This document shows, piece after piece, positions 1 through 64,000 of a DNA stretch of 64,000 nt. The notes beneath the pieces were generated by a model, which was given only the letters and a program-made list of their open reading frames with translations, searched no databases and had not been told where the DNA came from. Source of the DNA: Apostichopus japonicus (Eukaryota > Echinodermata > Holothuroidea > Aspidochirotida > Stichopodidae); the NCBI RefSeq assembly GCF_037975245.1, contig NC_092578.1, positions 3,431,001-3,495,000 of the forward strand. Direction: 5' to 3'. Position 1 is the first letter of the stretch, and each line of letters opens with the position of its first letter. A program made the position numbers and the translations under genes.

Positions 1-90
1 AGTTGGCGCGAAGCGTACAAGAAAATTTTGGGATTAACAAACCCTCTAGATGGCCGGAAACGGCACTTCCCGAGGTTTCCAAGCGGCATA
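1..90 (-). repeat. fragment of dispersed hAT-like repeat
   Basis: The first 90 bases match, in reverse orientation, the segment near 1250-1345 and parts of the copies at 21.2 kb and 63.2 kb. The shared words are TTGGCGCG, AGCGTACAAGAAAATTTT and GATGGCCGGAAACGGC. It is cut by the window edge. It belongs to an abundant repeat family and is not a gene. Confidence 0.7.
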
Positions 91-1020
91 TACCCAACTT
101 TAAAATAGGGATGTCATGTCCGAAATATCTCATAATCAGGATCCAAAATACTTTTTTTTTTAATTTTGGGTGTTATTTTGGGAAAATTGCCCCTGTCAAT
201 CTTGTTTCAGGCGCAACGTTAGAATGTTCGAGAGCTCTGTTATATTATTCGATGAAGAAAATGGCCTCATGCAGGCTATTGTAGGCCTATACACATGCAA
301 TACACAATTACACATAGTTACATTCCTAGGTACCGATTGCTAGGGCATCCAGGTGAAACGTGTATTAAGCATTACCCTGGTTACATGAGATTCTCAGCTG
401 TTCGAGGGAACATGTACGTGTGTAGGCCTACTATAGGGCCTATATGAATACTATGAGGGTGCATATATGTACTATATCAATACCGTGGGCGCAATAATAC
501 ATTTTGTTGTTATAGGGCCAATGAAGCCTACAGTCAACTATTTTTGCTTTATAAAGACGCTTTATTTGAAAAGATCGCACTGCGTTTATGGTAGGCGAGA
601 AATGAAGCTAAAAAAGAGCCGTACATTAACGAAGATGCATAAATGTAGGCATGAAAATATTCTTATCCCTGGCATTTGGTGGGGGGGGGGGATATGGTGC
701 ATTACATCCCCTCCACCCATTTTCATGGGGGGATATATCCCCCCTCCACCCTGGATCGCCGCCCATGGCCATATGTGATCCATTTTTCGACCTTAATAAT
801 AAGCAACATTTCCAGTAAATATGGACACAAAATGCACAATTTAGTATGGCTGGCATGTCATTTAGTGTTTATAGTGATAATACAAACACAATTACCATCT
901 ATGTTTCTAAAACTATTATGCCACCGAACTTCGCCAGAACCTTTTTTTGGCAAACAAAAAATAAAGCATACGGGAGGGGGGGGGGGGGTTAAGAGATCAC
1001 CGACATCTCACATAAAGGTC

Positions 1021-1052
<32 letters not shown>

Positions 1053-2820
1053 GCTAAACTTTTTTTTTGGTGACGGCCAATAGGGGGGGCGCGCGCCTGT
1101 TGCGCCCCCCCTGGATACGCCCCTGTAATAGCTACTCTCTTAAAAAACCATCGAATATACAAATTACAATGTTTTTACAGACTTTTACGTGCAATCTGAG
1201 AAATTGCAGGCTTGAGACCCATATTTTAGGGCTAGGTATTCGCAGCATAAAACACTCGGAAAGTGCCGTTTCCGGCCATCTGGGGGTTTGAAAAAAAACC
1301 AAAATTTTCTTGTACGCCCCGCGCCAACTGATGGTGGCGCTCCGCTTAGATAGTCTCCACACATTAGCCCCCCCAATAATTTTTCCGTTCCGCCGCGCCT
1401 GTCCCTCCCCCCCCCCCCAAAAAAAAATGATTCTACCAGAATGTGGTTTTAAAAATACAGAAAAGTTCCACCAATAAAGTCAACAAATCCGTAAAAAAAA
1501 ATAAAAAATAAAATAAAAAAGTGGTTTTTAGACATATACGAAAGAAGTCGAATTGACCGGAAGTAAGAAATGGTAGAAGAACCAATCGCATACATTCGCG
1601 ATATGGTTTTGACATAAAAATGCCGGAAACGTACAGCAATTTTGTAACTGAGACTCGTTTATCATTACGTAAAGGAAATTTAGCTCTCGTATACCATCAA
1701 CTATATGCTTTAATTAAAAAAAAATTATTGAACGGAAAATAAATTACTTTTTCGTGCAATTATCAACCATCCTGTCCCCACCCATCTCCCCAAGCCCGGC
1801 TCATGATCGGCATTTCGAAAATGCTACTATGTCCTGACTACATGCAATATATGACTATATATATTTTTTTAGGGGGGGGTGGGTTGGGTGTAAAGGTCTC
1901 CCAACATTAGGCCCCCTTTTACATCGCAAAGTCCGCTTCTATAAATCCGAAAGTTGACCGGGGCCGCATTCCATTTTATGATGCTTAAGTTTTGACTTGA
2001 CAACAGACAATGCTTCACATACCCTCCCCCGTACTTGTCCCTCGGCCTACTCCGATCCACCTCCCCACCTCCCCACCTCCCCACCTCCACCCACAATAAT
2101 GGTACTCTCGCTCCTCCTACATCATTTAAGTAGTGATCAAATTCGCTTGTCTTATAGGAATAATCACCCAAAGCTGTTGTAGTCAAGCCTGTAGTATGTG
2201 CAAACAAATGGCCCCCCATGGGAGTACAAACTTGTAGTAGGATATGCTTCGTATAAAGAGAAGTATATACTATTTAGGCACAAACAGTTAGGTTATGTTG
2301 TTGTATTTCATATATTTGTTAAAGCGGTTTTGCTGGCTTTCGAACGAGATACAATGCCTTTGGCAATACTTTAGAAACGGCGATAAAACCCATTGAAAAA
2401 TACTCAGTCTTCTATGAAAAGAAGTTTCTAACGTATTTACCGGAAATTTGTGAAGTGGTTTGTTTCTTGTTTGCTGCATAACTATGGCTCTTGTTCAGTG
2501 CATACTCACCGAAAGGATATTAAACCACAATTATAGAGTGAACGTATATACTCCCTAAACTAAAACGGCAAAGCGCCAAGCGAGACTAATTGAGATGATT
2601 ATTATTATTATTATTCCATGACCCAGTGCGTCATCCCGTTTAAGCTTGGATGAAGGTGTGTATAAACTCAGGAGGACTAAAGGCGATATAAGGCATTCTC
2701 AAATGTTATGAAAATTCTTACGAGGGGAAATATTGGATGAAACTTGTCGTTCAAATACACAAATTGACAGCTGACCTTCGAAAGAGAGGAAAAAAGGTTT
2801 TTAACTGCCATATTGACTGG
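91..2820. other. gene-free, repeat-rich stretch
   Basis: I see no convincing exon here. The stretch holds a G/C-run palindrome near 680-760, homopolymer runs (poly-G at 976-988, poly-T at 1026-1052), a dispersed repeat at about 1076-1410 (annotated separately), a C-rich CCACCTCC short tandem run near 2050-2095, and (ATT)n near 2597-2615. The reading frames present are short and compositionally driven. Confidence 0.6.
1076..1410 (+). repeat. dispersed hAT-like repeat copy
   Basis: A hAT-style terminus reading CCTGGATACGCCCCTG (RC CAGGGGCG...) ends near 1125. The following 1250-1345 segment shares CCGTTTCCGGCC and CGCGCCAACTGATGGTGGCGC with the copies at 1-90, 21.2 kb and 63.2 kb. The boundaries are uncertain and I found no target duplication. 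Confidence 0.55.
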
Positions 2821-2821
2821 T

Positions 2822-2866
2822 GTATATATATATATATATATATATTATATTTTTTATTTGTCCATA

Positions 2867-2900
<34 letters not shown>
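2822..2900. repeat. (TA)n microsatellite at outer edge of left arm
   Basis: Interrupted TA dinucleotide run. It lies at the outer boundary of the left arm of the palindrome. The right arm also ends in a long TA tract (19116-19312), so both outer boundaries coincide with TA-rich DNA. Confidence 0.9.
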
Positions 2901-2902
<2 letters not shown>

Positions 2903-2999
2903 TATATATCATAACTATATTAACTATGTATTTTCTAACAGAATCAAATCTTTAATACATAATCATATTAAAGACATAAAGTCTTGAAAACGGAAGGAA

Positions 3000-4019
3000 A
3001 TGGCCGAAACAACACCAACGCTCTTGACGGACATCACTGAGACGTTTCGGAACTTCACTTGGACCAATGAAACCGAGGAAGCAGGTGATGGATTACAGCC
3101 AGGAGGACTACCGCCTGGATGGACATGGGAAGACGTACTCTATGTGGTCTTTCTCCTGAGGATGAGACTATGGATAAGTTTTATTGGATTTGTTTGCAAC
3201 GTTATGGCTTTCTTAATACAGATTAAACTCAAAAGTTACCGCAAAACCCAGTTTATGTTTGGTTTTGTTCTGACAGTATCTGAAATGTTTTACTTATTTG
3301 CAGTGCTGGCAGAGACATATTATTACTACAATGAAATTCTCATTATTCCAAAGGTTTATCAAGCGATCGCCTTAGCAACGAATCTTCTTGCTTTATTTGC
3401 AATCATAGGTGTAGGGGTTGATCGCTATATGGCTCTGTGTGCGTTTCCCTTCAAATATAAAATCATAGTGACCGTCAAAAGATACGCAGCTGTGATCGTT
3501 GGGTTAACAGCCATCTCCATACTCTACGGTTTTGTGTTTACGCAGTTTTTCGCAAGCGACGATCCTGTAGTGTCGCAGCGTATTTTTATTGTTTTAAGTG
3601 TTTTGCTCTTCATTACCACGGTTACGTACATTGGTCTCTCTTTCTCATTGGTACGAGCATTCAGGAGCACCAAACTGGGTGACTCAATCAAGAAGGTTAG
3701 AATGCAACAAACCAAACGGCTGTTGTTCGCGTTTAGTCTAATACTGATAACAAACGGTATGTGCTATTTACCTCATAGCTTCCACTCGTTGTATATATCA
3801 CTTCAGCCGTTCGATCAGCGTTTTGGTATATTAGCAAATATCAAACTTGGTAACTGGTTTTACAACATCCGGGTACTTAACTCGACATTCAATCCGCTTA
3901 TCTACTGGTCAAACGTCCTGGTGCGTGAAATGAAATGGCCAAGTTGCTTTAAGGAAAGAGGAAAGAAAAGCAAGCCAGCAATTTCATCCATCAGCCGTAC
4001 GCAAACTAAAAATAAATAA
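3000..4019 (+). CDS. intronless rhodopsin-like (class A) GPCR, palindromic copy A
   Basis: A single uninterrupted frame encodes 339 residues. The extracellular N-terminus (1-45) has two N-glycosylation sequons (N18, N23). Seven hydrophobic segments lie at about 47-76, 84-107, 118-139, 161-183, 195-217, 239-259 and 284-305. Family marks are N67 in TM1, the D-R-Y triad at 141-143 after TM3, a C-Y-L-P variant of CWxP at 255-258 in TM6, and N-P-L-I-Y at 298-302 in TM7. A basic tail follows. Oddities: the usual Asp of TM2 is Glu (E95), TM4 lacks its Trp, and the Cys pair normally linking TM3 to extracellular loop 2 is absent. The ATG is preceded by GGAA and its context is shared with the second copy. 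The ligand is unknown. By family it should signal through G proteins at the plasma membrane. It is about 88% identical to the copy at 18014-19033. Confidence 0.93.
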   Translation: MAETTPTLLTDITETFRNFTWTNETEEAGDGLQPGGLPPGWTWEDVLYVVFLLRMRLWISFIGFVCNVMAFLIQIKLKSYRKTQFMFGFVLTVSEMFYLFAVLAETYYYYNEILIIPKVYQAIALATNLLALFAIIGVGVDRYMALCAFPFKYKIIVTVKRYAAVIVGLTAISILYGFVFTQFFASDDPVVSQRIFIVLSVLLFITTVTYIGLSFSLVRAFRSTKLGDSIKKVRMQQTKRLLFAFSLILITNGMCYLPHSFHSLYISLQPFDQRFGILANIKLGNWFYNIRVLNSTFNPLIYWSNVLVREMKWPSCFKERGKKSKPAISSISRTQTKNK

Positions 4020-6309
4020 TTTCTTGAAAGACGATTCCATCTTCACCTGAGTGGTGTATAAACATACAGCACACAAGGGGTTCCCCATACGGAATCGGAG
4101 TAAAACCAAAAAAAGGGGCGGGGGAGGGTTGGGGCTAGGAGGGTGGTTAAGATTTCGCTTGACTTTGCCTGTATAAACCGATACAATTCGAAGGTACAGT
4201 AGTAAAATTTACCAAGGCATTTGCCCTTTCCCTAATGCCACATTCAATAAATGCGTTTCCGTTAATTGCGTTTTCTGATACAATTTCTACATGTGAAGTT
4301 CCAATTGCTGTGATGAAAATGTTGTAATGATTAGATAAAAGTGGTATATATCTGCATGGTGTATGGATATCATATCTTAGTACAATGTATGTTTGGTGAC
4401 GTCATACTTTGGTCATTACATTGATAGGCCACATATACTGTTCGTTTTAGCCAGAAGGATAACGTATAAATGAAGCGTTACACTTAACAAGAAGTGATTT
4501 ATGCATCAAATTGCAAAGTGTTCTGTTGTCTTGTCATCTTGCTCAACAGTTTCAAGTAAGGTTCGGCGGAAATAGATACATACGAAGAAACAGAAAATAA
4601 GAACTTTCGGAATTCAATTTCAACTGGGTTTCCCGTATTTTAATGTCTTTGCGTTCTCACTAAAAACTTAAAACGAAATAACCACGATTTTGTTAGAATT
4701 ATGAAACACAACAAAGAAGAAATATCAAAGGTGCATTTGTTTTTCTTATGCGACGGTTAGCTGAAGAAAATCCTCGCCTGAATAAAAGTTAATACAAATT
4801 AACTAGTGGTATATAATCGGGGCAAACTTAATGTCTACCGCAGAATAGCGATTAAGAGTTTAGTATACGTCAAAACTAGGAAAAATTTGAAAGTCTTTGA
4901 AGCAGCAAAAATGGGTTATATAGATGCCACATTTCAAAAGTTTCTCTTTTCTTTTATATCTCAAAGAATATAAATTATCTAAGTGCATTAGTGAGTTTCA
5001 AATAACAGATTAAACTTCTTCTACATGTGAAGAACTAGTTGCCTTTATATCTGCATTGTAAACACTTTGTTCGCTTTTGTTATCCATTATTATCTATAGT
5101 CATCACTTCAGTTCCGTTCTATATACACTCCAATAGTTTAACTGTTATGCTTTATATAGTTTATATCTTTAAATCGACGCTTTGTTAAATTTTATTTTAA
5201 GTGGTTCATTAATCAAGTCATCTCCTCCACGACTAGAAACACAAAGTGGTTTATTTATTTCGAGAGAAGATAAAACGGCTCTTAAAGTTGCCTCGGAAAT
5301 TCAAGAAGATATTTAATGGGTCAAATAAATATTGGCATTATTCTTTTCTGGAATAAATCGTTTGCGTCAACTTGAGAGAAAGAATTGGTAACCTACTAGT
5401 TGAGCCCGAAGTCACGGTTAATATCAATTTAGTTGATTTCTCTGCTACAAGGACAAACTGACCATTGGGTCCTCGTCCCATGAAAGGGAAGGGGGTGGTA
5501 GAGGGGGGCACTAGCATCCTTAGCTTCCAAATTAAATCCGACGTTTGCGCACTAATGTTTGTTGCAACTCTGCAGGACTTTTGTAAGGTCTTTATGGGTA
5601 TCATGAAATGGCAACAAGAGGGGGAGAGGTGTAGTCCCCCACCCACCCCTCATTCACACGCACAACCCTATGACCATCGGGCTACGTCGGCCAGTTTTGG
5701 TAGCTACTGTTGATGAAGTTGAAAGGCTTTTGAAAGTACTAGAAATTATGTTGCAGTCAGTTATGAAATGCTAAGATTATGGTTTTGTTTTCTAGCTTGC
5801 AAAAACTCAAATATACGTTGCTGTATTTATTTGATATATTTCAGTCATATATTGTGGCGTATAATAATGCCTAATATTTTACCTGTAAATAATGCTATTG
5901 CCACATATTATTCCCCGTTGTATTTATTGACAGCTTTTGAAGTTTATTTAGAACACCTTTGCCGACGCTATTCATCTCAACTGATCGTTTCTTCTTGATG
6001 TTTAAAAACTTGCCAATTTGCGTGTTCCATGTATAAGATGACAACAAAAAAATGTCTATACGCTACGAAAATGCGAGAACCGATTGAAATAAAGAAATTA
6101 CTTGATCATTAACCCTGACTTGGTGGAAAATATTCCCAGATGGGGACATTGATTTGATCACTTACAATATCAATCCGTGTCCTGCAGTATATAATTTTGA
6201 TTAATTGTAACAAGTGTGGAGGTAGAATTTCATCGATATTAAATTTTAAATATGTTATATTTATGTGCTTTTAAGTTGTATCACAAATAATATATATGAT
6301 AACATTTAT

Positions 6310-6406
6310 AAAATATATAATAACATTATATATATATAAATATATATATATATATAGATATATATATATATTATATATATATATAAATGAAAATATATAT
6401 ATATAT

Positions 6407-6463
<57 letters not shown>

Positions 6464-6470
6464 AAAATAT
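6310..6470. repeat. (TA)n microsatellite in left arm
   Basis: Long interrupted TA tract. The corresponding site in the right arm (15606-15740) is also TA-rich but carries an extra SINE fragment. Confidence 0.9.
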
Positions 6471-8159
6471 ATTTATTTATTATTTTCAGTTATTATATGA
6501 TTTGAGCAGATTTCAATGAAATATTACATGTGCATTAAGTAAAGCTGTTCAGTATTGTCATAAAATATATTAAATACATAAACATTTGACATAAAACTTG
6601 GCCATTTTTCACAGAAAACTGGGTTACATGATCGAAGGAGGTGATGATCATGTTAATGGTAAACTAAAAGGCAATGATTTGGTGGCGCTATTCAAGTTCC
6701 CTTCCAATTCAAATGAACTTGGAAAAGAATTGGTGACGATGTTTTTACTGTGGGATAATTTTGTATCACGATACCACCAAGGAGAACGATGTTATGATTA
6801 GGTGTTTAGAAACGGAGAGGAGGGAGGGGGGGGGGTGGTTGGTGCCAGACATTCACACCCTAACCAGTCAATCCGGAAGAAGGCTACTTTCAAACAAAGA
6901 TTTATCATCGTAGGCACAAAGAATTTTTTTACATAGGCCTACGTTCGCCGAGGGGTATGGCAAGGTTTCTCACTAACCCACCTTATCTGTCCTTCATATA
7001 GACTCGTCCCAAAATAGAGAAAGACAAATGAATGGAGTATTGCTCATTCTGTATAATTGACATAATACTAGGATGAAGCCACGTAATTTTCGTGTACCAT
7101 GGACCGCACGGCATGTGTCCTATATAGCCTGTACTTCAAACTATGTTCAAGAGTGTCGTACGCCATTTAAGGTGTACAACCATAATTTAATGCAGATACA
7201 AACTCAAACATCGTTATTATTCTATGTAATAGAGATATTCGTCATATAAAAACTTCCCCAAACGGCTAAGAAATGTATTATGCCATTTGGGAGATTTCAC
7301 AGATTAGGATTAAGTGCTTGTTTCTTCGCACACACAAAGGCTGAAGACTTGATCAACTCTAAATATGACATCATCGAACCACATATGCTTCAAGTTTTAA
7401 CGTTCTTCTATATTAATGAGGAAACCTAAGCTTGAGTGGAAATTAATTCTACCTAATCCGAATTCCATATTTTATTTCACTTAAATTATAATTTCATTTC
7501 AACAAAATCACTGCTTTATACTAAAGTAGAATTATCAATTAACAAAGTACAATTTGACTTCAGTTGTCTTGTATTCAACTTAAATTTAGAACGGCCTGCC
7601 ATACAAACTTCATGCGGTACTCACGTACAGATGACATGATCATTGCTCGGTCCAATCCTATAATTAGCTCTTCTTTCTGGCTAATATTGAGAATCCTCCA
7701 ATGACAAATCATTTCTTTACAGACTTCTGCGTCTATGACGTCATGATAATACTAACGTAATAATCCACAAAAGAAGTTTTAGGCGATGATTAGTTTCTCC
7801 AAAGGCAATTCCTTAGCAGCGAGGTGTGAGAGGACCTCCCTGCAAACTTCAACGTCATCCATTTTCCGTTGCTTGTTATATGGTATAGCATACGCCCATT
7901 AAAATCCCCATTGACTTACACACTAACTCACAAAAGTAATGTGGTCTCTAAGTCTAGATAGAAGTACTCACTAGCTAAACGCTACCCATCACCGGATAGC
8001 TGACAAGCTGGCCTTTCATGGTACCATCAATTGTCCGTATCATGAGATTTTTTGCTATCAGAGTCTGAAGTTTTCGTCACTGTAAACAAACCTCTTCACT
8101 CAGTAGTAAACAATTCGCGTACGCTGCTTATGGGACTGCAAAATGGGTCTAAGATTGCC

Positions 8160-8487
8160 TCAATTGACCCAATTTTTGCACCTCATGTACTTCCATTCAA
8201 GCACTTCAACATGTAAGCCAGATCCTGATTGATAACGTATCAAAAGAGATGTTTTCCTACTGCAGTTTGGCACTTTTCCCTGAAATAGGAGAACATCCGG
8301 GCGGATTGATATAGACTCTAACAGGAGTATGCCACCATATGGTTGGCGGTACGCCATTTTGTTTGTGTTTAGCAGCGTACGATGCATGCGGTGATCGACT
8401 TCCACGTAAACATGGCACGTTAAAGTGTTTTGATGAACACCTGTGTATTTGAGTTTCACTGATATGTATAACTTTCATTCTATTCAC
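8160..8487 (-). other. degraded frame matching the arm-end ORF of the other arm
   Basis: This is the reverse-strand counterpart of 13614-13940. The reading frame is split: the first ~70 codons stay in one frame and the rest continues in another, so at least one indel separates the copies. No domain was recognised. It may be only a chance frame carried by the duplication. Confidence 0.35.
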
Positions 8488-8735
8488 TTCAATCCTTTGT
8501 TTCCTTTAACTGAATTGTTTCTTTCATTTCCGGAATGTACGTAAGACGCTATTTAAAGCTCTTTCATTGGTTAACGGATATATCGTGCATAATCCGTATT
8601 ACAAAACCTTCTGTTTACAATCAAAGCGCGATTTTCTCAGCAAAAATACTTCGATATACTGACGTTACATGTAATATCGTTTCAGGTTGTATTATATAAC
8701 GTCATTTCATGTAGTACTTCTCGTCTTATCACGTC

Positions 8736-9095
8736 ATGCCAAGCCCAGCCACCCAACTCCAAAAGCCACGCTAAGCCACCTCACTTCACTTCACCGCACT
8801 CTATGTCAACTCAACCCAAGCCACCCACGCAACTCCACGCCATGCAACGAAAGGCCCCTCCACGCCAAAATCCACTCGGAGGCACGTCACGCCAAGCCAG
8901 GCAATTGCACTACACTCTGTGTGTCACACCACTTGGCGCCAAGTCAAACCACGCCACGCCACCCAACTACATTACACTCCACTCCGCTTCATGACACTCC
9001 ACTCCACACCATGTCACTCCACTCCACACCATGTCATGTCACACAAGGACGCGCCGCTTTATCCAATGCCACTCCACGCCACGTCAAGTTACGTC
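8736..9095. repeat. degenerate CAC-rich minisatellite
   Basis: About 350 bases of loosely repeated words such as CCACTC, CCACGC and CACACCATGTCA, strongly C-rich and G-poor on the plus strand. Several overlapping frames are open only because of this composition. I do not regard them as genes. Confidence 0.8.
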
Positions 9096-9604
9096 ACGGC
9101 AGATGAAGTTACGTCCTTATATGCTGGAGATGACGTAGGGCTGAAGATACGGTTTCTTAGGTTAATTCAATATTACACGGTCACAAAATAATTGTTAATA
9201 AACAGTTGGAATGATGAAACATATTGGTAAATTACTTAAATTCATTTCTTAATATAAAGCAAACATATCAATTTAGCCGCAGAATTTAATTTCCATGGTG
9301 AAAGGTGTTGACTTTTTTTTCTTTTCAAAATCTTCATAATGTTATTTTTCTTAAAAAAATACATTAACCCATGTTAATCCTGAAAGTAACATGTTATTAA
9401 AATTCATGACAAACAAACAATTCATAAACCGAAAGCAGCCGAAAATAAAATAGCGTTCCGGTTATATATTTGCAAGCTAAGCAAAAGGATCTATATCATA
9501 TCATATCAAGCAAGATATTTTTTTCATCACAAAGAAAGGTTACGGCATAGTTCGTATTTTATAGATAAATCAATACATTAAAACAAAAATTACGGAATTC
9601 TATT

Positions 9605-9675
9605 CCTTAAGAACAAGGAACAGAGACGAACAGAGTACAAAGTTTTGTACTCAACCTCTGTTCCTTTTTCTAAGG
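9605..9675. repeat. perfect-looking nested hairpin
   Basis: The outer stem pairs 9605-9625 with 9656-9675 (CCTTAAGAACAAGGAACAGAG against CTCTGTTCCTTTTTCTAAGG). The inner stem pairs 9633-9640 (GAGTACAA) with 9645-9652 (TTGTACTC). It could be a small fold-back MITE or a structured RNA. Nothing shows transcription. Confidence 0.6.
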
Positions 9676-9992
9676 ATTTACATAACGTAAAAATAATTAC
9701 ATATCTTCATTTAAAATTGTCTTTTTTTTTAAAACATTGACTTCTATACATAAAGGGCGCCATTGGTTTTGTTTAACATATTACAAATAAATGCAACAGC
9801 GCCACCCGTTCCTCCGCTGTTTCATTTCATTCTGTTGTGACGTCTAAGTCAGCCGTCATGGTACTTGGTACTCACCCAGGAAAGAACCTGGGTACGAAAA
9901 CCAAACTACCGAACGACTGATCTGCACTCAACCCAGTCCCCTTGCATCGGGACTGTCACTGTGTGATCATCAAGGTGTCAACTTACTGTCGG

Positions 9993-10405
9993 TCGTATGG
10001 AAAGCCATTTTAACATTTAATCGGGAATTTTAGATATCTGAAATTGTTCCTTATTTCAGATATCTGAAATTGAATTCGAGATATCTGAAATTGAATTCGA
10101 GATATCTGAAAATGAATTCGAGATATCTGAAATTCTATTTCAGATATCTGAAATTGAATTTCAGATATCTGGAATTGAATTCGAGATATCTCGAACTGAA
10201 TTTCAGATAGGCTATCTCGAATTCAATTTCAGATATCTGAAATTCTCTGGTATTTCGAGATATCTGAAATTGATTATAAGATATCTGCAATTATTTGAAG
10301 ATATCTGAAATAAATTGGAGATATCTATAATTTAATTTGAGATATCTGAAATTATTTCGAGATATCTGAAATTCCTTATTAAATGTTAAAACGGCTTTCC
10401 ATACG
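9993..10405. mobile_element. TIR-bounded element made of palindromic GATATC repeats
   Basis: The ends are inverted repeats of about 28 bases with one mismatch. The left end begins CGTATGGAAAGCCATTTTAA and the right end closes with the reverse complement (...TTTCCATACG). The flanks carry GTCGG on both sides, a possible short target duplication. The inside is an array of about 15-20 units of roughly 20 bases built on GATATCTGAAATT and GAATTC. The units occur in both orientations, so much of the element is self-complementary. It has no coding capacity, consistent with a non-autonomous element. Confidence 0.75.
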
Positions 10406-11417
10406 GTCGGAATACATTTCACTTCGTTGCATCCAGTTCGATATTCATCTGAACAACAGCTTTGTTTCAGCAGGCCTGACAAGAGGCGAGGGGTACAACC
10501 CTTGGGACTAGTGTTTAATGAGGTGGCCAGTAAAGAAAAACTTGTTTTAATTTTAATGGTAAACCTCTGGAAAATGAATATAACGTAAAAAATGCACCGT
10601 TAACATATGTTGTCTACGGAACCAGAGCTGGCTTTCGACGGCTCTGAGTAAGAGCAGAACAAGAAGACCAGAAGTACTTGAAAATATGGTCCTAAACAGT
10701 AAAACCTTAATAATTAATAAATAATAAATGAATCCGAAGTGAGGTATATTATACAACTGTTATGCCGTACCGTATATAGGGATAGCAGAAGGATTTTAAG
10801 CCTCTAATGTTCGGTTAATCCGTTTGGATCGGAGTGAGGGTTGAGCCGAACGAAGAGAAATATCGAACCAAATTAACATATAAATACAGAAAATTGATTA
10901 ATTTTGGGAATCCGTTTGAACTAAAAAATATATAAATAAATAAAAAACCATGAAGTTTCAGATGAAGAAAGTCTGAAAGCGTGCTACAGTTACCCAAATT
11001 TGTCTAAAAATGGTATAAAACCCAAAATGTGACGATGAGAGGACGGCAGTTTGATTTGGTGGCGCTACAGAACTATTGTCCATGTCAGTAAATACTTTAC
11101 AGAGAAAGAAACAACATATTCGAGCATATTGAAGGAATGGGACTCGCCAACCTATAATATTCAATAGCAAAAAGTTCAACTTGAATAATTAGTGACAGAT
11201 ACGTTTGATTTTATAACTCATTGCTTCATTTTTTGTTTTATTATTTGATCAATAGTGTTAAGGAACCTTTAAATTAAAGGACTGCTTAAATTTCGATCGA
11301 TCAATATGTCACATGGCGACCATGGAAAATACGACAGAAACGGGAGCTTCTTAGGGTATTTCCCTTACTGAAAATCTCTCTTCAACGTGTGAGATGTATA
11401 GAAATACTTTAACGTAC
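10406..11417. other. spacer, no gene seen
   Basis: AT-rich sequence with short frames only. I looked on the minus strand for the C-terminal exon of the SLC23 gene that should follow 11418 and did not find it. Confidence 0.5.
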
Positions 11418-11492
11418 CTGGCATAGTCTTATCTAATACGGCAGCGATGACCACGCCCACAAACATGTTGGTGCTCAGAAGAACGGTTAAAT
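11418..11492 (-). CDS. SLC23-type transporter exon (late TM segment)
   Basis: On the minus strand a 75-base exon lies between an acceptor (TTTAACCAG at 11493-11501) and a donor (GTACGT, 11417 downwards). It begins with two bases of a codon and ends with one. The peptide reads L-T-V-L-L-S-T-N-M-F-V-G-V-V-I-A-A-V-L-D-K-T-M-P. This matches the TM segment of SLC23/NCS2 transporters that ends in 'LDNT(V/I)PG'. It belongs with the exon at 12988-13223. The exon or exons that should lie between them were not found, so the gene may be a relic or have a very divergent middle. Confidence 0.65.
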
Positions 11493-12014
11493 CTGGTTAA
11501 ATACCTCCAAATCTGAATAAAAATTCGGAATTTTAATTAAACACTGTACCTTGACATTGATAGCGGTGTGTTTTTCTTTACAATGAATCCCCCACTCCCT
11601 CCTGCTTATCCACCCTTCCACCTCCTTTCCCCTTTCCTTGGATTTGGAAAACATTCTTTGATAAAGGGACTAAAGTGAAGTGAGCAGAAACTGTTTATAA
11701 CAGGTGCATCTTAATACACATCCCCTACCCCTCCCACTCTCCCACCCCCTCCCACTCTCCAATCCGCACTCCACCCATCTCTCCCATATCGAGATAATTA
11801 TGAAGCAGAAAATTTCACTGTACAGCAATTCACGAAGAAGCATAGCTTTGTTTAATTGTGTCGAAATTCAACAACAAAAAACTGCCTTTCCTTTAGCTTA
11901 TTTAAAAAATAACAACATGTGAACACTTAGATTGTCAAAAAAAAAAATTTAAAAAAATGTGAATGTCAAACAGGTCTACTCCTACCCGAAGACTAAACAT
12001 ATATATATATATAC

Positions 12015-12075
<61 letters not shown>

Positions 12076-12987
12076 TTCACCGGTATCTAATATAACAGCA
12101 CATTAGACATTTCACCGTGGGTACCTGCTGATTGCATCAATGGGGCGCTGAGGGGCAGCATTAAACCCTTCCCAAGGAGAGAGGCCTACCTTTTATCTCG
12201 ATCACTCTCTGTATACATACTAAGTATTTATAAGAGGGAGTGTTAATAAATTTACAAATACTATTCGATCATTTCAGCGATGGATGGTGTTTGTATTTCA
12301 TCCTTCGGTAACATGTTACTGTTATTCAGCCACAAGAAAAGTTGGCTTCAATAACCTTATCTTATATGCATAGGGCCATGGGTTAACGAGGTATCTGTTA
12401 ACATCTTAGGGGGTACAATTGATAAACTGCACCATTGTCAAATTGAATCAACTATATATGTACGTTCTGTTAAACTAAATAACCCATACAAAGCCTACTT
12501 ATATATAGAAAAATGCACCGTTCTAAGCAGTTTGAATTTTTAACTGACAAACGATTGTAATGCTTTTTAATGTTTTGGAGTTATTTGGCTATCAGAACTC
12601 AAACTTAACGACTGGAAAGCGATTGACTTTGATCACAACATACCGATGCCAAATGAGATAGCAAAATTACGTGTACGCTTTAATTTGAAACTGAGTTTTA
12701 GCTTGAAAAGTCTCCGAAATATAGTGTACTTATACCTGCGATTCCTTGTTGATCACTAGTTGTATATACAATTTCGATTTTTAATTATTGAAGACGAGAT
12801 GTTTTGAATCATATTTTCACAACTGGCACATATAGATTTAGATATGCAAATTCTTTGAAGATCATGTAAACAATATAGATCAGCGCATTAGGACCAATAT
12901 AACAGCGCCCTCAAAAAGAAACGAGTGAAGCTCCTCATATAAACATATTGTAAACACATTTAGTTCTATACAAATAAACGAACATAC
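11493..12987. other. sequence between the two SLC23-like exons
   Basis: This contains C-rich runs (11580-11640, 11720-11790), a (TA)n tract (12000-12071) and AT-rich DNA. The conserved middle part expected in an SLC23 gene (after the T-K of the signature) was not seen on the minus strand. Confidence 0.5.
12000..12071. repeat. (TA)n microsatellite
   Basis: Nearly pure TA run. Confidence 0.95.
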
Positions 12988-13223
12988 CTTTGTTATACCG
13001 ATGGCGCCTATGTTCTCGCTTTGAGATGTCGCTTCCATTCCAAATACCCACATTCCTGCCAATTGTGATCCAACGCCCTCTATTCCGATGCCTATGTTCA
13101 TAACGTGTTCGGCAGGTGGTGGCACGCCATATATTCTTGCGCATGCGTAGTAGTCACCGATGGATTCAATCATAGAGGCTAGGAGAGCCGCGTCTAGAGT
13201 AAAGATGGGTATCCCCCATTGAA
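12988..13223 (-). CDS. SLC23 / NCS2 (nucleobase:cation symporter-2) transporter exon
   Basis: On the minus strand a 236-base exon is bounded by CATCCCCACAG (acceptor) and AAAG|GTATGT (donor). It encodes 78 residues. They include I-E-S-I-G-D-Y-Y-A-C-A-R and P-P-P, hallmarks of SLC23 ascorbate/nucleobase transporters, and end in the family signature E-N-I-G-A-I-G-I-T-K (general form [QEP]NxGxxxxT[RK]). The family moves ascorbate or nucleobases across membranes with a cation gradient. Oddity: the glycine-rich substrate-site stretch, usually GTGNGTTS-like, reads V-F-G-M-E-A-T-S here, so key small residues are replaced. Upstream exons would be expected above 13223, but the right palindrome arm begins at 13592, so the 5' half may have been lost when the palindrome formed. 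Confidence 0.8.
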
Positions 13224-13591
13224 CTGTGGGGATGAAAATAATTTAATGCTAGCATATAATCATAGTAGTTAAGTCCAACTGCACGCCAACTGACTTTTGA
13301 CCATCTCGGGGGTTCAACAGCAGGGAGACGGAGCCGGGGAGGTGCACTCGGGTAATTTGGTGTTCCCAAGTTTTGCGTTTAATTCAAATACCCTTTTTGT
13401 GGTTAAAGAGTAAACATTACTATTGTTCATGTTTGATATGAAAATGTGGTATTTTCTTGAGAACTGCTCATATGTTATACCCATTTTATGAGACATAAAC
13501 AAAAATTGAAAAGTGCCTATTTTTGGAAAACCATTAAAATACTGAATGAAACTATTTAAAATGGATGAAACTGGATGAAACTATTTATAAG
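13224..13591. other. short spacer next to right arm, no gene seen
   Basis: Mixed sequence containing a GGATGAAACT duplication at 13562-13580. I recognise no exon. Confidence 0.5.
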
Positions 13592-13613
13592 TTAAAGGTA
13601 ACAAAGAATTGGA

Positions 13614-13940
13614 ATGAATAGAATGAAAGTTATACATATCAGTGAAACTCAAGTACACAGGTGTTCATCAAAACACTTAAACGTGTCATGTTTACGTGGA
13701 AGTCGATCACCGCATGCATCGTACGCTGCTAAACACAAACAAAATGGCGTACCGCCAACCAGATGGTGGCATACTCCTGTTAGAGGCTATATCAATCCGT
13801 CCGGATGTTCTCTTATCTCAGGAAAAGTGCCAAAATGCAGTATGAAAACATCTCTTTTGATACGTTATCAATCAGGATCTGGCTTGCATGTTGAAGAGCT
13901 TGAATGGAAGTACATGAGGTGCAAAAATTGGGTCAATTGA
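13614..13940 (+). CDS. uncharacterised 108-codon open frame at the arm end
   Basis: An open frame of 108 codons begins ATG-AAT-AGA-ATG and ends in TGA at 13938-13940. The same region in the left arm (8160-8487) is frameshifted, so the frame is not maintained in both copies. No domain, signal or membrane segment was recognised. It is probably not a gene and is listed because it is the longest frame in the arms apart from the GPCR. Confidence 0.2.
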   Translation: MNRMKVIHISETQVHRCSSKHLNVSCLRGSRSPHASYAAKHKQNGVPPTRWWHTPVRGYINPSGCSLISGKVPKCSMKTSLLIRYQSGSGLHVEELEWKYMRCKNWVN

Positions 13941-15605
13941 GGCAATTTTAGACCCATTTTGCAGTCCCATAAGCAGCGTACGCGAATTGTTTACTTCTGA
14001 GTGAAGAGGTTTGTTTACAGTGACGAAAACTTCAGACTCTGATAGCAAAAAATCTCATGATACGGACAATTGATGGTGCCATGAAAGGCCAGCTTGTCAG
14101 CTATCCGGTGATGGGTAGCGTTTAGCTAGTGAGTACTTCTATCTAGACTTAGAGACCACATTACTTTTGTGAGTTAGTGTGTAAGTCAATGGGGATTTTA
14201 ATGGGCGTATGCTATACCATAAAACAAGCAACGGAAAATGGATGACGTTGAAGTTTGCAGGGAGGTCCTCTCACACCTCGCTGCTAAGGAATTGCCTTTG
14301 GAGAAACTAATCATCGCCTAAAACTTCTTTTGTGGATTATTACGTTAGTATTATCATGACGTCATAGACGCAGAAGTCTGTAAAGAAATGATTTGTCATT
14401 GGAAGATTCTCAATCTTAGCCAGAAAGAAGAGCTAATTATAGGATTGGACCGAGCAATGATCATGTCATCTGCACGTGAGTACCTCATGAAGTTTGTATG
14501 GCAGGCCGTTCTAAATTTAAGTACAATACAAGACAACTGAAGTCAAATTGTACTTTGTTAATTGATAATTCTACTTTAGGATAAAGCAGTGATTTTGTTG
14601 AAGTGAAATTATAACTTTAGTGAAATAAAATATGGAATTCGGATTAGGTAGAATTAATTTCCAGTCAAGCTTAGGTTTCCTCATTAATATAGAAGAACGT
14701 AAAAAAACTTGAAGCATATGTGGTTCGATGATGTCATATTTAGAGTTGATCAAGTCTTCAGCCTTGTGTGTGCGAAGAAACAAACACTTAATCCTAATCT
14801 GTGAAATCTCCCAAATGGCATAATACCTTTCTTAGTCGTTTGGGGAAGTTTTTAATGACGAATATTTCTATTACATAGAATAATAACGATGGTTGAGTTT
14901 GTGTCTGCATTAAATGATGGTTGTACACCTTAAATGGTGTACGACACTCTTGAACATAGTTTGAAGTACAGGCTATATAGGACACATGCCGTGCGGTCCA
15001 TGGTACACGAAAATTACGTGCCTTCATCCTAGTATTATGTCAATTATACAGAATGAGCAATACTCCATGCGTTTGTCTGTTTCTATTTTGGTACGAGTCT
15101 ATATGAAGGACAGATAAGGTGGGTTAGTGAGAAACCTTGCCATACTCTGTGGCGAACGTAGGAATTTTTCTTTGTGCCTATAATTATGATAAATCTTTGT
15201 TTGAAAGTAGCCCTTTTCCGGATCCACTGGTTATGGTGTGAATGTCTGGCACCAACCACCCCCCCCCCCCTCCCTCCTCTCCGTTTCTAAACACCTAATC
15301 ATAACATCGTTCTCCTTTGTGGTATCGTGATACAAAATTATCCCACAGTAAAAACATCGTCACCAATTCTTTTCCAACTTCATTTGAATTGGAAGGGAAC
15401 TTGAATAGCGCCACCAAATCATTGCCTATTAGTTTACCATTAACATGATCATCACCTCCTTCGATCATGTTACCCAGTTTCCTGTGAAAAAATGGCCAAG
15501 TTTTATGTCAAATGTTTATGTATTTAATATATTTTATGACAATACTGAACAGCTATACTTCATGTACATGTAATATTTCACTAAAATCATGACCTAAATA
15601 ACTGA

Positions 15606-15740
15606 TATATATATGTATATATATCTATATATATATAAATGAAAATCGTAATGAGTTGGAAAATCAAGAACAGTGAAAAAACTTTCAGCCTCCACCGGGA
15701 TTCGAACCACGGGCCTTCCCGTATATATATATATATTATG
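15606..15740 (-). repeat. tRNA-derived SINE fragment inside a TA tract
   Basis: Read on the minus strand, 15696-15710 gives a pol III B box (GTGGTTCGAATCCCGG), preceded by GGAAGGCCC and followed by a short body ending about 15640. It is flanked on both sides by TA repeats. The equivalent place in the left arm has only TA repeats, so this insertion came after the duplication or was lost on the other side. Confidence 0.65.
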
Positions 15741-18013
15741 TATTATGTTATTATATATTTTATAAATATTATCATATATATTATTTGTGATACATGAAGA
15801 AACTTAAAAGCACATCAATTTAACATATTTAATTTCGATGAAATACTACCTCCACACTTATTACAATTATTCAAAATTAGTATACTGCAGGACACGGATT
15901 GATATTGTAAGTGATCAAATCAACATCCCCATCTGGGAATATTTTCCACCAAGTCAGGGTTAATGATCAAGTAATTTCTTTATTTCAATCGGTTCTCGAA
16001 TTTTCGTAGTGTATAGACATTTGTTGTTGTTGTCATCTTATACATGTAACACGCAAATTGGCAAGTTTTTAAAACATCAAGAAGAAACTATCAGTTGAGA
16101 TGAATAGCGTCGGCAAAGGTGTTCTAAATAAACTTGAAAAGCTGTCAATAAATAAAACGGGGAATAATGTGGCGATATCATTATTTACAGGTAAAATATT
16201 AGGCATTATTGTACACCACAATATATGACTGAAATAAATCAAATAAATACAGCAGCGTATATTTGATTTTTTGCAAGCTAGAAAAAACAAAACCATAATC
16301 TTAGCATTTCATAACTGACTGCAACATAATTTATACATTAAAAAGTCATTCAACTTCATCAACAGTAGCTACCAAAACTGGCCGACGTAGCCCAATGGTC
16401 ATGGGGTTGTGCGTGTGAATGATGGGTGGGTGGGGGGACTACACCCCCCCCCCTCTTGTAGCCATTTCATGATACCAATTAAGACCACACACATTTACAC
16501 CACACATTTACACAAGTCCTGCAGAGTTGCAACAAAACTTGTGCGCAAACGTCGGATATGATTAGAAAGCTAAGGATGCTAGTGCCCCCCCCCCCCCTCT
16601 AACCCTCCCTCAATGGGACGAGGACCCAATGGTCAGTTCGTCCTTGTAGCAGAGAAATCAACTGAATTGATATTAACCGTGACTTCGGGCTCAACTAGTA
16701 TGTTACCAATTGTTACCCATAAAATATCGTCTTGAATTTCCGAGGCAACTTTTAGAGCCGTTTTATCTTCTCTCGAAATAAATAAACCACTTTGTGTTTC
16801 TAGTCTTAGATGAGATGACTTGACTAATGAACCAATTAAAATAAAATTCAACAAAGCGTCGATTTATAGATCTAAACTATATAAAGCATAACAGTTAAAT
16901 TATTGGAGTGTATATAGAACGGAACTTAAGTAATGACTAAAGATAGGCCTAATGGATAACAGAAGCGAACAAAATGTTTACGATGCAAAAATAAAGGCAA
17001 CTACTTCTTCTCATGACAAAGAAGTTTAATCTATTATTTGAAACTCACTAATGCACTTAGATAATTTATATTCTTTGAGATATAATAGAAAAGAAAAACT
17101 TTTGAAATGTGACATCGATAACCAAAGTTTTGCTGCTTCAAATACTTTCAACTTTTTCCTAGTTTTAACGTATACTAAACTCGTTATTCAGCGCTAGACA
17201 TTAAGTTTGCCCCGATTATATACCACTAGTTAATTTGTATTAACTCTTATACAGGCGAGAGGTTTCTTCAGCTAACCGTCGCAGAAGAAAAACAAATGCA
17301 CCTTTGATATTTCTTCTCTGTTGTGTTTCATAATTCTAACAAAATCGTGGTTATTTCGTTTTAAGTTTTTAGTGAGAACGCAAAGACATTAAAATACGGG
17401 AAACCTAGTTGAAATTGAATTCCGAAAGTTCTTATTTCTGTTTCTTCGTGTGTATCTATTTCCGCCGAACCTTGCTTGAAACTGTTGAGCTAGATGACAA
17501 GAACAAGAACGTTTTGCAATTTGATGCATAAATCACTTCTTGTTAAGTGTAACGCTTCATTTATACGTTATAATTCTGGCTAAAACGAACAGTATATGTG
17601 GCCTATCAATGTAATGACCAAAGTATGACGTCACCAAACATACATTGTACTAAGGTATGATATCCATACACCATGCAGATATATACCACTTTTATCTAAT
17701 CATTACAACATTTTCAACACAGCAATTGGAACTTCACATGTAGAAATTGTATCAGAAAACGCAATTAACGGAAACGCATTCATTGAATGAGGCATTAGGG
17801 AAAGGGCAAATGCCTTAGTAAATTATAATACTATACCTTCGAATTGTATCGGTTTATACAGGCAAAGTCAAGCGAAAATCTTAACCACCCTCCTAGCCCC
17901 AACCCTTTTCCCGCCCCTTTTTTTTGGTTTTACTCCGATTCCGTATGGGGAACCCCTTGTGTGCTGTATGTTTATACACCTCTCTGATGAAGATGGAATC
18001 CTCTTTCAAGAAA

Positions 18014-19033
18014 TTATTTATTTTTAGTTTGCGTACGGCTGATGGATGAAATTGCTGGCTTGCTTTTCTTTCCTCTTTCCTTAAAGCAACTTGGCCATTT
18101 CATTTCACGCACCAGGACGTTTGACCAGTAGATAAGCGGATTGAATGTCGAGTTAAGTACCCGGATGTTGTATAACCAGTTACCAGTTTTGATAGTTGTT
18201 AATAAACCGTAACGCTGATCGAACGGCTGAAGTGATATAAACAACGCGTTGATGCTATGAGGTAAATAGCAAATACCGTTTGTTATCAGTATTAGACTAA
18301 ACGCGAACAACAGCCGTTTGGTTTGTTGCATTCTAACCTTCTTGATTGAGTCACCCAGTTTGGTGTTCCTGAATGCTCGTACCAATGAGAAAAAGAGACC
18401 AATGTACGTCAACGTTGAAATGGAGAGCAAAACACTTACAACAATAAAAATACGCCGCGGCACTAGAGCCGCGTCGCTTGAGAAAATATGCGTAAACACA
18501 AAACCGTAGAGTATGGAGATGGCTGTTAACCCAACGATCACAGCTGCGTATCTTTTGACGGTCACTATGATTTTATATTTGAAGGGAAACGCACACAGAG
18601 CCATATAGCGATCAACACCTACACCTATGATTGCAAACAAAGCCAGAAGGCTCGTTGCTAAGGCGATCGCTTGATAAACCTTTGGAATAATTATAATGCC
18701 ATTGTAGTAATAATAGGTCTCTGTCAGCATTGCAAATATGTGAAACATTTCAGATACTGTCAGAACAAAACCAAACATAAAGTGAGTTTTGCGGTAACTT
18801 TTGAGTTTAATCTGTATTACGAAAGCCATAACGTTGCTAACAAGTCCAATAAAACCTAACCATAGTCTCATCCTCAGGAGAAAGTCCACATAGAGTTTGT
18901 TTTCCAATGTCCATCCAGGCGGTAGTCCTCCGGGCTGTAATCCATCGCCGGCTTCCTCGGTTTCATTGGTCCAAGTGAAGTTCCGAAACGTCTCAGTGAT
19001 GTCCGTCAAGAGCGTTGGTGTTGTTTCGGCCAT
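18014..19033 (-). CDS. intronless rhodopsin-like (class A) GPCR, palindromic copy B
   Basis: A 339-residue single-exon GPCR, inverted partner of 3000-4019 and the same length without indels. Shared: residues 1-42, the D-R-Y segment with intracellular loop 2 (about 139-180), loop 3 (225-253) and the whole tail from 291 on are identical. Different: about 42 residues, clustered at 43-72 (TM1 region), 97-113 (TM2/extracellular loop 1), 182-214 (extracellular loop 2/TM5) and 254-287 (TM6/loop 3/TM7). Like copy A it has Glu in place of the TM2 Asp, C-Y-L-P in TM6 and N-P-L-I-Y in TM7, and lacks the TM3-loop 2 cysteine pair. The intact frame and the pattern of change argue that both copies are functional receptors with different ligand specificity. 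The ligand is unknown. Confidence 0.93.
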   Translation of the reverse strand: MAETTPTLLTDITETFRNFTWTNETEEAGDGLQPGGLPPGWTLENKLYVDFLLRMRLWLGFIGLVSNVMAFVIQIKLKSYRKTHFMFGFVLTVSEMFHIFAMLTETYYYYNGIIIIPKVYQAIALATSLLALFAIIGVGVDRYMALCAFPFKYKIIVTVKRYAAVIVGLTAISILYGFVFTHIFSSDAALVPRRIFIVVSVLLSISTLTYIGLFFSLVRAFRNTKLGDSIKKVRMQQTKRLLFAFSLILITNGICYLPHSINALFISLQPFDQRYGLLTTIKTGNWLYNIRVLNSTFNPLIYWSNVLVREMKWPSCFKERGKKSKPAISSISRTQTKNK

Positions 19034-19115
19034 TTCCTTCCGTTTTCAAGACTTTATGTCTTTAATATGATTATGTATTAAAGATTCGATTCTGTTAGAA
19101 AATACAAATTTTAAT

Positions 19116-19119
19116 ATAG

Positions 19120-19154
<35 letters not shown>

Positions 19155-19249
19155 CCTATAGTCAATATAGTTATAATAAACATAAAATTATTTATAAATA
19201 TATATATATCTATCAATATATATATATATCAATATATATCAATATATAT

Positions 19250-19312
<63 letters not shown>
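19116..19312. repeat. (TA)n microsatellite at outer edge of right arm
   Basis: Long interrupted TA tract. It includes short repeats of the type ATATATATCA near 19215-19255. Confidence 0.95.
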
Positions 19313-19315
<3 letters not shown>

Positions 19316-19334
19316 AGCAAACCGTTTACCGTAA

Positions 19335-19435
19335 CTTTATTATATTCAGTGCAGTTATACTGTTATACTCAGAGTTCATTGAAGTTATACTATGTTCAGT
19401 GAAGTTATATTATATTGAGTGAAGCTATATTTACT
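19335..19435. repeat. short tandem repeat, ~22-base unit
   Basis: About four imperfect copies of a unit resembling TTCAGTGAAGTTATACTATG. It lies upstream of the LINE ORF1 relic and could be part of its 5' UTR. Confidence 0.6.
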
Positions 19436-19610
19436 CGATTAATTGTTCAATTGTTTGGAGGAGAGTTCTATCACTATCCTAACACTACTTGTCACAGTGA
19501 TTCAGTGGCCTAGCGCTATTTTCTCCTTGTTCACTACTATATACCACTGTGTTGCCTTTCATTGCAATGGCCGGCCTATTCATACTTATTCAAGCATTGT
19601 AAATACCTGA

Positions 19611-20860
19611 TTGTTTATTGCACAGGCTTTTCCTGAGACTACTATCGATGATGACAATAGACACAGTGGGATAGTTAATCCCGATGTTAATAATAAAGCA
19701 GCGAGTACAGACATTAACAAGTTCAATTCTGAAGGAATCTGTGTAAAGTGTAAGAAAGATGCCACCATGGAATCTGCTTGCTGCTTATTGTGTGGTCTTT
19801 ATTTCCACGCAACACAATATGCTGTTCAGAGTAACCGTGATAATTATACACACCCTCTTTTTTCGACTAGTCAGTTTGATCGTGTGACTCACAAGAAGGG
19901 AGTAAACCCTAAAAGTCCTGGAAACTTCTGCTTTGTATGTGATCCCTGTATGACACACCATGTGAAACCCGACGCACTATTAATGTAACTGACAGAGTTG
20001 ATAAATTAGACAATATCGTTCACGATCTCGCGAGTGATATTCTGGAAATTGAGAACATGTCACGTGATACCTGTTCCTCCGATGTTGATCAAGTTGTGTC
20101 GCAAGGGATTACAGATGTTAAGAAAACTATACCTCGAAACCCCTGCTCAGCACCCTGCCAAAATGGCTGATAGACATTGGAACGATATCAAGAGAGTTAA
20201 TAAGATGAAATCCGTACTCATTATTAAAAATGATACTCATGGTTATAAACCTGACCTTCAAAAAACTGGAAAAGACAATTATTGATAATTCTATTCATGT
20301 CGACAAATTCCATGAAACAAAGTCTGGTGACACAGTGGTAGTTATGCCCACAGATGAAGCACGTGACGCTCTGAAATTCCAGATGGGAGATTTATTTCCT
20401 CAGTTCTCATTAAATGAACCCACTGTAAAATTACCAACCATCTCCATTGATGGACTGACGTCAAACATATAAGCACTGATATCCTTAAGGAAAATATCAT
20501 GAAACTAAATCAGGAGATTGCAAAATTGTGTGAAAACTCTGATCAAGAAATCTTTGACATCCTCGCCGTCAAGCCCCTATAAGAAATGACCCCAAATCCT
20601 TTCAGGCATCTGTTAAAGTGAGCAACAACATTAGACGACTTATCCAGTGTTAATTCCAATCGCATTTATGTGGGATCTCACTCCTGTAAAGTATATAACA
20701 GATTCTTTGTTAAGCGATGTAATTCATGCTCGAAGTTTGGACATTTTGCCCGTGAATATTTGGAAGCTAAAGTGTGTGCGATATGTGCTGAAGCACACGA
20801 AACCAAAGATTGTCCCCATGCACAAGGATGTTGAGTCACCAAACTTTACCTGTGTAAATT
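19611..20860 (+). pseudogene. broken non-LTR retrotransposon ORF1 (PHD-like, RRM-like, CCHC)
   Basis: Three blocks typical of CR1-like LINE ORF1 proteins follow one another in different frames. First is a Cys/His block around 19740-19950 (C-x2-C...C-x2-C-x4-H, then C-x2-C), which is PHD-like. Second, around 20205-20460, is an RRM-like block with S-G-D-T-V-V-V and L-P-T-I-S-I. Third, around 20650-20840, is a zinc-knuckle block (C-N-S-C-S-K-F-G-H-F-A-R-E, then C-A-I-C). Stop codons and frame changes separate them, and one knuckle position is Tyr instead of Cys. No reverse transcriptase was seen downstream; a fold-back repeat starts at 20897. It is a dead copy. Confidence 0.78.
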
Positions 20861-20896
20861 TGTAAGAAAGCCGACAATGATCGTCATACTTACTCC

Positions 20897-22011
20897 AACA
20901 CTGCGTTATTGCAATAGCTTGAAGATCAATCTATTTGATTAATTTTGTATTGCAATCGTTTGTAGTTATAAAAGACCAAATTAGAGAGAGAGAATTAAAG
21001 GTACATTTTCTTACCTGACATCGCGTTTCTTCTTAAGTTTATAGCCCTATATATGTGCCTTATATACAAGGGCGGCGGAACCGGGGGGGGGCACAGGGGG
21101 CACGTGCCCCCCCCCCCCACTTTTCCTCAGGTTAAATATGTGCCCTTTTTCTACATAAAAATTGAGGTGTCTCAAGTTAGCAAGAGGCCAGGAAACCAGA
21201 ATGAACACTCGGGAAGGGCCGTTTCCGGCCATCTGAGGGGTTTGTAAAACCAAAAATTTTCTTGTACGCTCCGCGCCAACCGATGGTGGCGCTCCGCTCA
21301 GATAGTCGTGCATACAACTTTGCAAATCCTGGCTACGCCCCTGACTTTTAATGAATTTCTGTGGGTCAAACTCAAAGCTATTTCGAATGGAAAAAAATTG
21401 GTTAAGGTATTAACAAGAAATAAACTCTAATTCGGAAGATTCCTACATTAGCAACTAGCATGATTTCACCTCATTTTGTTTCAAAAGAAAACTTGTTCCT
21501 TGTTTCCCAATTTGCACATTGGATATTGCAGTGCTAGTATGCATATTTTCCTTGAGGGGGGAGGGGGGGGGACGTTGATGGAGTGATGTGTATACCCAAA
21601 TAAGTTAATACAATAAGAGTTATCAAGGGTACTAAATATAAGGCTGCATCAGTCCAATCGAATTTCTGCAAAGTGCCCTTTGATGTCGGTGCCCCCCCCC
21701 CCCCAGATTAAAAGTGCCTCCGCCGCCCTTGCTTATATATGCTTACTTTCCAATCCGGGCTTCGAATGACAGTTGTTGTATTTCTTCCAGACAGCTCAGA
21801 ATCCTTTCACAAGCTGATTACTGTTTAGACTGTCTGAGAGGACTCTCTCACTCCGTAGAACAATCAACCGATTTCGCCTTCACATTTGCCTCTATCAGCA
21901 TAATTATATAGTTCCAATAGATTACCTCAAGTTACTTCAATGTAAATTCATGTAGTTATTGCCGTCATATATTTCTGATTCTTCTGTAATTTTACAAGAG
22001 TTAAAAGAATA
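20897..22011 (+). repeat. left arm of fold-back repeat
   Basis: It pairs in reverse complement with 22527-22973. Without the 673 bases of inserted element plus target duplication (21059-21731), the arms are nearly equal, about 445 bases each. Paired landmarks are AACACTGCGTTATTGCAATA (20898 on) with the end near 22970, and TAAAAGAATA near 22005 with TATTCTTTTA near 22530. Confidence 0.88.
21059..21739. mobile_element. hAT-like non-autonomous element with 8-bp target duplication
   Basis: The element (21067-21731, 665 bases) begins CAAGGGCGGCGGA and ends TCCGCCGCCCTTG, a 13-base perfect inverted repeat. It is flanked by CTTATATA on both sides (21059-21066 and 21732-21739). The other arm of the fold-back repeat keeps the empty site with one CTTATATA (22799-22806 in reverse), so the insertion is directly demonstrated. 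An 8-bp duplication and a CA-GGGCG-like terminus are typical of the hAT superfamily. Inside is a second terminus-like word, CTGGCTACGCCCCTG, ending at 21343, which suggests one element nested in or fused to another. No transposase is encoded. A 5'-truncated sister copy lies at 62748-63382. Confidence 0.88.
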
Positions 22012-22526
22012 TCATACAAACTTATACCGCTTTAAACTTGACGTGTACCGTATACTTTCGAGAGGGCGGAAGACATCATCGTTCAGACTCGAACAAATGT
22101 CTTATTCTTTTTTATTGTTTGCGTACTTAATAAAATATATATACTGATAGTAGTTCCACTTAATCCTCTTGGCGATATAAATTGGTTGGTAAAACAAGAG
22201 GCTATCACTGTATATGTATATATACATAACGTTTAATGAGCCATATCGCTTACTAAGTGCAGGCTGGGGTATAATCGCGGCAAAGATCAATAAATAAACA
22301 AAACAAAAATTACAATATAATTTTCAAAAGCCATTATCATGTTGACTTAAAATGTTTTACATTTCCTCTACATAATATTGATGGCATTTATACAGCATTA
22401 TATATCAATCATGTCATTAATTTAAGTGTAATATATTTCTGAGATAAACTGAAGTTCTTATACGTCCGTTGTTAACCATTACGAAGGATTTTGATTAGAG
22501 AAACAGACGTCAGCTCAGGAACCAGG
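22012..22526. other. loop of the fold-back repeat
   Basis: About 515 bases of AT-rich unique sequence between the two arms. No gene seen. Confidence 0.6.
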
Positions 22527-22965
22527 CTCTATTCTTTTAACTCTTGTAAAATTACAGAAGAATAAAAATATATGACGGCAAAATCTACATGCATTTACAT
22601 TGAAGTTAGGTAGCCTATTGGAACTATATAATTATGCTGATAGAGGCAAATGTGAAGGCGAAGTCGGTTGATTATTCTACGGAGTGAGAGAGTCCTCTAA
22701 GACAGTCTAAACAGTAAACAGCTTGTGAAAGGATTCTGAGCTGTCTGGAAGAAATACAACAACTGTCACTCGAAGCTCACCGGATTGGAAAGTAAGCATA
22801 TATAAGGCACCTGTAGGGCTAAACACTTAAGAAGAAACGCTATGCAAGGTAAGAAAATATACCTTTAATTCTCTCTCTCTGATATGGTCTTTTATAGCTA
22901 CAAACGATTGCGACACAAAATTAATCAAATAGATTGAATTTAAATATAGTGCAATAACGCAGTGT

Positions 22966-22973
<8 letters not shown>
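22527..22973 (-). repeat. right arm of fold-back repeat (empty site)
   Basis: Reverse complement of 20897-22011 without the 21059-21731 insertion. It ends in a TA tract. Confidence 0.88.
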
Positions 22974-23008
<35 letters not shown>

Positions 23009-23145
23009 CTATATATATATATATAGGCTATATATATAGGCTATATATATAGGCTATATATATAGGCTATATATATAGGCTATATATATATAGGCTATAT
23101 ATATAGGCTATATATATAGGCTATAGATATAGGCTATATATATAT
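22970..23145. repeat. (TA)n and TAGGCTATATATA minisatellite
   Basis: A TA run followed by about ten copies of a 14-16-base unit, TATATATATAGGC. Confidence 0.9.
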
Positions 23146-23603
23146 TACCCGTATACCATAAAAAAATTAACACTTGTCCTCTGTGTATCTTTATTAAGAT
23201 TTTAACTTTCGTCGTAAGTGAAACATATATATAATGTTTTACATACTTCTGATATTTCATAACTATAAACCAGATATGTATAGGGGTGGATCAAGGATTA
23301 TGATAAAGAAGGGGCAGTGGTCCCGATGTCATTGAATCCGACTCTCCATTTATCAAGGTGGGGGGGGGGGAGTGGGGGTGTATGAGAGGTTTTTACGCAA
23401 GGTTTTGTGAGGTTGAAAAGGGAAAATGTACTCCCCCCCCCCCTCGATGTGCCCCTTGCATCCGCGCATGATGTGAACAAGGGGATTAGATTTAATTCCT
23501 GTTCTATACATGCCAATAATTCCTTTTCCTTTTTTTTATATATATTTTTTAACAAAACAGGTTAGATATTATAGCAAGCAAAACAGATATTATTTGAAGA
23601 ATA
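23146..23603. other. 5' flank of the third GPCR, no exon seen
   Basis: This holds two G/C homopolymer runs (23360-23370, 23435-23444) in a sequence resembling the dispersed poly-G repeats, and a T-rich stretch just before the GPCR start. I see no clear TATA or initiator. Confidence 0.4.
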
Positions 23604-24638
23604 ATGACGGATATAACACCAACACGGGGCATCAACGACACGTTGCAAAGTTTAAAGACGACGGAATCACCATTTCGCCTTAATCATCCCGGCGGCTTTC
23701 CAGTTTGGACAGAGGAAGGATTGCGTCAAGTGGTCTTATCACAAAAGTTACGTCTCGGTCTATCGTTCGTAGCATTGCTATTCAATGTTGTTGTTCTCTT
23801 GATTCAAGTCAAATTAAAAACCTTCCGGAGAACCAAATATCTGTTCGGTTTGTCTCTCAACGTCGCGGATTTGGTATTTGCTATATCTGTTCTGCTTGAG
23901 ACAGGTTTCTATCTCTCAAACAGAACACCGATCCCATCGTTCCTTGGAGCTTTGATAGCGGCATCGAATTTACAAGCGTTTCTGTCCATAATCGCTGTAG
24001 CGCTTGACCGATATTTAGCCCTCTGTATGTTTCCTCTGAACTATAAATACATCATTACAACAAAGACATATGGCGTCGTGATAGGCATAATTTGCGGCGT
24101 TTCTTTGTCCTACGGTTGTCTCACTACCAGGATTTTTAGCGTTGGTGACCCGTTTGCTCTTCTGTTACACAGCCTGAGTACCTCCTTGCTGATTCTGATT
24201 TCTTTGACTTTATACGTCCTCGTGGGAATCTCACTACTACGATCGTTTCGAAAGCTCCGCCTCCCTCAGTCGGTAAGGAAGACGAGATTACGTCAGACGA
24301 AACGAATCATGTTAGCATTCGGTCTTATTCTTCTAACAAACGACGTTTGTATTATACCCGAAAGTTATTTTGGATTTTGGTTATTTCTTCAACCTCCTTA
24401 CGAAAGATACGGCCTGATGTCAAATATCATCATTGCGAATTGGTTCTATACAACTCGGACTTTAAATTCAGCTATAAACCCGCTTATATACTGGTGGCAA
24501 TTTTTATGGCGAGAATTCTTTTCTGAGGACTCCCTGCGATCGAATTTCCCGATTTTACGCAGAGACTGCTCAAACGACGCAAAGAATCCGAGTGAAGAGG
24601 CAGCAGGTCCACATGGTACCTCTTTAACGAATTGTTAA
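23604..24638 (+). CDS. intronless rhodopsin-like (class A) GPCR, divergent paralogue
   Basis: A single-exon frame of 344 residues. It has an N-terminal ectodomain (1-38), then seven hydrophobic stretches at about 41-70, 78-102, 113-135, 155-175, 187-212, 235-255 and 276-300. It shows N61 in TM1, the canonical TM2 Asp (D89), D-R-Y at 135-137, I-P in TM6 and N-P-L-I-Y at 292-296. It shares with the palindromic pair the A-L-C-x-F-P stretch after D-R-Y, Q-T-K-R before TM6, L-Q-P in loop 3 and N-W-F-Y-x-x-R-x-L-N-S before TM7, so it is the same subfamily at lower identity. It also lacks the usual TM3-loop 2 cysteine pair. Unlike the pair it keeps the TM2 Asp. The start follows AAGAATA. The ligand is unknown. 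Confidence 0.93.
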   Translation: MTDITPTRGINDTLQSLKTTESPFRLNHPGGFPVWTEEGLRQVVLSQKLRLGLSFVALLFNVVVLLIQVKLKTFRRTKYLFGLSLNVADLVFAISVLLETGFYLSNRTPIPSFLGALIAASNLQAFLSIIAVALDRYLALCMFPLNYKYIITTKTYGVVIGIICGVSLSYGCLTTRIFSVGDPFALLLHSLSTSLLILISLTLYVLVGISLLRSFRKLRLPQSVRKTRLRQTKRIMLAFGLILLTNDVCIIPESYFGFWLFLQPPYERYGLMSNIIIANWFYTTRTLNSAINPLIYWWQFLWREFFSEDSLRSNFPILRRDCSNDAKNPSEEAAGPHGTSLTNC

Positions 24639-24812
24639 TGGTAACTGCAAGCAACTTTATAGCTCCCTGTATTGTATACGATTGAGTTTTTAGATGAAAA
24701 AAATATACTCCAAACCGTCCTGGTTTAAAACTGGACCAGAAAGCATACACTCATACAATCTACTGGTAGCTGACTTTGAACATGGACAAGTATAGTCAGT
24801 ATGTAGTTAAAA

Positions 24813-24969
24813 GAGGGGAGGAAGGGAGGAGGGGAGGAGGGGAGGAGGGGAGGAGGGGAGGAGGGGAGGAGGGGAGGAGGGGAGAAGGGGAGGACGGGAG
24901 AAGGGGAAGAGGGGAGGTGGGGAGAAGGGGAGGAGGGGAGGAGGGGAGGAGAGGAAGAGGGGAGGTGGG
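24813..24969 (+). repeat. GGGGAGGA purine minisatellite
   Basis: About 155 bases built from GGGGAGGA and GGGGAGAA units, all purine on the plus strand. It lies some 175 bases downstream of the third GPCR. The sequence could form G-quadruplex or triplex structures. Overlapping frames on both strands are compositional artefacts. Confidence 0.95.
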
Positions 24970-25631
24970 TGGGTATGTTTGTGGTTATACAAAGACTTAT
25001 AGAAAGACTTATGGAAAGACACCATACATGTGCCGATCCAGGAGTGGGTGGGTGTCGGGGAAAGGTGTTGAGACCCTTTCAACCGCATACGGTAGTTCTT
25101 AGCATAACAGTGCGTTTAGACACCACAGTGGGTAGTCCTTGATATCATCCTGGTACATGTCCTTCAAAAAGCTTTCTTTGTTAATTGATCGATTTCTCTT
25201 TAAATGTAATATATTCTTGCTTTATTTTCAAACTCGATCATCTGCATATGAAATATCCTTTTTTGTCTTTAACTTTGACTTATCTCGGTGGATAAGAAAT
25301 AACAGTGTTAGAAAATATGTTGTATTTTTTAACGGTAGAATATACCGACAGCAGTTACGCCTCATGCGCTAAGAAGTCAATTTACAGCGTTCTGTGAAAC
25401 GGTGCAATATTTGTCAACGGGTATACATTGAAGCCGCGCATACACGTTGTTATTTTCTGGTTAATTACAACTCAAACAAAACTGTTCTTCTTTTATCGGG
25501 TTCAGTTTCCTGCAGTGATACTCAAAATTCATTAATCGGTAATGCTACAAACGCCAAATGCCACGGACGGGCTAATGGATACCGCATCGTACATCGTACA
25601 TCGTGCCGCGATTATCTATGTGGGAAGTTAA

Positions 25632-25783
<152 letters not shown>

Positions 25784-26449
25784 CAACTGTGTGTATTTGA
25801 GAAAATTGTAAAAACTGTCACTTCAATTTTAACACGAACAGCAACAGTTTTTACGCAATAACACATGCATTCATATATCAAATGCGATATTTCTAATAAC
25901 CTCCATCATTAATGAGACCAATTACGTGCATATACGTAAACATCTCAATCAACTAACGAGGATATAACCCACACAATTTTGGATAACACCTTTGCAATGA
26001 ATATGCAAGTTGACACTGTGTCCTGATGTGTGACAAATGATACAAAAAGGTAATAAAGTGCAATTGTGCATTCACACAACGTGAGTGTTAAGCCATTATA
26101 CCAACCATTAAATACAGTTTATTCTTAATTAACGTTATGCAATTAAAAGTGCATTCAACTGTTCTTTATACAACGTATAGCGAGTGTTAATTTACGGTAT
26201 TACCGTACGTTTGAACTTTCGTATAACGTTCTGCTATTTTACAGAACGGGCAACGAATGTTAACTCATGCACGATGAAGACAATGGTACATAAAAGCTTC
26301 TAATTGCACTCTTCAGTAGTTTCACTTTCGAATATTACGAAAGTGTGAATACGCTATTTCTCCCATTGAATATATTCCCGGTTCCCATTCCATATTTTCC
26401 CGGTCCTCTTTACTGCCCCCGTGGCCCGGAGTTCTATGCTCTCTGATCA

Positions 26450-26560
26450 GTGGCGTAGCTAGGGGGGGGGGGGGTCAAGGGAGAGCACGTGCCCCGGGCG
26501 CTGGGTTTAGCGGGGCGCTGAAATGGGAGAATGAGAGTAAAAAAATAAGCACTTTTTAGA
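26450..26560 (+). repeat. hAT-type repeat terminus with poly-G
   Basis: It starts CAGTGGCGTAGCTAGG, a terminus common in hAT-derived repeats, and continues with poly-G and the word GAGCACGTGCCCC that recurs in the 21.1, 48.8 and 63.3 kb repeats. The other terminus was not identified, so the right boundary is arbitrary. Confidence 0.55.
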
Positions 26561-29145
26561 AAAACGTGACGAAATTGATGTAAGTCGTCAGGCATGAATA
26601 TTTTCCAGTTACTAATAAGAATCTGAACTGAATGTAGTTGTTTTTATTAGCAAATTTATAGATTGTGATTTCTTTTCAGTCCATTTCGACCGTTTTCTCT
26701 TTTTTTTATATTCTGTTCTGTATTCTGTAATGACTACATGTCACGGAAATTTCGGATATTTCAGTATGCAGTTCCAAGGCAGTAGATTTTTCGAAAGGTG
26801 GAAATATTTAGGGGGGGGGGGGCTGTAACGACTTGCCCGAAAAATATAACCAACAATTTCCACGCGCAATTTATTTTTCTTTCAGTAGTGCTTTGTTTAG
26901 GGCGTACTGGGGGCGTGGGGGGGGGGGGTATTGCTGTCGGATGGGGTGAGCAGTGGGGTGTAGTAGGTGGGTAGTACATCTCGTTAAAACGGTAATTTTC
27001 TGATTTTCGACGTTTTGCAATGTGTGTTAGTCGTTATAGTACATGTTCTCTATACGCTTCCTATATAAGACACCGGAGTGTCTTGCAAACTAGAAAATAA
27101 TAGTATTTGGTTCTACATTCGATAAATGAAGCAAACATAAAAGTTCCTTAGTTTTAACGATGTCGCAGTAACATTTGCTAAGAAACTCTCTTCCACTTTT
27201 CTTCTTTTCGCTGAAAACCTTTAAAGTTTAGCCTGGACAGTTGGTTACATTTTCAGTAATACTTTTACCATCGCAATCAAATACATTTTGAACATTAGTC
27301 AACTTACAGTTAGTTTGTTTTAAAAATGTGACATAAAGTTTACAGTAGTGTCTCAATTAAATCGTGTTAATAATTAAAGCAAACTTTACCATTTAGCGTA
27401 ACCTACTATATGCGCATATTAGTAACAAATATGTACGCAGAGAGCCAGGTTGGACCCCTGGGACTAATATCTCACTGGGCTCCCAATCAATCGGAAGTCT
27501 CCATAAATAAATGAAATATTCACGTGTATATGAAGAACTTTGTGGTGAGCGGAAACTCTTACCTGATTCATCCTCATATCCAAAACCCCTCTCCTCGGGC
27601 CTGGTTACACACCCTTCTTCAGGGAAGGGGGGGGGGTAGAAGCTTCCAAAAAGGGTTGGGGGCACAACACCAGAGGGGCACTTTCTCATTCCACAACCAC
27701 CACTCATTATGCTATAAACCGATACACACCGGCAATATCACTTAAATATATATGATGTGTTAGTATGCTATCAATACTATTTATTGAGATTGTTAATTGT
27801 TAACCGTGCTACAAAAAGATATGGGATGCCATTTTAGAAATAGCATGTACAAACTAAAAATAAATAATTAAAATAATATATTAAAATTAACAAAGGCTTA
27901 AGATATCCAAAAGACAGTTCTTCATCAAAGGGGCACATTTTATTTGCCAGTAGGGCACATTTGCTATTTTGGAAAAAAAGTGGGGGGAACGTTTCCCCAG
28001 CCCCCCCCCCCGGCTCCTACCCCTGCCCTTCTTAAATATGTTATATGGGATTACTTATTGAGGGTCAGCATACTTGACGAGTGCAAGATTGCGGACCGAT
28101 TTTTTTTGCGTAGGTCGGTTTGAAATATCGCGCTCCGCGAATTTGGCCAACGTGCCGCCTACTGAGTACTCCCTGTGAGTAGCTAAGGGACCGATGGGAA
28201 AGGTGAAATAAGTTAGAAAGGAACAGCAATAATTAAAGAGACTTAGATCATAGAACCACTAGAAACTCAACGAATTTTCCCAACCTACGGGAAGAATGAA
28301 GAATGCTATTCGTAAGCTACATAACCTTTTATATTACTGCTGTGCACCCATCGTTAACAAAAGCATAGCACGTGAGTCCCATGATCGACCTTGCAATGAG
28401 GCCAGGTAAACAAAAACAGAACAGAAATTGTCACTTAACTTCCTACTGTATGATCGTATACGAGCAGTTCCTTGAGCGATCTAAGCCGTTCCGATATACA
28501 TATCCCGTTTAGTCACAGCAAGTAATAATTACCGCTACAAATAAGCATAGTAAGTATTTCAATTCTGTAGTGCATGCAATTGAAATGTCAGGGTAATTCG
28601 TCAACACAGTGTTTAGTATTTTTGGTCTGAAGTTAAGACGACAAAGTTGCTGTACTGACTACTGTAGTGTAAAGCAGGCCTAGTCTAGGCTAAGATGTTT
28701 GTGTTGCATTTGTTGGTAGCTTACAGTAGTTTAACTTAAGTAATGCAGTTCAAGAACCATTTTGCAGAACTGTTTACTGTTTACAGTACAATCCAATGTC
28801 TGTTTATAGCGTGTCATATATCTGATTGGTTTAACTAAAGTGATCACATACTGTAGAGTATAGACTAGTATTACTTATACTGGTAGGCATATATATTATT
28901 ATTAATGAATGACTGTCTAGTCTAGTCATAGAAATTGAACTAGGGAGAAAGCTGACACAGTGTATCACCGTGTGTTTAAGCAGTGAAGCCTTGAAAAAAG
29001 TTTTGCATTGTACGGCAAAAATTTGTACGTCTTCATACATACATTGTGCATCGACTTTGAAACTGAATTTGAATTAACCCACTTTTTTGAAAGAGTAAAG
29101 TAGGTGTACTTTGCACAACAGAGACATGTTATGGCGACCAGAGTG

Positions 29146-30335
29146 GTAAGTACTAGTGTTTGCACGGGTTATCCGGGTACCCGCCCGACGCAATACTACC
29201 CGGTTCCTAATTTATTACCCGAATCCTACGCAAAGTGTGATTTAAAAAAAAAAAAATTGCAAATCTACGGTTAGGCAGATTTCCCATTGACTTAGTGTGG
29301 TGTTAGGCTAAAATATGTGGTCGAAGATAACAGCAATAACGAAGGTACCCGCCCGACGCAATACTACCCGGTTCCTAATTTATTACTCGAATCCTACGCA
29401 AAGTGTGATTTAAAAAAAAATGCAAACCGGTGGTTAGGCAGATTTCCGATTGACTTAGTGTGGTGTTAGGCTACCATGTGGTTGAAGATAACAGCAATAA
29501 CGAGAGTATTCCATGGATATCTTATAACTGCGTCAAAATTTCAGCTAATAAACAATGGCTGTGCTAGATTACCCCGTTGACTTAGTGTGGTGTTAGGCAA
29601 CCATGTGGTCGAACGTAACAGCAATAATGAATGTGTTCCATGGATATCTTATAACTGCGTCACAATTTCAGCGAATAAACAGATGGTTAGGCTTTGCTAG
29701 ATTTTTCATGCATTGACTTAGTGTGGTGTTAGGCTATCATGTGGAAGAAATTATTATTTATTCATTCGTTTATTTCATAGAAGGAAAGGCTGACAAGGAA
29801 TTTTACGACATGTTTATGGATTATAGACGGGATAACGAAAAAATAATAATCGCAAGTGGCTTTTTACTATACGAGATTGCGAGAATCGCGTAATCTCGTG
29901 GCTAATGCGAACCCTGGGCCTGCATAATAGATAGTAACAACTGAGCTAAAGTAAAGGGATATTTTATGGTCTGACCCAATAGACGTGGAGAGCAAGCATA
30001 AGCAGCGGCGGCAGTGCGATGTTAACAACAGTACTACTAATTAATAGTTAAGTTAATTATATTAAGTAATTAACAAGTTTATGACAGAAAAAAAAAAGCA
30101 AATAGAAATTATTGAGGAAGGTTTTATACCTTACCGTTCACATACGTTTTTGAACATGAAAACATTGTCGGTAGAGAATACAATTAATTTATTATAGCAT
30201 TTAATACGTAATTTCTTGAAAATCATGATACACGAGGGTAAACAATTTTTTCCCGGGTACCCGGATACCCGACGGGTAACGGCTCTCGGGTACCCGGTTC
30301 CCGATTTTTGGACCCGTGTAAACACTAGTAAGTAC
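29146..30335. mobile_element. complete non-autonomous hAT element with 8-bp target duplication
   Basis: The element spans 29154-30327 (1174 bases). Its termini are TAGTGTTTGCACGGG and CCCGTGTAAACACTA, inverted repeats with one mismatch. It is flanked by GTAAGTAC on both sides (29146-29153, 30328-30335). Subterminal regions are packed with GGGTACCCG and TACCCGAC words in both orientations. The interior contains partial tandem units of about 170 and 115 bases: the block starting GTACCCGCCCGACGCAATAC occurs at about 29177 and 29344, and TTGACTTAGTGTGGTGTTAGGC recurs at four places. No transposase frame. It lies about 0.8 kb upstream of the first coding exon of CPVL. Confidence 0.92.
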
Positions 30336-30956
30336 TATATTCCTGACTTAAGAACCAACTTTGAAAACTTTTTGTTCCGCCTCTAATGTAAGGAAAGTGT
30401 CATTTCCGGTATCTGATTGGCACATGGCAAACATTTTTCTTGCTTGTTTTATTTGAGTGCTCCACTTAAATAGTGTCATAGTTGTCCCTGAATAATGCCG
30501 TGAAAAACCAACACTCCTCCCTCCTCGCCACCCACTTCCCACACACACCTACTATTGTGTAATACTTCTATATTAGTCTGTGCATGCAGTTTTCAGTTTA
30601 ATGTTAATGTTGCAAAGTGGATAGTGGCCTATTTTCCTAGTATTAAAAACTCTAGCTGGTACTGTATTTCTTCAAAGTATTGCCCAAAGTGATAATCATC
30701 TTATAAAGTCTGCACTTCTGTGAAAACTCATTAGAGGCTTTGTAGCACCCTTCAAGCAGGACTTACTTCAGCATTGCTATGGTAAAGTGCATGAAATTAT
30801 GCTACTCACAAATTTCAGGGTAACCAACACTCAAACCAAACTTTCTTCCATGTCCACATTTATGGTAACTCAGTGGAAACTGAAGTCCACTGTGGCTTCT
30901 GACTGCTTCCCGCCAGCTAAGAAATTGGCTAGATATTGCAATCGCTAGCAACTAAC

Positions 30957-31028
30957 GGTAGCTAGCTAGCTCAGTTGGTAGAGTGCATTGACCCTGCCGT
31001 CACTGGTTTCAAATCCCTTTCTAGCCAG
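30957..31028 (+). repeat. tRNA-like sequence (SINE or tRNA pseudogene)
   Basis: It has an A box-like TAGCTCAGTTGGTAGAGTG at 30967-30985 and a B box-like GGTTTCAAATCCC at 31005-31017, with the spacing of a tRNA. The acceptor stem does not pair well and the T arm is imperfect, so I regard it as a tRNA-derived SINE head or pseudogene and not a working tRNA. It lies just upstream of CPVL exon 1. Confidence 0.5.
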
Positions 31029-31117
31029 AAAATTTCCATTTTCATTGAGCTTTGTCTTATAATTTGCCATTACTTATTTTCTTTTCGATTGAATGTCATT
31101 CTCTCAGATCATCGACG

Positions 31118-34100
31118 ATGAAGGTTGTGACGCCAATTCTACTGGTGCTGCTCTTTGCCTGTGTCACTGTTTCTGCACGTAGGGGACCACTTAGACATAT
31201 GTTTCCAAAGAATATGCCCAAATATGTGAAAGAGGGAGAAGACCCCGGCAAACCTCTTTTCTTGACTCCTTACATCAAAGAGGGGAAAACTCAAGAAGGT
31301 AAACAGCTTCCACAGGAATGAAGATAAACCTTTGGGACCTCAACAGACATTGTGATAAGACCTTTGAGCAGTTATGTAGTACACAGCAAACTTTTATGTC
31401 CTTCACAAAATACCCACAATAAAGTAATATTTAATGAATAAAAGAGAGATGTAATGATATAGCTTGAATTGTTAGCTTATAACTTAACGACAATAAAGTA
31501 ACGATAATGAAAACAACAACAAAAGGAGTGGCTTGAAAAACAAAATTTGCAATTAATCATTTTAAAGAGAAAACGGTTAATTCCTGCACTAGCGGCGAGT
31601 AACCACAGATTTATCGTTTGCTTGCAATTCATGTGAAGGTGATTTTTATTTTACTTCGATTTACTGGATTACACAATAAATAATCCCGTATCTAGGAGCA
31701 TCCAGCTTGCTGTTAACACCTTTGATATCTTCTTTCCAAAAAATGTGGCTGTACCTTTTTCAATAAAGAGTAGTGAAAATATTTTTGTTCCAATTCGTCT
31801 CCTTCAGCTCAAAACCTGAGTCGAGTCGGTTCGTTAGATGGAACCTCCGTGGTCAGTTATGCAGGTAAGTTGGTACCTCAGTAAGATGGGACAATAACTT
31901 ATGACAGCAAAGGTGTTGTTTTATTTCAGGCTATATATGCTGCAAAATTATTGTTATCAAATACTTATCATTTTATTGGACAGCCTGTAGTTATAAATCT
32001 GATGTACACAACCAATATTATATTTGCCCTTGAGTTGTAGAAACATGTGTACTCTCAACTTAGCCAGTTACAAAATGCTGCAAGTATCTTACATAGTAGG
32101 AAATATGGGTGGACTGTGGTTGCTATCTTGGAGCCAAACTTTGTTGGTTCACTTAGGATGTGAATTTTGGCTACGAATGTTTTTCATTTGTGATATGACA
32201 TAGTTTCAATTCTTGCTTTCTTGTAATGCATCGTAAAATGTGAAATCATATTTTTTGGCTATGTTGACTATACTGTTATATTAACGTTAATGTCAATAAA
32301 GAAGCAGTTTATGACAGATTTTAAGTGTCATTATTTTTTATTATATTTTCTATGTCAATCCTTATTATGGTACTTTATGGTGGTAGACTGGATTGCATTT
32401 CAAAATATTAACAACTAACCCTTTGTGTCTACTTTACCACTCCACACAGGATTCTTCACTGTCAATTCCACCTACAACAGTAACATGTACTTCTGGTTTG
32501 TCCCAGCAGAAGTGAGTTTTTATTTGATGTACAAGGTGCTCTGACATTGTCAGCATATGTTATATAGCCGTGTTTTTGTGCGGTTTCGATATCCTTGTGA
32601 ACTTGTGACACAAGTTTACGTTGTCGTCTCAATTTAGAAAGGAAAATTACAGTTCGATGGTGTTCTTCAAATTTTGACCTGTTTGGTGTACAAATAGCAG
32701 AGGGCAGTTTCATAACAGCGTTATAGACCAACCAGTGTAACATAATAATTGAAAATGAATATTCTAACATAGTTACCATGGAATTATGCATTGACAGCTT
32801 AACGATTCAGTTTGATCCATTGAAGTCAAGTTACCTAGGTAGCCTAGCCACATAAAGTTTGGACAGTAACCTTATAGTTTGTGTTACTGTTTTATGACAT
32901 TGATACCGTTGCCATGGTTACAATGCACTGCTATTTATATCCCACATGTTGCTGTGCTATCGATGCTGTTGTTACTCTGATTTTACTGTTGTGACTAATG
33001 TTGGTTCTTCTGCTGTTATTTTACCGCTGTTCTTTCCTTTTTTACGTCGGATGTAATACTCTGCTGTTTTTTTCTCCCCTTGGTTATTTTTGTTTTCTTT
33101 GCTGCTGTTGGTGTCACTGCTGCACCTTTGTTTCATGAATATTCATTCAAACTCGGACCTTGACATTCTGTTCGCATTTTACAGACAAACCCGTCAACTG
33201 CACCCATCCTCTTGTGGCTGCAAGGTGGCCCGGGCGGCTCATCTCTCTTTGGACTCTTCATTGAAAATGGGCCTTTCTCTGTCACAAAAGATGGCAAATG
33301 TAAGAGAGTATGTGTCTGTCTGTCTGTTTGTCTGTCTGTTTGTCTGTCTGTCTGTGTGTGTATGTTTACATTCATTCCTTTGGCCGAAATACCTATGACG
33401 GAACTGCATGTACTCGCTGCAGAATGCAGATCATAGTGTTGAGTATCATAAATGCAGAGGTTACATGGAATAATTGAGTCAATTGTGATTTTATGCTCAG
33501 CTTTTCCAAGCTGAGAATCAATGACACTGTGTGGTTAAATCGTGTTTGGTAACACACCATTTAATCATGCGCTGATCATGCCCTAGGCATGCACTAGTCA
33601 TGCACTGCTGTTAATGAACCACAGCATTGCAGATCTATGTGTATAGTTCTGAAGAAAGAAGAAACACAGAAAAAAATCCTATTAATTGCTTAATTGCTAC
33701 ATGTATGTTTCGATTTAAAGCATAATTTTACTCTTTAATGTCAATTATAAAAATAAAAAAAATATGTCTCCGTTTTATTTCAGTGAAAGAGAGACAGTGG
33801 GCTTGGACAAAGAAGTATTCCATGATATACATCGATAATCCTGTAAGTTCACTCATTGACGACGTAAACAAGAATCCTGGTTTCCCTAACATTTTCCTAG
33901 GCAACCAATGCTATGATATCCCTAGCCTAAGCCACGACCCATAAATTAATTCCTAAATGCCTAAAATCACCCAATATAATAATCCTCCATGGTGATTGAT
34001 GAATAAACGACACAATGACTGATTTGATTTGACAAATTTGATAGCACACTAAGTGAACAACAACAACAACACAAACATTTATCACAACTTGGGGAAACAA

Positions 34101-37100
34101 ATCACCATTTGACAGGGAGGAAGTCTTTCTATCAGATTTTATCAGGGACATAGTCTCTAACCACCAATCGAATCCTCCATTTTCTTTCTCTACTTGGCTT
34201 GCGACCTACAACTGAAACTTTTTGACCCACTTTTTAGGTCAAGACCCATAATAATTTGGGATAGGATGCTACTAGGATGTGTCTTACTTTGATTATTTAT
34301 CATTTCTATCCGTTTAAGGTGGGCACAGGGTTCAGTTTTACAGACAACGACGCTGGGTATGCTAACAATGAAGATGATGTAGCGGTCAACCTCTACAGGT
34401 GAGATGAGCCCCCCCCCCATTTTTTTGGGCAGTTACTTAAGAACTACAGATGATCCCACAGTGAAAACGAGACAAAAGTCAGCTGTCTGTACGAGCTGAA
34501 TTGCATCATTTAACGAGCAAGCGTGTCAGCTACAGACGTGCACAAGATAATCTCTGAATGTTATACGAAAGGAGCTCAGAAAGCTATTCAAGAGGAAGAT
34601 TAATATTGCCATGATGTTCGGTCAGCTGAGAATTTGCTGGCTTGCAGTCGGGTGTTTACCTAGCATCCTCGAGGTGGTACCATCGAGGCAAGACTCTGCC
34701 TTCATTTTCTCTGAGCATTCATTGCCTTCTCCTCTTCAACCCCCCCCCCCCCACCCCACCCACCCCTTCACACCATCAGTATCATTGCCCCAATTCCCTT
34801 TGTTCATGTCAGGCACACTATACTACCATTCAGGAAGGTTTTCTCTTCAATTTGATATTCACAGTGCCTTAACTCAGTTCTTCCAAGTGTTTCCTGAGTA
34901 TCAGAAGAATGACTTCTATGCCTCAGGAGAGGTGAGTTATTTAATGAAAGGAATACAGTCCATTGGCATTGCTTATGATTCTGTTCAAGATTTTTAAGTA
35001 CTCTTTTTGACTGAATCAGCAGTAACTGACGCTGATGCGGACTAAATTTTGACAGGTGATAACATACATATGAAGGTCTATAGGAGTAGTAGAAATTATT
35101 ATATATGATGAGATTTTTGGAAGGCAAAAATTAGAAGTTTGCTTTTCAGTTGACAGATTTTCTCCATTAAATTAGATGAAACAGCGGTATCATATAGTTA
35201 TTAACTGAACTAAACTCAATACTTCATTCGATGTTAGTTTCGTTTATTGAAATGAGGAAGTTTATCAAAACATGAAAAGGGAAAGTGAGAAAACATTAGG
35301 CTGAGTAGACATGTTCAGAAATCAGTGGATCGTAGAAATAAACAGAAAAAGAGTTTTGAATGACCACACTTCCTTCTTTTGAAACTGTTAAATATTTATG
35401 TTGCAGCCTTCACTTCTTTTCCATCATACAAAGGGTATTGAACATTCATCCCTACATGGAAATCCCCTGTGTACATCTTGTTTACAGCTTTATTTCATTT
35501 TATACACATATGTAACTACAATTTCATTCGTAATTTCCGAGGAAGAGATCTCTCGAAACATATTTTGTCAAAGTTTCAAGTCAGACCAAATTGTTTTAAG
35601 CACTTTAACTTCTGTTTTCTGAAACACTTTTTTCGTTCGACCAACCTGCATATGGGGAATCTTGAACTAGTAAATTTGTGAAATTACTGTTTTTTATTGT
35701 GCTATTTTATGACCCAAAACCTTTTGGCAACACTAATGGCCAAAACGTGGCAAGAACCGTAAAACTTTTTTAAATATCAATTTGTTTTTCATTATATGTT
35801 GGATTTACAATATGACGCTTTAATCAAGTGAAGTCTGTCTAAAAGCATCATGATTAGTCTAATGTATTTTTCTCTATTTTTTTGCTTTATTAAAGTAAAG
35901 TACCATCCAGCTTAGTAAAGTGATCATTAGCCAAATCGTCAGAAACTTTCGTAGCGTTATAATATCATCACTCAATTAAATTTCATGTCGATGATTATAC
36001 AAAGTGTGAGCGGTTGTGCCTGAGCGCAGACATTAAGCTTTCAATATTGTTTGCGTTTGTCGTAAATGTTCAATCAAACAATATTATGAAGACCACAGAC
36101 TCACACTCTTCACAGTAGTTACTACATTCAGATTGCATTGCAACACATGTGTACTACAGTATATGGCTACATTAATTACATTGATCAATTTAATACTTTA
36201 TCGTTGTTGTTGAGTTTTATCAAATTCAGAGTTATACCCCAAAAATTAGTTAAAAATAATTTCATACTAGAGCTCCAAAAAAAAATTCATCAAATGAACA
36301 TTTAATGTTGAAAATGTTGCAAAAGAAAGTAGTGTTGACCATATCATGAAGTACTCACAGCGGTAATTTTCCATTTATATATTTGTTTAATTTTTGGTTC
36401 CTTGCTAAAAGCAAAGGAACCTATGTATTCAGGTTGGCGTGTGTGTGTGTGTGTGTGTGTGGGTGTGTGTGTGTGTGTGTGTGAGACGCTTTAGCTTGTA
36501 TGCACGATAACTCAACAAGGGATTGACTGATCATGATCAAACTTGGTGGGTGGGTGGCCCATAGTGAGTAGATGAACCCTATTGTTTTTGGTGCCCACAA
36601 AGGTCACCAAAGGTCAGTTATGGTCCAAAAACCCAAAATACTAAAACTGCAATAACTCCCAGTGCCAATGTGCGACAAGGTTGATATTTTGGGACAAGTT
36701 GTGAACTGGTTAGGGGAACATTTTGAAACTTAACGGTCATGTGATCTGAGGTCACCAAAGGTCAATTAATGTTAAAAAACTAGTATTTTTGCGATAACTT
36801 GAGAACGAATTGTCCGTTAGGGTTGGGAGTTGCTTCAGTGTAATCCAATTGTCGACCCACATCTGGGTGACCCTTGACCTCAATTTGACCTCTGGTGACC
36901 TTTTCATGTTTTGGGGATTTTTACAGTTTCGATGCTATTTTCAGATGTCAAAGGTACCTTCCGATCATAAATATCGATAGGTTGACCCCCGTGTGACCTT
37001 TGTGTGCGAACTTACATGGGGTCAAAGTTTTCGGTCGGAGTTAGGATGGCTGTACAGACTTGTCGTGTTGATTTTTGGAATCAGCAGATCAAACTACATT

Positions 37101-40100
37101 TGAAACCAAGGTCAAAAGGTCAAAGGTCACATTAGAAAAAATGTGCTTATTTTGGGAGAAAACAGGCGAAAAAGAAAATGTTTGGTTTTGATGCTTGATT
37201 TGGATATCAAAGGTACCTTCCGATCAAAAATGTCAATGGGTTGACACCCGGGTGACCTTTCTGTGTAAAGTTATACAAGGTCAAAGTTAATTTTCAGACA
37301 TTTAATGCAATAACTCCCAGTGCCAAGGTGTAACAAGGTTGATATTTTGGGACAAGTTGCAAATGGTATAGAGGAATATTTTCAAACCTAACGGTCATGT
37401 GATCCGATGTCATCAAAGGTCAATTAATGTTAAAAAACTAGTATTTTGGGTGAGAAAATGGGCAAAGAAAAAAATGTTTGAATTTTTATAGTTTTGATGC
37501 TATATTCACGTCTCACCAATCAAAAATGTCAATAGGTGACCCCAGGCGACCTTTGTGTGTGAAGTTATATGAGGTCAAAGTAAATTTTCAGACATTTAGT
37601 GCAATAATTCCCAGTTCCAAGGTGTGACACCGTTGATATTTTGGGACAAGTTGCAAATGGTATCGGGGAATATTTTCAAACATAACGGTCATGTGATCCG
37701 AGGTCACCAAAGGTCAATTAATGATAAAAAACTAGTATTTTGCGATAACTTGAGAACGAATTGTCCGTTAGGGTTGGGAGTTGCTTCAATGTAATCCAAT
37801 TGTCGACCCGCATCTGGGTGACCCTTGACCTCAATTTGACCTCTGGTGACCTTTTCATGTTTTGGGGATTTTTACAGTTTCGATGCTATTTTCAGATGTC
37901 AAAGGTACCTTCTGATCATAAATGTCAATGGGTTGACCCCCGTGTGACCTTCGTGTGCGGAGTTATACCAGGTCAAAGTTAATTTTCAGACATTTAGTGC
38001 AGTAACTCTCAGTTCCAAGGTGTGACACGGTTGATATTTTGGGACAAGTTGCAAATGGTATAGGGGAATATTTTCAAACTTAACGGTCATGTGATCCGAG
38101 GTCACCAAAGGTCAATTAATGATAAAAAACTAGTATTTTTGCGATAACTTGAGAACATTGTCCGTTAGGGTTGGGAGTTGCTTCATTGTAATCCAATTGT
38201 CGACCCGCATCTGGGTGACCCTTGACCTCAATTTGACCTCTGGTGACCTTTTCGTGTTTTGGGGATTTTTACAGTTTCGATGCTATTTTCAGATGTCAAA
38301 GGTACCTACTGATCATAAATGTCAATGGGTTGACCCCCGTGTGACCTTCGTGTGCGGAGTTATACCAGGTCAAAGTTAATTTTCAGACATTTAATGCAAT
38401 AACTCTCAGTTCCAAGGTGTGACACGGTTGATATTTTGGGACAAGTTGCAAATGGTATAGGGGAATATTTTCAAACTTAACGGTCATGTGATCCGAGGTC
38501 ACCAAAGGTCAATTAATGATAAAAAAAACTAGTATTTTTGTGATAACTTGAGAACGAACTGTCCGTTAAGGTTGGGAGTTGCTTCAATGTAATCCAGTTG
38601 TCGACCCGCATCTGGGTGACCCTTGACCTCAATTTGACCTCTGGTGACCTTTTCGTGTTTTGGGGATTTTTACAGTTCCGATGCTATTTTCAGATGTCAA
38701 AGGTACCTTCTGATCATAAATGACTATAGGTTGACCCCCGTGTGACCTTCGTGTGCGAAGTTATACAAGGTCAAAGTATATAATAATAATATATATTAAT
38801 TAATTTATTAATATAATAATATTAATGAGGTCACGGGTCAAACGTGAAAAACTCCCAAGTTGCAATAACTTGGCTACTATTTATTGGAATTTCGTCAAAC
38901 TTGGTATGATGTGTGTTGCAATTGATATCATGCATGTTTATAAGGGGGGGGGCTACCATTATTTCGTTATGAAAAGTTTGTATGCACAATAACTCAACAA
39001 GGGAATGACCAATCATTACCATACTTGGTGAGTGGGTGGCCCATAGTAAGTAGATTAACCCTATTGATTTTGGTGCTCATATCATGAATATTAATGAGGT
39101 CATGGGGTCAAACGTGAAATACTCCAAATTGCAATTACTTGGCTACTATTACTAGTCGGAATTTCGTCAAACTTGGTATGATGTTAATGGTAGATAGTCT
39201 TCGCACACTGATGTGTGTTGATATTGATATCAGGGCTTAGCATTACTTTGGCAACCAAAGTCTGTGTGCATGAATTGCTGTTGTTGTCATAGGGCTTTCT
39301 TAGAAATTTCCCTATAAATGGAACTAATGAACAGCAGCAAGGAACCATGAAATGTTTTCATTCTGGTTATGAGAGAGAACAGGTGTTTCTGTTTAAACTA
39401 AGTTTTGTTCTAACACCAATATTCATAGCTGGGAAGATGATTTTAGATGTAGTTTTCAACAAGAAGCATGAGATATTTCTGTTTTCTTTATACAGGTCAC
39501 ATTCACCTTTCCCTCCCGCCACCACCCCCCCCCCCTCCCCAGCCACTTTTCTATAACACATGCTGTTGGTTGAGGGAGGTGCACACTGACCTGTTATAAT
39601 CAACTATCAGACTTTCAATTTAATATAATGATTTTGTGGATATAAATCAATATTTCCCCCAAAATGACGGTAGTTTTAGATGATTATTTTTCACAACAAC
39701 AACATTGTGTTACATTCTGATGATTAGCACATCCAACCATTTCTCCAAGAGCCATTTTAAGATATCCATTCTGTCGAGTTGATATTATATCTGTTTTTGA
39801 GTTACTATCCTCTTTCACACTTTCAGTCCTACGCTGGGAAATACGTCCCTGCCATCGGAGCCAAGATCCACGAGGAGAATCCCACGGCCAAGCTGAAGAT
39901 TAATTTTAGAGGCGTTCTAATTGGGGATGGTCTTTGCGATCCATTATCTGTGAGTTTTTTTTTTATTTAGTTTTCTTTTTGGTTTTGAGTCGCTGTTTTT
40001 ATACTCAATTTTATTGTAAATCTTTTTGTTCCTGATACTGCACATGGCATGTTATGATCATAGTCATATGAACACATTTTATTATAAATAACCAGTACAG

Positions 40101-43100
40101 GGCAACTGGAGGGTGAGAAAAAGAGTCAGTGTTGTATTAAATGCACAATTAGTTTTCACGATCGGTTTCGGTTTCTAATCCACTTTCCTTTTACAAAATT
40201 GAGTTGTTTGTTTCCTTGTTTAATTATATTTTGTGACAAAGAAAAAAACAATTTTTTTGTGATGACAGTTCTAACCATCAGTTGCTATAACGTAGCAAAG
40301 TCTTCTTTCTCTAAATTTACATGTTTGAGACAAATTCCACAGATTTCTATTAAAGGCATTGAAGACTTGCCCCAAACCATGTGCGGCCATCTGAAAAAGT
40401 TAACTTTCCGTTGCTTGCAAGTGACGTTTTGTTCGTGTTGCTACAAAATGCAGACAGTACAGTAATGAAACGTGATACCTTGTTATCTTTAGCTGGACCT
40501 GAGATGTCCATCGCTGTATTGTTTGTACACTGTGCTGTGGTTATTGACCGCAGCTGTATGTACTGACTGTACACTAGTGTCTAATTACCGATGGTAGCAA
40601 GCTGTGTGTGTGTATTTTCTGGGATCGATGGTGGTGTCTAACACTTCTGTTACACCTCATTAGAAACGAGGTCACATTACTGGCATTAGACGTTTTTTTT
40701 TGCGCGAGTCTTCACACCCTTTAAGCTATTGTGCAGTCATCATAAATTGTTATACTTTTCTTTGAAATTCTCGGTGTTTTAGAATGCTCAAAAACCTTCA
40801 TAGAATTTTTGACAATCTGTTCTTTCTTCTGGACAAAACAAGAGTCATCAATGGTTTTAGTAATAATAATAGTACTAATAAGTATAATAATAATAATAAT
40901 AATAGTAATAATAATAATAACAAGTATAATACCAAATTTATATAGCCCTCTAATCAATCAAGGAGTGCTCTGAAGCGCTTGACAATGAGAACAAATTACT
41001 GATGGAAACAGACTGTAATAGGCTATCTGAAATAAATAGGATTTTAACTTAATCACGAAAGTTAGCTAAGCAGTCAGCCTCTCTAATGTTTTGTGGTTTG
41101 GCAGCTGCTTTTTCATATCTTTCATGTACTCTGAAGCCAAATGTCAAGAGTAGTGTTAAAGAGAAAACGATATTTCTGTAATTTGGTTAATATAGATTAC
41201 CAATGAAAGAAAAGCATTTGACTGCTTAATACATCACTTCAATGCCAAATAGTTCAAATATAAGTTCTAACCTGTCGGCTTGTCACCATATGAATATCAA
41301 ATTCAAATTTAGTTGGGGGGGGGCTGGGGGGAGTGATCCTCCATATGGGTGTCCTTTCTTTAGAGTTGCAAACTTTACATTGGTAAAAAAAAAATCAGCT
41401 TTGTTGATTAATTTTGAGGGATTCGCTTTGGGTCTAGCTTCTTCAAAAGCTGTGATTGGGTTTTCTTCTGGTCATCTTTTTTTCACTAGTTAAATATTAC
41501 TCTTTATTTTTGCTGTAAAAGAATGACTTGCACCAATTAATGACATCATTACCAATTCTCGATAATATTCTTTACAGTTATATTGATTTAAAACAGTTTT
41601 ATTGCTAACTTTTTGCATTATTTTCTCTGTTGTTACTAACCCTATCTTCTCATTTGCTACAGATGTTCCCAGCCTATCCCGAACTGATGTACCAGACGTC
41701 ACAGATCGACGAGACTCAGAAGAAAGTAGCCGAACAGTACGTTCAGGAGGGAGTCGATCACATTAAAAAGGGAGAATGGTTGATGGCTTTTGAGGTATGT
41801 GACTTTACTAGCGAGGAAATGGAAAAAATACTAACTCTTAGTTTATTCCAGAAAGAAAAGGACAAGGAGAAATTTCTCCACAAAATATCTTGAGGAAAGA
41901 GGAGACAGACCCTCTGTCCACCCCCTGCCCCCCCCACCACACCCCCTCCTCATACATTTCCCCTATTGTGGTGACCCCCCAGGGACTTATTCGTTACTAG
42001 TAATATATGGTAAACATTCTTAATTGTAAAATTTTTACTTAGATTCACACGAGACAACCTAGTTCAATACGCAGTACTTGTGTATGTATTTGTATGTATT
42101 TAAGATCCTCCTGCAAGCAGGAACTCTCGAAGAAGCCTCATTGGCTTATCAAAGCCGCAAGCTGACCGGAGTCAGTCTCATAGCTTCATGTTGAACGTCC
42201 ATGATTATGAATTGTCAATTGTCAACAACTCTGTAACTGGACGACATACATTAATCTTGGAGTGACTCGAACCGGGGACCTTATGATTGGAAGGCACGGG
42301 CGTTAACCACTGAGCTAACACTTCATAGTTGCTAAAACCAAAATACTTGCTAAAACCTGTTTTACTCTTTGTAAGTAACTTTGACATCATCATAGTTCAC
42401 CTTGTTAGGGTAATCGTCTTCATTACTTAAGGACATAGACTAAATTGGAACTATGTTTTCATAGTTTTGCTGCCTAGGTATCTGCTCTTTGTGTGGTAAC
42501 TTTCCTCCTCATCCTCCTCCTCATCCTCCTCCTCATCCTCCTCTCTGTAGACATTCGATAACTTCATCAATGCCGACAAGACTCCATACCCATCATTTTG
42601 GCAGAATGCTACCGGTAGCTTGGACTATTATAATTATCAGAGGACACAGGTGTGTGGAAGTTTTTCTTTTTCTCCGTACATGTCGCAACATTCCATCCGT
42701 TCCTCTCTCGTCTCATTCTTCGTTAGGTTTACGATAGATTCATTGGACTGGGAGGTAAGATACCATCCTTCTGGGAAAATGCGACCGGTGGCACCGACCA
42801 TTTTAACTTTCTGAGATCTCAGGTGTGTTTGTAAATTTAGGTGGAAAGAAACGTGTAAAATCTAGGGGTGGAAATCATTCTTGTCCTCTAAACTAACTTA
42901 CTAATTTTAAGGATTAATTTAAGGATTAAGGATCAGTTTATAACGATTATTATGAAGTTTTATCATGTTGATATTTCTTTTGGTACATAAGAGTGTGTTA
43001 CTCTGTTAAGCCCACCAGGTTCTTTAATGAAGTGCTTTCTTTCACTGCTTGTAATTCATTTGTATATATTCATTGTTTTGTCTCTTGTAAAGTTGTGAAG

Positions 43101-44958
43101 AAACAAATAAATAAATAAAATGAAATGAAACAAAAAAAATAAATAGCTAAATAAAAAATGAAATGAATAACGCCGTTTAAGGGATGGAATGTATGAGTGT
43201 GTATGCATACATGTGTGTGCGTGTGTTTGTTATTGTGTGTGGCATGGGGGCTTCAAAAGGGTGAAAGACCTAGCGACAAGTGCCCATTCAAGTTTAAATT
43301 CACTATATCATCATGTTTTCGTCTCCAACAACAAAAAGGGTAATTTATTGTAATGAGGATGTGTTTGTATTCATTGTCATTCTGAATGCTTCTCTTCGGT
43401 TCAACAGTCACCCGTTGAGTTCAACTACTACGGCCCCTATCTCGCAAAGGGCGCTGTGCGAAAGGCAATCCACGTCGGAAATCTGACATACAACGATGGG
43501 GCAAAAGTCGAGGAGCATCTACTAGAAGATGTAGCTCAGTCTGTACGAGATAAAGTTATTATCCTGGCTAATAATTACAAGGTATGAAAGAAAGTTGTTT
43601 TTTGGGGGGGGGGGTTGAATTGATGGTTCTATGGGATTGTATATAATGTATAGATAATATATAGATAATATATAGACAATATATAGATAATATGTATAGA
43701 TAATAATATGTAACGTAATACATAATGCATAATGTAACCGTTAGTCTGGCTGAACTGTATATTACACACAACTACATTCAACAGTAACCATAACAACGCA
43801 TTACAGAAGATGGAAGTCAATATGCTGGGAACGAAGTTGGGGGTAGGGTGGGTGTGGGGAAGAGTTGGGAGGTAGGTAGGGAGGTAGGGAGGGAGGGAGG
43901 GAGGGAGGGAGGGAGGGAGGGAGGGAGGGAGGGAGGGAGGGAGGGAGGGAGGGAGGGAGGGAGGGAGGGAGGGAGGGAGGGAGGGAGGGAGGGAGGGAGG
44001 GAGGGAGGGAGGGAGGGAGGGAGGGAGGGAGGGAGGGAGGGAGGGAGGGAGGGCACCCTTGTGATTATTTAATCTAAGAGGTACTGTTTGACAAATGCAA
44101 CCAATAGGCTTTTGCAGTTGTATCATAGATCTAGAATTTGGCAGTTACTATAGCAACCCATCTTAGGACATGGGAATCAGTCTGTCTAAACATCACAGGT
44201 TACAGAAAAATAGATGCATGACCATATCCAACCCTATTAGGTGATGACAAATCATCCCGCCAAACCTAACAGGTGTTGACAAAATTATGCATGTATCTAT
44301 TAATTTCATCTCATCATCATTCATTTTCTCACTTCTTTCTTTTACATTATTATCTTTTTTCCCGTAGACGCTGTTCTACAGTGGTCAGTTGGACGTGATT
44401 GTAGGTACTACTCTGACGGAGTCATTCTTGGCTGGTTTAGAGTGGAAAGGCCAAGCAGAGTATCAAAAGGCCAAGAGGGTTGTGTGGAAGGTCAGTCCCT
44501 CCAATGTCGAGGTTGCCGGGTATGCAAGAAATGCTAGCGGCCTTTTCCAGGTGAGCTCACATGGTTTGTTGAATCTCTTAAGCACCTGCTAAATTATATT
44601 AAAAAAGTTCAAACATTTCGATCAGTAGGCTTAAGTTTTCTATCAGGTCTCTCAGTACATTTTTCATCACCAATTTCTAAATTTCATTTGCTGGGTTAGA
44701 GGCTTTTACATATAGATAATAATTATTCTCAGGTTAATACAGAAAAAAAAATAGTTGCAATTTATCATATCAGCTCTTGCATGACAGAAAGTTCATAGGA
44801 GAAACTCTTTTTATCTACTTCTGGACTAAGCTGAAATTCTGAATTCTTTATTTCAGGTTGTGGTCAGAGGGGGCGGTCATATTCTACCCTACGACCAACC
44901 GCTACGAACGTTCGACATGGTAGATAGGTTCATCACTGGACGTCCATTCCATCCCTAA
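31118..44958 (+). CDS. CPVL: CPVL-type serine carboxypeptidase (peptidase S10), 14 coding exons
   Basis: Coding exons: 31118-31298, 31808-31864, 32450-32511, 33185-33299, 33784-33842, 34319-34398, 34865-34931, 39827-39949, 41663-41794, 42551-42649 or 42727-42822 (alternatives), 43408-43581, 44368-44550, 44857-44958. All introns are GT-AG and all phases agree. Using one alternative gives 477 or 476 residues; the vertebrate CPVL proteins are also about 476. The product starts with a hydrophobic signal peptide (1-20), so it enters the secretory/lysosomal route. It carries the oxyanion stretch [10 protein letters not shown] (from 111). The catalytic triad is Ser208 in G-E-S-Y-A-G, Asp392 in G-Q-L-D and His452 in G-G-G-H-I-L-P-Y (477-residue numbering). 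By family it removes C-terminal residues from peptides in an acidic compartment. An AG at 31106-31107 suggests an upstream 5'-UTR intron. The serine is the first codon after the largest intron. Confidence 0.95.
31299..34864 (+). other. CPVL introns 1-6
   Basis: Intron sizes are 509, 585, 673, 484, 476 and 466 bases. Intron 4 opens 13 bases after its donor with a TCTG/TTTG run (33312-33360). Intron 6 holds a poly-C run (34740-34753). No other gene was seen within them. Confidence 0.8.
34932..36395 (+). other. CPVL intron 7, part before the satellite
   Basis: AT-rich intronic sequence with no recognised exon. Confidence 0.7.
36396..39346. mobile_element. TIR-bounded satellite element in CPVL intron 7
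   Basis: The outer limits are GGTTCCTTGCT (36396-36406) and AGCAAGGAACC (39336-39346), a perfect 11-base inverted repeat. Inside are a (GT)n run (36436-36482) and a tandem array with a unit of about 400 bases: anchor TGACCCTTGACCT at 36868, 37819, 38216 and 38617, with a rearranged unit between the first two. The first ~150 bases and a related segment near 38980-39060 share words such as ATAACTCAACAAGGGA and GGTGGCCCATAGT. No protein is encoded. No clear target duplication was seen. It makes up most of the 4.9-kb intron 7 (34932-39826). Confidence 0.7.
39950..41662 (+). other. CPVL intron 8
   Basis: 1713 bases with an ATT/AAT-rich run at 40860-40920 and a G run near 41316. No exon was recognised. 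Confidence 0.75.
42082..42326 (-). repeat. tRNA-derived SINE in CPVL intron 9
   Basis: On the minus strand it has an A box (TAGCTCAGTGGTTAACGCCC, 42298-42317) and a B box (GGTTCGAGTCACTCC, 42259-42273), then about 170 bases of body and a short TACATACAAA-type tail near 42082. It is antisense to CPVL. The head looks nearly intact. Confidence 0.8.
42506..42540 (+). repeat. CCTCAT/CCTCCT pyrimidine repeat at a 3' splice site
   Basis: A repeated CCTCATCCTCCT unit forms the polypyrimidine tract of the acceptor of the first alternative CPVL exon (AG at 42549-42550). Such CU-rich tracts can bind PTB-type splicing repressors. A role here is inferred. Confidence 0.8.
42551..42649 (+). CDS. CPVL: CPVL alternative exon, version a (33 codons)
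   Basis: Phase-0 exon after ...CTCTGTAG, with donor GTGTGTGG. It encodes 33 residues running from T-F-D-N-F-I to Y-Q-R-T-Q, with P-S-F-W-Q-N-A-T-G (N-glycosylation sequon) in the middle. It aligns residue for residue with the next exon and with the single equivalent segment of vertebrate CPVL. The segment lies in the helical cap region after the catalytic serine domain, before the 'I-H-V-G-N' part. Confidence 0.88.
42727..42822 (+). CDS. CPVL: CPVL alternative exon, version b (32 codons)
   Basis: Phase-0 exon after ...TTCGTTAG, with donor GTGTGTTT. It encodes 32 residues from V-Y-D-R-F-I to F-L-R-S-Q, with P-S-F-W-E-N-A-T-G in the middle. It is homologous to 42551-42649 and separated from it by only 77 bases. 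Either exon alone keeps the frame and the normal protein length; both together would insert about 32 extra residues. Mutually exclusive splicing is the simplest reading. Confidence 0.88.
42823..43407 (+). other. CPVL intron after the alternative exons
   Basis: 585 bases with A-rich stretches near 43095-43165 and a TG-rich stretch near 43195-43235. I saw no third version of the alternative exon. Confidence 0.7.
43877..44053 (+). repeat. (GGGA)n microsatellite, ~175 bases, in a CPVL intron
   Basis: Almost perfect GGGA tetranucleotide array in the intron between 43581 and 44368. The transcript would carry (GGGA)n on the sense strand, which can form G-quadruplexes. Frames reading SLPP or EGGR are artefacts. 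Confidence 0.97.
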
Positions 44959-45066
44959 CTGACACCGAAGAATCTGTCTTCTGTCACGGTCTTCCTGAAA
45001 TAAGACTCAAGGCTAGTTTTCTACAGTGTTTATGAAAGTCTTTCGTTTCATTATGTTCAAGGATTG

Positions 45067-45455
45067 GTGTAAAGCAGGGGTGGGCAACCTACGGCCCGCG
45101 GCCACATGCGGCCTGCCAGTGATTTTTTTGCGGCCCGTGAGATGTCTCAAGACAAAAAAAGACAAAAAAATCAATCTATTTAACATCATCACAAAAAACA
45201 AGCTAGCTGCTTAGAATTTATCGGCACTAATGATGCTGTCAAGTAGGACTATTATCCCCATTAATTATCAACTGTACAGTATTGACATTATGTTTTTGGG
45301 AAAACAGATTAAGTAGACAAACCTATTGCTTGAGAGTCCTCAGAATTAAAGGTTTGAAATCAACAGCAGGTCGTTGGTTAGGTGCGGCCCAGTCAATTTT
45401 CCACCCCTTTTATCTGGCCCATTCATTCAAAAGGTTGCCCAGCCCTGGTGTAAAG
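45067..45455. mobile_element. hAT MITE with 8-bp target duplication, just after CPVL
   Basis: The element (45075-45447, 373 bases) begins CAGGGGTGGGCAACCT and ends AGGTTGCCCAGCCCTG, a hAT (Charlie-like) terminal inverted repeat with one mismatch. It is flanked by GTGTAAAG on both sides (45067-45074, 45448-45455). Inside are GCGGCCCG-type words. It starts 117 bases after the CPVL stop codon and so probably lies within the 3' UTR or its immediate flank. No coding capacity. Confidence 0.93.
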
Positions 45456-46063
45456 GGATTGCAATGTAGTATATTTTTTATGACACATGTATTGGATCAA
45501 AATAGGTTTGGGGAGAAGAGGATGGGTGTGAGCAGATTATTTGTTTGGGGGGGGGGGGGAGGGGGTGGTGGTGGTGTAGACCTATGTGATGTAGGAAGGG
45601 GAGAACAATGGGTGTAGGAAGAGGGTGCAGGTACACCTATTGTTTCGCATTTCTCGCCAAAAAAACTGTCACTGTGCGTGTGTATCGTAGTATCTTTGTA
45701 TTTCTAAAAACATGAACAGATTTTTTCTTTCTATGGTATCATTTTACTCTTAAACATAACTACACAGAAAAATAAGAAACATTGCAATATTTAAGAAGAT
45801 ATGACTGATATGACTGGGACATTGGTCCTTTTCACTTTCACATGTTTCTAATTATCCTGAAACATTCAATGAACATCGATAAATATGTGCAATTAGGTTT
45901 CTTATGTAAGGGTGGTAATTGTTTGTTAAAAAAAACAAAAGAGCAATAATATCCTTTCATTAAATGGTAATGGATTCTTTAATTAATCCATGATAATTGT
46001 TCTAAGAAAGATTGGTCAATACGCTGTTAGAAATATTCATTTAGTGAATTTCATCAATTTCAT

Positions 46064-46064
<1 letters not shown>

Positions 46065-46131
<67 letters not shown>
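46065..46131. repeat. (TA)n microsatellite
   Basis: Pure TA run. Confidence 0.95.
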
Positions 46132-46135
<4 letters not shown>

Positions 46136-48749
46136 AAAATATTGCATTCGTTTATCCTCACTATACAGTTATGGCTTTGTTTATTACTTCAATTATGATT
46201 TATCATGAAAAAGAAAACAATAATTGTTTTGTATAGCTTATTATCATTAGATGTTCATCTACTATGCTTTTTTTTATTAAAAATTAAGATATATAACTGT
46301 GGTTAATAATAAGTTTTAGAGCAAAGTTAAGGGCAGTGTAGAAGTTTAGTGTGGTTGTTACTTCAGAATGGTGGCGTGTTATACCTCCAAACTTGCATTG
46401 AAATTTGCATATCCATTGAAGTGTGGGCATGGCCTTAAAGGACGATAACAAACTAATACAATCGTGGCATTTACTGTATTCTGTAAAATAAGTTACCACG
46501 GATTGAACAGAGGTGATCAGCTTTAGCATATTTATGGGCTATGCTGGATTGAAATCTGGCAGTATTCGTTTTGTAATGGAAGTTGTATCAGTTTTCATGA
46601 CCAGAGTGCAGTGAACAACAGATTAATTGATTTCACATTTTTCTTTGTAATCATGGTGTATAATTCTTTATTTTGTGAAACCATCACAAACTATTTTTGT
46701 TTCTTATGATTCATATATCCGGAAGATACCTAAAAGTTTTGAGTTAATGAGAGAATAAAGCAGGTGTTTTAAGTGGCACAATTGACTTGACCTATTTTCA
46801 TGTTCTTTCGATTAATTTCATTTCACCACAGAATATAAGTCAGTAATATTATCATTATTCTTCACACGATATGATAACTGAAAAGGAAACATATTTTCTT
46901 TTAAGTGTTGTTATATTTTTAGAATACAAACATAGAGTGACAGTGATAATATTTCATTGCAAATTTGAGGGGGCAAAGCACAGGATCACCTCATGACATC
47001 CTGAGAAAATGGATCCTTTGTGCGTTATATACAACAAGTTCCAGTAAATATTTTTAATTACACTGTTTTAAATTTCTTAACAATAGGACAGTGTTTCCAT
47101 AACTTTTACTTTCTAAAAAAACAAAAAACAATTATGACTATGGAAAATGATTACTGTTCACTAACAAAAAGGTGCATTTCTAATTTATCGAGCACGGCAA
47201 TTTTTGAAGTTTAGAAAAAAAAACGAGTGGTGGTGGGGGGGGGCGGTGTTCACGTTTACCGTACCGAACCCCACCCCCCTCCACTGGGTCAAGCTAAAGA
47301 CATCTTCCTAGAGTTCTTACGAAGTAACAGTGGATGAGCCATTGATTGATCAAATTAATTTGAATGCTTTGTAAACAATTCGTCGCCGAGACATATTTTA
47401 GAATCAAGTATCCTCGAAACGATAATCAGCACGAATGAACACGATTCACTTAAGCCAATGCAATGAGTAAGGTATATTAGTAACCGAAACCTACTCGCAT
47501 GCGTGGACGCAATGTAGTTTATCTTTGGAATACCCTGCAGTCAATATTCTATCTCGACTTCTCGACTATCTCTCTATATATGGGAAGGAGATTAACAAAT
47601 GTAGAATGTGGCGCCGATCGCCAAGTAGGGCCCCCGGGGATAATTTTATCACCGTGTCCCATTATTTTCTCCATTGTTTTATGAAATGATAATGCATTAT
47701 TTTTTCATCACATATTTCCCCCGGGGTTCCCCTTATTTACCCCGAGCTCCCGGACCGTGGTCCCCCTCTTCCCACCTCTCTCTCACCATCCAGTCTTCAA
47801 GTTTGATTACAGACTTGCAGCGCTATGTACCAATAATATTTAGAGCGGTATGGCTGATATGTTACGATGTTTTGAAACAGCGCCCTCGATTAGTGTCCCT
47901 ACCTCTCGCTTTGCTGGGGAACCGTATCTTTAATCATAATAACAAAAAATCGTAATATCAATTGACCTTTATCACTATGTTGTTCCAGGCACGAGGTGTA
48001 CACGGTAAGTTATTAACATAACCGTCTAGCTCGTTTGCTTTCGAGATGGAGATTAGAACATCTGACAAGCAGACGTGAATTGGAAGAGTGTAAAGCCTAA
48101 ACAGACTCGACGGTTATTGGATTAAATTAATCATCTTTGCTTTGAGCTTAACCAGTTTATCTAACCGTTCACGCTCATTTCCTTGTTCTTTCAAAATAGT
48201 TCTCCTAAAGTTGTCATAACTTTTCTAAGCATTTGCTAGGCTAACCGGGCCGTCGCGAAACTGTAAGGAAATATATTTAAGAAAGGAAGTTTTTACTGGA
48301 AGGGTTTTGAAATTAATGTTTGATTTTATATCACGGCTGATACTCACATTTGAGGAGTGTTTAATATATCGTATAGTGGGATATTTCTATCTATTGGATA
48401 TAAATTCCGACGCCAGTTGATTTCTTCTTACTGAAAAGTAAGTATAACATTTTGAGTATTAAATAATTAATGTTGTACGTAATACTTGTCCCCCCCCCAC
48501 CCTGACAGGCCTGGTGGATAATAGGAGATAAAAGCAGTGCATGTCATTGCAATATCGTAGTCATTTATGTATGTGGGTGTGGGTGTCTGTGTGCGGAGGC
48601 GGGGGGGGGGGGGGATGGCTGCATAATAACAAAACCTTTCATAAACCAATAAGGACTGAGCACTCCATTTTCGAGGTGATTCTAACCCTTAGATTTATTA
48701 ATAAGAAGAAAGCAAGAAAGTGAAAATGGGGTGGGCGGAATGAGGGGGA

Positions 48750-49051
48750 AGTGGCTTCGCCAAGGTTTGGCCGAGGGGCACGTGCACTCCCCCAAAATCG
48801 TGCCCCCCAGGTGCGATTTTTAGTGTTAAAAACTCAAACAAAAACTTTTTGTACAAAGGACGAAACGTTTTATGTTCAAATATAGCAATATATTGCATCT
48901 AAGGACCCTTCATTAATCAGAAATTTCTCAGGACACCCTCTCTCCATAGACCCCCCCCCCCCCCGGACGGCATTCACAAATAAACATCGTGCCCCTAATT
49001 AGGTGCTGTGCCCTCCCTGTTCCCCCCAAGATTGAAATGTCTGGTGACGCC
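48750..49051. repeat. dispersed hAT-like repeat copy
   Basis: The left end resembles AGTGGCTTCGCCAAGG and the right end reads TCTGGTGACGCCACTG, imperfect inverted repeats of the CAGTGGCG type. The interior carries GGGCACGTGCACTCCCCC and poly-C runs as in related repeats. No target duplication was found. Confidence 0.5.
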
Positions 49052-49430
49052 ACTGGGTGGGTGGGGGTTCCATTTGACATTTGCCAGTTCTTAAGCACCC
49101 CTACCATTGAATTAACGGTATTTCCTTACTTACGAATATGCCGGTTCTATACATTACATTTCACATTTACTGTCAAAAAATAGTGTAACTTGGTTTTCAG
49201 CGTACACTAAAGTCCCTCCTCCGCTCCCCCTCCCCGGTCGTTGTGCCTTTGACTCCTGTACCCCCTCCACCCCTCCTCTCATGAGAATGATTTGGTTGGT
49301 GATTGTATAGTATTTTTCTTGTATACACTGCAGTGTTAAGGCTCTAGTAGGCCCATAATAGTGTATAACCAAACCGAGCTTGTTCTACCCGACCATATTA
49401 AACATTCGTATCCCACCACCACCCCCGCAG

Positions 49431-49493
49431 ACCATTACGCCACTGCGTCTTCCCAACAAGCAGTACACGGGACTTTACCCATTTGGCAAGCTG
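49431..49493 (+). CDS. candidate exon, possibly ABCA-type transporter N-terminus
   Basis: After a good acceptor (CACCCCCGCAG) an open frame reads P-L-R-L-P-N-K-Q-Y-T-G-L-Y-P-F-G-K-L. If it ends at 49493 (weak donor GTTTAC) the phase fits the exon at 52577-52670, giving ...G-K-L|V-Y-S-P.... A second possible donor (GTATAG) is at 49541. The joined peptide has the look of the early luminal segment of ABCA transporters ('..Y-x-P....V..V...L'). This is a weak resemblance, from memory of the family pattern only. Confidence 0.3.
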
Positions 49494-52400
49494 GTTTACT
49501 ACAGTAACATTTTGGAAGCCAATACTAATAAGGCAAACAAGTATAGCCTATCTGATGTGTTTCTTCTCATGCATATTCAGTACATATATTCGGTACTCTG
49601 ATTCGACTATTTTCATATTATCTAGGACTTTGGTCCCTACTATTGTTTTTTTCCCCCATAGATATAGATATGCAGATTGTGTACTGATAACATTATGTTG
49701 TCTCTTGTTATTATGCTACTGTTTGACATCTTAATACCATGTTATCTAGTGTGTACAATGATATATTATATGATGTCCTTTGGACCGCCATATTTGTATA
49801 TATCTATATATATAGTTCTAATCTTACTAAGGGATATATCTACATTAGATTCATCATAGTCTTTGATTTGCACAAGAAACACCCTGTACTAAGGTATATA
49901 CCTTCTCTATATTTTGTTGGGTTGCCATGCAACCAATTCAATGTTATTCGTTGCCACCATAACTTATAACGTGCTGGGAACTAACATGAACGTTTAGTCA
50001 ATATTCCGTATGTAACTTAATCACTAAAACAAATTACTCCTATTGGAGAGATGCTTGTTTACAGAATTGAACTTTACTAAATACCTTAGGTAAATTAGTT
50101 GAAGTTTTTTAACCTTCAAAGGATAACATCAGACAGGGTATAGGCCCTATATATGTGTTATGGAATATCATGTTAACAACTCACTTTAGTTAGCGCTATA
50201 CATATGTACAAGGTGAGGAAGGCTACACGGTTCAATGTTTCTCCTAATATACGACACCATTTTTTCCTTATTACATTCATGTATTAACCTAAATACCTTA
50301 TATTCATTCACTTTCTTTAAAATTGTATTCTGCTTCAGTCGGATGAGTAAGTCGGGTTTTACTTTCGCCCCAGGCTACATACTGAGTTGAGGTTACAATT
50401 AAAGTGTCTCGATACGAGATTTGAGGATCAAATTAGTAAAAACGAGAACCAATTACGTTACACGAACATCTTCTGGTTCATTTCCAACCCACTATATTCT
50501 GATATGTCTCAACGGGCATGATATTATATTCACTCCTGCTCCCGTAGGGCATCAAGATAAGTCACCGGGGAATCTTAAAGGAACTCACGAATACTATTAA
50601 CATGAAATACATGTTATAATTTAACACAAGGTTAAATATCATGCAAGAATAATGTGATATTTGTTATGCGTTTAGTAAAGCAAAATATTATTCTAAATTA
50701 ATAGTTTTGTATTTGAATAGGTTGGGGTAGAGGAGAAGGGGAGTTGTTATAGATAGGACTCTTACCTTGTCTGTTTAGTTTAAGATACTCTCATGTGTAC
50801 AGTTCTATTATTGTTTAACGTTAATGTGAATATGGAGCATGTATAGAACAAGCTCTGCTTCCTTACAATGGATATACCATATGATTTCAAGGTATAGCCT
50901 ATCGTAGGAGTCTAACCATGCAGGGAGTAATTAGGGCATGCCTGATCTGCTCATACCAACCATATATGATACCATTCAAACTTGGGACATGGAATCGAGC
51001 AGTAGTTCATGTTAAGTCACAAGAGAATGATAAGGTTTGAACCTCTTCACCCCCCCCCCCCCCCCAACTCCTCACCGAACTACTTAGTTTACATTGAACA
51101 TGTGTGGTACCCCGGCCTGTTAGATCGAGGAAGAGTACTTGAGGTTATACCTTCTGTGTGTTTTACTGATTTCTATATTTTAAAATAGTTTAGTATCACT
51201 TTAAGTGATATTTTCTCACCCAATGCTTTGTTGTTCACGGCACAATTTGCCCAGAAAATACACACTAGTCTGTCTAGCATTAAAACTAGTATAGCTTTCA
51301 TGTCTTGCAGGCTTCTTTTCTCCCTGCAGGGATCCGTCTATGTCATATTACATGACCACAAAGGAACATAAATGACTTATGGAAAGCGAAACTTAACAGT
51401 CAGAACGTATAACCTGAGGACAGTGGTCTGTTTTTGTCGTTAGTCAAGCTTGCAATTACTTGTGAGATTGAGGTCGATGCATATAGGAAACGATTATATA
51501 AACGGGTTTTTCTTCTTTATCGCACGTTAATCTCTACTTTTACGACGTCAAAGTTAACCTATTTGCTTTCGAGAACTAAGACAATATTGTTCAAGTATGA
51601 AGGACCTATTTGGTTGGGGAAACCGATAAATTTGCCCCAAGCATTTAACCGCGCAATGTATAGCAGCTTTCTGCTCTTATAGCAGTCAAAGAGATCGACA
51701 TCACAAACAAAAATGATCAAACTTTTGGGGTAACTTGAGGATGGTATTGGTTTACATCATGAGCCAATCTTGTCATATTGCTTTTAGCAAAAATTTTGTG
51801 GGACCATGACATAGGTGGAAACTGGAATTACCCCCCCCCCCTCCCCTCCATCCTTCGCACCCTCTTGGTTGTGCTTCTATCATCGCTTGATTTTAAGATA
51901 TAGGCGTTTGTTAATTTGCATCTTTGGGGCGTTCTATTACACGTGTAACGGATACACCGTATCATATTATATCACAGTTCATTGTACGCGCATTAGCTTA
52001 TACGCTCGTTCAAAACACATTTTACGTAGAGCCTGCCAGGTGATCATTAAACATCTCACATCTTTCATATTTTATGCCCCTTTGACGGGTGTTGCGAAAT
52101 GTATCACTCACTGACAACCAATATTCAATTTTACCATCTTGACCGAGCAAACAAGGGGTGACTCACCGTGACTGTATGTCGCAAGTGAAACATATTGATC
52201 AATTTAAGGGTGGAATTTCATACTAACTATTCTTTTGCAAGATATGCCATAAGCTTTATCTCAAGATATCAAGTTAAAGTCAAATATTTTTCTTGTGGTA
52301 CAGATTTTCACTGTATGGAATTGCTGATATGGATTAATCATGTATGGAAATACTTTGTGGTTTTATACTGTACGGAAATAATGTATGGGCGGCAAAATGA

Positions 52401-52576
52401 AGATAATCAAATTAAATTCATTAATAATGAACTCATTTAACTTCATTCATTGCAAAGTCTAGGAATATGCCTGTTTAATATTCTTATCGGTATATCCAAT
52501 TTTGGAAAACGTGCCCATCATAAACACAAGTTAGTTGTTTTTAAGATGAAACCAATTAAGCTACCGTCCCTTGCAG
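49494..52576. other. presumed intron or intergenic DNA
   Basis: AT-rich sequence with a poly-C run (51051-51065). No exon recognised. Confidence 0.5.
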
Positions 52577-52670
52577 GTCTACTCCCCGTTCTTGGCTACC
52601 CCTAGTCAAAAAGTGGACGAAATTGTCAACATTCTTATCACGAACACACACACACAGGAAGAGATGGATG
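52577..52670 (+). CDS. candidate exon, possibly ABCA-type transporter N-terminus
   Basis: A 94-base segment between TTGCAG and GTAAAC, open in the frame V-Y-S-P-F-L-A-T-P-S-Q-K-V-D-E-I-V-N-I-L. The pattern [aromatic]-S/I-P followed by an amphipathic helix is typical of the first luminal segment of ABCA proteins. Splice sites are good, but no partner exons other than 49431 were found and no ATP-binding cassette lies in the window. Confidence 0.4.
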
Positions 52671-55600
52671 GTAAACTTTTATTCCCACTTGTGTTTATTT
52701 TCAAACCATGATCAACACATACCGTAGCTGATCTATAGAGATGGGCATTATCATGCATCATAAACACAAAATCAAACAGTCCTTGACGTCATACAGATAG
52801 TAATCTCACACAAGGTCAGGAAATTATAAGCCTGTAAAGTATCTATAAAGCAATGCATGTGTTGTAACTGAAGCTTAATGAGAGTTAGGCTACGGATGCT
52901 AACGCAGGTATCTTCGTTAGGCTAGTGGTACATCGTACATAACAAATTGTTTGACCAAACTGTTTGTACTCATGTAGGCTAATGTGAAGACATATTCGTA
53001 ACAGAATTAACACATTTGCATCAAACTGACGTTCAGTTAATTGGCTCTATAGATCTACGCTGGACTATATGCATATGTTGTCATGCCAAACACGAGACAT
53101 GTATTCCACCCTATATGATGTGACTTAGACAGTGATATAGACACACTCACACCCTTAATTCCTATATATAGTAGACACTGTACTTCATGGGTTACGGGGG
53201 TAGGTGGGGGCTATGGAAGAGGAGGAGGGGTGGACGGGATATATGCCCCTTTGAAACACACTAACACAAAAAATATTACAAACTGAATTAGGTTCAATCA
53301 CCTTTTTATTGCAAAATTTGGGCAGCTTGTAGCTAAATAATTTGAAAGTGACTCCTGCTCCTGTCAAGAAAACTGTTGGGAGAAGGTGGGGGAGGGGGGA
53401 GGGGGAGGGGGTTACTGTATTATGTACTACTAATCAACCCGCATCCCTTCCGTCCCATTGGAACACTTTCAACAAAAATAGCAGTCCTTGGTAAGCCTTA
53501 AAATTCGAAAGTTTCATTTCATTGGAAACGGTGACCACAATTACGAACTTATTAAATCATCTCTTGTAAGACTATTTTTTCCACACCAATGTGAGAGAGA
53601 TTTCAACAATATTCGAATAATTAGTGATTAAAGTGATTACCAATGAGAAAAAGACTAATTCAAAGGACGTTCATTATTGTATGAATTCTCCCTTAATCTT
53701 AAATAACCTTGGCATTCAATCCAAAACAGTTAGGGTTCTTTATTAACCTGTTTTCAATTGTCAAAACCCGCTGTTTAATCATACCCAATAAAGAAAATAA
53801 TCAGAAAATACAGCGTGAGCCACAAACAGTGACCTACGACATTTTGAGTTGTAGTAGTCATTTTGTTAAATTTGTTTCCAAGAAAAACCCATGCTTTCTT
53901 ACACGCATGATCTGTTTTGTGTACAGGCTAGGTGTTTCAATCACTGGTAGCAGTAGTTCAACCACAGATGAAGTTATCCTATCGACAGGATAGTTAAAGC
54001 AAAGCTCAAGCCACATAAATAATTCTGTTATTGTAAATCGTCAGAAATGAAATATCGCTGTCAATCCAGATTGTATTTCTTTACCACTTTAACTGTCTCG
54101 AAATGACCCTTTAATCATCCGAGACAATTTAAATTGGCTGGACCACTTAGTCTAACCGACAAAGACCATTAGGTCACTTCCACACATGAAACACAAAACT
54201 CAATGAGAGAACAATATACTTTGAATGGCCTCACAATTAATGACATATTTATAATACATTACAAAGTTGCCAATGACATGTGGTGTTGAATGTCATCCAA
54301 AACGGATCTGTTGTTCATGTTTTGGGTTCATGAGTTTTAGAATTATAAGAAAACTGGATTGACATTAACATCGCCTGCAGGCTGAGAAGCCAACATAATC
54401 ATCAAGTTAGTCTTAAAGGAGCATACTACAAAACTGTTTCGAAAACCGACATAGGTATACATAAACTTGACTAGCATTGAAATTGTTCACCTTTCTTTGG
54501 GCTATGACAAATCAAGTTACCCTTTGATGCATGTGGCTACCAGATTAATGATTGCAATCACAATTAAATTTTAGTCACATGTGTCCATTGTCAACGAGAC
54601 ATGTCAGCTGTTTAAAGCTTCATTTGTAGTTCAGATGTAACAGTTGCACCATAATTAGAGCTGCTAACGATATTTCATCTGAAGAATAGGACAAGTTGTC
54701 ACGGCCTAGGGGTAAGAGGAGAGGGGTATAAGTTGAGAGGTTCCCGACCCCTGTTTAGGAAAATTGGTGGGTATCCTAAAGGCTATATACACGAAAATGG
54801 TATCAGATTTGCATTAAAATGCAGCTCAAATTCTCATTGTAAGATTAGAACGAATAAGGGCTGTTTCTCTGTGCTCAAATTTTATCGACATTTTCATCCA
54901 TAGCAAAAAATGTGTCACACAAATTTAATGTTGTGTTATGTTGTTTTATATGCAATAATAACTTCATGATAGGCTTAGTGCAAATGTTTATGGGCAAATG
55001 GTAATTAATATATGATGTTAAATAGCTGGTCTCTGTCTTTTATTTTGTTTACATAAGTGCATGGAATAAACTGTACTGAACATTTGAGTTATCGTACCAC
55101 CAAATAGTGACACATTTAATACAAAATGTAGCTATAAATTTGTACTAAGTCCCGGGAACTTCCGCTACATACTATTAACATATATGCTAACTAATGTCAT
55201 GACGCCCTCTGTATTATTATATAATTGTTGAAGTGCATCCTCAACTTGTAGATAATATCTGCAGTTCACCTCGTGTGAATTAGCTTGCCTTGTATCTTGG
55301 AAAGTATTATGTGGTTGGTTTGGGTGCACAAATCTTCGCGATAAACCTTGTTTCTCGTTCGAAAAATAATCGAGTTTATCGGCGATTATTAAGTTTTTCG
55401 AATTATTGTACATTAGGCTTGACATAATAGCCTATACGTGTCTTGTTGTACTAAAATGAACTCTGTGTAGTCTTAGAAGAGCTTAACGTCGGTATGTCTT
55501 TCGCGTCGTCTTTTATGTCTCCCTGGTGTGCATGTCGAGAGCTGACGAAACAAGATAGGCCTACGTGCCTAACATGAACAAGAAACCATTAATATTTTCA

Positions 55601-58600
55601 AGAAGAAGTATCCGATGAATGTATTAGCTGAGACAAAGAGGTTATATGTATATACCTTTGTCGAAATCATTGGCTTATAGATGTTAACCTATAGAAGGAA
55701 AATGCCTATAGATTCAGCAGACATGACATCATTTGCATAAATGTTGATGAGAACAAACGGTTCAGCTAAGGGGCTAATACCACAGGGACACTACAATGGT
55801 ACTGTAAAATATCACGTGACGCGACTTACTTTGGCGCACTGCATGCAAAGGTCAACATATTAACGGGAAATAGAAGGAATACTGTAAGGGGTGCAGAGGT
55901 GCCGCAAAGGGAGTGAGTATATAGGTCCAATTAATTGTAAGTCACCTGATACTCATAAAACAGGGCTCCATTTATAAAGTTGTTAGTGCAATTTTACATT
56001 CGGAAAGCGCCTAATTCGGGATTTCGTGTAAAATATCAAAAATCCAATAAGAGAATCAGACGTCATACTTAGCTATACTTCATTAAGTCGACAAATAGCC
56101 TACACTGTTTGCTATATATTCTTAAGTGTTATGTATATATATGCTATATATTCTATATATTCTTTATGCTATATATGCTATATATTCTATATGCTATATA
56201 TGCTATATATTCTTTAGAGGTCACTCAGGTCACGAAATACTTTAACAAGATAATGAACTACGTCTGAAGTCAATATTCAGTCATGTGATATACCAATTAA
56301 TTATTTTTATTTAATTATTTTTCCAGTCACGCTGTATATATAATAGGTCACAATGTTAAGTGGTATAATAATCCAATGTAGCCTACGTTTACCAATCGTC
56401 TGCTATTTTAATCAGTGCAGCTCTTTGGCACGTCTAAATAACTCTGCTCGTACTAATACCTCTCGCAAACTAGTTTCTTCAATTAGCGGATTGCAGTGCT
56501 TAGATTATGATAACAATTCCGTTATCGAATCATTCACCACTAGACCTCTTACCTAATCCGAGATCTGTATAACCAATTCTCCTTGCTCTGTATATCCACA
56601 CACCATGCATGTTAATATACCATATGGCATGCGTGATATCATAAACTTTTAGCTATAGAACAAATGTACCCGTGAAAAGAAACAGAGTGTATATCTATAC
56701 GTTAAGACTTCGTAAGGTCGGGGTTTAAGTAACAGATTTGAAATGTCTTCGTGTGTTAAAAAGTGAAGAGATAAATACCAGTATTGATGCGACTGGTATT
56801 GAAGCGACCAAGTTCGTGGCGGACCCCTCCCCCCTCGTCATAAAATAAACTTCCACGCAAACATATTGTTTAATGTCTTACATAAATTGTTATACGTGGT
56901 ATCATTATTATAAGGTCCCGTAGTATATGGATGCTAAAAACCTTAACAAAGTTCTTTTATCTTGTAAAGGAACATCGACAGTTATATCGTTAACCTACCA
57001 CAATTTTCATTGCATATCTACCTGGCCTAGCCTACTTTGTATGATAACTGAGTACTATATGTCATTCAATGGGAAGTAAATTACAACGAGAACCAAAATA
57101 TTGTAAATGATTCTCCAGAAGGGAAATTATTAAAAATTCTAAATAGTGTATTCACGGTATGATCGAATTTAATAATACTCCATGCGAGGAATATAGGGTT
57201 ACTTTTATTATCTCTATCTCGTAACCCACCCTATCCTCTCCCCCTCACCTCCCGTCACCTTCCCCTTTACGAATTAATGCATCGTAAGGTGGACGTTTTT
57301 TTTAATGACAATCCAGACGTGGGTAAGTGAAAGATTTACGTCCTGTTATCTTTATGGAGGTCTGTAATGAGAGGAGGACGAAACTATAAAACCATCTTTA
57401 TAAATTCATCCTTAAAGGTCACTTGAATAAAACAAGGTTCAAAATAAACGCATCGGGCAAATATCACGAGAAAGATTTCTTCCTTTCATTGGAATACTCG
57501 AAAAAATATGTGACAATATAATGGTACAGCCCATGACAAACAAATGCTTCCATATAATGGAAGATATATGGAAAAATGGCCTGTTTTTAACGGTCCCTTC
57601 TGTTACACTATTCTATGCCAGGATTATACTGTTAAGACATATATATAGTATTGTCACTTTAAGCATGTATGTTTTACACGGCCTTGATTCAAGCACCATT
57701 TCGTACATACCGAATCACTGTCGTCGACAGGTGCGGATAAAATCGTTGACCTTGTATCCGCCCCCCCCCTCCCTCCGCCTCACCTTCCTTCCCAACTCAT
57801 ATGTAATATCCAGATAAAATCATTTCCACTCTCCAGGTTTGGTAATTTTGCCCCGCGGGGACCGGTATGTGAGTACAAAATCAAACCTTCATGTATTATT
57901 TCAGTAACACGCTTATTCTGGTACATGCATTGGAATAAACATCTCCACCCCTCCCCTCTCGAATAATGTACTTTGGTATGCGAGTATCAATATCGTAAAT
58001 AAGATATATATCAATTGTAGATGTCGTGATTGCATTATTGGCGCGAATGGCGCTCCATACATCTGATAACATTTCAATAACTTAAAAATTCATATTTTGA
58101 AATATCTTTATATCTTGTTTTCGAATACCTTTTGAAGAAAACTTATTTTAATTTCTGTCACATTAGTTATGAGAGAGGATGTACAACACGTTTTTGGCTG
58201 TGCAATACTTGATACAGGTAAACACACCTCTAGCTTGTGATACGAATTGAGGCAGCCTCAATGCAACCTTTTTTACGACTTACTTCATACCACGGGGCCC
58301 CGAACACACGTCCCTTGACTATATTAACCAGACAAATACAATGTGAGGACAAATTAGTAACCAGAATCGGAATCTAGCTTGTTAGATTGCAACTAAATAT
58401 GTAACATATAGCAATGTGTATACATTGAACGTCTAATAAGGATATCAGGCCTTTCACTTCAACCGAGCAGAAGAGCAGGGATACGTGGGGTTTTAATGTC
58501 AGTCAGCAGTTCGATTATATGAAAGTCTTAAATCATAACTGCCGTATAGTTGTGTAAACTACTTATAGAGATATGTTGCAAGGAACAAACAGGACTGGAA

Positions 58601-58677
58601 AAACAAAGCTTATAGCATGTTCCCATTGGTCAAAATGTTATATTAAAGATTCGAAGATTAATTTCACATTTCTAATA
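52671..58677. other. gene-poor stretch
   Basis: I see no convincing exon. It contains G-rich runs near 53195-53235 and 53385-53410, and a TATATGCTATATATTC minisatellite at about 56130-56215. Confidence 0.5.
56130..56216. repeat. TATATGCTATATATTC minisatellite
   Basis: About five imperfect units alternating CTATATAT with TTC or TGC. Confidence 0.8.
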
Positions 58678-58678
58678 T

Positions 58679-58757
<79 letters not shown>

Positions 58758-58782
58758 ATCCGGTTTCACATTTCTAATAAAG

Positions 58783-58831
<49 letters not shown>
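58678..58831. repeat. duplicated (TA)n tracts
   Basis: Two TA runs (58678-58754 and 58783-58831). Each is preceded by the same TTTCACATTTCTAATA(T/A)AGAT word, so the tract and its flank are tandemly duplicated. Confidence 0.92.
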
Positions 58832-58832
<1 letters not shown>

Positions 58833-61800
58833 TTTAAGCTTTACTTCAAAACTATCTCTTGCACATAACATTATTAAATAAAACGCATTCCCATTTTTAT
58901 ATATTTATAAAAGTTACATATATTTAATAAAGTTACATAATACTTTGATATCTCGACTGTCACCAAGGGATTAAAAAGTGAGAAACAGGGGAGTGACTTT
59001 CAGCTAATTTAAAATCACTATACGACAGAACAAGTAATATATGAAAATGCTGCAGATTTTGGAAATTCCCCCTCCCCCCTTCTTCTGATATATTGACGGA
59101 TCCCAACACACCTAGCCAATAATAATAGTGTACCCCCCCCCCCCTCGCCGCCTGTAAAGTAAGTTGTAAGTGAAATATCAGTTGCCTCTTTTCTGGATTA
59201 CATACGTATATCAAATATCAACCAAACAGTAGCTTAACGTTTCCAATATACGCCTTATTTCTGTCTTCTACAAAACATTGATTAAAACAAGAACATTCCT
59301 ATGAACCATTTATAACCCTTTCATTTTATCATCATTAGTTATCTTTGAATATTTCCATTCTGTTAAAACAATTAAACTGTAATTCATTATGTAATCATGT
59401 TCACACACCCTGTGACACATCCTTCTCCTCTTTTAGCATATTGAAACGACATTTAAACGGTCACATTTTACTCATGTGCCACGTCGGATTATAACGGTGA
59501 GCTATCTACGGTAGATAGTATTAATAAAGCTATAGGTAAATCAACGCGCTCTACGTGCACTTTCCATGCACGAAGCTCTTATGACCCCTTAGGTAGATAG
59601 GTCGGCCCTAGCTCTATCGAGAATAAAGGTGCCCTTATAAGGAAAACTATTTATAGCTCTGTTATCACTATGATGAATCGCAGGGACGTCTGTGTAGTGT
59701 GCGGTCCCTTGGTTTATTGCGAGCAGCTCAGCAGACAGCGCACAGCTAAGGTTAGGCTAACAAAGGACAAAGTAAAATTCTCACTGGTATGAGTACAAGG
59801 CGCTATATGTCATTACCTAATTTTGTATTAGAACACACCACAATGATCCGTGTACCAGTGCGAGTACATATCCATGAGGGTGACTACGGTGATAGTACAG
59901 AGAACTTTGCTAGAATACGAGTACACAAACGGAGTCACTACAAGTCTGTATGGTACATCTCTCGACCATTGAACTAGAAAAAAAATAATAAGGTAACAAA
60001 ACAACTTCACAATTGGGCTCCCAACATCGCACAAGGAAAGAGGAAATTATTCGTAAATTGAAATGATTGTAGGGGAGAACAATCATGAATATTAAAATAA
60101 ATTTGTGGCACCCTTAAAGTTCTTGTACAGGGTTCAATAATTCACAACATCGAGAGTGTTATAACTGTTTTTAACGTATTTCTGTAGAAGATCGAAGGGT
60201 TCACGTTTTCCAGTTATCAGTTAATGCTATAGGTTGGTTTGAATCATACAAACCTACGGTAGAACGGTCTAGGGAACACTCAGTCCAAAGAGAAAAATTA
60301 AGGTTACCAAGTATTGTAAACTATAGAGAGAAAAAATGTAATACAAACATTTCCAACCAAAATACGAGAAAAACAAAGAAATTTTTGCTCTTAATGTATA
60401 GGTTCCCAAGTTTAAAAAAAGTTTCAACAAGTTTCAACCCTATCTTCCCGAGCAAACCATCGTAGTTCTCATGTTACCCAGATAGTTTGTACATTGTGTG
60501 CAAATTATTCACCATAGCGATAAAGCCTCTTGTCCCTCAACCAATTCTTTCCCTCTTGCAATATAGTCTATCTTTGACTGTTTTCTAAACTATACTCCAC
60601 AAGCGTAATGGAAGAGGTTGCGCAATCAACGAAATGGGGGCGCTAATAAATAATCACACCAAGCTGTGATTACAATCCAGGGTGACTTGACTATCCGAGC
60701 TGTATAATAGATCAGCAATTAAAGTGATAATTTTCGTGTGGAAAACAGTGAAGAGATGTGGAAAAGTGGAGACATGAAGAAAAATATGTATGGTGCGGTC
60801 GTTAAGAAATTGTTTGTACAATAATATGATGTAAATATGTTTTTTTTTACAATGTCATAATTACTACACAAGACTAACATGTTATTCCTCCAGTGTTCCA
60901 AGTTTTAATATGTCATGAGCGAGCATTGCTAAGTTCATCACCTAATCCCCCTCCCCCTCCCTCTCCGATCACCGATACAAACATGGGAGCAAGGGGTGTA
61001 AGGAGGGTAGAAGGAGGAAATTCATTTGTGCCTCACATACTCAGGAGAATTATAGCGTAAGCAAATTTGTAGAATAAAAAGATTCGTATTTCTCTGTTGA
61101 TGTGAATGTTTGAGTTCATGTGATATCACTCTTGGATGCAGCAGTACTTAGTTTGAACTTCACACATAAAAATAGTCCATATATTGTAATATTATCGACC
61201 GAACTCTTCTACAGATTCGTAATTTGGGCTCAAAGATTGATGTGATGATAAATGTTCCATCTATGCTGTTGTGTCTATTTCCATGGTGATGACGAATTCA
61301 CGTGGATTAAATAAACGAATCCAACTGACACGTAAACCCACAATTTCCATATAATTGTGCCAACTTTTGCCCTTATATTGTAAACGTTTCAGTTACAAAT
61401 TGCTGTTCTTCTTTTTCAAAAGCTCAGCATGTTGTCAGTGTATGCCAGACTAAGCTTTTTGGCATAGTGTCTACAGTTACAATTTTACCAGTATGCCCCC
61501 TTAGTCCTTTACACGCTATACGCGATAAAATAGTGTGAGTGGCAGGCATTAAAATAGAGGGAGGGGGCAGTGGGGTGGGGCAGTGGGGAGGTAGTAATTC
61601 ACTATAGAGAACAGCGACAACTCACTTGCGCATGCAGGAAGGTCGTAAACTAGCCCGAATGCGATGAAAACGTGTGGCAGAATCTGTCGGTTTAGACCTG
61701 CTAATTGTAATCATACTAGGCCATATAGTGTGCATGTAACTTACTAGCCCTGGGTACTATGTATATTTTAATGGACACTGTCGTGAAGTTCAGGATGACT

Positions 61801-62058
61801 CGAGGCACAACGTATATTTCGCTTTTCTTTTCTTTGTACGTTTATATCCCTTTTCATTTTGGAGCAATGACCCTTTAAACATGTAACAAGATGCCGGGAT
61901 TACTTAATGTTAACCCATTTGTTTTTAAACTGTTTGCAACCTGTCAAAATACAATTTTGGGCCCATGAGGTCAACCTTTAGGTAGTGATGGTTCCTGGGT
62001 TGTTTCTCCTTTCCGGCTCCTTATTAATTTTGATCATTTACTCTTCTCTATCATACAG
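58832..62058. other. gene-poor stretch upstream of the CARD-like exon
   Basis: No exon recognised. It contains a poly-C run (59132-59143), a small palindrome CTATCTACGGTAGATAG near 59502-59518 and purine-rich runs near 61555-61595. Confidence 0.5.
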
Positions 62059-62401
62059 AGAAACCTTCCAATTGATTTATACCAAGATGGCGAACTTGAT
62101 GGGACAGAACGCGATGTATTTCAACATGGCGTCGTTTCTAATCCTCGACAACCAGATCTTACAGAAAGTCAGCACAATGGATGTGATACCGTTCTTCAAT
62201 CACCACAATATCATTGAGGCCGCGGAGATGAACTACATACAAGATGGCGCCACAGAGAGAATTAGGAGAGAACGACTGTTACAAAGACTACGATCGAGAG
62301 AAAAACAAGGCTATCAGTATCTGAAAATGGCATTGTCGACGCATGGACATAAATATCAAACTGTTATCTCTCAGATCGACAAAGTTTTGTTGCCAAGTTA
62401 A
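62059..62401 (+). CDS. terminal exon with a CARD-like death-fold domain
   Basis: An open frame follows a good acceptor (CTCTTCTCTATCATACAG, AG at 62057-62058) and ends in TAA at 62399-62401, giving about 114 residues if spliced with a phase-2 join. An internal ATG at 62091 in context ACCAAGATGG could instead start a short single-exon protein. The C-terminal ~80 residues have the CARD pattern: helix, ..D-V-I-P-F-F....I-I-E-A-A-E-M..I, then R-R-E-R-L-L-Q-R-L, then G-Y-Q-Y-L-K-M-A-L...G-H-K-Y. These hydrophobic positions and the late G-H match caspase and adaptor CARDs. CARDs mediate homotypic assembly in apoptosis and innate immunity. The partner domains are not visible in this window. The match is by pattern only. 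Confidence 0.55.
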
Positions 62402-62747
62402 AGCGAAAAAAAAAAATTCCTTAAAGCTGTCAAATCCTATATATAGTTCTGTAGCGTTATTACCAAAAAAGTACTACTACATAACTCAGTTTTCGTTTTT
62501 TATTATTCAAATTATATGCAAATTGTAATTCATATTTGATAATCATTTGCATAAAGATAACCTTTTCTTAAAGTTAAAAAAAAGAGTAAATCGGCAACAA
62601 CTAATGATCTTAGTTTGTTATCTATAGCTGTTTAAACACCGACGCAATCCTAAGCCGTGTTACGTCAGTACGCTAAATCAAATAGCTAAGCCATTGCATA
62701 AATCTTTTTGCACTATGCATTAACTTCTAGGTTATAATTCTTTTAAA
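62402..62747. other. 3' flank of the CARD-like exon
   Basis: AT-rich sequence up to the truncated repeat. No canonical AATAAA was seen close to the stop codon. Confidence 0.45.
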
Positions 62748-63382
62748 GCACTTTTAATCTGGGGGGGGGGGGGCACCGACATCAAAGGGCACTTTGCAGA
62801 AATTCGATTGGACTGATGCAGCCTTATATTTAGTACCCTTTATAACTCTTATTGTATTATCTTATTTGCGTATACACATCACTCCATCAACGCCCCCCCC
62901 CCCCCAAGGAAAATATGCATACTAGCACTGCAATATCCAATGTGCAAATTGGGAAACAAGGAACAAGTTTTCTTTTGAGACAAAATGAGGTGAAATCATG
63001 CTAGTTGCTAATGTAGGAATCTTCCGAATTAAAGTTTATTTCTTGTCAATATCTTAACAAATTTTTTCCATTCGAAATAGCTTTGAGTTTGACCCACAGA
63101 AATTCATTAAAAGTCAGGGGCGTAGCCAGGATTTGCAAAGTTGTATGCACGACTATCTGAGCGGAGCGCCACCATCAGTTGGCGCGGAGCGTACAAGAAA
63201 ATTTTTGGTTTTACAAACCCCTCAGATGGCTGGAAACGGCCCTTCCCGAGTGTTCATTCTGGTTCCCTGGCCTCTTGCTAACTTGAGACACCTCAATTTT
63301 TATGTAGAAAAAGGGCACATTTTTAACCTGAGGAAAAGTGGGGGGCACGTGCCCCCTGTGCCCCCCGGTTCCGCCGCCCTTG
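62748..63382 (-). mobile_element. truncated copy of the 21.1-kb hAT-like element
   Basis: Reverse-orientation copy of 21067-21731, closely similar along its length, including the poly-G/C runs, the inner CAGGGGCGTAGCCAGG word (63116 on) and the terminus CCGCCGCCCTTG ending at 63382. The opposite terminal ~15 bases are missing, replaced by unrelated AT-rich DNA at about 62747, so no target duplication is present. Confidence 0.88.
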
Positions 63383-64000
63383 TACTCATATCCCATAGCC
63401 CATGCATATCCCATAGCCCCTACCCCCATTAAAGAGCACAAACACGGTGTGCATCAATGTTCTAACTAACAGATTCACGGTATATTGATTTAGATTTTGC
63501 TGTGACACATGTATTTAACATACATTTTAAAACTGGCAACGTATTATAACGTTGTAAGCAATGTTGTACTTCATATGGTAGGCGGCCTATGCATGAGTGT
63601 AGTCTTATAACTTTAAAAACAAACAGACAATGACTATTAGTTTTCCTTTGCAGTTTGTCACATTTACAATTTACTGCACATTTTGCGTATTCGGAACTGT
63701 TACACGTTCTGCCGTGAATTTGTTAACGTTTGACCAAGCCATATAAGACTCCTTCAACTTTCAACTATAGCACACCGTGCCATTATAGACACACCTCTAA
63801 CGACCCTTCTCAGACAAAGATATCGATGATAATCGCTGAGTGGCTAACCAACAGATCACTTCTAATCATGGGAAGTTTTAAAAGAAGACAACACATTAAA
63901 TTGAGTAATCAAACAGGGAAGCTATACAAGTGTTTGTTTGTATGTATGTATGTATGTTTATAACCGCACTTGTCTCATCGTTGGTTAAAGAATAACAAGA
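63383..64000. other. window end, no gene seen
   Basis: It opens with two CATATCCCATAGCCC units and contains a GTATGTATGT run near 63940-63956. No exon recognised. Confidence 0.5.

Follow-up and report, generated by a model that had tools for sequence, protein, structure and literature searches.

A mirror-image receptor pair in an array

The window analysed here, a stretch of 64,000 nucleotides from the sea cucumber Apostichopus japonicus, contains two class A (7tm_1) GPCR genes arranged in mirror image. Copy A (3000..4019, forward strand; C18:3434000-3435019) and copy B (18014..19033, reverse strand) are each a single frame of 1020 bases, open throughout and encoding 339 residues, with 88% identity and no indel between them. 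They lie in the arms of an inverted duplication, which blastn of the window against itself places at 2824..8511 on the forward strand (left arm) and 13590..19213 on the reverse strand (right arm), separated by an unstranded spacer of ~5.1 kb (8512..13589). Both outer ends fall inside (TA)n tracts, the left in a tandem repeat at 2823-2909 and the right at 19121-19311. Read by eye, ATTTTCTAACAG at 2930..2941 (forward strand) is likely to be the 3' splice site of a 5'-UTR intron of A, with a putative counterpart retained in B at 19092-19103 (reverse strand). A nearly identical stretch shared by the arms (7697..8103, no strand), in which uninterrupted identity extends over 181, 143 and 81 bases, is likely an arm-to-arm gene conversion tract; the second to fifth longest identical runs of the arms are longer than randomly placed breaks would give at the 99% level. 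Rfam and tRNA scans of the whole window gave no matches.

Both proteins match Pfam PF00001 (7tm_1; E = 1.3e-08 for A and 5.2e-08 for B), and the bit scores of A (35.1), B (33.1) and copy C (52.2), the third GPCR of the window (23604..24638, forward strand; 38% identity with A), are all above the Pfam cut-off of 30.5. A carries both the DRY motif (residues 141-143) and the NPxxY motif (NPLIY, 298-302). A structure model built from three sequences shows seven long helices, with a mean pLDDT of only 52.5, and was used for helix limits only. A disulphide between the top of TM3 and extracellular loop 2 is common in class A GPCR, although not universal. It is absent from A, whose cysteines are at 66, 147, 255 and 316, with none near 117 or in loop 2, and cysteines are likewise missing from both places in B and in two further array members, P2 and P3. 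The echinoderm OR motifs LxxPxYxxxxxLxxxDxxxxxxxxP and MAxDRYxxxCxPLxY were found in 0 of the 12 proteins tested, and the three hallmarks of OR-like receptors or surreal-GPCRs, namely a single open frame, clustered copies and an echinoderm genome, are all present. In line with the last of these, COX1 on contig C35 follows the echinoderm/flatworm mitochondrial code.

The array on C18, to which copy C also belongs, comprises seven related class A GPCR genes between 3390874 and 3455518, with an open frame in each. The arms are ~5-6% apart, which could resemble two haplotypes in a marine species with high heterozygosity, and the earlier note had allowed that assembly or haplotype errors might explain the differences. 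However, the 109 kb examined are free of N and form part of a 20.4 Mb contig, each copy has a separate outer flank, the arms end within unlike sequence, and four related open frames are all mutually different, which makes haplotype duplication or assembly error very improbable. Scans of viral_contigs and genome_contigs found no relatives.

The P2 gene and a probable unequal crossover

A recent inverted duplication, as first proposed, is not supported as the whole story of this locus because the nearest coding relative of A, P2 (98% identity), lies in direct orientation. P2 agrees with A at 25 of the 27 A/P3 differences in 3342-4016, and with P3 at 75 of the 80 A/P3 differences in 4401-6260. 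The switch from mainly A-like to mainly P3-like sequence would thus fall in a crossover zone at 4241..4471 (A coordinates, forward strand), 0.2-0.45 kb beyond the stop codon. P2 is a chimera of an A-type gene and a P3-type 3' flank, for which unequal crossing over is the best explanation. The P3-P2 interval is repeated between P2 and A, largely collinear apart from insertions and a single displaced block, and the three longest undisturbed blocks are 98.5-99.0% identical. This is the layout expected if P3 and A had crossed over unequally, the hybrid being located between its parents and the inter-parent interval being doubled.

The site patterns of the coding sequence conflict with those of the flank. 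Across codons 182-287 of A, from extracellular loop 2 to TM7 (3543..3860, forward strand), A and B differ by 27 replacement and 3 silent steps, and at 13 sites in this block A groups with P2, and P3 groups with B. The pattern AP2|P3B outnumbers AB|P2P3 by 15:2 in the CDS, versus 0:28 in the flank (p = 4e-10), and the CDS differences between A and B are strongly clumped (0/5000 shuffles). Copy C was considered as a donor of the variable block, and a reading of the alignment did not support it. Our verdict is one of real, rapid birth-and-death evolution. Such evolution of receptor arrays is already well known, and this locus is a clean echinoderm example, with four close copies, a chimera that can be demonstrated, and replacements that differ sharply between inside and outside.

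Amount and placement of replacements between A and B

Our recount of A versus B yielded 59 differing bases, spread over 50 codons of which 42 are replacement and 8 silent, matching the approximate figures of the earlier note. This ratio is hardly beyond chance: 59 random changes in a neutral simulation give means of 42.0 replacement versus 13.7 silent codons, and 8 or fewer silent codons arise with a probability of 0.049 (0.059 in a re-run), which illustrates that a raw count as striking as 42 to 8 can approach the neutral ratio. All differing codons are indeed replacements at residues 181-216 (13/13) and in the TM6/loop 3/TM7 block at residues 254-287 (11/11), with 2 and 1 silent NG86 steps, respectively, concealed in doubly changed codons. 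The non-coding arm DNA is less diverged than these blocks, as had been stated, with 193 of 3956 aligned bases differing (4.9%; 5.9% within 4020-5250) versus pN values of 0.18 and 0.16 (0.060 for the whole gene). No indel is found in the CDS, where ~6.5 would be expected, while the flank has 26 indel events in 4051 aligned bases. Protein identity was confirmed for residues 1-42, 129-181, 224-253 and 288-339; the third intracellular loop, also said to be identical, carries the single change S223N, so that description was nearly right.

The placement of the replacements is beyond chance. In an outer/inner split that follows generic GPCR topology and the midpoints of the helices, and that was set once the replacements were known, the extracellular half holds 30 of the 42 replacements where neutral nulls predict 12-15. 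That share was reached in 0/4000 uniform simulations; among 4000 simulations using the clumped flank-mismatch pattern, the fraction reaching it was 0.0003. The result survives both a moved boundary and a predicted-helix boundary. Replacement to silent codons stand at 30:2 in the outer half and 12:6 in the rest (Fisher p = 0.019), and the outer-half pN of 0.122 exceeds the flank rate (Poisson P = 0.00015 versus 5.9%, smaller versus 4.9%). The proposal that the signalling face is held is thus borne out, the cytoplasmic face being constrained and the replacements concentrated in the extracellular half. The label "ligand-facing" fares less well. Replaced positions make up 5/29 of a generic pocket versus 28/172 of other TM positions (p = 1.0), on a pocket list and residue numbering anchored on motifs, and A and B do not differ in the extracellular N-terminus (1-42).

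This contrast might be a mosaic, in which gene conversion made the conserved segments alike, and the blocks rich in replacements simply have had more time to diverge. Such an account fits the clumping of the CDS differences and the conflict between CDS and flank site patterns, and the replacement clusters are not denser than the clumps that arise when flank mismatch patterns are overlaid on the gene (densest block, P 0.10-0.15). An older tract should, however, also bear silent differences, and the outer half has only those 2 silent codons. Moreover, residues 1-42, with 3 silent changes and no replacement, and residues 115-181, with 4 silent steps and 1 replacement step, have diverged yet been held rather than homogenised, and tract limits would need to match receptor topology (P = 0.0003). 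We consider a mosaic unlikely.

The earlier note instead favoured strong diversifying selection on the ligand-binding surface following the duplication, for which the two all-replacement blocks and the outer-half pN speak. When the silent rate is shared across the gene, omega of the outer half is 2.28-2.42 (p 0.005-0.009), with 2.42 outside versus 0.50 in the rest for A/B (difference p = 4e-7) and 2.35 versus 0.67 for A/P3/B (difference p = 2e-6). With its own silent rate, however, the outer half reaches 1.77 (p = 0.16) or 1.92 (p = 0.086). Counting the unchanged N-terminus as outside gives 1.87 (p = 0.058) or 1.83 (p = 0.04) with the shared rate and 1.37 (p = 0.36) with its own. Some windows do exceed 1, so dN/dS is not at or below 1 throughout, but in neither named block is the excess significant when judged against the silent sites of that block (Fisher p = 0.10 and 0.12). 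Gene-wide dN/dS is 1.0-1.3 across methods, with no departure from 1 (ML omega 1.03-1.10, p 0.78-0.93), and the M1a-M2a site test on three lineages (A, P3, B) is non-significant (2dL = 2.60, p = 0.27); P2, being a recombinant, was excluded from the three-lineage ML. Strong selection was therefore not upheld for the gene as a whole. The closest coding pair, A/P2, differs by 7 replacement versus 6 silent codons, and for P3/B omega in the rest of the gene is 1.11. Replacements are also milder than random changes at the same codons (mean BLOSUM62 0.26 versus -0.33, P = 0.008), which indicates constraint on the protein even where it is changing. Together with the pocket and N-terminus results, these data leave strong diversifying selection on A/B suggestive, and we view it as a possible explanation that falls short of probable.

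Relaxed constraint, in which the outer half is merely tolerant after duplication while the cytoplasmic half is kept and positive selection is absent, is quite plausible, if at less than even odds. It agrees with a gene-wide omega of 1, with the mildness of the replacements, and with the variability of the replaced positions among eight more distant paralogues, where mean pairwise identity is 0.217 versus 0.363 at comparison positions (p = 0.0019; restricted to columns in which at least 6 of the 8 outgroups have a residue, 52/54 replaced positions retained). Polarisation was impossible at 23/54 replaced positions. Against this reading, the outer replacement rate is ~2x the neutral flank rate and omega is above 1 under the shared silent rate; within the outer half the replaced positions are not more family-variable than the remaining ones (p = 0.48); and the older pair E/F has an omega of 0.14, its silent sites being almost saturated. 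Some of the excess on the outside may reflect moderate positive selection (omega ~2) beyond relaxed constraint alone. Taken alone, a gene-wide omega of 1 is compatible with no selection on amino acids.

A probably unstable array among known receptor systems

We favour, with a probability of about 0.68, an unstable young GPCR array whose inner half is held while the outer half changes at or above the neutral rate, a reading that builds on the array, the chimeric P2, the frame constraint and the inside/outside contrast, all directly observed here. A and B would be two putatively working members of this array of single-frame class A receptors, which would have grown by tandem and inverted duplication, with unequal crossovers and gene conversion shuffling sequence among the copies. 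Purifying selection after duplication would have held the N-terminus and tail along with the cytoplasmic half, so that the copies probably keep one putative coupling partner. The extracellular half would tolerate replacements at or above the neutral rate, and the copies therefore probably drift, or are driven, to different putative ligands. A chemosensory role of the copies and divergence of their ligands are predictions from sequence. A broader and rather doubtful possibility is that these genes represent a class A GPCR clade of echinoderms that has received little study and lacks the usual TM3-loop 2 disulphide, in which positive selection would act outside directly after duplication, entire extracellular cassettes would be passed from copy to copy by unequal crossover and conversion, and the cytoplasmic half would stay fixed. 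If true, the members of this clade would be receptors re-aimed over a constant signalling base.

Among the closest parallels are surreal-GPCRs of sea urchin, ApORs of starfish and OR-like receptors of sea cucumber, which are also single-frame class A GPCRs in chromosomal clusters with lineage-specific expansion. One such echinoderm cluster has 12 receptors in 140 kb (PMC5442662), and echinoderm OR-like receptors are described as mostly single exon, in tandem arrays and with omega below 1 (PMC7042368). The genes studied here differ from the latter in that both OR motifs are absent and omega of the youngest copies is ~1. Vertebrate vomeronasal V1R clusters likewise combine a single-exon GPCR array with gene duplication and a claim of positive selection, but belong to another GPCR family, and selection there was tested on many sequences and is reported to lie mainly in transmembrane regions; for the strepsirrhine V1Rstrep, it is noted that recombination could yield false positives for positive selection (PMC3914689). 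Our locus illustrates how reshuffling between copies can mimic diversifying selection when a single pair is examined. In red/green opsins, chimeric genes arise in a tandem array by unequal crossing over. As in that system, the hybrid P2 sits between its parents and combines the left part of one with the right part of the other. Unlike in the opsins, the switch in P2 lies just beyond the stop codon, so the hybrid has a largely A-type protein and a P3-type 3' flank.

The A/B pair and the receptor array

GPCR genes A (3000-4019, plus strand) and B (18014-19033, minus strand), of 339 amino acids each, lie in the left (2824-8511) and right (13590-19213) arms of an inverted duplication, each about 5.7 kb long and separated by a 5.1-kb spacer. 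Within the arms, 7697-8103 is likely a gene conversion tract. In the spacer, an open stretch on the minus strand (12880-13242) matches Pfam Xan_ur_permease (E 4.6e-12) and is probably one exon, or a fragment, of an SLC23-type transporter. Codon by codon, our recount of A against B bears out the earlier note, which put the differences at about 42 replacement and 8 silent codons: there are 42 and 8, from 59 base differences, and neither frame contains an indel or a stop.

Searching the genome with A (671.6 Mb, 35 contigs; counts are lower bounds) returns at least 13 matches, and contig C18 carries an array of at least seven of these related genes (E, F, P3, P2, A, B and C) between 3390874 and 3455518. 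Protein identity to A is 98% for P2 (C18:3420025, L002), 92% for P3 (C18:3402606, L003) and 88% for B. Replacement:silent codons number 42:8 in A/B and P2/B, 42:7 in P3/B, 27:7 in A/P3, 26:7 in P2/P3 and 7:6 in A/P2, the last being unlike A/B (Fisher p 0.03). Two reports describe single-frame class A receptors in clusters from echinoderms (PMC5442662, PMC7042368), and clustering and a single frame are common to those receptors and the present genes. Published echinoderm OR motifs are missing from all 12 proteins tested here, and therefore the present genes are not filed in that family.

Tests of selection on the whole gene and on its outer half

Coding DNA offers about three replacement sites for every silent one. 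When 59 random changes are placed in A in a neutral simulation, the means are 42.0 replacement and 13.7 silent codons, and eight or fewer silent codons occur with P = 0.049 (0.059 in a second run). Nei-Gojobori omega (dN/dS) for A/B is 1.04-1.32 depending on transition weight (bootstrap at one weight 0.71-2.32; Fisher p 0.37), codon-model maximum likelihood gives 1.03-1.10 (p 0.78-0.93 versus omega = 1), and with the silent rate fixed to that of the flank, the non-coding arm DNA beside the coding sequences, the estimate is 1.25 (p 0.16) or 1.02 (p 0.88). Since omega does not differ significantly from 1 by any of the three routes, amino-acid change over the whole gene runs at the neutral rate. 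With an M1a-M2a site test on A, P3 and B also non-significant (2dL 2.60, p 0.27), the earlier proposal of strong diversifying selection is not supported gene-wide. The density of the two replacement-rich blocks (residues 181-216 and 254-287) is equalled by flank clumps in 10-15% of overlays.

The gene is not simply free of constraint: the flank has 26 indel events per 4051 aligned bases, the coding sequence has none where about 6.5 are expected, and the A/B replacements are milder than random replacements at the same codons (P 0.008). Absence of nonsense changes (P 0.083) is weaker evidence than absence of indels.

Dividing the receptor at the helix midpoints separates the A/B replacements sharply: 25 of 99 residues are replaced in the outer TM halves and 8 of 102 in the inner halves (p 0.001, generous like the other inside/outside p-values because the split was drawn after the data were seen), as are 5 of 17 in the extracellular loops and 1 of 72 in the cytoplasmic loops and tail. 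With loops included, the extracellular half holds 30 replacement and 2 silent codons and the rest of the gene 12 and 6, a share reached in 0 of 4000 simulations of uniform change and in a fraction of 0.0003 of 4000 that follow the flank clump pattern. If one silent rate is assumed along the whole gene, the extracellular half has an omega of 2.42 (p 0.009) and the remainder one of 0.50 (p 0.09). This outer excess weakens when silent rates are fitted to each part separately (1.77, p 0.16, over the three lineages A, P3 and B; 1.92, p 0.086, with helix limits taken from a structure model) or when the unchanged N-terminus is counted as outside (1.87, p 0.058; in a second analysis 1.83, p 0.04, and 1.37, p 0.36, with own rates). 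For this half, positive selection of moderate strength is given about the same odds as relaxed constraint alone.

The suggestion that the ligand-facing surface had diversified is not supported. At positions often in contact with ligands in class A receptors, replacements are not enriched (5/29 versus 28/172 at other TM positions); what the data single out is the outward half rather than the pocket itself. Unlike typical class A receptors, the present genes are without cysteines at the usual disulphide sites: A, B, P2 and P3 have none at the TM3 top or in extracellular loop 2, and the usual disulphide therefore cannot form in them. The present genes most likely encode environmental or internal chemoreceptors, whose copies would retain cytoplasmic coupling while the outward half, and perhaps the ligand, changes, possibly under positive selection.

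A hybrid receptor gene

P2 is a chimera. Of the sites that distinguish A from P3, P2 agrees with A at 25/27 in 3342-4016 and 26/35 upstream (1500-2910), and with P3 at 75/80 in 4401-6260 and 5/6 in a short patch (2911-3126). Fifteen coding sites divide the four copies into A + P2 against P3 + B, and 2 pair A with B; in flank 4401-6260 the counts are 0 and 28 (coding versus flank, p 4e-10). The P3-P2 intergenic DNA is repeated between P2 and A with its order largely kept; its three longest undisturbed blocks match at 98.5, 98.8 and 99.0%, alongside insertions, some weaker blocks (~96%) and one displaced block. The layout of P3, hybrid and A is what an unequal P3 x A crossover would leave, and the array probably gains, loses and hybridises its members. 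P2 and P3 are 0.3-0.5% apart downstream (4501-6260) yet 3.5% apart in the coding sequence because P2 is a hybrid with an A-like gene body; read as a lone pair, they would resemble an extreme burst of selection.

Other features of the window and genome

Serine carboxypeptidase (Peptidase_S10) exons lie at 33164-33433 and 34551-34994 on the plus strand, the second just below the Pfam cut-off. A 0.65-kb element, likely a young transposable element, occurs in two inverted copies (21065-21717 and 62748-63384), 95% identical and 41 kb apart, and a tandem repeat at 37519-38777 has 3.2 copies of a 397-base unit (95% matches). COX1 lies in one stretch on contig C35 and in five pieces on C29, which could be another mitochondrial contig or a nuclear copy. 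The C35 gene closely matches vertebrate COX1, which points to an echinoderm host on the assumption that C35 comes from the same animal; its codon use is that of the echinoderm and flatworm mitochondrial code, in which AAA encodes Asn and AGA Ser, and against the best-matching solved COX1 its AAA codons align to Asn at 9/9 positions and its AGA codons to Ser at 4/5.
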